DNA of 42,190 bases from Gemmatimonadaceae bacterium (lineage in GTDB: Bacteria; Gemmatimonadota; Gemmatimonadetes; Gemmatimonadales; Gemmatimonadaceae). The stretch lies in assembly GCA_022843265.1 (NCBI GenBank), contig JALHNZ010000004.1, forward strand, positions 102,761-144,950, read 5' to 3'. The notes under the pieces were generated by a model. The model was not told where the DNA came from. It worked only from the letters and a program-made list of their open reading frames with translations, and searched no databases. The position numbers were made by a program, and so were the translations under genes. Shown here one piece after another: positions 1 to 42,190 of this stretch; position 1 is the first letter of the stretch, and every line of letters begins with the position of its first letter.

Positions 1-1079
1 ATTACCGGCCATGTTACAGTGCTTGTCGCGACAGCTGTCCCCGCAGCTACCGTAGCGCGTGCCCCCGTCACGGCTACCTTCGCACCATGAATCTGTGCGA
101 ACGTCTGCACGGTGGTATAAAAGGCACCCGCTCGGATGATCGCGCAGTTTATGTCCAACTCGTCCTCGGCGCCCGCTACTAGCTGAAAGCGGTATTGGCT
201 GAGCTTGTGACCTCCCTCGGCGGACACGAGATGCTGCTCTTGTTCATCAAGCCAATCCTGGAACATCATGTCATCTTCAACGTTTGCCGCGTCCAGACCC
301 TCCATTTCGATTTCCACCGCGAGAATTGTTGCGATTGCATCGTCCGCTTCCTCGACGGTTAGCGTATCCTCGCTCAGCGCCAGCCACGAAGCAGGTGAAC
401 CTAAGTGGTTGCTCGCGTGACTGAATTGCGACACGCCATCCGCTAGTGAACTGGCGGCTACCGCAGACACCTTGTTTCGGGAACGCAGGATGGGACGCGA
501 CTTGTATGAGTACGTCACAACTAGTTCCGTTGCTTTATCGGAGCCGCGCGTTTCCAGAACCTTGGACTTGGTGATGGGCAGGCGTTTGAGTTTTGCCATC
601 GACTCTTCAACCGTCTCCGCGACCAGCGCTACAAGAATAATCCGCTGCTCAACGGTTGGTTTGAAGTATTTGCTTTTGCTAATCGCTTCAATCTGTTTTC
701 GTACCGATGTGCGTAAACTTGACAGCGAATCCGGCGTTAGCGCTGCGCCGCTCTCAGCAGTTGTTGGCGCCGCGGGTCGCTTGCTAAACATTGGCATCTC
801 GCTGCCGTTCGGCGACAATCGTTGCAGATCGCCCGTCTCTCCCACAACTGTTGGCAGTGAGATGTTCGCAGGTACATGCTGTCTTGCAACAGTCCCAATG
901 TTTGCAGGAGTGTCTGCCTGCTCGGCACACGCGGTCAATGCAAGATTCACGATTAACGCACCAACGACTCGTTGGAGCCCGCGTCTAGCGGTCGGTTGCT
1001 GACTTACCCGGTGTGCGGTGTGCGGTGTGCGGTGTGCGGTGTGCGGTGTGCGGTGTGCGGTGTGCGGTGTGCGTTTCAT
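1..1079 (-). CDS. Predicted lipoprotein of unknown function, C-terminus beyond left edge
   Basis: An open frame with no stop runs from an ATG at 1079 down to base 1 (359 codons seen). The N-terminus reads as a lipoprotein signal: a long basic n-region, a hydrophobic stretch at about residues 38-50 and a lipobox Leu-Thr-Ala-Cys with Cys51. Residues 3-23 are three copies of the heptapeptide RTPHTAH, encoded by nine 7-bp repeats. The remainder, starting Ala-Glu-Gln-Ala-Asp, is mostly helical and acidic and resembles no family I know. The only in-frame GTG between the repeat and the Cys (position 950) would leave too short a signal, so ATG 1079 is the best start. The Shine-Dalgarno match is weak. 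The gene looks less GC-rich than its neighbours, with many AAA and ATT codons, which hints at acquisition from elsewhere. Confidence 0.7.
   Translation of the reverse strand, partial: MKRTPHTAHRTPHTAHRTPHTAHRVSQQPTARRGLQRVVGALIVNLALTACAEQADTPANIGTVARQHVPANISLPTVVGETGDLQRLSPNGSEMPMFSKRPAAPTTAESGAALTPDSLSSLRTSVRKQIEAISKSKYFKPTVEQRIILVALVAETVEESMAKLKRLPITKSKVLETRGSDKATELVVTYSYKSRPILRSRNKVSAVAASSLADGVSQFSHASNHLGSPASWLALSEDTLTVEEADDAIATILAVEIEMEGLDAANVEDDMMFQDWLDEQEQHLVSAEGGHKLSQYRFQLVAGAEDELDINCAIIRAGAFYTTVQTFAQIHGAKVAVTGARATVAAGTAVATSTVTWPV
1011..1073. repeat. Nine perfect tandem copies of a 7-bp unit inside the start region of the lipoprotein gene
   Basis: Bases 1011-1073 are exactly nine repeats of gtgtgcg (plus strand). 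The array sits between codons 2 and 24 of the lipoprotein on the minus strand. Because 7 is not a multiple of 3, loss or gain of one unit shifts the frame. Both shifted frames meet a stop soon after the array, TAA at 1006-1004 in one and TAG at 987-985 in the other. At nine copies (63 bp, 21 codons) the frame is intact. Confidence 0.95.
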
Positions 1080-1105
1080 GCAGTCCCGTTGCTTCGGGTG
1101 AACCT

Positions 1106-1141
1106 GCGCAGCGTGTTAGGCCGAGCGCCTCCACGCTGCGC
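1106..1141. repeat. Inverted repeat (hairpin) upstream of the lipoprotein gene
   Basis: A perfect 10-bp stem, gcgcagcgtg (1106-1115) with cacgctgcgc (1132-1141), encloses a second small stem, aggc (1118-1121) with gcct (1127-1130). No T-run follows on either strand, so it is not an obvious intrinsic terminator. It lies about 30-60 bases before the lipoprotein start and would fall at the very start of the transcript from the promoter candidate. It could be an operator or a 5'-leader structure. Confidence 0.7.
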
Positions 1142-1145
1142 GATG

Positions 1146-1171
1146 TTCTTACACCGCAGCTACTCTGTCAA
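1146..1171 (-). promoter_or_regulatory. Weak sigma-70 type promoter candidate for the lipoprotein gene
   Basis: On the minus strand a perfect TTGACA (1171-1166) is followed, after a short 14-base spacer, by TAAGAA (1151-1146). The -35 match is exact, but the spacer is shorter than the usual 16-18, so this is only a candidate. Confidence 0.3.
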
Positions 1172-1458
1172 TAGGGACCGCAGATACTCACGACACGGTT
1201 CCCCGCACAGCAGAGTTCGCTTCGTTCCCAAGCAGGCGACTTGTTCGCAATCGTCAGTGGCGGCGTTGGCCCACTACAAGATTCAAGACTCTTCTTCATG
1301 ACAACCAAGCATGCGGAACGCCTACTTCCGCTCGGTGAGCTACTCAACGGGCCATATGTTACGAATATTCGTCATCGTCGCGCGAAGACCTTCCAGTTTG
1401 CGGTGGCGTTCAACAAAGAGTTTGAGATGGCGTAGTGCGTCCAGCTGCGCGTGGTGCT

Positions 1459-2211
1459 TCAGTGCAATTGAAGTACCACGCGGGCACCAAGCGCGGTGCC
1501 CCAGCGTCCCGGTGCACGTTCTTCAGCACCCACACCAAACTCCACCAGATACTTGTTCGCCAACGCCGCTTGCAGCTGCGGCATGATTAACCGTTGGCGA
1601 CGATCCGCAGCACCGAGCACGAGGTTTGTTTCGACGCCCAGAATGATGCGTGGCGATGCCTCATAGAACAGGCTGGTGTTTTGCACTGGCTGCACGACGA
1701 TGTCCTCACCGAACGCGCTGCGGCGCGCGCCCGTCATTGAGAACAGCGTCACGCGCGCTGAGGGCCGGAACCCCGCGAGGTACAACGCGTCGGCTCGCCA
1801 GCTGTCATCGGCGCGCACGAGCTGCGCAATCACTTGCCACCCGTGCTGAAATCGACCGCTTGCACTGGGTGTCAGGGTGCCCTGCAACGCGGCTTTATAT
1901 GTTTTGAGCTGGCCGTTCTCAAACGGCAACTCCGCTTCAATTGCCAACCCATCACGAAACGCCCATTCGATTTCGGGCGCCCAGGCCAGCGGTGCCCCCC
2001 GCTGCGTGGATTGTTGGACGAGCGTGTTTATCTCGAGCTCGCCCCGTTTGGCACCGAGGGGCCGAACCAGATCGAAGATCATGGGCTCCGGCATCGGTTT
2101 GGGGTGAGCATGCGCGGATTCCTGCGCGATGACCTCGGTGGTCAGTGCACCGGGCAACAGCAGGCCGACGAGCGCGGCGCGACCAATAAGGGAACGAAGA
2201 ACAGCGACCAT
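1459..2211 (-). CDS. Exported envelope protein, probably an outer-membrane barrel
   Basis: The 250-residue protein starts with a hydrophobic signal peptide (about residues 1-30, ending Val-Ile-Ala-Gln) followed by a His/Pro-rich stretch. The rest alternates short amphipathic strands with turns, as expected of an outer-membrane beta-barrel, with wording such as EWAFRDGLAIEAELPFENG that recurs in transporter-like envelope proteins. The open frame continues upstream to 2364, but the signal peptide places the start at 2211. A -24/-12 promoter candidate at 2278-2293 also lies inside the longer version. It is divergent from a sensor kinase / NtrC-type regulator operon and is a natural target of that system. 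The substrate is unknown. Confidence 0.65.
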   Translation of the reverse strand: MVAVLRSLIGRAALVGLLLPGALTTEVIAQESAHAHPKPMPEPMIFDLVRPLGAKRGELEINTLVQQSTQRGAPLAWAPEIEWAFRDGLAIEAELPFENGQLKTYKAALQGTLTPSASGRFQHGWQVIAQLVRADDSWRADALYLAGFRPSARVTLFSMTGARRSAFGEDIVVQPVQNTSLFYEASPRIILGVETNLVLGAADRRQRLIMPQLQAALANKYLVEFGVGAEERAPGRWGTALGARVVLQLH

Positions 2212-2277
2212 TGGGATTGGGATCGATATACGGAGCGTGAAACGCCACAGAGCGGCGGATGAGGATGTCCCACCAGG

Positions 2278-2293
2278 TGCAAGCGCCGCGCCG
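2278..2293 (-). promoter_or_regulatory. Sigma-54 (-24/-12) promoter candidate for the envelope protein gene
   Basis: Read on the minus strand, 2293-2278 is CGGCGCGGCGCTTGCA. Against the sigma-54 consensus TGGCACGNNNNTTGCW it keeps the GG and GC dinucleotides exactly 10 bases apart, and 10 of 12 specified positions match. Transcription would start near 2267, giving a leader of about 55 bases before the ATG at 2211. The NtrC-type activator encoded next door is what such a promoter needs. High GC raises the chance of a random match. Confidence 0.5.
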
Positions 2294-2318
2294 ATCCTCG
2301 CCCTGTACGTAAGTCGTT

Positions 2319-2340
2319 GATCGGCAATCGCTTGCTGATC
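2319..2340. promoter_or_regulatory. Imperfect 22-bp palindrome, possible activator binding site
   Basis: GATCGGCAATC followed by GCTTGCTGATC is symmetric at 18 of 22 positions. It lies in the divergent region, 26-47 bp upstream of the -24/-12 candidate. The Fis-type helix-turn-helix of the neighbouring regulator would bind a dyad of this kind. The location is closer than usual for a sigma-54 enhancer, so the call is tentative. Confidence 0.35.
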
Positions 2341-2378
2341 GCCGAGTCGCTCGCGAGAGCGCATGTGCCCGGGTACTA

Positions 2379-2407
2379 TTGTCTCACATGTGCATTTTTG
2401 TCATATT
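2379..2407 (+). promoter_or_regulatory. Sigma-70 type promoter candidate for the kinase/regulator operon
   Basis: TTGTCT (2379-2384) and CATATT (2402-2407) are 17 bp apart, each matching the consensus at 4 of 6 bases, in a locally AT-rich patch. The proposed ATG at 2414 is only 7 bases after the -10, so the transcript would be leaderless or nearly so, in keeping with the poor ribosome binding site. Confidence 0.4.
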
Positions 2408-2413
2408 TTAGGG

Positions 2414-3928
2414 ATGCGCGCGTCCACCTCGACGAGGATTTCCATCGCCATTGGCATGGCCGTCCTCGCCACCCTCGCTGTGTCGGGCTACGAGCAGCTG
2501 CGACGTGAGGAGCGGGACCTGCGAACCGTCGCGGAACGCGAACTGCGCGTCCTGGGGACAGTCGTCGAAATCGCCGTGGCCAACGCCCTCCGCGATGCCC
2601 AGCTTGGCGATGTGTACGAAACGCTCGACTCACTGCACCGCATTGATCCTGCCTTACGAATTGAGATGACTGACCTGCTCGGCGCACCGCTGGTCGCAGT
2701 TCGCGCCGACAGCGCGCTCGCTCTCCACGCCGCCCCCGAGTCGTTCGGCAACTGGCGAGATTCCGTGCAAGGCGCGATTGGCGAAGTGCGTGCCGAGCAG
2801 CGTTCAGCGCTGCGCGAGTTGGGTCCCAACGGGCGGTCCGCACTGCTGCTGGTGCAGCCTTTACGGGCCGACATCGCCTCGGCGCCGACGGGCGTTCTCC
2901 TGCTCACGCGCTCGCTACGAGATCTCGGCCGAGATCTTCGGGTCACGCAGTTCGCGCTGTTGGCCTCATTGCTTGTGGCAGCCCTCGCCGTGCTGTGGAT
3001 TGGCAAGATCGCTGGCCAGCGCTATGTCACGGCCCCGCTTGATGCGCTCGGTGCCGCCATGCGCGAGGTGCGCGGCGGTGACGGTGCGGTGCGCGTGTCG
3101 GCGCCTCACCGCGACGAAGTGGGTGATTTGGCGGCCGAGTTCAACGCGATGGTCGCCGCGGTTGCAGAAGCCCGACAGCGTCTGGAGCAAGAGATTGAAG
3201 CCCGCATGGCCCTCGAACACGGCCTGCAGCATGTCGACAAGCTGGTGACGGTTGGTCAACTCGCCTCTGGATTGGCGCACGAAATCGGCTCTCCGTTGCA
3301 AGTATTGCACGGCCGTGCCATGGCGCTGCGCGATCGTGCAACGGAAACGCATGACGTGCAACGTCAGGCCGCGATACTCGTCACGCAGACCGAGCGCATT
3401 ATTCGGATCGTTGAACAACTGCTCAGCTTTGGTCGCCGTCTGCCGTTGGCCGTCGAACCGCAGGATTTGCGATCGGTGGTGAGCGCAATGGTCGAGTTTA
3501 TCGAGCCCACAGCGCGCCGCCGTGGCATCGCGGTCGCGTTCAACGCTGATGACGTACTGCCACTCGTCGCCGTTGATTCGGATCGCATGCAGCAAGTCAC
3601 GCTGAACCTGCTGACAAACGCACTGCGTGCCACCGATCGGGGAGGTGCGGTGACAGTTTCTGTGCGGCGGGCGGCGAGTGCGAACGACAACGTGCACGAG
3701 AGCGTCGCACTCACCATATCAGATACCGGTTGCGGTATTTCACGTGAAGTGCAAGCACGTCTCTTCGAACCCTTTTTCACCACGGCGGCTAGCGAAGGTG
3801 GTGCCGGCCTTGGGTTGGCCGTCGCGCGCAGCATTGTGATCGAACACGGTGGCCAGATTACGGTAGAGTCAACAGAAGGACAGGGCAGCCGCTTCGTGGT
3901 GACACTCCCGGGGGTGGCGCATGGCTGA
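2414..3928 (+). CDS. Membrane sensor histidine kinase (NtrB/ZraS-like)
   Basis: The sensor of a two-component system (504 aa from ATG 2414; an upstream ATG at 2363 would add 17 residues before the first membrane helix). It has TM1 at about residues 7-25, a periplasmic sensor region of about 150 residues, TM2 at about 178-198, a HAMP domain with the linker Asp-Glu-Val-Gly, then HisKA with AHEIGSPL (phospho-acceptor His289). The ATPase domain follows, with the N-box LNLLTNALRA, DTGCGIS and a glycine-rich GAGLGLAVARS. The H-box sequence and the NtrC-type partner place it with NtrB/ZraS-like kinases. The stop overlaps the regulator start by 8 bases, so the two are translated together. The signal sensed is unknown. 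Confidence 0.93.
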   Translation: MRASTSTRISIAIGMAVLATLAVSGYEQLRREERDLRTVAERELRVLGTVVEIAVANALRDAQLGDVYETLDSLHRIDPALRIEMTDLLGAPLVAVRADSALALHAAPESFGNWRDSVQGAIGEVRAEQRSALRELGPNGRSALLLVQPLRADIASAPTGVLLLTRSLRDLGRDLRVTQFALLASLLVAALAVLWIGKIAGQRYVTAPLDALGAAMREVRGGDGAVRVSAPHRDEVGDLAAEFNAMVAAVAEARQRLEQEIEARMALEHGLQHVDKLVTVGQLASGLAHEIGSPLQVLHGRAMALRDRATETHDVQRQAAILVTQTERIIRIVEQLLSFGRRLPLAVEPQDLRSVVSAMVEFIEPTARRRGIAVAFNADDVLPLVAVDSDRMQQVTLNLLTNALRATDRGGAVTVSVRRAASANDNVHESVALTISDTGCGISREVQARLFEPFFTTAASEGGAGLGLAVARSIVIEHGGQITVESTEGQGSRFVVTLPGVAHG

Positions 3929-5309
3929 CGTGTTTACCACGTCACACGAACAGACGCACCGCACATCGCTGGTCGCGCGCCTGCTCGTTGTCGACGACGA
4001 AGCGCCAGTAGTGGAGTTCCTTGTCGAACAGCTTCGTGCACAGGGCTACGACGTGGATGGACTCACGTCGGCTCGTGAGGCGCTCGGCGCTGTGCAGCGA
4101 CAGGCGTACGATCTCGTGATCAGTGACATTGAGATGCCGGAGCTACGAGGCACTGAATTACTGCTCGCCATACAGCAGGTGCGCTCAGATCAGCTGGTCC
4201 TGTTGATTACCGCCTTTGGCAGCGTCGATGTCGCGGTGCAAGCGGTTCGAGCGGGCGCGTGCGATTTCCTGGCCAAGCCGTTTCCAATTCAAGCGCTGCT
4301 ACAAGCCGTGGAGCGTGCGCTGCGCGAACGCGTGTTGCGTCGCGAGGTCATCCGGTTGCGTCGCACGCAACCGCTCGCAGCGTCCGGCGAGTTGGTGGCG
4401 CGAAGTGTCGCGATGCAGCGTGCGATTACCCTCGCAACACGCGCCGCACGTAGTGATACTACCATTCTGCTCACGGGGGAGACAGGTACTGGCAAGGGCG
4501 CGCTGGCGCGATTGATCCACGCAGAAAGCGCTCGACACGCACGACCCTTTGTCGCCGTCAACTGTGGAGCACTTCCCGCGCCACTCGCGGAAGCCGAACT
4601 GTTTGGTGTGCGACGTGGTGCATTTACTGATGCTCGCGAGAGTCGCGCTGGCATGCTGGTGGCGGCGAATGACGGGACGCTGTTTCTCGACGAAGTGGGC
4701 GACCTCTCGCTTGATGTGCAGGTCAAGCTGCTTCAGGCACTCGAAGAAGGGCGCGTGCGTCCGCTTGGCGGAACGAGCGAAGTGAAGACGAACGCGCGAG
4801 TGCTGGCGGCAACGAATCGTTCGCTGGAAACTTTGTTGCGCGAAGGACGATTTCGACCTGATCTGTACTATCGATTGAATGTTGTGCGCATTGAGCTGCC
4901 ACCGCTTCGTGATCGGCGCGAAGATATCGTACCACTCATTGATCTGTTTCTCGCCCGTGCGGCGGGGTCTGGTCCGGTCGTTGGCGTCTCGAGCGCCGCG
5001 ATGCGCCGTCTGATGGAATATCCGTGGCCCGGCAATGTGCGCGAGCTTGCCAACGTGATCGCGCGCGCCGTGGCATTGTGCGAACACGATGTCATTCTGC
5101 CGGAAGATTTGGGGCTGACCGCGGTCGGTGACCTTGAGCATTCAGCGACCGACGTCTTGCGGGGCGAAATGATCAACAATCTTCGCTTGGAAACTGTCGA
5201 GCTGGCGCACATACGCCGCGTGCTCGCCGCCCATGACGGCAACAAAGCGGCCGCCGCCCGCGCGCTCGGCATTAACCGCCGCACGCTGGATCGCAAACTG
5301 CAGGTGTAG
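3921..5309 (+). CDS. NtrC-family sigma-54-dependent response regulator
   Basis: 462 residues in three parts. The receiver domain (about 18-135) has Asp25/Asp26, the phosphorylation site Asp69 (in VISDIEMPE), Thr97 and Lys119. The AAA+ domain (about 150-385) has Walker A GETGTGKG at 186-193 and Walker B LFLDEVG near 254-260. The C-terminal Fis-type helix-turn-helix has NKAAAARALGINRRTL. The sigma-54 contact loop reads GAFTDA (233-238) instead of the classical GAFTGA. It is co-transcribed with the kinase and probably activates the divergent envelope gene, which has a -24/-12 promoter candidate. Confidence 0.94.
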   Translation: MADVFTTSHEQTHRTSLVARLLVVDDEAPVVEFLVEQLRAQGYDVDGLTSAREALGAVQRQAYDLVISDIEMPELRGTELLLAIQQVRSDQLVLLITAFGSVDVAVQAVRAGACDFLAKPFPIQALLQAVERALRERVLRREVIRLRRTQPLAASGELVARSVAMQRAITLATRAARSDTTILLTGETGTGKGALARLIHAESARHARPFVAVNCGALPAPLAEAELFGVRRGAFTDARESRAGMLVAANDGTLFLDEVGDLSLDVQVKLLQALEEGRVRPLGGTSEVKTNARVLAATNRSLETLLREGRFRPDLYYRLNVVRIELPPLRDRREDIVPLIDLFLARAAGSGPVVGVSSAAMRRLMEYPWPGNVRELANVIARAVALCEHDVILPEDLGLTAVGDLEHSATDVLRGEMINNLRLETVELAHIRRVLAAHDGNKAAAARALGINRRTLDRKLQV

Positions 5310-5355
5310 CGAGGCGGCGTGTCGTCACAATCCGTGGCGCGCTGTGGGATCGTGC

Positions 5356-5757
5356 TCAACTCATGAGTCGACCGAGCATGAACAGGCAGACAAACCAGAG
5401 GAGCACGAGCGCGGATGCCGAGCCGGCAATCGCGGCAATGCGTCGAACGGGCCACCAGGCGGAACGCGCGGAATAGTCCGGCACGACCTCGTCGCTGTCG
5501 ACGTCGCGCACCACATCGCGGGTCCGCCGCACCGCGACACTCCAGAGCGTGTGCAACAGCACCGTGGCCATTCCGGCCGTGGCGATACCCCAGCCCCTCG
5601 GAAACCACACCAGCAGCGCCGCGTTGATGGCCACGCCCACGACGAGCTGACCGAACAACCATTGCGGCGAGTTGGTCAGCGCGCGCGTACGAAGCAACTC
5701 GCCGACTGAAGCGTTTGCGTCGTCTTGTGCGGCCAGCGCCGACTGCGGCTGTATCAT
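5356..5757 (-). CDS. Small membrane protein, three transmembrane helices
   Basis: 133 residues from ATG 5757, preceded by a good ribosome binding site GGAGG 8 bases upstream; the frame extends to 5841 but that part is basic and poorly coding. Membrane helices lie at about residues 33-52, 56-76 and 107-128, with a charged Asp/Arg loop between the second and third. The Arg-rich segment between the helices resembles small 2TM-domain proteins, but I cannot assign a family. It is convergent with the regulator gene and divergent from the M20 peptidase gene. Confidence 0.6.
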   Translation of the reverse strand: MIQPQSALAAQDDANASVGELLRTRALTNSPQWLFGQLVVGVAINAALLVWFPRGWGIATAGMATVLLHTLWSVAVRRTRDVVRDVDSDEVVPDYSARSAWWPVRRIAAIAGSASALVLLWFVCLFMLGRLMS

Positions 5758-5854
5758 CGTGGCGACCTCCACGAGATGGAACGGGTGGGGATGTTGGATG
5801 AACGTGTGTAATCCTAACCCCCGACCTCGGGCCTTGGTCACGTCGGGAGAAGCA

Positions 5855-5870
5855 CTTGATGACGATCAAG
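5855..5870. promoter_or_regulatory. Small palindrome between divergent genes
   Basis: CTTGAT (5855-5860) and ATCAAG (5865-5870) form a perfect 6-bp inverted repeat around GACG. It sits between the divergent starts at 5757 and 5979 and could be an operator. Nothing else supports it. Confidence 0.25.
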
Positions 5871-5978
5871 CGGCAGATTTACTGACTGTCGGGGTCCTCC
5901 ACTAGCCCGCGCGCAGCAACACGTGACATGTTCAGAGCGACCGAGCATCTACGTGTCCCTCTCGCCGTACTCCGCCTC

Positions 5979-7274
5979 ATGCGATTTCTTCGCCCGCTGT
6001 TCGTTGCAGCCGTCGCCTTCGTTGCCGCCGCGCCGCTCTCCGCCCAGACCTATCCCACGAGCTGGGACCCGGCCATTATGCAGCGCGCCGATGTGAAAGC
6101 CGCGCTCACCATGTTTGAGCAGCGCTTTCCTCAGCAGCGCGACGAGTGGATTCGGCTTACCGAAATCCCCGGCAAGTCCAAACTCGAACAGGCACGTGGC
6201 GCGTACGTAAAGCGCGTCTTTGAAGAAGAAGGATTGACTGTGTCTGTCGACTCAATCGGCAATGTAACCGGCGTGCGCAAAGGCACCGGCGGCGGACCAA
6301 CGATTGCCATCGCGGCGCATATGGATGTGGTATTCGCACCAGAAACCAATACCAAGGTTCGCGTAGTCGGTGACACGCTCTTTGCGCCCGGCATCGGCGA
6401 CAACACCGCGTCGGTAGCGAACATGCTCGCCACACTGCGCGTAATGAACGCCACGAAGTTCACCAGCAAGGGCGACATCATTTTCATCGGCACGACGCAG
6501 GAAGAGCTCGGCCTCAAGGGCATGGAATACTGGCTCGAACACAATGCCGCGCCGGATCTGCTCATCGTGCCTGATGGTCAGTATGGGGTGGTGAGCTACG
6601 GTGCACTCGGCATTTACTGGACCAAGTACGTGTTCACGAGTCCGGGCGCACACACGCTGGCGTCACGCGGACGTCCCACGCCGGTGCGCGCGCTTGCCGC
6701 GGCGATCGACCGTTTGTACGCGCTGCAGTTTGCCCCGTTGCCAGACGGCGCCGTGATGAACATTGGTCAGGTGCGCGGCGGCGAGATTTTCAACGCGGTG
6801 CCGCAGGAAGTGTACTTCACAGTCGACCTGCGCAGCCCGGATCCGCGTTTGCTCGACTCACTGGATGCGCACATCACGAAGATCGTGCAGTCGGTGGCGG
6901 ACTCACAGAAGGTTGGGCTTCGTGTGGAGATTGACCAGAAGAGCCGCGCCGGCGGTACAGAAAAGCAACTTGAAGGCGCACGCGCACACCCGATTGTGCA
7001 AACGGCCATCGATATCAACCGTGCGCTCGGCATCAGCGTTGGCATGCCCGGTGCGCGCGAGGCCGTGCCCACTGGCGCCACAGATGCCAACTCGGGTGTG
7101 GTGCGAAAGATTCCGAGCATTGCCATTGGCGGTTCCAAAGCCACGGGCGCGCATCAACTCACGGAGCACGCGATTGCATCGAGCGCATTGCCGAGCACCA
7201 AGTTGTTGTACTTGCTCACCGCAACGTTCGCGGATGGCGTGAAGACCGTGCCACCCGCACGCATCGTGCCGTAG
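5979..7274 (+). CDS. Secreted M20-family metallopeptidase
   Basis: 431 residues from ATG 5979, chosen because it begins a clean signal peptide ending at Ala-Pro-Leu-Ser-Ala-Gln; an ATG at 5928 in the same frame would add 17 residues. The M20 zinc-peptidase signature is complete: His114 and Asp116 in AAHMDVV, the bridging Asp141 in GIGDNTAS, the catalytic Glu175-Glu176 in TQEELG, Asp199 in VPDG, and a C-terminal His in GAHQLTEHA. Between them is the small dimerisation domain (about 205-320). Family members hydrolyse di- or tripeptides or acylated amino acids. This one would act outside the cytoplasm. Confidence 0.9.
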   Translation: MRFLRPLFVAAVAFVAAAPLSAQTYPTSWDPAIMQRADVKAALTMFEQRFPQQRDEWIRLTEIPGKSKLEQARGAYVKRVFEEEGLTVSVDSIGNVTGVRKGTGGGPTIAIAAHMDVVFAPETNTKVRVVGDTLFAPGIGDNTASVANMLATLRVMNATKFTSKGDIIFIGTTQEELGLKGMEYWLEHNAAPDLLIVPDGQYGVVSYGALGIYWTKYVFTSPGAHTLASRGRPTPVRALAAAIDRLYALQFAPLPDGAVMNIGQVRGGEIFNAVPQEVYFTVDLRSPDPRLLDSLDAHITKIVQSVADSQKVGLRVEIDQKSRAGGTEKQLEGARAHPIVQTAIDINRALGISVGMPGAREAVPTGATDANSGVVRKIPSIAIGGSKATGAHQLTEHAIASSALPSTKLLYLLTATFADGVKTVPPARIVP

Positions 7275-7279
7275 CCGGA

Positions 7280-9064
7280 TTACTGATGGCGACGCGCCTC
7301 GTCGCGCGTCGCACGCATTACGTGCAGCAGTTCCTGCAACTGCGCTTCGAGTTCGCGCACACGTTCTTCGAGCACCAGCACGCGCTGCGAATACACAGTG
7401 GTGCGCACTTCCAGCGCCTGCACACCGGCCAGCGTGACACCAGCCATGTCGCCGCTGTTGATCATGGTAGAGTCACCGCTGAGTCCAAACGCGTGCTCCC
7501 AATCTTGCGCCATCGGTCCAATATGACGCACTGACGCATCCTGTGTTTTGTACGACCACGAGGAGACGGGAACACTGCGTAGTTTCGCAAGCACGGCTTC
7601 ACCATCTACATCACGAAAGCCCGTTTTTTTGTTGCGATCCGACAGATTATTCCACGCGCCACCATGCGGTGACAGCGTGACACCGGCACCCATGTACGGC
7701 TCGGTGTAGAAGATGTATCCACCCGTTGCACGCACCACGAACTGATTTTCCGCGGTTGCGTGCACCGGCGGCGCGCTGTCGTCAATGTCAAAAAAGCCGG
7801 CGCCAATAATCACCGAGCCTTTCATTGCCGTGCGCGCATTGTTGCCAAGTGCCAGTGACTGCTCACCGGCGGCCAGGTTGTTGGTGCCGATGGACACCGA
7901 ACGAGTCCCGGATGCCTGACTATTACCGATTGCCGTGGCGTTGCCACCGGAGGCGTGTGCCTGTTGTCCCAACGCGAGGGCGACATGCCCGGAGGCCATC
8001 GCATCGTTGCCCACGGCCAACGCGCCGTATCCACTCGCGCGTCCGCCAAGTGCCATGGATGCCTGTCCGGACGCAACCGCTTCAATGCCGATGGCGAATG
8101 ACTCCGTGCCTTGGGCAAACGATCGGTAACCCGTAGCGAACGAGTTCGTGCCCGACGCGATGTTGTTCAACCCCAATGCCGCGGAGTGATAGCCGATTTC
8201 TGAATCGTTCCACCAGTTCGCGCCCATGCCCTCGACCGTGCCCGCTCGGAAGGCCGCCTTTCGCGGATTCCACATAAGCCGCGTACCGGCTCCCGATGGC
8301 ACCGTCGCCCCAACATTCTTGGTCCCGGTCACGATGAAACCGTCATCCGACGCGCGTGTGCCGGCAAGCAAATACTGCGGGTGCGAATCAACGGTGAGAT
8401 TGCTCAGCGCGCTGTGGTCGCTCGATCCAGGGCCGGCCGCTCCTGCAGCACCAGGCAAGCCTTGGGGTCCCTGCGGACCCTGCGGACCGATCGGGCCCGC
8501 AATGCCGACACCAGCTGGCCCAGGTGCTCCTGTGGCCCCCGTGGCCCCTTCCGGTCCGGCCGGCCCCTCGGGACCAGACTCGCCCTTCAGCCCCTGTGGA
8601 CCGATCGGGCCCGCAACACCGGTCGCACCGTTCGCACCGGACAATCCGATGTCACCCTTGGGCCCCACTGCACCCGCTGGGCCGACGTCGCCCTTGGGAC
8701 CCATTGGCCCCATCGCGCCGGTGTCGCCCTTCGCGCCGGCCACGCCCTGCAGGCCCTGCGGACCCGTCATGTTGAGCGAAAGCAGCGTATGCGTCGATGA
8801 CACACACTGTGCGGGCAGTCCGGCGCCGCCCACACGATATGCCGTGCCCGAGCCGGGCACGATGCACAGCGACAACGGCTGTTCTGCCGCGTGCACTGAC
8901 GAGGCGGCGACAGATTGAGCCTTGGCGGTGGCGGAATCACCGCCCGATTGTGCCGCGAGCACGAACGGCGCGAGCGCGACAAGTGCAAATGCAACGGGCA
9001 CCCGCGCAACCGGCGCATACGAAACACGCGCAGCAGGTGCGTCGAACTGTGCAGACAACATCAT
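7280..9064 (-). CDS. Collagen-like fibre protein with YadA-type head repeats and C-terminal endosialidase-type chaperone (S74)
   Basis: 594 residues in a modular, trimer-forming order. A signal peptide ends near residue 39. An uninterrupted collagen-like Gly-X-Y stretch covers about 101-213. A linker follows, then left-handed beta-roll repeats of the YadA/trimeric adhesin head type (about 290-415, motif such as [12 protein letters not shown]). Next is an intramolecular chaperone domain of the endosialidase type (about 474-550, [10 protein letters not shown] with the Ser475-Asp476 dyad) and a coiled coil (about 555-590). In this family the chaperone trimerises, helps the fibre fold and cuts itself off. 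Such chaperones are best known from phage tail fibres; here the protein has a bacterial export signal and no membrane anchor. A surface or extracellular fibre is the likely role. Confidence 0.88.
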
Positions 9065-9140
9065 TTGTCAATCACTCACGAAACGAATGCGGAAAAGAAG
9101 ACCACACACGTCGACGACGGGTGGTGATGCGAAACGCGCG

Positions 9141-9797
9141 TCAGCGATGCGGCTGGAACGTGACGCCCAGCGTGCCAAGCGAGGTGAACCTCGTACCGGC
9201 CTCGTAGCGTGCGAATGCGCGGCGCGCTTCGGCGAACAACTGCGCGCGTCCAACCAGAAACTGCGCACCGATACCGCCCACGCCCGTGATTGCCACTTCC
9301 GACGACGTCTGAGTGAACTGCGCACTGGGCAGATCGGGATTGCTGAGGGACACCGACACACGCGTGCTCGGACGTGACAAGCCGGCGCCCGCGAGCACGT
9401 ACGGCGTGAACCGACGCGGCACCACGTCACGGGTCAAGCTTGGCGCTACGCGAAGGGCGAGTCCTGCGCCAAGCGTTTGCACATCACCCGATACGCCGCT
9501 GTCGGAGTTCGTGGCAAGCGATTGCCTGATGAACGCACTTTCAGCACGCACGGCAAATAACGCTGGCCCTAACATGCGACGCGTGGGCAGTTCCACCGCG
9601 GCCGTCAACAACGCACCCGTGTTCGCCGCGAGTGGCGCACCATCACTACTCGTGGAGACCGCGCCACTACCGATCCAGATCGACGGTAGCCGCATCTGCG
9701 CACGTGTACTCGTTGAAACTTGCGCGCCAAGCGGCGTGATGGAAATACAGAGTGCGACCGCAAACGCGCACATTGCGCGTGTATCATAGCACTTCAC
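9141..9797 (-). CDS. Outer-membrane beta-barrel protein
   Basis: 218 residues starting with GTG at 9797. The signal peptide is residues 1-25 (ends Pro-Leu-Gly-Ala-Gln). The remainder alternates beta strands and turns (for example RFTPYVLAGAGLSRPSTRV and VAITGVGGIGAQFLVG) like a small eight-stranded barrel, though it ends in His-Arg, not Phe. It shares a four-base GTGA stop/start overlap with the lipoprotein gene before it, so the two are co-translated. Function unknown; its neighbours suggest an envelope role. Confidence 0.7.
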   Translation of the reverse strand: MKCYDTRAMCAFAVALCISITPLGAQVSTSTRAQMRLPSIWIGSGAVSTSSDGAPLAANTGALLTAAVELPTRRMLGPALFAVRAESAFIRQSLATNSDSGVSGDVQTLGAGLALRVAPSLTRDVVPRRFTPYVLAGAGLSRPSTRVSVSLSNPDLPSAQFTQTSSEVAITGVGGIGAQFLVGRAQLFAEARRAFARYEAGTRFTSLGTLGVTFQPHR

Positions 9798-10255
9798 GGT
9801 GCAGCCTGAGATACACTCGGGAATGCGTCTGCAGAAAACACACCCAGCACCCGCGCGGCGGGAATCAGCGCGAGCCGAACCGCCGCCAGATCAGGGCGGG
9901 CTTCCGGGGTGCTGCGTTCGGCGTGACCGAGCACATCATACGTCGCCGCCAATGCCAGTCGACCGGCGTACAGGTTTCGTGTTTTGAGTGCCGCTTCCAA
10001 TTGATCCAGTCGGCTACTCAGCGCTGATGCCAACGAGGTGCTCAGCGCACCGGTCAGTCGCGTGCTTGCGTCTTCGAGTGCAGACAGGGCGCCGGGAGAC
10101 AATGTCTCACTGCGTGTGTCGCAGCCCGGCTGATCGCTGCAGCCTGTGTCATATCCGGTGACGGCGTCTCCGCGACACGCACCAAACACCAGCGATGCGA
10201 CGACAACGGAAACGATACAGCGTCCGACACGAATGTCGGAATAGGCGGAACGCAT
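9794..10255 (-). CDS. Small predicted lipoprotein
   Basis: 153 residues from ATG 10255. This start places a membrane segment and lipobox Val-Phe-Gly-Ala-Cys (Cys27) at the N-terminus; the frame goes on to 10402 but the extra part is basic and unlike a signal peptide. The mature protein has a Cys/Asp-rich start, then a helical region (about 55-153) with heptad-like Ala and Leu. No known family. It overlaps the barrel gene downstream by four bases (GTGA), indicating a shared transcript and possibly a shared envelope complex. Confidence 0.65.
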   Translation of the reverse strand: MRSAYSDIRVGRCIVSVVVASLVFGACRGDAVTGYDTGCSDQPGCDTRSETLSPGALSALEDASTRLTGALSTSLASALSSRLDQLEAALKTRNLYAGRLALAATYDVLGHAERSTPEARPDLAAVRLALIPAARVLGVFSADAFPSVSQAAP

Positions 10256-10365
10256 GAGTACGATGACTGGGGAGGCCTGCTTCCGCGCACTCAACGTGGC
10301 GGGGGCGTACTTGGCCGACGTCGCAACGCGCGGAAACGCAACAAATCGTGCAGCACTACATCGTG

Positions 10366-12933
10366 CTATCCGTTCATCGCGTCCTTTGCACGCGCTTCCC
10401 ACTTCGCCGCTTCACTCGGCTTGCCCCAGGCGGTGTACAGCTCGCGCAGTCGGCGCCACACATCCTGCACCGGCTCGACACTGTGCGGCAAATCAGTGGA
10501 GAGCTGACGTTCCGCCGGAATCAACAACGCTTCTGCGTCGGCGTACCGTCCTGCGGCCGTGAGCACTTCGGCCAGCGAGCTGTTGGTTGACGCAAGCAAC
10601 CAGTGCCCCTTGGGCAAACTCGCCGCCCGTAATCGATAGGCTTCACGCACCCAGCGCTCACCCACATCCGCAGAGTCGAGTCGCGCCAGCGCCATGCCGA
10701 GATGCATCATGCTGGCGGGGAGCGCCACGTTGGTATCGTCGAGTGTGCGACCACGGAGTGCGACAACGCGTCGCGTCCACTGCGTGGATTCCGCATAACG
10801 ACCCCGGCGACGCAAATGATCACCTAGGTTGAGCATGGTCATGGCCAGGTTCGGATGCTCCGGCCCCAGCACACGTTCGCGGATGCCGATGACTTCGCGA
10901 AATGCCGCCTCCGCCGAATCCATTTCACCAAGACGCTCGAGCACTCCCGCACGAACGGTGAGAATCATGGCGAGCGCCGCCTCGTCGTTGGGGTCAACGC
11001 GCCGTTGCAGCGCAAGCGCTGAGGCGAGCAGCGTATCACCCGCCAGATTATTGCCAAGATCGCTCGCCACCACCGCGGCCGACACGAACGTCGGCACCGC
11101 GGCAACGGCGTCATCCGGAAAATGCGCGCGATGCAGGTCGAGTGATTCGTACAACAGTGGCAACGCGTCGGCATTGTTGCCCAGTCTGTTGAGCGTCTGC
11201 GCACGCGTATCAAGCAGCGTGGAACGAGCGAGCGGGGGCACTTCGCGCAATAAACGCTGCAGCGAATCTGCAATACGAAGTACCGAGTCAGCAGACTCGT
11301 AGTTGCCCTCTTCCCAGCGGGCAATGCCAACGTCTACCATAGCCGTGGCGAAGCCCAACGTCGAGCGACCATCCGCGCGTTCGCGCGCATACAGACTGCG
11401 CACATACTGCGTATCAGCCGCGGTGTATTCACCCAATGCCAGATACGTGTCGCCAATGATGTTGCGCAGCTCTGCTTCGAGCGCTGGCGAAAGACGTGCA
11501 TCGTTTAATCGATACGCCGCTGAATCCAGCACGTCGCGCACGCGCGCGTCAGCGCCGAGTACACCGGGTTTCGCGGCACCAAGCATTTCGGTGAGGAATG
11601 CCTGCACTTCAGTCGCCCGTGCCGCTTCACTGCTGGCGCGAGATGCCTGACGCATTGCCGCCGCTGTACCAGCCACGAGCGAAAGCACCGCCACCGACGC
11701 GGCAAACAGTTCCACCCGGCGGCGTCGCACAAACTTGCCCATGCGGTAGCCCGCGCTGTCCGGACGCGCGGTGACCGGACGCCCGGCGAGGTGGCGTGTG
11801 ATGTCGTCCATCAGCTCGTTCACCGACGCGTAGCGACGATCGGGTTCCTTGCGCAGCGCCATGCCAACGATGGCGTCAAGATCACCTGCGAGGGTGCGTC
11901 TGGCGCGCTCCAGCGACCGTTCGCCAAGCAACGCGCTGTGCGCCTCCGCCAGCTCAGTGCTTGGCCGCGGTGTTGGCGTTTCGGTGACCACGCGCTCCAT
12001 GGCGCTGGCTGAAAGTCCCGCCAGCGAAAACGGTCGGCGTCCGGTTAACAGTTCGTACAACAACACACCAAGCGCGTACACATCGGCGGTGGTGCTCACC
12101 GGCTCGCCGCGCATCTGTTCGGGTGCCGCGTATTCTGGTGTGAAGGCACGTGCGCCGAGCGCGGTGTGCTGCGAGTCATCGCCGTTGTCGTCGAGCAACT
12201 TGGCGATACCAAAGTCAACCAGCTTCACCGCGCCGTCTTCGCGCACCAGTATGTTGCTGGGCTTGAGATCGCGATGCACAATCAGTCGGCGATGCGCTGC
12301 GCGCACTGCATCACACACGTCGAGAAAGAGACGCAGACGAGCCTCGACGTCGAGCGTGCGCGCATCACACCACGTGGTGATCGGCGAACCGTCAATGTAC
12401 TCCATCACGAAGTACGGCTGACCATCCGGTGTGACGCCGCCGTCGAGCAGCGCTGCGATGCGCGGATGCTGCAATGACGCCAGAATCTGTCGCTCACTGC
12501 GAAAACGGCGCGCGGCGTCATCACTGTCGGTAATGCGGCGCAGAAACTTTACGGCCACCCGTTGCTGATACTGATCGTCGGCGCGCACCGCTTCGTGCAC
12601 GGTGCCCATGCCACCGGCACCAATGCGACGCCCGATGGCCCACGCACCCAGATGCAGTCCCTCACGTTCCGTGTCTCGGAGCGACAAGGCGTCAGCGTCG
12701 TCGCGAGGCGTGATGGCTTCCAGTGCCAACGCGCCAAGTGACCGGTCGCTATCGTGGGCTGCGAGCAGAGCGCGCAGCTCGCGCGACATCTCCGGGTCGC
12801 GATGTGCCGCGTCAGACAAAATGGCCTCACGCCGCTGCGGTGACGCATGCACGGCAGAATCAAACAGTTGTTCGAGTTCCGCGAAGCGCGCCGCGGAAAA
12901 CGAAGCGCCTGATGGTGATTTGTCGGTGCTCAT
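10366..12933 (-). CDS. Ser/Thr protein kinase with membrane helix and TPR sensor region
   Basis: 855 residues. A helical N-terminal leader (1-90) is followed by a complete kinase domain (about 97-385): glycine loop GAGGMG, Lys129 in VAVKFL, catalytic HRDLKPSN (Asp222) and DFG at 240-242. One transmembrane helix lies at about 408-427. The outer part is a long run of TPR-like helices (about 440-850). This arrangement, with an ECF sigma factor gene just upstream and overlapping by ATGA, recurs in Gemmatimonadota, Acidobacteriota and Planctomycetota. The kinase probably controls the sigma factor or its targets; what the TPR part senses is unknown. Confidence 0.93.
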   Translation of the reverse strand: MSTDKSPSGASFSAARFAELEQLFDSAVHASPQRREAILSDAAHRDPEMSRELRALLAAHDSDRSLGALALEAITPRDDADALSLRDTEREGLHLGAWAIGRRIGAGGMGTVHEAVRADDQYQQRVAVKFLRRITDSDDAARRFRSERQILASLQHPRIAALLDGGVTPDGQPYFVMEYIDGSPITTWCDARTLDVEARLRLFLDVCDAVRAAHRRLIVHRDLKPSNILVREDGAVKLVDFGIAKLLDDNGDDSQHTALGARAFTPEYAAPEQMRGEPVSTTADVYALGVLLYELLTGRRPFSLAGLSASAMERVVTETPTPRPSTELAEAHSALLGERSLERARRTLAGDLDAIVGMALRKEPDRRYASVNELMDDITRHLAGRPVTARPDSAGYRMGKFVRRRRVELFAASVAVLSLVAGTAAAMRQASRASSEAARATEVQAFLTEMLGAAKPGVLGADARVRDVLDSAAYRLNDARLSPALEAELRNIIGDTYLALGEYTAADTQYVRSLYARERADGRSTLGFATAMVDVGIARWEEGNYESADSVLRIADSLQRLLREVPPLARSTLLDTRAQTLNRLGNNADALPLLYESLDLHRAHFPDDAVAAVPTFVSAAVVASDLGNNLAGDTLLASALALQRRVDPNDEAALAMILTVRAGVLERLGEMDSAEAAFREVIGIRERVLGPEHPNLAMTMLNLGDHLRRRGRYAESTQWTRRVVALRGRTLDDTNVALPASMMHLGMALARLDSADVGERWVREAYRLRAASLPKGHWLLASTNSSLAEVLTAAGRYADAEALLIPAERQLSTDLPHSVEPVQDVWRRLRELYTAWGKPSEAAKWEARAKDAMNG

Positions 12934-13520
12934 ACGCCGGCCGGTGCGATCGACGACGAATCGCCATCGAGCGCGCGCAGCAAAAAGGCACGCGCAAACG
13001 TCCAGTCGCGTTTTACAGTTGCGGGTGACGAGATCATCGCTTCTGCGGTTTCTTCAATGGACAATCCGCCAAAAAAACGCAGTTCCACTACGCGCGCCTG
13101 TCGCGGTGCTAGGCGCTCCAGAGCTAACAGGGCATCATCAAGCGCAAGCAGATCAATCGACGAGCCTTCTGCCGCAACCAGCGCTTCGTCGAGCGTTACG
13201 CGCACGCCGTAATCGCGTTTGACCCGTTGCCGCTTGCGCGCGTGATCAACCAGCAGGCGGCGAATTGTTTGCGAGGCAATCGCAAAAAAATGCGCGCGGT
13301 TTTGCCATGTCATGCGGTTGACAGCAACAAGATGCATGAATGCTTCGTCCACCAGCTCGGTGGGCTGCAGCGTGTGTCCATCTGCTTCGCGGCGCATCGC
13401 GAGCTCGGCGATGCGATGCAACTCGTCGAGCACGAGCTGCGCCACCAGGTCAGCTGCACCGGGGGTCCCGCGCTGCAGCTCCGCAAGCGCCGAAGTGATG
13501 TCTCCTGAGGGGCCGTTCAT
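12930..13520 (-). CDS. ECF-type RNA polymerase sigma factor
   Basis: 196 residues from ATG 13520 (a GTG at 13544 would add 8). Region 2 is at about 40-105, with LQPTELVDEAFMHLV and the -10 recognition helix FFAIASQTIRRLLVDHARKR. Region 4 is at about 130-190, with LAPRQARVVELRFFGGLSIEETAEAM and a recognition helix after Ser-Pro-Ala-Thr-Val-Lys-Arg-Asp-Trp. The LQPTELV motif is typical of the subgroup first noted in Rhodopirellula (TIGR02999), which is often paired with protein kinases, as here. No anti-sigma factor gene is present. Its last codon overlaps the kinase start (ATGA). Confidence 0.92.
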   Translation of the reverse strand: MNGPSGDITSALAELQRGTPGAADLVAQLVLDELHRIAELAMRREADGHTLQPTELVDEAFMHLVAVNRMTWQNRAHFFAIASQTIRRLLVDHARKRQRVKRDYGVRVTLDEALVAAEGSSIDLLALDDALLALERLAPRQARVVELRFFGGLSIEETAEAMISSPATVKRDWTFARAFLLRALDGDSSSIAPAGV

Positions 13521-13585
13521 GGTCGCAACGCTAGCCTCGGACACGCACCGCTCGCAAGCAGTGCGTGCCGAGCTCTAGCGTGCCG

Positions 13586-16500
13586 TCACTCCCGCCGAAT
13601 TGTCGCTCCAATACGAGGCGCAGCGGGCGGCTGCCCGCCAAACTCGAACGCCCCGATGTCACAGGCGGCGATGCGCGTGAATCCTCGCTGATCGGCGACC
13701 GGGCAGCTGGCCGTAACGCCAGCGTTGATCGCAGCACTGCCCTCGAGCAGCGCGTGTGTGAACGTGCGCCCCCCATTGTCTGCCAGCGCGATGTTGATGC
13801 CGGGCGCCGTGTTGACTTTGTCCGAAGACACCGTGAATCGAGTGCAGGTCGCGTCTCCTGAGAGATTGCCGCCGCCCGACGTAATCAGACTTGTGCCGCC
13901 GCTGCCGCAGTTGCCCGGGTTCGTGCCCACGAGATTGCCGGCCAGAAGAATGTTCGTCACGGTCATGGCACCAGCGTTATTCGTGCCGATGCCACCACCG
14001 TAGTCAATCGCTTTGTTCGCGACAAAGGTCGCGTTCACCACCGTAGAGGGACCGGTCGCGGCAATACCGCCTCCCGTCAATGCCTCGTTGGCCGAGAACG
14101 TACTGTTGCGAACCGTGCTGTTGCCGGTGGAGGCCGCGAACAGTGCACCACCGATAGCCGCCGATGTATTGCGGGCGAACGTACTCTCTTCAATGAGCGC
14201 GACGACGCCGGCCGTGACGCCGCCGCCGCTCGCCGTTACCGCCTTGTTGCCGGAGACCGTGACACGACGCAGTGTTGCCGCCGCTCCAGGGCCACTGAGC
14301 TGAAGACCGCCGCCCTGTGTACCCGCCTCGTTGTCGAGCACCTGCGTTCCAGTCATGGTAAGCACGGACTGGCCCGCCTTCCACAACCCGCCACCCACAG
14401 TATTGGAGCGATTGCGTCTGATCAGACCGCCTTCGAAGGTCACGGTCATTGCGCCACTGAAGCCGTACGCGCCGCCGGAGTTCGAGACGTTATCGTCAGC
14501 CACGACGCTCCGCAGTGTGTAGGTGCCGCTCGTCAAGGCAAGGATCGCACCGCCTCCCTGCGTGGCACGATTCTGGGCAAAGGTGGTGCTGTCCGCCATC
14601 AGCGTCACGTTCTCCATGTACGCGCCGCCGCCGCCACCGGTTGAGGCAATGTTCTCAGCGATACGTCCGCCGCTCAGGCGCACGTTCACGCCATTGAGAA
14701 ACAATCCGCCGCCACCGAGTGCCTGATTGCGTTCAATGGCCACGTTGGTGAGCATCAGCGACTGGGCGCCGCTCTGGAAAATCGCGCCACCGAACGCTGT
14801 GGAGCGATTGCCTGAAATCGAGCCACCAGTCATGGAAAGTTCTGCGGTATTGCCGCCCCAGATACCTGCGCCTGAACCGGCAGTGCCGTTGGCGCGATTG
14901 TCAACAATATTCACGTTGGTGAGCGTGGTCTTGGCCGTCTGTTGAAAGTAGAGACCACCGCCACCGTTGGCGTTCGCAATGTTCTCGCGAATGCTTCCAC
15001 CCTGTTGCGTGTATTCGGCCGTTCCGAACAAGAGCAAGCCACCACCACGTAACGACGCGACGTTTGCAACTACGTTGGAGTTCACGACGGTCAGACGCGC
15101 GTTCCCAAGTTCAATGCCGGCGGCCGCGGGCGCACTGTTCGCGCGAATCGTGCTGCCACTCATTGTGGCCACGACGCCACCGCGAACATTGAGTCCACCG
15201 CCGGAAATCGCCGCGCTGTTGCCTTCGATTGTCGCGTTGACGAGTGAGAGCGTGCCATTGGGCCCATCGGCGAACACGGCGCCTCCAAGACCGAGCTGTG
15301 CGCTCGGTGCACGGTTGTTGCTGACGATCGTGCTATCCAGCACGAGCGAGCTATTGAAAACGCGAGCGCCGCCGCCCACGGATCCGTTGGCCACGTTGTC
15401 AGCAATGCGTCCGCCGAGCATTGTGACGAGCGTTCCCTCTTCGGCCGACACGCCGGCACCAACGCCACTCGCACCTGTCGTACGATTGTTCGTGATGTCG
15501 ACGTTCACGAACGTACCACGACCCTCGCGAATCACGAGCACTCCACCACCGGGCGCGTTATCAGACTGGTTGTCAGTGACGTGGACATCGCGCAGGGTGA
15601 CATTGGCTTTGTTATCGATGATCACGCCGCCGCCGCCCGCGCGTCGTCCGCCGCGCAGCGTAACGCCGCGCACTGATGCGGCAAAGTCGCCGTTCAGGTA
15701 CAGCACGCCGCGCGGTGCGGTCTCAGTTGCGGCGGCGTTGATCGTGAGTGCGGCGGCGGCACCCGGTCCCACGATGTCCGTCGCGGTACTGATAAAGGGC
15801 AGTGTTTGCGTGAGCGTGATCGTTGCGGGAGTCGTACCACCAACAATTAGAATGGAGTCGCGATCCGGTGCCACGTTGGCGGCCGTAATGGCTTCGCGCA
15901 GTGTGCAATGCTGCACGGTGCATTCGCCGTCATCGGTATCGTCAAGCACGGCCACGCGCCACGCATTGCGCACGCGCAGTGGACGTTCACCCTGTTTGCC
16001 CGGATCGCGCACGCTCGTGGCGCGTACCGTGCATGTACCCGGGGCGTTCGGTGCAAGGTATTGTACGGTCGCACCGGTACCGGTAATCGTGCCACAACTC
16101 GCCGTCCAGGTGACAGCGCCATTACTCGTGCCAGTGACTACTGCCGTGAGCGTTGTCTGCTCGCCGCGTAACAGCGCACTCAGCGCTGCGTTCACCGCAA
16201 CAACAACCGGCGTCACGGTCACAGTCGACGACGCACTGCGCGCCGGATCAAGCACACTTGTGGCCGTCACCGTGTAACTGCCACCCGCAACCGGTGCCGC
16301 CCACCGAACGCTGCTGCCCGTGCCAACAATTGTGCCGGCGCTCGCAGTCCACGTGACCGCGTCGTTCGAAGCGTTGGTCACCGCCGCGGTGAGCGGCAGC
16401 GTGTCACCCGCGCCCACGGTGCTGGTGGCTGGTGTCACCGCAATGCCAACTGGTGTGACCGTCACCGTCGCCGATGCATTGCGCGTCGCATCGGCCACGC

Positions 16501-16849
16501 TGGTCGCCGTAATCGTGTAACTGCCGCCCACGCCTGGCGCGGTCCACGTGGCGCTCGTGCCGTTGGGCGCGACGGTTCCGCCGCTCGAGGTCCATGTCAC
16601 GCCGGTGTTCGTGGCATTCGCCACTGACGCGGTGAACTGCGCGGTCGCGCCAGCATTCACGGTGGTGGTTGTCGGCGTGACGGTCACGCTCACCGGAGGC
16701 GGCGGCGGGGGCTCAGTGCCGGAGTCACCTCCGCAGGCAACGGCGCTCGACAGTGTGATCAACGACAGCACTGCGATAGAAAATGTCCGATGGCGGGAGC
16801 AGGATGAACGCTGACCGGACCCGTCAGCACGCGATCTGAGGCGGAACAT
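13586..16849 (-). CDS. Large surface lipoprotein: Ig-like repeats plus right-handed beta-helix (CSLREA / choice-of-anchor Q type)
   Basis: 1087 residues. The signal peptide has lipobox Ser-Ala-Val-Ala-Cys (Cys39), followed by a run of seven prolines. Three similar Ig-like (Big_2 type) modules lie at about 53-133, 134-214 and 215-292, each with VTWTxSxGTI. Then comes the CSLREA motif region (CTLREAITAAN, about 314-325) and some 700 residues of parallel beta-helix repeats rich in Gly, Asn and Ser (pattern like GGGLxLxG ... NxA). The C-terminal VADQRGFTRIAACDIGAFEF matches the choice-of-anchor Q ending. A ribosome binding site AGGAG lies 8 bases before the ATG. Such proteins are displayed at the cell surface, possibly as adhesins or glycan-binding proteins; no enzyme motif was seen. 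Confidence 0.88.
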   Translation of the reverse strand: MFRLRSRADGSGQRSSCSRHRTFSIAVLSLITLSSAVACGGDSGTEPPPPPPVSVTVTPTTTTVNAGATAQFTASVANATNTGVTWTSSGGTVAPNGTSATWTAPGVGGSYTITATSVADATRNASATVTVTPVGIAVTPATSTVGAGDTLPLTAAVTNASNDAVTWTASAGTIVGTGSSVRWAAPVAGGSYTVTATSVLDPARSASSTVTVTPVVVAVNAALSALLRGEQTTLTAVVTGTSNGAVTWTASCGTITGTGATVQYLAPNAPGTCTVRATSVRDPGKQGERPLRVRNAWRVAVLDDTDDGECTVQHCTLREAITAANVAPDRDSILIVGGTTPATITLTQTLPFISTATDIVGPGAAAALTINAAATETAPRGVLYLNGDFAASVRGVTLRGGRRAGGGGVIIDNKANVTLRDVHVTDNQSDNAPGGGVLVIREGRGTFVNVDITNNRTTGASGVGAGVSAEEGTLVTMLGGRIADNVANGSVGGGARVFNSSLVLDSTIVSNNRAPSAQLGLGGAVFADGPNGTLSLVNATIEGNSAAISGGGLNVRGGVVATMSGSTIRANSAPAAAGIELGNARLTVVNSNVVANVASLRGGGLLLFGTAEYTQQGGSIRENIANANGGGGLYFQQTAKTTLTNVNIVDNRANGTAGSGAGIWGGNTAELSMTGGSISGNRSTAFGGAIFQSGAQSLMLTNVAIERNQALGGGGLFLNGVNVRLSGGRIAENIASTGGGGGAYMENVTLMADSTTFAQNRATQGGGAILALTSGTYTLRSVVADDNVSNSGGAYGFSGAMTVTFEGGLIRRNRSNTVGGGLWKAGQSVLTMTGTQVLDNEAGTQGGGLQLSGPGAAATLRRVTVSGNKAVTASGGGVTAGVVALIEESTFARNTSAAIGGALFAASTGNSTVRNSTFSANEALTGGGIAATGPSTVVNATFVANKAIDYGGGIGTNNAGAMTVTNILLAGNLVGTNPGNCGSGGTSLITSGGGNLSGDATCTRFTVSSDKVNTAPGINIALADNGGRTFTHALLEGSAAINAGVTASCPVADQRGFTRIAACDIGAFEFGGQPPAAPRIGATIRRE

Positions 16850-17175
16850 GGCAGAGACTCCTGGGGAGATTCAACAACACCCGCAGCGCGCGAGTGCTCG
16901 TCTCTTCTACGCGTCGTCTCGCATGGAACCGGCTCACTGCGTGAGTGCCTCGGTCGCCATCGTCATGATCGGCAACAGTCATGGCGCATGTTGCCGCGCG
17001 TGTTCACGTCTCAGACGTGCAACGATGGTGATCGATGTCACACGGCGACATCTGATCGCTGTTGCGCCCGCCGTACCTCGGGCTTCAGCTTGAAAGAGCG
17101 CGGCTGCAACGCCGCTGCCCCACCAACGCGCGCTACTGCCGCGTTTGCGCTTCCCCACAGACAGGACGCACTTCC
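16850..17175. other. 326-bp divergent intergenic region
   Basis: It separates the beta-helix lipoprotein (-) from the DUF3597 gene (+). It contains the lipoprotein ribosome binding site and a small inverted repeat CACGTC/GACGTG near 17006-17020. The open frame that begins at 17062 reads into the DUF3597 gene but has no coding character before 17176. I see no clear promoter. Confidence 0.5.
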
Positions 17176-17571
17176 ATGGGACTGTTCAGCAAGATTCTCG
17201 GTAAGCTTGGCATCGGTGACGGCGACAAAGCCGCCGCCCCGGCTGCCGCCGCAGCACCGGCCGCGGCCCCCGCGCCAGGACGCACCACACCCGACCCGTC
17301 GGTCGCCATTCCAGTGGTAAATGTTGAAGAGAAGCTCGAAGCGATGGCCAAGGCCAATCCACAGGAGCTCAACTGGCGTACGTCGATCGTTGATCTGCTC
17401 AAGCTGCTCGATCTCGACAGCAGCTTTGCCGCGCGCAAGGAGTTGGCCGTGGAGCTCGATTGCCCCGATGAACTGATGAAAGATTCCGCGAGCATGAACA
17501 TCTGGTTGCACAAGCAGGTGCTGACCAAGATCGCGGCGAATGGTGGATACATCCCGCACGATCTGTACTGA
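17176..17571 (+). CDS. DUF3597 family protein
   Basis: 131 residues from ATG 17176, with AGGA 9 bases upstream. It begins MGLFSKILGKLG, has an Ala/Pro linker (about 19-35) and then the DUF3597 domain (about 49-131). The domain is recognisable by LNWRTSIVDLLKLLDLDSS, a Ser-Ala-Ser-Met-Asn-Ile-Trp-Leu-His block and the C-terminal NGGYIPHDLY. The family resembles a small peptidoglycan-binding-like helical domain and is widespread, but its function is not known. No signal peptide, so cytoplasmic. It is convergent with the CHAT/transglutaminase-like gene. Confidence 0.87.
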   Translation: MGLFSKILGKLGIGDGDKAAAPAAAAAPAAAPAPGRTTPDPSVAIPVVNVEEKLEAMAKANPQELNWRTSIVDLLKLLDLDSSFAARKELAVELDCPDELMKDSASMNIWLHKQVLTKIAANGGYIPHDLY

Positions 17572-17574
17572 TTG

Positions 17575-20064
17575 TCATGAGCCACCGGTGACGATCGGCA
17601 ACGGCGTCACCGGCGGCGATGATCGGCGCGCCACACGATTATCCAGCAGCGAATCAAACGTGTCTCGTTCCGCAAGTCGCGCCACACCTTCTTCGTGCGC
17701 CTGTGAGAACGAGTAGCCAAAGCAGAGCCCCGTTGCCTCCAGCAGGCGCAGCGCGTCGGCCCGCACGTAACCTTGCACCTCGTCGTATCCCTGCGGCCCC
17801 ACGCGCCACCCGTACGCGTCGACCAGCGGAATGCGTCCCGAGTGATAGGCCGCCTCACCAAGGGATTGCGCGCGTCCCTGAGGCGGCCGAGCCACGGTCA
17901 TGAACTCTTCCTGATAGGCGTCGGCGCGCCAGTAGCCCACAAAGCAGTGGCCGGTGGTAAGCACAAGGCACGCGTGAATGTCCACGTACTCGAGACACGC
18001 CGCGAGCAACAGCGACAGATCAATGCACGTGCCGCTCGAAGTGTGCAGCAGCTCACTCGGCGAACGCAACCGCTGCCCACCGCGTGAGTACGCGGGCGGT
18101 GGATTGATGTACAGCAGCTTGCGATCGTGCACGAGCGCGGTCCAGATGGCCTGCACCTGCAGATCTGTACGACGTGCGTTGGGCGCACCACCAATCGGAT
18201 CTTCCACCCGCTGATATCCATCAAACCCGGCCAGCGGATCGTCGGTCAGTGCAACAAGATATTTGCGCGCTTCGCCAATGATGTGCGCGATGGCCGGATC
18301 GCGCGGCAACACAAATGACGGCAACCACGGATTGTTCTGCGTGTCGTCATACCATTCGTCAACTGGCAGTAGCGCCACACGATGCGTCTCCTCGTGTGCG
18401 ACACGCCCCTCCCACGTGACGCGTGTGTATACGGTGGTCAGTGTGCGCTCATGCAACGAGCGCAGCATGGGGGCCGTGAGTGGCAACGTGATGTGATCGG
18501 CCAGCGCAACGTGCGGTTCGGTCAAACTGAGCGTGCGACGATATTGCTGCACCACGCCACCGGCTTCCAGCTCAACCTCTACGCGCACATCATCAAGCTC
18601 GTGATCAACCAGCTTGCTCAGTGTGAACGTCCTGATCGCGCTGCGCCGATTGTGCAGCAGCGAATAGTTGATGTCACCCGGTACGTCGACATCGACCGCC
18701 AGCACCTCTGACATGCGCCTGGCTCGTGTCGCAGTCAGCTCAATGCCGCGCCTGTCCGCCTGGAGCAGCGCAGCGTTCTCCTGTGAGCGAACCGACAGCA
18801 CGTCGCTGACTTCAGCAGCCGGCTCGCAGGTGCACATCCAAAGCACAATGCCCGTGCCGTGCAGATCATGCCCCTGCTCATCCAACTGTGCCCACGCGCG
18901 GCCGAACGCATTGGCGATGCCGGTCAGCGACGTTTCGTGCTGACACTCGCGGTAGAACACGGTAAAGAAGTACTCGGCTACTTCATCAGGGATCGTATCA
19001 AGAAAACCAATGCTCGACAGCGCCCCGCGCCGCAGCATGTCCGGCGCCGTCTGTGCGCCGGAGTAGTGCAGATTCAGCGTGACAAGCGCCGGCGCAGGAT
19101 TGCCGTCAGCAATCAGCGCCTCGGCCAGCGCCGCAGCACTCACCACCTGTTCACGCGTGATGTCGCTGCTGTCTCCGTCACTTTCCGCCCGCGCATCGCG
19201 TGCCATCATAATGCCGCCAGCGCGCACCTGCTCGGGGTCCTGATACAGTTCGGGCACGAGTGACGCAGCTTGAATGGGATCGACGCCGCTCACGTGCACA
19301 AAACGCGCCTGATGCGCGGGCAGACTCTTCATGTATGCTGCCAGCGCAGAACGGGTGGACCTGGCGGCCATGCGATGCGGTGCGTCGGTCGGTGGAAACA
19401 CCAAAGCGCTCGGGTCCTGCACACTCACCGCGTGGCAGAGACGTAGCACTTCAGAGTCGAAACCGTAGAGCTCGGCAATGCGCCCTGGTGCCGATGTAAT
19501 GATCGTGAGCGTACCCGCACCGATGTCATCCGCACGTGGTGGTTTTCCGTCGGCGAGACAGCGCGTGATCAGCACACCCTGGGTGCGGCCGAGGCAGCGC
19601 GTGGCGGCGCTTAACACGTACTCCCACGGAAAGCTGAATGCGGCGTCGATGACTTCCGTGCTGAAGCTTGAATATTCCGCTGTGTCGGCGAGCACCACTT
19701 GCAGGCGCTCCGAACCCACCAGTTGTTGTATGGTTGTGGCGTCAAACCCCAACTGATCGAGCGCTTCGACCGCGTCTTCGGCGATCACTGACCGCAAGTC
19801 GTCGTCATGCGACCAGCGACTGCGCATGCGCAGTGTGTAGCTCCACTCGGTGCTCAGTCGCACGATTTCGAGCGCCGTTTGCGCGTTGCTGTCAAACGAC
19901 AGATCGCCAGCGCGCAGTTGTACCAGTGGTGTTGGCTTCGGGCCTGCAACGGCTGACGATCGTTTCGCTGCAGGCTTTTTTGACGAACGTTTTCCCGCGG
20001 ACCGGTTTTTGGCAGTCCGGTTTGCCGCAGACCGTTGTTTCGCTGCCTTTTTTGCTGGGCTCAT
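17575..20064 (-). CDS. CHAT-like plus transglutaminase-like protein with histone-like N-terminal tail
   Basis: 829 residues. Residues 1-40 are a Lys/Ala/Ser/Arg-rich tail like that of histone H1. Residues about 120-400 follow the order of a CHAT (caspase-like) domain: FPWEY at 145-149, a strand with His257 (RFVHVSG), then LVTLNLHYSG at 327-336 and GFLDTIPDEVAEYFFTVFY. The usual catalytic Cys of LNACESG is replaced by His333, so this part may be inactive. Residues about 440-570 look like a beta-sandwich. Residues about 580-740 are a transglutaminase-like domain with GTCIDLSLLLAA (Cys680), TGHCFVGYW (His706) and a later LVDAYGW. I recall the same C-terminal module in large DUF4011/DUF3320 helicase-type conflict proteins. 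It is last in an operon with two alpha/beta hydrolases. The CHAT assignment is from pattern only. Confidence 0.6.
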   Translation of the reverse strand: MSPAKKAAKQRSAANRTAKNRSAGKRSSKKPAAKRSSAVAGPKPTPLVQLRAGDLSFDSNAQTALEIVRLSTEWSYTLRMRSRWSHDDDLRSVIAEDAVEALDQLGFDATTIQQLVGSERLQVVLADTAEYSSFSTEVIDAAFSFPWEYVLSAATRCLGRTQGVLITRCLADGKPPRADDIGAGTLTIITSAPGRIAELYGFDSEVLRLCHAVSVQDPSALVFPPTDAPHRMAARSTRSALAAYMKSLPAHQARFVHVSGVDPIQAASLVPELYQDPEQVRAGGIMMARDARAESDGDSSDITREQVVSAAALAEALIADGNPAPALVTLNLHYSGAQTAPDMLRRGALSSIGFLDTIPDEVAEYFFTVFYRECQHETSLTGIANAFGRAWAQLDEQGHDLHGTGIVLWMCTCEPAAEVSDVLSVRSQENAALLQADRRGIELTATRARRMSEVLAVDVDVPGDINYSLLHNRRSAIRTFTLSKLVDHELDDVRVEVELEAGGVVQQYRRTLSLTEPHVALADHITLPLTAPMLRSLHERTLTTVYTRVTWEGRVAHEETHRVALLPVDEWYDDTQNNPWLPSFVLPRDPAIAHIIGEARKYLVALTDDPLAGFDGYQRVEDPIGGAPNARRTDLQVQAIWTALVHDRKLLYINPPPAYSRGGQRLRSPSELLHTSSGTCIDLSLLLAACLEYVDIHACLVLTTGHCFVGYWRADAYQEEFMTVARPPQGRAQSLGEAAYHSGRIPLVDAYGWRVGPQGYDEVQGYVRADALRLLEATGLCFGYSFSQAHEEGVARLAERDTFDSLLDNRVARRSSPPVTPLPIVTGGS

Positions 20065-20117
20065 TGCACGCTCGTCGAGGGCCGATCAGATGGTTCGTGA
20101 GCAATCAGGTACGCCGG

Positions 20118-21824
20118 CTAGGTAATCAGATTTCCTCGAGCAATGCGCGCGTTGTACCGTCGTTGGGCGAGAATCACACGACGCGATTGTCGTCGATCAT
20201 CGATACCGTATCGCGGAGTCGCGGGCACGATGTCAGCGCCTCCGTCAATCAGCCACGCACGCAGCTGGGCCACAATTTCGGCGTCGCGAAAACAGGTGGT
20301 GTGCATCGTGCGTCCGTTCTGCGGCAATGCGAGCGTACGATCCCACCACAACGTGGCACCGCCAATGGTTTCCATCGAGCTGGTATTCACCACGAGATCA
20401 TTCGCCTGTTGCATCTGCGCGTCCATCACGAGATCCCAGATTTTCAGTGTAAGCGCAGACGGCATGGCTTCACTCGCGTCGTCGGCGCCCGGCCCGTTTG
20501 GTTCGTAGTCGTTGCTGACCACATGATACGTGTTCAAGCGGGCTGCAGCCGGTGGTATCGCGTTCAATTCTTTCACCACTTTCTGATGCGGGTCCATGGC
20601 AGCAAGACCCGGCACCGCCTCGCTATCAAGCAGCGCAGTGGCAAGGAATCGCACCAAGGCTGCCACACCGCGCGCCACCGTTTCTACCCATACGGCCGCC
20701 ACTGCTGCCGGCGGCAGCGCCATCGTCACACCGCGACATGCGGCCACCGCCAGATTTGTCATCACGGTGACAAACGTGCTCCACCGTTCGCGTTGCGCGA
20801 GCAGTGTGCCGCTGAGTGTTGCGGCCACGAACACGACGCGCTTGAACGCGTCGTTCCACCGCGTGTTCAGTACGAGTTGTTCGAGCAGTGTGCGTGTGAC
20901 CAATCCGCCCCGGCTGAAGGCAATCACATCAATGTCAGGCCGCACGCTGCCCGGAGGAAACGCGCGATCGAACGCTTTCAGCATTGCGATGGCATTCTGC
21001 GCCGGCGTTTCACTGAGTGTGCGATGATCCCAGCCGAGTATGTGGTCGTACTGTTCGTGCATCGCGTGAAGCAGCGCGATGCCGGGTACGCTAAAGCCGA
21101 GCGCACCGAACGACCCGACGGTTGAACTGAACGTACCGTGCACAAGCAACAGTACGCGCGGCGATTCGCCGGGCCGCGCGGGGACGCGCGGCAGGGTGTG
21201 GCGATCACTGAGCGCGGTCCATGCCGACGGCACCGTGGAGCCAACGCGCACAAAGCCGGTGTGTACGCCCCGTTCCAGGTGTTTGATCAGCAGTCCGGTG
21301 ATTTTACGACGGATGAACTTGAACAGAAATCCACTCACCGCACGCAGCACGCTGGTCACGCGGCGGCGACGTGTGGATTCCGTGGCGCGGGTTGAGGGCG
21401 CCGCGGTGATTCTGAAATGCGCCGTGCGCGCATCGCTCACGCGTGTTCCGTCGGCAAACACCCAATCGAGTTCGCCCGACTCGTCAACGGTGAGTACCAC
21501 GGCGTCTTCGTCAGCTTCGAGGACCACATCAACCATGGTCGGTTGCACGGCGCCGGGCAGCGTTGACGAACGCCGCGATTGCATGCCGGGTCGGCGCGCG
21601 CGCGGCGCCACGGTAAAGTTGGTGACGAGCTCGAACCCCTGTTGCTCCAGTTCACGCAGCAGTGGCGCGAGGTCGTCTTCTGGTGGCGTTGCCTGCAACG
21701 CGCTACGCGCTCGTTGTCTACGCGCATTTCCGCGCTGCCTGGTGAGCAGGTGCGTACCAGGTACCACCGCCACCGCCGCGGCGTGGTGCACGGTCACTCC
21801 GTTGCCCATCGAATGACTCGGCAT
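20118..21824 (-). CDS. Lipase-like alpha/beta hydrolase (DUF7379-like)
   Basis: 568 residues. The N-terminal part (1-220) is strand-rich with an acidic segment and a basic stretch at about 150-175. The hydrolase core begins at VLLLVHGTFSSTVGSFGAL (His229-Gly230 oxyanion loop). The nucleophile is Ser304 in DVIAFSRGG, the conserved region NDLVVNTSSM follows at about 475-484, and the likely catalytic His508 is in MHTTCF. I believe this matches the DUF7379 type of hydrolase, which is often found next to or fused with CHAT or caspase-like domains. Here the CHAT-like gene follows 53 bases downstream on the same strand. No signal peptide was seen; it is probably cytoplasmic. The substrate (lipid ester or peptide) is not known. 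Confidence 0.7.
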   Translation of the reverse strand: MPSHSMGNGVTVHHAAAVAVVPGTHLLTRQRGNARRQRARSALQATPPEDDLAPLLRELEQQGFELVTNFTVAPRARRPGMQSRRSSTLPGAVQPTMVDVVLEADEDAVVLTVDESGELDWVFADGTRVSDARTAHFRITAAPSTRATESTRRRRVTSVLRAVSGFLFKFIRRKITGLLIKHLERGVHTGFVRVGSTVPSAWTALSDRHTLPRVPARPGESPRVLLLVHGTFSSTVGSFGALGFSVPGIALLHAMHEQYDHILGWDHRTLSETPAQNAIAMLKAFDRAFPPGSVRPDIDVIAFSRGGLVTRTLLEQLVLNTRWNDAFKRVVFVAATLSGTLLAQRERWSTFVTVMTNLAVAACRGVTMALPPAAVAAVWVETVARGVAALVRFLATALLDSEAVPGLAAMDPHQKVVKELNAIPPAAARLNTYHVVSNDYEPNGPGADDASEAMPSALTLKIWDLVMDAQMQQANDLVVNTSSMETIGGATLWWDRTLALPQNGRTMHTTCFRDAEIVAQLRAWLIDGGADIVPATPRYGIDDRRQSRRVILAQRRYNARIARGNLIT

Positions 21825-21952
21825 ATTCCTGCCAAATGCATCAGGAGGGAGGCGCCACGCGATGTTCGCGTGCCGTGAGAGCCAGACTCGACACTACGAT
21901 GAAGCGCGCAGGCGCACTCTGCAAGCGAGCGCCGCTGTTCCGCGAGCTCGGC

Positions 21953-23695
21953 TTACCGCCGAAGTAGCTGCTCGAGTCGCGCCAGGTCATCGTATGACCA
22001 GCCCTCTGGCTCCGTGATCGCGTGCCACGCCTCGATGTAGTGCCCGGGTGCAAAGTTGTGACCGTAGCCAGGCGGCGCCGCCTCAACGCCAGCGGCGATA
22101 TCCGCGATGAGCTGCAGACCGGTAACCACGGGATACCATCGGAACTGCGACACCACGTCTGGCCCACGCGGTGCACGCATCCACTCTGGTTCGCGATAGA
22201 ACGAGCGCACATTGAAGTACGTGACCGGATCGCTCGCGTATTGCAGGTACGCAATACGCAGCGGCGCCCACGTTGCGCCCACGTTGCGCAGCCCGCCGTT
22301 CTGATTCATGAAGCGCACGACCGAACTGTTGCGATACCTTGGCAACCACGCGGGCGACGTGGGTTGACGGGTGGCCATGATTTCGTTCATGGCCGAGCTG
22401 CGAAAGGGCATGCCGGCCCAGAGTGCGCCGTGAAATGGATCGGACAAGATGTCGTGCAAGTCGAACGAACGATCCGCATTGAGTGCGCCCAGACTCACGC
22501 CAAACACATACAGTCGCGGTCGTGCGTCACGCGGGAGTGTTGTCCAGTAGTTGTAGACTTCTTCAAAGAGCGCCGCAGCGGTTTCGGCGCCGTACGCGCC
22601 TTGCGTTGCCAAAGAAAGTGCGCTTGGCAAATACGAATACTGCGCCGACACGATGGCGACATCGCCAAGATGTAGATATTCCACAGAATTCGTGGCCCCC
22701 GGGTCGAGCCAACCGGTGCCAGTGGGTGTGGCCACGATCAGCACGGCGCGACTGAACGCATCAATGCGACGCAGTTCACGGAGCGCGAGCTGGGCGCGCT
22801 CTTGCGGTGTGGGTGCAGCGTTCAGTCCGACATACACGCGGATGGGTTGCAGCGCGGGTACGCCGGTGAAAGTGGTGATATCACTCGCCGACGGTCCCGT
22901 CGTCACAAAGAGTCGTCCCTGTCGGCCGAGATCCTGCCAATCCACAAACGACTCGGCGCTGCCTGAGCGTGTAGAGTCCGTGGGTTGTGCGCGATCATCG
23001 GGAATCAGCGCATCGATTTCTCGGAAGGATGCGTCGGCGGCGCGCAGGCCAAACTTGAACACAATGCCATCGCTGAGCACCCACACTGCGATGCCCACAC
23101 TTGCCAAGCCGAGCAAGTTGCCAACGCGCGGCGGCAGGACGCGTCGAAATCGTTCAGCGATCACATGAAATGCGGCCGCGACCAGTCGCGCGAACAACAG
23201 ACACACGGCAAACACGAGCAGCGCAACCACCGCCACGCGGAATGGACGCACGCCGTCGACCAGTTCCATGCCCATCAGTTCGCGCACCGCATTCTGCCAC
23301 GTGGTGGCACGCCACAGGCACGCGATGGAGATGGCCACCGCGGTAGCGAGCAACACTCTCGACAACAGTTGCAAGCGTCGCGCGGTGCGTCCGCGTCGCG
23401 TGTGAAAGCCGAGATATGAGCCGACGCCCACGATGCCCGCGCCGATGGCGTAGCCAAGCGCGAGGGAAAGGCCGGAGACCACGCCCTGGAATGCGGGGGA
23501 ACGCGGCAGCAGGCTCGGCGTGAGCGATGCGGCGAACATCAGCGTGCCGAGGATGCTGCCGGTTTGAGAGAGGCGGGCGCGGTTCAGTCGATCGTACAGT
23601 CGATGAGTGGCACGACGCACACGCGAGTGTGGCGAGCTCAGCTGTGGATTAGCAGGTAAGGTGCGCGTCTCAGTCACTGATGCAGGTGCAGGCAT
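21953..23695 (-). CDS. Membrane-bound alpha/beta hydrolase (Abhydrolase_9 / DUF2319 family)
   Basis: 580 residues from ATG 23695. The frame is open to 24067, with other possible ATG starts at 23758 and 23788; the upstream part runs opposite the next gene and is not convincing. The N-terminal half has about five membrane helices, beginning TPSLLPRSPAFQG, the family's marker. The C-terminal half is the hydrolase: Ala-Thr-Pro-Thr-Gly-Thr-Gly-Trp, then the nucleophile Ser401 in FGVSLGAL, and a late His in HAITEPEGW. Members are inner-membrane esterase-like proteins of unknown substrate. It is probably the first gene of the three-gene operon ending with the CHAT-like protein (gaps of 128 and 53 bases). 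Confidence 0.85.
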   Translation of the reverse strand: MPAPASVTETRTLPANPQLSSPHSRVRRATHRLYDRLNRARLSQTGSILGTLMFAASLTPSLLPRSPAFQGVVSGLSLALGYAIGAGIVGVGSYLGFHTRRGRTARRLQLLSRVLLATAVAISIACLWRATTWQNAVRELMGMELVDGVRPFRVAVVALLVFAVCLLFARLVAAAFHVIAERFRRVLPPRVGNLLGLASVGIAVWVLSDGIVFKFGLRAADASFREIDALIPDDRAQPTDSTRSGSAESFVDWQDLGRQGRLFVTTGPSASDITTFTGVPALQPIRVYVGLNAAPTPQERAQLALRELRRIDAFSRAVLIVATPTGTGWLDPGATNSVEYLHLGDVAIVSAQYSYLPSALSLATQGAYGAETAAALFEEVYNYWTTLPRDARPRLYVFGVSLGALNADRSFDLHDILSDPFHGALWAGMPFRSSAMNEIMATRQPTSPAWLPRYRNSSVVRFMNQNGGLRNVGATWAPLRIAYLQYASDPVTYFNVRSFYREPEWMRAPRGPDVVSQFRWYPVVTGLQLIADIAAGVEAAPPGYGHNFAPGHYIEAWHAITEPEGWSYDDLARLEQLLRR

Positions 23696-23812
23696 AATGC
23701 ATGGAAGGTAAGCCGGATTGCGGACCTCGTCCTCGGGCTCCAGAATAGGTGGTCCCATGGCAGCATGGACCGCGCTGCCTCTCGCCATGATCCTCGTCAC
23801 CACTGATTCCGG

Positions 23813-24415
23813 ATGGAAGCTGAGCTGACTGACGGTATGATCGCCACCGCGTACGGTGCCATCACCGCCGCAGCGACTGCGGTCGCGTTTTTCCTTGGCC
23901 TCGATATCAACCGGCTTATGGCGACGCGTGAAGGCATGCTGAAAGCGCTCGCCGAGTTTCGCAACGATGCGCGGAAGGCCATGTACCTCGAGAAAGAGTC
24001 GGTACACGCTGACTACTTTCTGGCCGAGCAGCAGATCATCGATGGTGCAAAAAAGGAAGCAAACCACAACAGTCCGTCGGTCGCGGCCTTTGCGACCTTC
24101 GCGTTTAGTATCTGGTTCCTGCGGTACGTGCTCAACGAAGCGGGCAGTGCGCCCACGTTTCAGATGCCGCGAATTCTTATCTGGACCGGCGTGGCGTTAA
24201 CGCTGCTGCAGGGCGTGATTTTCGTTTACCACTTTGCGGTGCGCTACCTGGTGAATCGGGACATCGCGAGACAGCGCACTCTGTTTTCGCTGCTGGCGCA
24301 TCGCGATGCGTCATATGAACTGGTAGCAGCTAAGGACGAAGACGCAAAGAACACACTGAACGCGATTTTCCCTGATTGGAAGCGTCTGCTCAATCGACCG
24401 ACGCCGATTTCCTGA
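23813..24415 (+). CDS. Unrecognised membrane protein
   Basis: 200 residues with three likely membrane helices at about 9-30, 90-107 and 120-146. Between the first and second is a charged helical loop (about 35-85, rich in Glu, Lys and Ala) and at the end a charged tail. An internal ATG at 23837 is an alternative start. I do not recognise the family. It is divergent from the membrane hydrolase gene and starts a tight operon with the two genes that follow (20-base gap, then a one-base overlap), so all three likely act together at the envelope. Confidence 0.65.
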   Translation: MEAELTDGMIATAYGAITAAATAVAFFLGLDINRLMATREGMLKALAEFRNDARKAMYLEKESVHADYFLAEQQIIDGAKKEANHNSPSVAAFATFAFSIWFLRYVLNEAGSAPTFQMPRILIWTGVALTLLQGVIFVYHFAVRYLVNRDIARQRTLFSLLAHRDASYELVAAKDEDAKNTLNAIFPDWKRLLNRPTPIS

Positions 24416-24435
24416 CTTGAGGCGAGAACCGGTCT

Positions 24436-25341
24436 ATGGCAAGCAACTCAACGTCAAATGTGCTCGCGGTGGTGATTGTAGGCGCCGTAGTGTTGTTTCT
24501 GGGCATTACAAGTTACGACGCGTTCAACGATCGGCGTGCGCCCGCGGCAGCCAAACCGCCGGAAGTTATGGTCAACGTGGTAGCGTCGGCTGATCTAGAC
24601 AACGCCGTCGATGCCATCACGAGTAGTCGTCCGAGAAACGGGTCACAGCGGAGCGAAGCGTCGAGTCCCGCACCGCAACGCTTCGCCAGTGATGCCGCGA
24701 CTCCGCGCCCGACTGCGTCAGACGATCGGTCTCCGCGTGCAGATCCGGCGAACAGTGCAAACGATGCCGCGGATGAGCGCGCCAAAGAGCCCGTCACTAC
24801 CGCTCCTCCGGTTGTTGACGCTCCGGTCGTTATCGCCCCCGCATCGTGGTCCGGCGTTCGCAAGGGCGCGGCGGCTTACGGTCGGCCAAACACGGCGATC
24901 TGTGAAGATGGATTGAAGCGAGGTCTGGTCATTGAAATGCCTTCAACAGAAGCGATCACCTTGAACGACGGAAGCGAGCTACCCGTGGGCAGCGGCTTGC
25001 GCGTGCGTGTTGGTGACGTGCGACTAGGCAACGGTGATGATCCAACCGTGGCGCGATTTGAGCTCGCCAGTGTGCAGTGGGGTGGCGCGTGGCAAACGGT
25101 GAATGCCACGGCGTATCGCATTCCGTTTGCGCGTCGTCGCAGTGTCGGCTCGTCAGCGCTGAAAGGTGCGGCGATTGGTGCAGCGGCTGGGACGGTAGTT
25201 TCTCTGGTGTTCAAGACCGACCTCGCACCCTCGATTCTCGTTGGCGCTGCAGCGGGTGCCATGATTGGCGCGGGAACGGCAGGTTCGTCGAACATTCCGT
25301 GTATTGATCCATCACAGACCAAACTCGGGTTCACTTTCTAA
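24436..25341 (+). CDS. Membrane-anchored protein with glycine-zipper C-terminus
   Basis: 301 residues. An N-terminal membrane anchor (about 8-24) is followed by a long Ala/Pro/Ser/Thr-rich linker (about 30-135), then a compact strand-rich domain (about 140-230). A glycine-zipper segment (about 238-285) has KGAAIGAAAG and GAAAGAMIGAG, which could pack within a membrane. The protein ends with a hydrophobic Phe-Thr-Phe. Glycine zippers occur in envelope stress and pore-like proteins. The family is not known to me. Its stop overlaps the next start (TAATG). Confidence 0.7.
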   Translation: MASNSTSNVLAVVIVGAVVLFLGITSYDAFNDRRAPAAAKPPEVMVNVVASADLDNAVDAITSSRPRNGSQRSEASSPAPQRFASDAATPRPTASDDRSPRADPANSANDAADERAKEPVTTAPPVVDAPVVIAPASWSGVRKGAAAYGRPNTAICEDGLKRGLVIEMPSTEAITLNDGSELPVGSGLRVRVGDVRLGNGDDPTVARFELASVQWGGAWQTVNATAYRIPFARRRSVGSSALKGAAIGAAAGTVVSLVFKTDLAPSILVGAAAGAMIGAGTAGSSNIPCIDPSQTKLGFTF

Positions 25342-26606
25342 TGCGCACGACATCAATCGTTGCAGGAGTGTTTACGCTCCTTGGCGTCGTAGCGGAGGTG
25401 CGTGCGCAATGTGCAGACCTGATGCCTGCGCCTGAGCCGCCGGCTCGCAGTGCTGACTGCAAACCCGGTTTGCTTCGTCAGGGACTCGGTTCATTGCTGA
25501 ACGGTACAGGGGTTGCGGAAACCTGCGCGCAGAAACATGCCAAGGACGTAGAGCAGTGGGAAAATCAGTGGCGCACATTTGGCGGGAAAGTCTCGCGTTC
25601 GCTCCGTGAGGTCGGCACTCGGTCGCATTCTGAAACGATGCGCGTGCGTGGCTGCCGAGGCGAAGCAGTTGCCATCGAGGTTACGAACGGAACGCTCGCT
25701 GCGTTTAGCTATCACCTCGTGGCGCCGTCGGGTCGCACCGTCGGGCAGGCGCAGCTGCAAGTATCGCGGGGACGAAGTGCACGCTCGGTATATGTACAGC
25801 TCCCGGAAACAGGCACGTATCAGCTTACGATTGCAACGGAATCTGACAGTTCGGAAAACGTGAACAATGGACGACAGTACTACACGATCTTCCAACTGCG
25901 CTTTCCTGGTGGTGGCCTTGAGCCGTTAACCATTGGCGCATCTGAAACCGGCACAATCGATCCGAGCGGTACATACGCACGACGCGTCGAAGTGCCACCC
26001 GGTCGCCGAGTACGATTGACCGCCTCCATTCAAGGTGTCGGACCGAGTCGGCTCACCATCGCCGAGGAAGACGGCAATCCATTGCTGCAGGAAGCTCTCT
26101 CTGGTCGACGCATTGTGCAGGTGCTGCCGACGTCGGATCAGGAACGAACGTTTCTGGTCCAGATTGATGCCCAGTCGACCGCCGAGGGCCGAGGTGTTGA
26201 ACTAAAAGTCGACGAACTGGAGGAGACGTCCGTCGCGTTCACCCTTGGGCAGACCATTCGCGATTCTTTTCCAGGACTGCCGCGTGACTTTAACGCGAGC
26301 CGGCCGCGTGATGCCGAGCGGATGGAGGAGTTTCTCCGCACGTACCAGTTCACCGTTGAAGGCACCGGCCAGGTTTATCTCAAGCTGGAAGTCGCGGAAG
26401 CCGCCGGACTGCAGATTCGCGTGAGTATGTTCGGACGTGAAAGTCAGTCGTCGTTGGTGAAAGACGTTGTGATCGGTAAGGCCACAACGATACCGCTGAT
26501 GCTGAAGACTGAGGAGCCGTTCGTGATTGAGATTCGGCCAGTGGCCGCACAAATGGGTCCGAATAATCGTCCCATCTTTAACGTGCGTGTTGATCTTGAT
26601 CCGTAG
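25341..26606 (+). CDS. Exported protein with repeated beta-sandwich (pre-peptidase C-like) domains
   Basis: 421 residues. The signal peptide ends at Val-Arg-Ala-Gln (about residue 23), followed by a Cys-rich segment with three further cysteines near 23-55. About residues 95-185, 195-285 and 300-415 each look like a beta-sandwich. The first, with LPETGTYQLTIATES, resembles pre-peptidase C-terminal (PPC) domains. No protease motif was found. It is the third gene of an operon with two membrane proteins and would be outside the cytoplasm. Role unknown. Confidence 0.7.
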   Translation: MRTTSIVAGVFTLLGVVAEVRAQCADLMPAPEPPARSADCKPGLLRQGLGSLLNGTGVAETCAQKHAKDVEQWENQWRTFGGKVSRSLREVGTRSHSETMRVRGCRGEAVAIEVTNGTLAAFSYHLVAPSGRTVGQAQLQVSRGRSARSVYVQLPETGTYQLTIATESDSSENVNNGRQYYTIFQLRFPGGGLEPLTIGASETGTIDPSGTYARRVEVPPGRRVRLTASIQGVGPSRLTIAEEDGNPLLQEALSGRRIVQVLPTSDQERTFLVQIDAQSTAEGRGVELKVDELEETSVAFTLGQTIRDSFPGLPRDFNASRPRDAERMEEFLRTYQFTVEGTGQVYLKLEVAEAAGLQIRVSMFGRESQSSLVKDVVIGKATTIPLMLKTEEPFVIEIRPVAAQMGPNNRPIFNVRVDLDP

Positions 26607-26620
26607 CGTGTGACGCTGAT

Positions 26621-27082
26621 TCAGTAGTCTTCACTCTCAGTGTCGTCTTCGCCGTCCATGATGGCGGCACGCGCTTCCATGGAGAGCAGGCTCGGCCGCA
26701 GCGGTGGATATGCCGGACCGCTGAGCCCTTCAAGGCGTTCGAGCTCCTCCTCTGCAGTCATGTTCATCTTGCCCGACCGCGTGAGCTCAATCTGAGTCTT
26801 GTAGAGCGTGTGGTTGTGCCGCAGAGTGACGTGCGCGTGCCAGCTGAGTCGGCGCGCGCTGTATTCGAGCCGCATTTGCGCGGCGTGTGCTCGCGCGTTC
26901 TGCAGCCGCATTTCCCTGGGTTGCAAGAATGGTGGCCCCGAGGCGTTCACTGCCATCGTGATTGCATCGGGATGTTTGAGCAGCGCGAACGCGCCGGTAT
27001 CGGAGCGAATTAAGTGGAGAAAGAAGCGGACGTAAGCGTCGGGAGCACGCGTGACGCGTCGCCGGAGGCAATCTCTCGCCAT
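26621..27082 (-). CDS. Hypothetical protein with acidic tail
   Basis: 153 residues from ATG 27082; the frame opens further to 27148, with a TTG start. Codon use (G/C in most third positions) supports a real gene. The N-terminal half is basic and helical, the middle has a strand-like stretch (SWHAHVTLRHNHTLYKTQIELTR), and the last 15 residues are almost all Asp, Glu and Ser. No recognised domain and no signal peptide. Convergent with the exported PPC-like protein gene. Confidence 0.5.
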   Translation of the reverse strand: MARDCLRRRVTRAPDAYVRFFLHLIRSDTGAFALLKHPDAITMAVNASGPPFLQPREMRLQNARAHAAQMRLEYSARRLSWHAHVTLRHNHTLYKTQIELTRSGKMNMTAEEELERLEGLSGPAYPPLRPSLLSMEARAAIMDGEDDTESEDY

Positions 27083-27177
27083 GGGGTCCAGCTTGCGGTA
27101 GGATCGAGCATAATGCAATGGTGATGGTTCGTGACGTGCGCCCGGCAACGAGTGCTCCCGGGCGCACGCAAGAGCGA

Positions 27178-27735
27178 CTAGTGCCAGGTCAGCGAGATAC
27201 CCAACTGATTGAAGTTCGCACCATTGCCATCAAACGAACCGGCCACGCCATTCAGGAACGGTGTGATGCTGAAATTGCGCGCCACGCGCCAGTCATAGCC
27301 AAGGCCAAGAATCGCGGAGCCTCCATCCTCGCTCACGGTGATGCGACCGGAACTGGCTTCAAGGCGGCCGACTCCGAGCCCGCCTTGCACAAAAAAGCCA
27401 CCGGTTGCGGACGGATAGAATTTTACCAGCGCCATAACCCCGCTCTGCGTGAACGTCACGCCATCAGTTTCTTTCGACCATGCGTTGATTGACGCACCAA
27501 GCTGCAAGCGCTGCGATAGCGAGCCGCCCAGTGCGATCTGTGCAGTGCCGCCTCCTTCACGATCATCACAATCGTCGCATCCAAACGTTCCGCCGCCGGC
27601 TCCCACCGTAATCCAGAAACCCTCGCGCACCTGCGGTTTGCTCTGCGCGTAGAGGTGCGCACCGGATACGAACACTGCGCTTACGGCGATCGCACCAATC
27701 AGGAGCTGACGAAAAACATGGGCGTGCATCGACAT
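27178..27735 (-). CDS. Outer-membrane beta-barrel protein
   Basis: 185 residues. The signal peptide is 1-30 (ends His-Leu-Tyr-Ala-Gln). The mature part alternates short strands and turns (FWITVGAGGGTFGC, GGFFVQGGLGVGRLEA) and ends in Leu-Thr-Trp-His, fitting a small barrel. A close Cys pair (CDDCDD at about 53-58) in the first loop is unusual for this type. Function unknown. Divergent from the HNH nuclease gene. Confidence 0.75.
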   Translation of the reverse strand: MSMHAHVFRQLLIGAIAVSAVFVSGAHLYAQSKPQVREGFWITVGAGGGTFGCDDCDDREGGGTAQIALGGSLSQRLQLGASINAWSKETDGVTFTQSGVMALVKFYPSATGGFFVQGGLGVGRLEASSGRITVSEDGGSAILGLGYDWRVARNFSITPFLNGVAGSFDGNGANFNQLGISLTWH

Positions 27736-27864
27736 GTTCTGATCCTGGCTGAGGAGGTTGAGATCTGACGGGAAGCACCCACTCCGAGGGCTTGCGCCCC
27801 GCCGCTAAGCTACGACACAATGTGCCTGAGTGCACGCCATATGATTTCTTCCGTTCAGGGGCTG

Positions 27865-28800
27865 ATGAAGTTCTACACAGGGGTCACCGACAATCGATGG
27901 TATTCACACTTGTCGGCGATTCCAGGCCTCGACGAGGTCAACTTCTGGCACCCGAATGGAAGCCGCCCGTTTGGCAACGCTGAAGAGGGCACACCATTCC
28001 TCTTTAAGCTCAAGGCTCCGAATCATCACATTGCGGGCGGTGGGTTTTTTATCAAGTATGAATCCCTTCCGATTCGTCTGGCTTGGGAGGCCTTCGGAGA
28101 GAAGAATGGCGCTTCGTCTTTCCAGGATTTTTCAAACCTGATTCTTTCAGCGCGTGGTCGAAACGCGGACGCAACAAAGGACGTGGGTTGTAGCATTCTC
28201 GGTGAGCCGTTTTTCTTCGATCGGCGAGACTGGATTCCAATGTCTGACGACTTCGCCGGCAGCATCGTACGAGGAAAATTCTTTGATTCGGACAATGCAG
28301 ACGGCGAGCGCATCTGGACGGCGGTGCAGCAACTGTTGATCGCACGCACCGTCACACCGCTTCGTGTTGCCGAGCAACGAGCCGAGTATGGCGCTCCTGT
28401 TTTGGTTCGTCCTCGGCGCGGTCAGGGCGCGTTTCGTGCGCTTGTAACGAATGCGTACGGACGTCGATGTGCAGTGACGGGGGAGTCGACACTACCGGTG
28501 CTAGAAGCGGCACACATCAAGCCGTTTGCCGACGAAGGTCTGAACAACACATACAACGGCTTGTTGTTGCGGTCCGACTTTCACAAACTGTTCGATGTTG
28601 GTCTGATCACAGTTACGCCGCAACACGAGGTTGTGGTAAGTTCACGCATCAAAGAGCAGTGGTTCAACGGAAAGGCGTACAACAACCTTCACGGAAAGCC
28701 GCTGCAGATGTTGCCCGCATCGCCGGCCGATCATCCGCGCGCTGATCTCCTGCGCTGGCACAACGACAACGTCTTTGAGAAGGACGGTCGCGTTGCTTGA
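27865..28800 (+). CDS. HNH endonuclease with N-terminal PUA-like domain
   Basis: 311 residues from ATG 27865, chosen because the family starts with a GVTDNRWY-like segment and a G-run precedes it; upstream ATGs at 27820 and 27841 are possible. The N-terminal domain (about 1-95) has NFWHPNGSRPF, FLFKLKAP and IAGGGFF, a PUA/SRA-like fold in which modified bases could be read. The C-terminal HNH domain (about 185-300) has RRCAVTGESTLPVLEAAH with His217, Asn231 in NGLLLRSDFHKLFD and His240. Proteins of this build are thought to cut DNA with modified bases. The next gene, a MazG-like enzyme, overlaps its end. Confidence 0.85.
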   Translation: MKFYTGVTDNRWYSHLSAIPGLDEVNFWHPNGSRPFGNAEEGTPFLFKLKAPNHHIAGGGFFIKYESLPIRLAWEAFGEKNGASSFQDFSNLILSARGRNADATKDVGCSILGEPFFFDRRDWIPMSDDFAGSIVRGKFFDSDNADGERIWTAVQQLLIARTVTPLRVAEQRAEYGAPVLVRPRRGQGAFRALVTNAYGRRCAVTGESTLPVLEAAHIKPFADEGLNNTYNGLLLRSDFHKLFDVGLITVTPQHEVVVSSRIKEQWFNGKAYNNLHGKPLQMLPASPADHPRADLLRWHNDNVFEKDGRVA

Positions 28801-29140
28801 ACCTTCGCTACTCCAGCAGGCGCTGGAATTTCGCCGCGCCAGAGATTGGGAGCAGTTCCACTCGCCACTGAATCTGGCAGTTTCGATTTCGGTCGAGGCT
28901 GGTGAGCTTCTCGAACAGTTTCAATGGCAACTCTCTCCAGACGCGAGCATAGATGCATCACGTCGAAACGCGATTGAACAGGAAATCGCTGACGTGGCAT
29001 TGCTGCTGTCGTATCTGGCGCACGACCTGGGTATTGACATCGATCGGGCGGTGGAGCGGAAGCTGGTCGTCAATGCGGAGCGATACCCGATTGACCGATC
29101 GAAGGGCTCAGCGAAGAAGTACACAGACTTGTCGGGCTAG
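28793..29140 (+). CDS. MazG-like nucleotide pyrophosphohydrolase
   Basis: 115 residues from a TTG at 28793, supported by AAGGA 8 bases before; an upstream TTG at 28775 would add 6. The all-helical NTP-pyrophosphatase fold has its metal-binding pattern: Glu35 and Glu38 in EAGELLEQFQW, then Glu64 and Asp67 in EIADVALLLSYLAHDLGID. It hydrolyses (d)NTPs to monophosphates and resembles the dCTP-pyrophosphatase-like group (family knowledge). It overlaps the HNH nuclease gene by 8 bases, so the two are made together. Housecleaning or nucleotide-depletion defence are both possible. Confidence 0.88.
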   Translation: MLEPSLLQQALEFRRARDWEQFHSPLNLAVSISVEAGELLEQFQWQLSPDASIDASRRNAIEQEIADVALLLSYLAHDLGIDIDRAVERKLVVNAERYPIDRSKGSAKKYTDLSG

Positions 29141-29275
29141 CGGAAGCACTCCGGGTCACCTCTACCGATCGATCTCAGCCGCTCTTCGATCGATGACTAC
29201 GTTCGCGAGTAGCGAGTCGGAGCGGCGTGCATGACCCCCGATAAGCTCACTGCGTCTTTTTTGACGTACTGCTGC

Positions 29276-29782
29276 TCAAACGCGCTCGTTTCGCGTCAGA
29301 AAGGACGCATTCTGTCCGAGCGGTGCCCCAGCTCTGAGTCGCTCCTGCCCATGCCCGCCGCCGCCGAGCCGCTCCGCCCGCCGAGCCGCCGCCAACGTGC
29401 CTGCAGCGGTCCCGGCACCCAGCACGAGCGATACCGGCACAAACGCGTCGAACACCACCCCACCAATCACCCACGAGTGCAGCGCTCCGGCCACTACCGC
29501 GCCGGCCAGAGTAACCAGCGGCATCGATAGCTCACCAACACCGCGAGCCCGTCTCCCAAGCAGCGCCACGGCCATCGCGAAGCCCGCACCAAGCACCGCA
29601 CCGTAGCCCAGTCCGTATTGCAACGCGGGCAGCGCGTGTTCAACCGCCAGCCGCGAGAGCGTGACGGGCTCACCGAACAGCAGCACGCGACCGACACGAA
29701 GTACGACAGCCACTGCGCCCCACGCCACCGCCCACGTGGCGGCTGTTCCCACCACACCGCGCGAAAACTTCAGCCACTTCAT
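29276..29782 (-). CDS. Membrane protein with four transmembrane helices
   Basis: 168 residues from ATG 29782, with GGGGAG 6 bases before. Helices lie at about residues 12-35, 52-75, 85-107 and 110-130, with Ala, Gly and Val as the main residues, and the C-terminal tail is Gly/Arg-rich. I do not recognise the family. It follows the ASCH/winged-helix gene by 21 bases on the same strand, so probably shares its transcript. Confidence 0.6.
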   Translation of the reverse strand: MKWLKFSRGVVGTAATWAVAWGAVAVVLRVGRVLLFGEPVTLSRLAVEHALPALQYGLGYGAVLGAGFAMAVALLGRRARGVGELSMPLVTLAGAVVAGALHSWVIGGVVFDAFVPVSLVLGAGTAAGTLAAARRAERLGGGGHGQERLRAGAPLGQNASFLTRNERV

Positions 29783-29803
29783 GTTCGCTCCCCGGTTTTC
29801 GAT

Positions 29804-30277
29804 TTAGCGCCGCAGCGAAGCCAATACTGTTCTTCCGCGCGGCGACAAACGATAGCCCACGTCGAGACTCTCGGTGAGACCAAGCCGTTTCAACTTGCGC
29901 ACGTTGATCTTGAAGGGCTCCTTCTCCATCCCTAACTCAACACATAAATCGCCCGCGCGTACCGCGGGATTCTTTTCTATCACCGCAAGCGTGCGTAACG
30001 TCCACGCGCCCTTGCTGGCACTGCTATCCAGTTTGCGCAGTCGTTCGCGCAAACTCCCAAGTTCCGCTTCTGATTTCACCGGCGTCTTGCGCAATGCAAT
30101 GCGCGGATCTGCGACCAGCGCGCGCAGTGCAACAATATCCACACGCACAATCGTCAGTTGCCCCACCGCCGTCAGCAGCGTGCCGCCGGTCTTCACGGTC
30201 GGACGTTTCCACTGCCTGAACGCCAGCGTGATTTCACCGGTGCGAATGCCTTCGAGTGCGTCTTTCCGAAAGAGCAT
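29804..30277 (-). CDS. ASCH-like domain plus winged helix protein
   Basis: 157 residues. The first part (about 1-85), starting MLFRKDALEGIRTGEITLAFRQW, fits the ASCH (PUA-like) fold, which binds RNA or modified nucleosides. The last part (about 92-157), with AVRAGDLCVELGMEKEPFKINV and a GRTVLASL end, looks like a winged helix DNA-binding domain. So it is probably a regulator or nucleic-acid reader. It starts 9 bases after the STAND-kinase gene, in the same operon. Both assignments are from pattern only. Confidence 0.7.
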   Translation of the reverse strand: MLFRKDALEGIRTGEITLAFRQWKRPTVKTGGTLLTAVGQLTIVRVDIVALRALVADPRIALRKTPVKSEAELGSLRERLRKLDSSASKGAWTLRTLAVIEKNPAVRAGDLCVELGMEKEPFKINVRKLKRLGLTESLDVGYRLSPRGRTVLASLRR

Positions 30278-30286
30278 GTGACTACA

Positions 30287-33200
30287 TCACTCTCCCACCA
30301 TCAACAACACCGCCTCCGGTGTCATCATTTTCGCATGTGCATCAATACCATCGAGCGTTCCGCGCGGAATCGACGCCTTCAGCGCCTCAATGCGACCCAG
30401 CAATCCCGGATCCATCGGGTGATCAATCACGATGCCCGCACGCGCGGAAAACGCTTCTGCCGCCGCGGCAATCTGTAGCGCGCGCTCCGCGTTACCGGCT
30501 GCAGCCTCAACGGCCGCCAGCCCCATCAACGCCTGACCGGTGCCTGGCGCACTGCCTACCTCTTCGTAACTACGCACAGCGCGCTGAAATGCCGCTCGCG
30601 CTTCAACTAGATCAGCGGCAGCCAGCGCAGTCCATCCCATTTCACCGTGCACGCGCGCGATCTCGAGTTTGTCGCCGATTGTTTCAAGCGCAAGCAGCGC
30701 CTCGCGGTATAGTGCCATCGCGCGTGATTGATCGCCCTTGGCAAGCGTCATTTGGGCTAAAAAACTGAGCGCCAGGCCGCCCATCTCGTTGTCGTCGATT
30801 CGACGCTGAATGACCCGCGCTTCTTCTATAAGCGCCATGCCAGCATCCACATCACCAGTCGCGAAGAGCAACATGCCTTTGATGGTCATGGCACCTGCTT
30901 GCACAAACTCGCATCTGGCTGCGCTACTGCGCGCGATGCAGTCGTCGAGTGCCTTGCGCGAGTCTTCGATCTGACCTCCATGCAGCAGGCAGTAGCCCCG
31001 ATACAGCACGGCTTCCGCACCGATGGCCGCATCACCAATGGCATCGCCTGTCACGAGTGCGCTGGCGGCGGAGGCCAGAGATCGGTCCCATTCATTCGTG
31101 ACCGTGCCAATCATGGTGCGGGTCAACAAAGCGAGTCCACGTCCTCGCGTCGCCGCACTGGATTGGGTGATGCCGAGCAGCGTATCGACCATTTCTCGCG
31201 CCGTCAGATGCTGACCGCCAACATGCCAGCACCAATTCAAGTGGCCAACAAGCGTCAACCCGTGCTCAAGCGACTCGGCATCTTCCGCGCGTGCACACGC
31301 GGTGAGCCACTGAATCGCCGCGTTCAAGTTCGCGTTGTCGGCACGCGCACGCTGCAAGGCGGCAAGCTGACCGACATCACGAAACCCCCGGTCAATTCCA
31401 GCGGCAAGCGTCTGAAAGTACTGCGCATGCGCGTGCCGGAGTGCTTCGACCTCGCCACTCGCGTGTAGCTGTTCGGCCGAAAACGCGCGAATCGTTTCCA
31501 GCAGAGAGTAACGCCCCGCGGTATCAACCACACGAACGAGTCCCTTCTCAACCAGCGAATCAAGTTCGTCGAGCGCGCGATACCGGTCATCGCTCTCGTA
31601 ACACACCTGCTCCATCGCCTCCAGCGTCCAGCCGTCATGAAACACCGAGGCTCGGCGTAGCAAACGCTGTTCCGACGCATCAAGCAGCGAGTAGCTCCAG
31701 CTGATTGTTGCCCGCAGCGTGCGTTGACGCAGCGGCAAATCGCGATCGCCCGATGTCAGCAAATCAAGTGCGTGATCGAGTCGCTGCAACAGCGCTGCTG
31801 GCTCCAGGATTCGTACGCGTGCCGCGGCGAGTTCCAGTGCGAGCGGCAGCCCGTCCAGCTGTCGGCAAATCGCCGCAATTGCATTCGCGTTCTCGGGAGT
31901 GAGCGCAAAGCCCACCTTCACTTTTTCAGCACGCTGCAAGAAAAGCGCAACAGAAGCGCAGGTGCGCATTGCTTCAACGGAAGCATCAGCCGCCGGCAAC
32001 TCGAGCGGTGGTAGAACAAACTCGGATTCCGCTGCAATCTTGAGTGGCGCACGACTCGTGGCCACTACCTGCAGCGCAGGACACCGCGCCACCAGTTCGG
32101 CAATGTCACCGGCTGCATCGAGCACCTGCTCCAGATTGTCGAGTACAAGCAGTGTGCGACGCGATCCGATCACCGCACATAGCGCATCAAGCGCGGAACG
32201 ACCATGCGCTTCGGTGACATTCAGCGTGGTGCCAATCACCGGCAACACATCGGCCGCACTTGTCACCGCCGCGAGCGACACAAACGCCGCACCCTCCGGG
32301 TACTCCGCCTCCAGTCTGCGAAACAACTCTATCGAGAAGCGTGTCTTGCCGGTGCCGCCATATCCTGAAATGGTAAGCACGCGCGCGCCACTACGAATGC
32401 GTTCAAGCGCCACGCTCACGTGCGCTTCTCGCCCGAGCAACGGCGTGGCCGGATTGGGAGGCGCTTTGTACATCGCCGGCGCGAGAGCTTTCACACCTGC
32501 GGTATCGCTCCCCGATCTCAATGCGCCCTTGAGCGCGTCACGCCACGCTTGAATAGACGGATACCGATCTGCCGGCGACTTGGCGAGCGCACGCTCCACC
32601 ACTTCGGCGACTGACGCTGTGACGTCAACACGTGCCGTCTGCAGGGACGGCACGGGCTCAATGGCGTGTTTGACCATCACGGCCATTGGGGATGCACCAG
32701 AGAATGGCGGCGAGCCGGCCATCAGTTCGTAGGCCACACAACCGAGTGCGTACAAGTCACTGCGCGCGTCAACAACATCACCGCTTCCCTGTTCAGGGCT
32801 CATGTACTGCGGCGTACCGAGCGCGAGACCAACCGTCGTGAGTTTCTCGTTGCCAACACTCACCGCGTGCGCAATACCAAAGTCGGCCACAATCGCGTGA
32901 TCGTTCTCAAGCATGATGTTTTCTGGCTTGATATCACGATGCACCACACCGCGTCCGTGCGCGTAGCTCAGCGCGTCGGCCACTTCATCAAGAATGCGCG
33001 CAGCTTCGTCGCTTCGCATCGCGCCGCCGCGATTCAAACGATCACGCAGCGATTCGCCGTCGATGAACGGCATCACGTAGTACAACAGTCCCGCGGCTTC
33101 ACCAGAATCAAAGAGCGGCAGAATATTCGGATGCCGCAACTGCGCTGTCGTGGTGATTTCGCGCAAGAAGCGCTCAGGACCGAGCGCGTTTGCCAGCTCC

Positions 33201-33346
33201 GAATGCAGTACTTTTACCGCAACGTGTCGATCATGCTTGCGGTCGTGCGCGAGATACACCGTTGCCATGCCGCCCGCACCAAGTTCACGCTCGATGTGAT
33301 AGCGATCAGCGAGCGCGGCAATGAAGTTCGGATTGAGGGCGGTCAT
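30287..33346 (-). CDS. Ser/Thr protein kinase fused to a STAND-like ATPase and TPR region
   Basis: 1019 residues from ATG 33346; an upstream ATG at 33391 would add 15. The kinase domain is at about 13-275: GAGGMATVY, Lys45, HRDIKPEN (Asp138), DFG at 155-157. The ATPase (about 300-560) has Walker A GYGGTGKT at 328-335 and Walker B TLLVLDN at about 398-404, like AfsR/STAND regulators, followed by a winged-helix stretch. A long TPR-like helical region (about 650-1000) ends it. The design joins phosphorylation with a switch-like ATPase, and the targets may be regulators. The ASCH/winged-helix gene follows. Confidence 0.92.
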   Translation of the reverse strand: MTALNPNFIAALADRYHIERELGAGGMATVYLAHDRKHDRHVAVKVLHSELANALGPERFLREITTTAQLRHPNILPLFDSGEAAGLLYYVMPFIDGESLRDRLNRGGAMRSDEAARILDEVADALSYAHGRGVVHRDIKPENIMLENDHAIVADFGIAHAVSVGNEKLTTVGLALGTPQYMSPEQGSGDVVDARSDLYALGCVAYELMAGSPPFSGASPMAVMVKHAIEPVPSLQTARVDVTASVAEVVERALAKSPADRYPSIQAWRDALKGALRSGSDTAGVKALAPAMYKAPPNPATPLLGREAHVSVALERIRSGARVLTISGYGGTGKTRFSIELFRRLEAEYPEGAAFVSLAAVTSAADVLPVIGTTLNVTEAHGRSALDALCAVIGSRRTLLVLDNLEQVLDAAGDIAELVARCPALQVVATSRAPLKIAAESEFVLPPLELPAADASVEAMRTCASVALFLQRAEKVKVGFALTPENANAIAAICRQLDGLPLALELAAARVRILEPAALLQRLDHALDLLTSGDRDLPLRQRTLRATISWSYSLLDASEQRLLRRASVFHDGWTLEAMEQVCYESDDRYRALDELDSLVEKGLVRVVDTAGRYSLLETIRAFSAEQLHASGEVEALRHAHAQYFQTLAAGIDRGFRDVGQLAALQRARADNANLNAAIQWLTACARAEDAESLEHGLTLVGHLNWCWHVGGQHLTAREMVDTLLGITQSSAATRGRGLALLTRTMIGTVTNEWDRSLASAASALVTGDAIGDAAIGAEAVLYRGYCLLHGGQIEDSRKALDDCIARSSAARCEFVQAGAMTIKGMLLFATGDVDAGMALIEEARVIQRRIDDNEMGGLALSFLAQMTLAKGDQSRAMALYREALLALETIGDKLEIARVHGEMGWTALAAADLVEARAAFQRAVRSYEEVGSAPGTGQALMGLAAVEAAAGNAERALQIAAAAEAFSARAGIVIDHPMDPGLLGRIEALKASIPRGTLDGIDAHAKMMTPEAVLLMVGE

Positions 33347-33412
33347 AGGTGCGCGAAGTTGTCGCCCACGGAGCACTCGCGCAATGCTCAACCCCGCGTC
33401 GTGTCAGGAACC

Positions 33413-34585
33413 TCACTTCACGATACGATATACGTGCACCGTCGCCAGGCCGAGCGAATCGGTCGAGACCAGCGCGACCCGATCTCCTACGATACTTGGC
33501 TCCACCGCGCCAAGTGCCGGAAGACCTTCTACCCGAGACTGAAGCGCCCCGTCCGCGCCAAACACCTCCACCTGACGTCCGCTCGTAGTCACCCATTCAA
33601 CCCACAGCGCGCCGTCATCAGCGAACACCCACTGCTCAAGCAACGTACGCTTTTCTGGTCGTGTTGGCGCTGCGGGCTCACACGCTACACTCGGCTGACG
33701 TTCGCGAAACGTACGCCACGGTTCCGTGCGCTCGCTCCACTCGGCATCTGACACCGAAGCGGCAACATGAGGGCGTTCGGCACGAAAACTCGTGTCGCCA
33801 GCAGGAGTGAGCGCCGCAAAACTCGCGGTGTTTGACATTGCTACGACGCGCTGCCCGGACGGTCCGATCAGTACGCGATGCGCCGCGCTCAGGGGCGCTT
33901 CAAAAACGAAGAAGCCACCGTCAGCGGTGCGGCACACAATAGGCGGCGCCATATCAATCTGAGGTCGAGGCACCGCGAGTGAATCACCGACGCCGCCTGA
34001 GGTCACGCGAATAAACAGATTGCTGGGTGTGCCATTCACCGGTGGACGCACCGCCCACATCCAGAACGCATTGGGCGGATCGCGGTACAGACGGATGTGC
34101 TGCCCGCCCGTGACCGGTTGCACGGGGAACGATCGAACCCAGCGGCGGTCCGGCGCAAGAATGCCGATACGACTGTTGCCGGGATCAAGCACCGCGAGTG
34201 AATCGTCCAGCCACGCGATCGAGTAGGGTGAAGACACCTCCCCCGGACCCGCGCCCTTGGTCGCCCAGTCGGCTCTCCACTCGCCCGTCGGACCGAACTC
34301 AGCTACGCGGGCCTCCCGCGCGTCGACTACGATCACGCCTCCGTCCCGGTGCAGCAGAACCGATCGCACCATGGCGAACTCCTCTTCCTCCGGCGCCCCC
34401 GCGCCGCCCACCGACATCACCGGTTCGGCTCGCCAAACCGGGGCATCACCGAGTGATCGGATCACCGGAAAACGACCGGTGGAATCCACCTGTATGGTGA
34501 GCGCAGGCGCGCGCTCGGGGGCCTCCGCGCAGGCCGCAGAAATCAGGGTGATCAGAGCGACGGGCAAGAAACGACGCATCAGCAT
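33413..34585 (-). CDS. Lipoprotein with a six-bladed beta-propeller
   Basis: 390 residues from ATG 34585; an ATG at 34579 is close, and the open frame extends to 34633. The lipobox is Ile-Ser-Ala-Ala-Cys (Cys19). The rest is repeated strand blades, each with a pattern like VFADDGALWVEWVTTSG or DSLAVLDPGNSRIGIL, similar to 6-bladed beta-propeller (NHL-like) proteins common in Gemmatimonadota and Bacteroidota. No enzyme residues seen. It may share a transcript with the kinase-STAND gene, 66 bases downstream. Confidence 0.85.
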   Translation of the reverse strand: MLMRRFLPVALITLISAACAEAPERAPALTIQVDSTGRFPVIRSLGDAPVWRAEPVMSVGGAGAPEEEEFAMVRSVLLHRDGGVIVVDAREARVAEFGPTGEWRADWATKGAGPGEVSSPYSIAWLDDSLAVLDPGNSRIGILAPDRRWVRSFPVQPVTGGQHIRLYRDPPNAFWMWAVRPPVNGTPSNLFIRVTSGGVGDSLAVPRPQIDMAPPIVCRTADGGFFVFEAPLSAAHRVLIGPSGQRVVAMSNTASFAALTPAGDTSFRAERPHVAASVSDAEWSERTEPWRTFRERQPSVACEPAAPTRPEKRTLLEQWVFADDGALWVEWVTTSGRQVEVFGADGALQSRVEGLPALGAVEPSIVGDRVALVSTDSLGLATVHVYRIVK

Positions 34586-34749
34586 GGTGAAACGGGAGGG
34601 AGGGGGACGGCAGCCGTCAGATACAGCCGGCACTCATCTTACGGAAGAACCAGTAGACGCGTTGAAGTCGTGCAGGCTGACAGCGAAACCACTGCTATTG
34701 CAGCACGTAAAGAGCAGAGCATTGTCTCCCCTCCTATCCGGCCTCGCTC

Positions 34750-36162
34750 ATGCTCCTTTCGCCGCTTCGCGCACGCGCCGCCGCGCCATTTGCCCTGACC
34801 GGCCTGCTCGCTTTTGGCGTTTTGTCGGGCCCATTAAGCGCGCAGGCACCCGCCTTCGCGCCGCGGCTCGACTCACTGATCACGGCAGAAATGGCCCGCA
34901 CCAAGACCCCGGGCGTGCAGGTGGCTGTGGTCGTTGACGGCAAGCTGGCCTACGCGAAGGGCTACGGCGTGGCGGATATCGAAACGGGGCGTGTCGTCAC
35001 GAACAACACGTTGTTCCGCGTTGGCTCCGTTACCAAAATGATTACCGCGGCCGCGCTCGCGCAGCTTGAATCCGACGGCAAGCTTGATCTGCAGGCACCG
35101 ATCTCCACGTACGTGAAAGAGATTGCTGGCAAACGGGTCGCGAACGTGACAACACATCAGCTGCTCACACACAGCGCCGGTTGGCTCGACAACGCCGTGG
35201 CCTACGGTCGCATGGGCGAATCAGCACTCGGCGAAGTGTTTACCGAAATCTCCGACACGATGTTTTTCACGCAGCCCGGTCGCGTGATCTCGTATTCAAA
35301 TCCCGGCTACTCCATGGCGGGGTACGTGGCTGAACGCGCCGGCAACGCTCGCTACGCAACGCTCACGGAACAACTCGTGCTGCGAAAAGCGGGCATGCGG
35401 CAGTCCACGTTCAAGCCGCTCGAGGTAATGACCACTGACTTTTCACAGGGACACATTGGTGCACCCGCCAACGCGGGCACCGTTGTGCGTCCGTTTACGG
35501 AAAACACGGCGCAGTGGGCCGCCGGATTTCTGTTCTCCAACACGTCGGAGTTTGCGCGCTTCACGATGATGCTGATGGACGGCGGCATGCTCGACGGCAC
35601 GCGTGTGCTTTCGGCAGACGCGGTGCAAAAGATGACCACGGGTTACATGGCGATGCCAGGCAACGCGACATCGAAGTACGCGTACGGACTTACCGTTGGC
35701 ACACGCGGCGCCGATCGCATTTGGACGCACGGCGGTTCGATCAACGGATTCGACGCCAGCGTGGTCATGTTTCCCGATCGCAAACTGTCGGTGATTGTTT
35801 TTGACAATCGCAGTGGCAGTCCGATCAACGGCGTGGTAGATCTTGTCGCCAAAGAAGTCGCAGGCATTTCCCCGGCCACGCCACCTGCGGCTCCGGCAGA
35901 ACGCGTTGCCAGCGCTACTGAACGCGCCCAAGCGGTTGGCACGTTCAAGCAGGGCCGAACGGAAATCACGCTCTTCGAAGAGAATGGCGCACTCAAGTTC
36001 CGTCAGGGTGCAGGTGTACTTCCCGTCACGCTCGCCGGTGATGATCGCATCGTCATGTCCCCGCCCGTTGGTGAAAAGATTTCACTGGTGGTAGTGCGCG
36101 GGCCTGATGGACGGATTGAGTACTTGCATCAGAGTCTTCGCTCGCTGGCACGTCAACCGTAA
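34750..36162 (+). CDS. Serine beta-lactamase family (class C / PBP-like) protein
   Basis: 470 residues. A signal peptide ends near residue 32 (Pro-Leu-Ser-Ala-Gln). The active site has all three motifs: SVTK (Ser93, Lys96), YSN (182-184) and HGG (327-329). A small extra C-terminal domain covers about 390-470. Members include class C beta-lactamases, D-aminopeptidases and esterases; the sequence does not tell which. A periplasmic peptidase or esterase is likelier than a drug-resistance enzyme, as the gene lies among housekeeping genes without mobile signs. It is divergent from the beta-propeller lipoprotein. Confidence 0.92.
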   Translation: MLLSPLRARAAAPFALTGLLAFGVLSGPLSAQAPAFAPRLDSLITAEMARTKTPGVQVAVVVDGKLAYAKGYGVADIETGRVVTNNTLFRVGSVTKMITAAALAQLESDGKLDLQAPISTYVKEIAGKRVANVTTHQLLTHSAGWLDNAVAYGRMGESALGEVFTEISDTMFFTQPGRVISYSNPGYSMAGYVAERAGNARYATLTEQLVLRKAGMRQSTFKPLEVMTTDFSQGHIGAPANAGTVVRPFTENTAQWAAGFLFSNTSEFARFTMMLMDGGMLDGTRVLSADAVQKMTTGYMAMPGNATSKYAYGLTVGTRGADRIWTHGGSINGFDASVVMFPDRKLSVIVFDNRSGSPINGVVDLVAKEVAGISPATPPAAPAERVASATERAQAVGTFKQGRTEITLFEENGALKFRQGAGVLPVTLAGDDRIVMSPPVGEKISLVVVRGPDGRIEYLHQSLRSLARQP

Positions 36163-36193
36163 ACATCGACGCCATGCAATAGCACCGCGAACG

Positions 36194-36955
36194 CTACGCG
36201 CTCGCCTTGGTGTCGTTGTTCTGTACAGCCGAACGCAGCGCCCGCGCTTCCGACCATACCTCCTGCAGCACACTTGCAGGTAGCGAGAGCATTGCACCGC
36301 CAGACCGCTGCGATACTGCGCTTCCAATCAGTGCCGCGCGGCTTCGCTCGAGATCATCTGGATCACCCAGTCCCGCGGTGCGATGCGTGCGCAGAATCTC
36401 GAGTATGAGCGACCGTATTTCCTGCGGATTCTCGAGCCCGCGCAATCGCGCGCGATGACCGGCGCCGGTGGCATCACCAGATCCACCGCCCGCTGTTTCT
36501 ATTTCCACGTTTGAAAATCCAAACCAGCGCTCAAGCGGGCCCTGCGTCACGCGCACATTCTGCGCGTTTGCAAACGTGAGCGTAATCTCCTGCACATTCC
36601 ACACACCCTCGCGAATCAGCAGACTGCGATCCGTGATCACGTACCAGCGCATTTCGTAGTCAAGACGCATGGTCACGTACAACACCGCCGCCTTGCCAAT
36701 CGCGACGAGCACCAGCGGAATCACCAGCCACAACAACTGTGCGTCGATCGACAGCATCGCGGCGCTCGCGGCGGCAACGCCGAATCCCCAGGCGGCCGCG
36801 TACAGGCGCCACTCAAACATGCGCAGATGCAGAAAGCCCGGCGCCGCGCGTTCAATACGCAGTCGCTCGTACGGCTCGTGTCCTGCCGGCGGGTGTGGCT
36901 CGCTGTCTTCTACGCGTAGCCACGGCAGGATCAGCTTCTTGAGCCACTCATACAT
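36194..36955 (-). CDS. Membrane protein with bPH2 domain (YdbT-like)
   Basis: 253 residues from ATG 36955; an upstream frame to 37009 exists. A basic helical N-terminus is followed by two membrane helices (about 50-67 and 73-94) and a bPH2 (DUF304) domain at about 98-165, with RWYVITDRSLLIREGVWN and QNVRVTQGPLERWFGFSNVEIETAG. The last 80 residues form a helical tail. It overlaps the preceding bPH2 gene by 8 bases, so the two are a pair, as YdbS/YdbT-like proteins usually are. Function unknown; a membrane-associated complex is likely. Confidence 0.85.
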   Translation of the reverse strand: MYEWLKKLILPWLRVEDSEPHPPAGHEPYERLRIERAAPGFLHLRMFEWRLYAAAWGFGVAAASAAMLSIDAQLLWLVIPLVLVAIGKAAVLYVTMRLDYEMRWYVITDRSLLIREGVWNVQEITLTFANAQNVRVTQGPLERWFGFSNVEIETAGGGSGDATGAGHRARLRGLENPQEIRSLILEILRTHRTAGLGDPDDLERSRAALIGSAVSQRSGGAMLSLPASVLQEVWSEARALRSAVQNNDTKASA

Positions 36956-37607
36956 CGCGTGCGTCCGGTGTTGGTGTGGCGACCTCACGCGTTGCCGCTC
37001 CAACGTCACCGGCGCCAGTCGCTAACGCTGCAACGCTACGTCCACCCGCCCGCTGCGATTCGAGCAACTCGCGCACCGCGCGTAACTCGTCGCGGATTCC
37101 CGTGAGCGCTTCGACCGCTTGCGCGTCTGATCCTGCCGTAAGCGCCTGCGTTCCCGCACCACCCGGAAGCTCGGCGCCCGCCTTCACACCACGATGCCCA
37201 CGCATGCGCGCGTACAAATAGTTGCGCACTGCCTGATACTGCGTGAGCCCGAGAATCGACTCCGTCGCCGCCGCACTGCCCGACGCCGTCTGAATCTTCA
37301 CGGTGCCAATGCCGAGCCACCGTTCAAAGATGTTGCGCGTGACATGAATGTCCTGAATGCGCGCGTACGTGAGATACGTTTCCCGGCGCCAGATCAATCC
37401 GTAGCTGACCGACACACCGTCGTCATCAAAGCGATAGCGCAGCGTTTTGTACTTGAAGTACATCGGCAGCATGACAACCGGAAACGCGACTGTCGCCATC
37501 ACACTGTAGATGATAAACAGTGTCAGCAGCTGCGGATCTGGCGTGGTGATGGCCTGCACGCGCGCCGCGTCAACGGGTACCAGATGGGCGTCGGTGTCTT
37601 CGATCAT
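36948..37607 (-). CDS. Membrane protein with bPH2 domain (YdbS-like)
   Basis: 219 residues. Membrane helix or hairpin at about 27-51, then a bPH2 domain (about 57-120) with LRYRFDDDGVSVSYGLIWRRE, YLTYARIQDIHVTRNIFERWLGIGTVKIQTASG. The tail (about 145-219) is Ala/Gly-rich and includes a likely coiled-coil ELRAVRELLESQ. It pairs with the downstream bPH2 gene through an 8-base overlap. Confidence 0.85.
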   Translation of the reverse strand: MIEDTDAHLVPVDAARVQAITTPDPQLLTLFIIYSVMATVAFPVVMLPMYFKYKTLRYRFDDDGVSVSYGLIWRRETYLTYARIQDIHVTRNIFERWLGIGTVKIQTASGSAAATESILGLTQYQAVRNYLYARMRGHRGVKAGAELPGGAGTQALTAGSDAQAVEALTGIRDELRAVRELLESQRAGGRSVAALATGAGDVGAATREVATPTPDARDV

Positions 37608-37613
37608 GCCGCG

Positions 37614-37898
37614 CTACTCACCCTGTGCAAACACCCGCAACCATTCGGGCCAGTTGCCGCTGAGCTCGAAGAAGTCGTCAAAGTAGACCAGCCCGGCCTC
37701 TTCGAGTGCGTCAATCAGCCCACTCACCGTGTCCTCACCCACGAGCGGGCCCACCGCAATAAGCGGTCCCTCCACGCGAAATTCTTCGTCGGTCAGATTG
37801 AGCACGTCGTCAAATTGCTGACGCGTAAGTTCGGCGCGCTCAAACGCACTTTTGCGGATGAGCAGCGTGGGCGCGGTACCATCGATACGTAGAGGCAT
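37614..37898 (-). CDS. Small acidic hypothetical protein
   Basis: 94 residues, clearly acidic, alternating short strands and helices; a block LTRQQFDDVLNLTDEEF and another VYFDDFFELSGNWPEW stand out. No motif I recognise. It ends 7 bases before the first bPH2 gene begins and is probably in that operon. Confidence 0.6.
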   Translation of the reverse strand: MPLRIDGTAPTLLIRKSAFERAELTRQQFDDVLNLTDEEFRVEGPLIAVGPLVGEDTVSGLIDALEEAGLVYFDDFFELSGNWPEWLRVFAQGE

Positions 37899-37958
37899 GG
37901 GCGAAAGATACGCGCGGGACGTGCGGGAGATGGAGACGCGGGCGGCTGCGCGGAGACG

Positions 37959-38552
37959 CTACAGTTGGCGGCGGCCCACCTTCTTGTCAATGACATCGAA
38001 GACGTCCTGAACGCTGATCTCGAGTGGCGCACCATCACTCGGCCCCCACACGATGCGGTCGTGATGCAGTGCCGGTGTTTCTTGGCCCGGCCGCCAGCAT
38101 TCGAGCACTCGCGCATCCAAATCGACAATCCAGTACCCCAACACGCCGTTCTCAAGGTACAGGTCGCGCTTGAGTACCCGATCCGACCGCCATGAGCTCG
38201 GGCTGATCACCTCGATTGCCAACAGCAGCGACCGTACGTCGGCCCACTCGCGTCCGTTTTCCCCATTTGGCGTGTCGTTGGGCACCACGAACACATCCGG
38301 CTGCGTGATCGTCTCGGGACGCAGTTCAAGATCTGAGGGCGACATGAGTACCACGCCCACCGGATTCGACGCGAGATAGGCGTGGAGCAGCGCAAAGAAC
38401 TCGCCCACCGCCGCCTGGTGCGCGTATCGTGGCGCCGGCGTCACCAGCAGCTCACCATCAATGAGCTCATACCGCGGCCACGCACGATCCTCACGAGTGA
38501 GCGCGCGCACATCCTTTGCCGTCCAACGGCGATCCAAGGCAGGCATACCCAT
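37959..38552 (-). CDS. Uma2-family (DUF820) nuclease-fold protein
   Basis: 197 residues from ATG 38552 (38546 is another possible start). The Uma2/DUF820 fold is a PD-(D/E)XK-type nuclease: PRYELIDGELLVTPAP, then QPDVFVV with the catalytic Asp, AIEVISPSSWRSDRVLKRDLY with Glu and Lys, and YWIVDLDARVLECWRPG. These genes are abundant in cyanobacteria and other bacteria, often in many copies. No target is known. It is divergent from mnmG, with the promoter region between 38553 and 38690. Confidence 0.88.
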   Translation of the reverse strand: MGMPALDRRWTAKDVRALTREDRAWPRYELIDGELLVTPAPRYAHQAAVGEFFALLHAYLASNPVGVVLMSPSDLELRPETITQPDVFVVPNDTPNGENGREWADVRSLLLAIEVISPSSWRSDRVLKRDLYLENGVLGYWIVDLDARVLECWRPGQETPALHHDRIVWGPSDGAPLEISVQDVFDVIDKKVGRRQL

Positions 38553-38690
38553 AGTGTGCTCGGCGCAGTTCGCGGTTCGCAAGTACCCATCGTACACAAT
38601 GGGCCTAACCCCCGTGGGCCTCTTCACCGATTCCCAACCAGCATCACCAGAATCACGCAGCATCGCACCCGATCGCGATACTTTTCACCC

Positions 38691-40610
38691 ATGCACTACT
38701 CGCCCCACCCCGAAGCCACCTTCGACGTGCTCGTCGTCGGCGCCGGACACGCCGGTACCGAAGCCGCCGTGGCCGCCGCGCGCGCCGGCGCCTCGGTGGG
38801 GCTGGTCACGAGTGCACTCGAAACAATCGGCCAGATGTCGTGCAATCCGGCCATCGGCGGTGTGGCCAAGGGCACCGTCGTGCGCGAGGTCGATGCACTG
38901 GGCGGTCTGATGGGACGCGCCACCGACCTGGCCATGCTGCAGTTCCGGATGCTGAACCAGGGCAAAGGGCCGGCAGTATGGGCGCCGCGTGCGCAATGCG
39001 ACCGCGGGCTGTATCGCCGAGCCGTGCGCACGCTGCTCGAAGAGCACGCGGGCATTCATACCATACAGGGCACCGTTGCCAGGCTTTTGCTGGACGGTGA
39101 CCGTGTCACCGGTCTCGAAACGCTCGAGGGCCGGCGCTTTGCGGCGCGCGCGGTGGTGCTGACCACCGGCACCTTCGGCCGCGGCAAGTTGCACATTGGC
39201 ACCGGCACGCAGATCGCCGGCGGCCGAGCAGGCGAAGGCGCCAATGCACAGCTCGGCGAGCAGCTCGACGCGGCGGGGCTGGAAACGCGTCGATTCAAGA
39301 CCGGCACGCCACCGCGCATTGACGGGCGATCCGTGGACTACACCGATCTCGTGGTGCAGCCCAGTGAGGTGGAAGAACACGACTGGTCGTGGTCGCACTT
39401 CTGGAGCACGCCGCGACGGAGTGGTGAACGCACTCGGCACCCAGAGCAGATGCCGTGCTGGATCACGTATCTCGAAGCACCGGGCAAGTCGATCATTGAA
39501 GCGCACATCAATGAATCGGCCATGTACGGCGGCGCGATTGCGTCGCAGGGCCCGCGCTATTGTCCGAGTGTTGAAGACAAGGTGGTGAAGTTTCCGCAGG
39601 CGGAACGTCATCAACTGTTTCTTGAACCTGAAGGACACGACACGCGCGAACTGTATGTCAACGGTTTGTCGACATCGTTGCCGTCGACCGTGCAGTTGGA
39701 GGTGTTGCGTTCAATTGCTGGCTTGCATGACGTGCGCGTGACGCGTGCGGGTTACGCGATTGAGTATGACTACTATCCGCCCACGCAGCTCGACAGCACG
39801 CTCCAGTCACGCGCGATTGCGGGTCTTTGGTTTGCGGGACAAGTGAACGGCACCACGGGCTACGAAGAAGCGGCGGGACAAGGTGTAGTTGCCGGCATCA
39901 ACGCTGCACGTTGGGTGCATGAACGTGAGCCGTTTGTACTCGGTCGTGAGACGAGTTACATCGGTGTGCTCGTTGATGATCTGGTCACGCGTGGTGTTGA
40001 CGAACCGTATCGCTTGTTTACATCGCGCAGTGAGTTTCGACTCACCGTGCGACAAGACAACGCGCTCGCGCGATTGTCTGCACTCGGCGAATCCGCGCAG
40101 TTGTACAGCGACCGTGAACGCGCGTTGATTGACGCGCGATTGGGCGCCGAACAGCAAGCGATTCGCATTGCCGAGAACACCAGCATTACGCCTGCACAGG
40201 CGGATCATTTGTTGGTCGGCACGGGCACGGCGCCGCTCACCCATGCGATTCGCATTGCCGAAGTGGCCAAACGACAGGGTGTGTCTTTGGCCGCGCTGTT
40301 TGCCGCCGCGGGCGTCGCCACAACACTTCCGGGGGACGCGGTGGTGACGGCCGAACTGGAACTCAAATACGCGGGGTATTTCCTGCGTGAGCGGCGCGCC
40401 GCGAATCGGTTGGCGTCGATGGGTGAGACGGTGTTGCCGGACTCGTTGGAATACGCATCGCTGCTCACGCTCAGCACGGAGGCTCGGCAGAAGCTGGCGA
40501 GCCGCCGGCCGGGGACGCTGGCGCAGGCGGCGAGCATTCCCGGGATCAGCCCGGCGGATTTGCAGAGCCTCGTGTTTGAGCTGTCGCGCCTGAGACGGGT
40601 GCCGGAATAG
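38691..40610 (+). CDS. mnmG: tRNA uridine-5-carboxymethylaminomethyl modification enzyme MnmG (GidA)
   Basis: 639 residues from ATG 38691, the usual length for MnmG; the frame is open to 38382 but only this start gives the family N-terminus. It contains the FAD-binding GAGHAGTEAA (about 17-26) and CNPAIGGVAKG (about 52-62), then GTGTQIAGGRAGEGAN and FKTGTPPRIDG. C-terminal blocks include NGTTGYEEAAGQG, TSRSEFRL and KYAGYFLRE. MnmG with MnmE and folate puts the cmnm5 group on uridine-34 of certain tRNAs. In many bacteria it lies with rsmG, parA and parB near the replication origin; the parS-like site behind the next gene agrees. Confidence 0.97.
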   Translation: MHYSPHPEATFDVLVVGAGHAGTEAAVAAARAGASVGLVTSALETIGQMSCNPAIGGVAKGTVVREVDALGGLMGRATDLAMLQFRMLNQGKGPAVWAPRAQCDRGLYRRAVRTLLEEHAGIHTIQGTVARLLLDGDRVTGLETLEGRRFAARAVVLTTGTFGRGKLHIGTGTQIAGGRAGEGANAQLGEQLDAAGLETRRFKTGTPPRIDGRSVDYTDLVVQPSEVEEHDWSWSHFWSTPRRSGERTRHPEQMPCWITYLEAPGKSIIEAHINESAMYGGAIASQGPRYCPSVEDKVVKFPQAERHQLFLEPEGHDTRELYVNGLSTSLPSTVQLEVLRSIAGLHDVRVTRAGYAIEYDYYPPTQLDSTLQSRAIAGLWFAGQVNGTTGYEEAAGQGVVAGINAARWVHEREPFVLGRETSYIGVLVDDLVTRGVDEPYRLFTSRSEFRLTVRQDNALARLSALGESAQLYSDRERALIDARLGAEQQAIRIAENTSITPAQADHLLVGTGTAPLTHAIRIAEVAKRQGVSLAALFAAAGVATTLPGDAVVTAELELKYAGYFLRERRAANRLASMGETVLPDSLEYASLLTLSTEARQKLASRRPGTLAQAASIPGISPADLQSLVFELSRLRRVPE

Positions 40611-41035
40611 CGCCTGGCGGGCGGCGTGACGGCTGTCGTTGGTGCCGGTGTGAGGTTTGGGGCGGAGGTGGTCGTGGGTGTCGGCGTTCGGCCCGAGACT
40701 TGGGGCGGGAGTTGTCGTTGGTGCAGGTGGAGGGCACGGGAAGGCGCGAAAAGCGCGAAAGACGCGAAGAAAAGCAAAGAATATAAATTTCGAACAAACA
40801 CCGAAAATAAAAGACACAAACAAGACAGTATAGAAACATAAAAGCAACAATTGCTTGCTTTTGCCCTTCTTCGCGACTTTCGCGCTTTTCGCGCCTTCCC
40901 GTGCCCTCCACCTGCACCAAAGACAACCTCCGCCCCAGATCCTGCCCCAACCGCGCCCGCGATGTGCAACGGCGCCGCATCGCAGCGTCTCCACAGGTGT
41001 AGACCCTATTTCCACCCAATCCCCGGACTCATCAA
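40611..41035. other. 425-bp intergenic region between mnmG and the SIMPL gene
   Basis: Apart from the long inverted-repeat element it holds GC-rich, G/T-rich flanking DNA (40611-40701) and the region just before the next gene (40937-41035). No gene is visible, and no clear promoter. Confidence 0.6.
40702..40936. repeat. Long inverted-repeat element behind mnmG
   Basis: Two 76-bp arms, 40702-40777 and 40861-40936, are inverted copies of each other. A core of 44 bases (40718-40761 with 40877-40920) is perfect, with a few mismatches on each side. The 83-bp spacer (40778-40860) is strikingly AT-rich. The arms contain 9-bp units of the type gcgcgaaaa, gcgcgaaag, acgcgaaga. Short open frames in this element in both directions give low-complexity peptides and are not genes. 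This could be a miniature mobile element or simply a strong hairpin ending the mnmG transcript. Confidence 0.9.
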
Positions 41036-41764
41036 ATGAAGACTAAATCGTTCGCTCGCGCCTCGGCCCTGCTCGCCGCCGTAACTCTTGCCTCGACGCT
41101 CTCCGCGCAGGACAACAATCAGCGCCCGCTGCCGCAGGTCGTGATTACAGCCAACGGCGAAGTCCAGGTTACTCCGGACCGCGCCCGCATCTCGCTCGGC
41201 GTCGATAGCGAAGCCAAAACCGCCCAGGAAGCGTCGCAGCTGAACGCCGCTGCGCAGACCAAAATCATTGATGCGATCCGCAAAGCCGGCATCCCCGCCG
41301 CGAGCATCCGTACCAGCGGCTACAACGTGTCGCCGGTGCAGGAATACATCCCGGAAACCCGGAAGTGGCGCGTGGACGGCTACCGTGTGAGCAATATGGT
41401 GGTGGTGGTGGTTGAGCCCGTGGCCAACGCCGGCAAAGTGATCGACGCGGCGCTCGCCGCCGGCGCCAACCGTGTGGCCGGGCTCAGCTTCGAGATCAAG
41501 GACGCGACTTCAGCGCGTGAGCAGGCCATGACCGAGGCCGTGAAGCGTGCCCGTCGCGAAGCCGAGCTGGTGGCGCGGGCCGCCGGTGGCGAGATCGTAG
41601 GGCTGATCGAGGTGATGGTCAACTCCTACGAGCAGCCGCAGCCGCGTCCGATGTTCGAAATGCAGGCCATGCGCGCCGACGCTTCGAGCACGCCCGTGAG
41701 CGAGGGCACGCAGCCCGTGATCGTAAACGTGACGACGCGCTGGGAGTACAAGACGCGTCGCTAA
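41036..41764 (+). CDS. SIMPL domain (DUF541) protein
   Basis: 242 residues. A signal peptide ends at Leu-Ser-Ala-Gln (residues 1-24). The rest is one SIMPL domain (about 35-240) with VVITANGEVQVTPDRARISLGV near the start, IRTSGYNVSPVQEY in the middle and VTTRWEY at the end. SIMPL-domain proteins are periplasmic or outer-membrane associated, form ring-like assemblies in some species and are linked to stress tolerance. A strong hairpin follows its stop. Confidence 0.93.
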   Translation: MKTKSFARASALLAAVTLASTLSAQDNNQRPLPQVVITANGEVQVTPDRARISLGVDSEAKTAQEASQLNAAAQTKIIDAIRKAGIPAASIRTSGYNVSPVQEYIPETRKWRVDGYRVSNMVVVVVEPVANAGKVIDAALAAGANRVAGLSFEIKDATSAREQAMTEAVKRARREAELVARAAGGEIVGLIEVMVNSYEQPQPRPMFEMQAMRADASSTPVSEGTQPVIVNVTTRWEYKTRR

Positions 41765-41793
41765 GACGCGAGTCGTTCGCTGAAATCTCGAGG

Positions 41794-41829
41794 AAACGGG
41801 GCCGACCACCACCATGGTCGGCCCCGTTT
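41794..41829 (+). terminator. Intrinsic-type terminator after the SIMPL gene
   Basis: A perfect 15-bp stem (aaacggggccgacca, 41794-41808, with its complement at 41815-41829) and a 6-base loop lie 30 bases after the stop at 41764. The stem ends in a short T-run (41827-41829), which is also the left half of the parS-like palindrome. Confidence 0.8.
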
Positions 41830-41839
41830 CACGTGAAAC
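41826..41839. other. parS-like ParB-binding site
   Basis: GTTTCACGTGAAAC is a perfect 14-bp palindrome. The bacterial chromosomal parS consensus is TGTTNCACGTGAAACA, so the 14 central bases match exactly and only the outermost base at each end differs. Such sites are loading points for ParB and lie near the origin in most bacteria. The neighbouring mnmG gene fits this. It is the only copy I noticed in the window. Confidence 0.85.
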
Positions 41840-41858
41840 CCTGTCACAACCGCATTTA

Positions 41859-42008
41859 CCGCGGAGACGCGGAGGCACGGAGAACCGCACTCGGAGTCAC
41901 ACGACGCTTCTCAAAAAGTTGGCCACCGCGACGAGGCATCCCTTTCGCACGCCTCTCAGCACGCACTTTTCCGTGCATCCGTGCCTCCGTGCCTCCGTGC
42001 CTCCGTGG
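41859..42008. repeat. Inverted-repeat element with 8-bp tandem units
   Basis: A left arm at about 41859-41884, of the form gcggag and cacggag units, is an imperfect inverted copy of a right arm at 41971-42008. The right arm is one ccgtgcat, three ccgtgcct and a partial copy, that is an 8-bp tandem array. The two are separated by about 86 bp with no gene. Confidence 0.7.
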
Positions 42009-42058
42009 CACAAGCTGTTGCGGTTCCCCCAAGCTGTCCCCCGATCACTAGAGCAGTT

Positions 42059-42190
42059 GCTCTTCTTCGTGTCCTTCGTGCTTTCGTGTCCTTCCCGCTG
42101 TAGTTCTCTCGCCAACGAGACCGTCCGTGCTCTATTGGCGAGGTGCTCCTAGTGCTGGGGGACCTGCGGGCGGGAAGGGCACGAAAGCAC
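42059..42190. repeat. Inverted-repeat element cut by the right edge
   Basis: A 21-bp arm at 42078-42098 pairs, with one mismatch, with 42170-42190, which is the end of the window. A nested 8-bp inverted repeat ctcgccaa/ttggcgag (42108-42115 with 42135-42142) lies within. The arm consists of the units cttcgtg and ctttcgtgtccttc, and is similar in style to the element behind mnmG. The true right border is not visible. Confidence 0.7.

Follow-up and report, generated by a model that had tools for sequence, protein, structure and literature searches.

A conserved gene pair encoding a pseudo-CHAT–transglutaminase-like protein and a DUF7379 α/β-hydrolase, possibly forming a regulated-hydrolase module

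The question raised by this locus is whether three neighbouring genes, encoding a CHAT-like and transglutaminase-like protein and two α/β-hydrolases, form a bacterial conflict cassette, as was proposed from the sequence alone. The genes are located in a window of 42,190 nucleotides (the whole stretch of DNA that was analysed) from a Gemmatimonadaceae draft genome (G000; 4.6 Mb, 211 contigs). The ORF listing of the window confirms the three genes, all on the minus strand, at 17575-20064, at 20118-21824 and from 21953 to about 23695, the last ORF being open to 24067. The first encodes a protein of 829 residues, referred to here as CHAT-TG, which consists of a basic tail, a pseudo-CHAT domain, a β-sandwich and a transglutaminase-like domain. 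The second encodes a DUF7379 α/β-hydrolase of 568 residues, and the third encodes an Abhydrolase_9 protein (Pfam E=5.7e-111). No convincing match was obtained for the three window proteins with PADLOC, and the promoter scan gave a result at chance level.

The Pfam matches of the window CHAT-TG protein to CHAT (PF12770, E=0.0077) and to Transglut_core (E=0.09) are both below gathering, and these weak assignments were checked with an alignment of 35 rows, using a profile, an AlphaFold model (mean pLDDT 80.7) and structure comparisons with VIA-align. The N-terminal tail (residues 1-42; 19939..20064, minus strand) is rich in Lys, Ala and Arg, with 31% K/R in the first 45 residues, and is predicted to be disordered (pLDDT <50 for residues 1-40), in agreement with its earlier description as histone-like; comparable tails occur in some homologues only (L014, L020 and L031). 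The tail is followed by the pseudo-CHAT domain (residues 43-416; 18817..19938, minus strand), of which residues 180-416 superimpose on SAVED-CHAT (8tl0), the closest solved structure, with a VIA-align Z of 17.4 and an rmsd of 2.9 over 183 residues; the same structure is matched by the CHAT-TG profile by sequence (E=5.8e-7). When residues 43-413 are compared with Craspase TPR-CHAT/Csx29 (Z 13-14), gingipains and separases, the VIA-align Z values are 12-14 overall. The domain has the CHAT/caspase fold, but the catalytic His-Cys dyad (GHG ... NAC) is gone, so that the label CHAT-like given by the sequence-only reading holds for the fold and needs qualifying for the catalysis. In a profile alignment with CHATs having intact motifs (E=1.7e-14), the histidine is opposite V261 and the cysteine is opposite H333, the lost dyad being flanked by conserved VH.xG and N.xx.S/A columns, from which the placement to one residue follows. 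As seen in the column survey of the alignment, the catalytic histidine is absent from all CHAT rows and the cysteine is kept only in L042, its position being occupied elsewhere by H, Y, W, F, E, D and other residues. In a divergent CHAT-TG of another Gemmatimonad (L085:8394-10676, minus strand), the NAC cysteine is kept and the histidine is lost.

The β-sandwich (residues 453-566; 18367..18708, minus strand) has Z values of about 8-9 to the β-sandwich domains of GH2 enzymes and to protein 4.2. The transglutaminase-like domain (residues 574-820; 17605..18345, minus strand) has the papain/transglutaminase fold, as shown when superimposing residues 574-819 on PNGase (VIA-align Z 8.9 over 165-167 residues), and its triad residues C680, H706 and E776 are invariant in every row covering them; this domain had been correctly recognized at the outset. 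The homologue at L014 also passes the DUF553 cut-off. At six Bradyrhizobium loci, two overlapping genes encode the CHAT and TG parts individually, the division coinciding with the domain boundary. Since the CHAT dyad is lost and the Cys-His-Glu triad is invariant, the CHAT part is predicted to be a pseudo-caspase, that is, a pseudoenzyme and not an active CHAT peptidase, and the transglutaminase-like domain is likely to be the enzyme of CHAT-TG; peptidase, cross-linking or deamidating activity would all be compatible with its sequence. The CHAT domain has been kept across several phyla after its predicted loss of catalysis, alongside another thiol-peptidase domain of CHAT-TG whose triad is intact.

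The neighbouring hydrolase is a DUF7379 family member (183.8 bits, compared with a cut-off of 33; E=4.2e-54) with an intact triad, S304-D476-H508, whose columns are invariant in 26 homologues, and with the oxyanion motif HGTFS at residues 229-233. Its fold is that of the α/β-hydrolases, and its closest solved relatives by sequence are lipases. The structure model (mean pLDDT 61.8) is confident in the core only, and for this reason the fold matches are left out of the claims on the substrate. The catalytic domain is preceded by an N-terminal extension (residues 1-224; 21153..21824, minus strand), having oligo-Arg runs. An R/K run of 3-6 residues is present before the catalytic domain in 30 of the 34 CHAT-TG-linked hydrolases, and after it there is one run in total; the oligo-Arg runs of the N-terminal extensions are conserved, at about residues 35-50 and 70-95, for example in L006:12328-13740. 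Four partner hydrolases are without oligo-Arg runs, and some of their starts may be misplaced. Our guess is that these runs are a putative cleavage or docking site; they could also be binding rather than cleavage sites.

The direct search with the 829-residue protein adds two genomes of the same genus that have CHAT-TG, at 35-41% identity. A single-protein search of public genome contigs gave no match, and the search with an alignment of three sequences gave 37 loci, from Bradyrhizobium, several Burkholderiales, Planctomycetota, Acidobacteriota, Myxococcota, a Verrucomicrobium and others. CHAT-TG is sparse, being present in six phyla with counts of 5/395 in Gemmatimonadota, 2/331 in Myxococcota, 3/347 in Acidobacteriota and, as full-length copies, 4 among 343 Planctomycetota; among 72,556 plasmid and 50,697 phage records, full-length CHAT-TG is absent and only the TG part is matched. 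In the CHAT-TG tree, the Gemmatimonad copy L086 is the sister of the Phycisphaeraceae copy L009 (support 100/99), and this cross-phylum pair suggests transfer. The window CHAT-TG has no resolved placement in this tree; it has in common with the Bradyrhizobium proteins an insertion before the PWE motif.

A DUF7379 hydrolase gene adjoins CHAT-TG in 35 of the 39 assessable distinct loci, in five phyla. Such a frequency argues against chance and bears out the association of CHAT with this hydrolase that had been proposed for the window. The 35 loci comprise a set of 29, the window, L028, L107, L109, L110 and L111; L022, L034, L086 and L108 are left out of the 39, as their sequence ends before the neighbour is readable, and the loci without a DUF7379 neighbour are L005, L014, L042 and the divergent L085. 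Translational overlap of the two genes is seen in 20 of 29 pairs, 17 of these overlaps being of exactly 4 nt. Co-evolution of the two proteins is seen in their distance matrices, whose Mantel correlation is 0.95 (p=0.0002, with the window excluded). In the clustering of the neighbours of 38 loci, only CHAT-TG and DUF7379 are conserved across clades. The conserved unit is a two-gene system, composed of CHAT-TG and the DUF7379 hydrolase. Directly after this pair at L031, there is a gene (13507-14769, plus strand) for a T6SS Tle1-like phospholipase-type hydrolase.

The partner is exchanged at some loci. In place of DUF7379, L005 has a caspase with GHG and DAC motifs together with a small PGAP1-like α/β-hydrolase, L014 has a metallopeptidase-like HEAGH protein and L042 has a CHAT-nSTAND1 protein. 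In the window, the gene order is reversed, the hydrolase gene being upstream of CHAT-TG, whereas it is downstream at the other loci. The hydrolase tree pairs the window hydrolase with that of L079 (genome G032, having DUF7379 without CHAT-TG; 51% identity, support 100/100); the 25 other partner hydrolases form a clade that excludes it, the window hydrolase being of a different DUF7379 lineage. The reversed order and the different lineage are together consistent with another family member having taken the place of the original partner.

The DUF7379 family is present in 20 of 118 Gemmatimonadaceae genomes. Five of the stronger matches (L075, L076, L080, L081 and L084) are fused to caspase-type domains, as read from the sequence (for L076, from the C-terminal part only). 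At L074, L078, L082 and L083, DUF7379 is beside CHAT proteins with GHG/NAC motifs and at L072 and L073 it is near astacin-like metallopeptidases; at L079 there is no evident partner, and at L077 the partner is not clear-cut. As DUF7379 is found with caspases, intact CHATs and astacin-like peptidases where CHAT-TG is missing, the pairing of a peptidase with DUF7379 appears to be a general rule. The caspase–DUF7379 fusions and CHAT/DUF7379 pairs are like the cassette in that the same hydrolase family adjoins, or is fused to, a caspase-clan peptidase, but their caspase or CHAT domains look active and there is no transglutaminase domain. For DUF7379, a family of unknown function, this provides a role that can be tested: its members would be lipase-like partners for many of the caspase-clan proteins of bacteria. 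The caspase-like N-termini of these fusions are seen in L080:345-3389, L081:6007-9039, L075:4643-8113 and L084:6078-9617, and a second caspase or CHAT gene is sometimes beside the fusions.

The transglutaminase module is also found in large helicase-type defence proteins, as the sequence-only reading had anticipated. In Planctomycetota, the search matched some 50 additional sites, where the match is confined to the β-sandwich and TG region and the ORFs are mostly 1,800-2,400 residues long; the two matches tested are DUF4011/AAA_11/AAA_12/MTES_1575/DUF3320 proteins, which PADLOC assigns to PDC-S37 and Hhe and which have the module at the N terminus. The TG profile matches helicases of the PDC-S37/Hhe type with E values of 1e-37 to 1e-40, and the plasmid TG matches are mostly DUF3320/DUF4011 proteins. 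Within the order to which the window belongs, the DUF4011 helicases have no TG module, and the link is therefore based on the Planctomycetota and plasmid examples. Giant DUF4011/SF1 helicase proteins have been described previously, and protein cleavage was suggested as a further line of defence (PMC3710099). The N-terminal β-sandwich and transglutaminase-like module is what these DUF4011/SF1 helicase/MTES_1575 REase/DUF3320 proteins have in common with CHAT-TG; unlike them, CHAT-TG is devoid of helicase, nuclease and wHTH parts and has a pseudo-CHAT domain N-terminal of the module. With Pfam and PADLOC, SF1 helicase, DUF4011, REase and DUF3320 domains were not found in the window protein. The TG module of the giant helicase-nucleases is now linked to a nuclease-free setting, and its function is testable in a small two-gene system.

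In VMAP systems, caspase domains always occur with an adjoining α/β-hydrolase gene, the effector position is commonly taken by inactive caspases and transglutaminase-like peptidases are rare (PMC7159879, 2020). In these features the VMAP systems resemble the cassette; the cassette differs from the VMAP/MoxR-vWA ternary system in having two genes, with the pseudo-CHAT domain fused to the TG domain, and the neighbour clustering of the 38 loci finds no MoxR, vWA or VMAP gene conserved beside CHAT-TG. The CHAT fold is also shared with SAVED-CHAT and with Craspase TPR-CHAT/Csx29, but in these the CHAT protease is active and is combined with SAVED or TPR parts for sensing, whereas CHAT-TG is without the Cys-His dyad; no CRISPR genes were noticed beside the CHAT-TG loci. 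In the openly accessible literature searched, there is no paper on the CHAT–transglutaminase combination or on DUF7379. Of the novelty claimed for the locus, the pseudo-CHAT–transglutaminase hub stands with respect to that literature, but the pairing of a caspase with an α/β-hydrolase is already published (PMC7159879). The caspase/α/β-hydrolase conflict theme gains in CHAT-TG a recognisable constant protein.

It is possible, and it is our tentative preference, that the two genes encode a regulated-hydrolase module, in which CHAT-TG controls the lipase-like enzyme and a trigger leads to arrest or killing of the cell. CHAT-TG would be the constant control protein, its pseudo-CHAT domain, with catalysis lost, being the probable sensor or assembly platform and its Cys-His-Glu domain the active peptidase (or acyl-transfer) part. 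The Arg-rich N-terminal extension of the lipase/esterase-type serine hydrolase, its binding to CHAT-TG or both would probably keep this enzyme restrained. On phage infection or another internal insult, the triggered TG domain may cleave or modify the hydrolase, and the released hydrolase would attack lipids or another ester substrate, leading to arrest or death of the cell, possibly as a form of abortive infection; the role of the cassette is perhaps a self-killing or antiviral response. The regulated-hydrolase module is supported by the pairing at 35/39 loci, the 4-nt overlaps, the correlation of 0.95, the invariance of both triads with loss of the CHAT dyad, the split Bradyrhizobium genes, the substitute hydrolytic neighbours at L005, L014 and L042, the association of DUF7379 with other peptidases in Gemmatimonadaceae lacking CHAT-TG, the lipase resemblance and the TG module common with PDC-S37/Hhe, for which protein cleavage is proposed (PMC3710099). 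Against it are the housekeeping neighbourhoods, some conserved synteny, the lack of full-length copies in the plasmid and phage records, the alternative explanations of the oligo-Arg runs, the four hydrolases without such runs, the several activities compatible with the sequence of the TG domain and the sub-gathering CHAT and TG Pfam scores in the window.

The neighbourhoods were inspected by eye for 27 loci, and 112 neighbours were scanned with PADLOC. Clear defence-type neighbours are present at two loci only: at L111, a Septu pair follows immediately downstream, and L022 has an adjoining MBL protein of the LmuA/Avs1a type. The other PADLOC matches among the 112 neighbours are generic (HerA, Fic, QatA-like), most neighbours look metabolic and most loci are among housekeeping genes, with conserved synteny at some loci, such as the argC neighbourhood in Roseateles/Pelomonas. 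Residence in defence islands, considered in the initial proposal, appears not to be general among the loci inspected, and the inference of a defence role draws on the parts, the patchiness and the partner exchange instead of on islands. A stress-response or envelope-lipid regulator without anti-phage function, in which CHAT-TG processes the hydrolase on an internal signal and lipids are remodelled or acyl groups are removed, would suit the chromosomal location, the mostly housekeeping neighbourhoods and the synteny that is stable within Roseateles/Pelomonas; we consider it rather unlikely, given the very patchy distribution (for example in Gemmatimonadota and Myxococcota), the L086/L009 cross-phylum sister pair, the partner exchange and the modules common with conflict systems. 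The more specific proposal of a horizontally spread two-component death or immune module, with a pseudo-CHAT sensor acting through a transglutaminase-type protease on a lipase effector with an oligo-Arg pro-region, is in our judgement unlikely; if it is true, the module would be the bacterial equivalent of signalling under pseudocaspase control, with hydrolytic effectors that can replace one another.

The roles of the two proteins may also be reversed, such that the TG domain cleaves, deamidates or cross-links cell proteins and thereby kills, and DUF7379 supplies, removes or senses an acyl or lipid signal. The TG module is indeed the constant part and its neighbour the variable one, and next to the four TG-bearing DUF4011 helicases that were examined, the gene calling gave no DUF7379. 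However, a constant sensor with a variable neighbour usually marks a variable effector, and the recurrence of the Gemmatimonadaceae DUF7379 with several unrelated peptidases is as expected of a shared protease-activated effector, which makes the reversed roles quite improbable. The reading of all three genes as one cassette agrees with their strand and order in the window, but is highly improbable, as no Abhydrolase_9 gene is within reach of any other CHAT-TG gene, the family is present in two relatives without CHAT-TG and a gap of about 130 bp precedes the hydrolase gene. The three genes as a conserved unit are refuted; a shared transcript in this one strain is possible. Abhydrolase_9 is rejected as a third component and is regarded as a bystander.

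Several other genes were noticed in the window. A DUF3597 protein (17062-17571, plus strand; Pfam E=4.2e-41) is encoded convergently with CHAT-TG. At 30287-33391 (minus strand), a Ser/Thr kinase is fused to an NB-ARC/AAA domain and TPRs, forming a STAND-like signalling protein. In the region 10366-16849 (minus strand), the gene for an ECF sigma factor (12930-13544) precedes one for a kinase-TPR protein, and adjoining these genes is one for a 1087-residue β-helix protein with weak Chlamydia PMP-like repeats. At 7280-9064 (minus strand), YadA-head repeats, collagen repeats and a Peptidase_S74 chaperone domain are combined in one protein.
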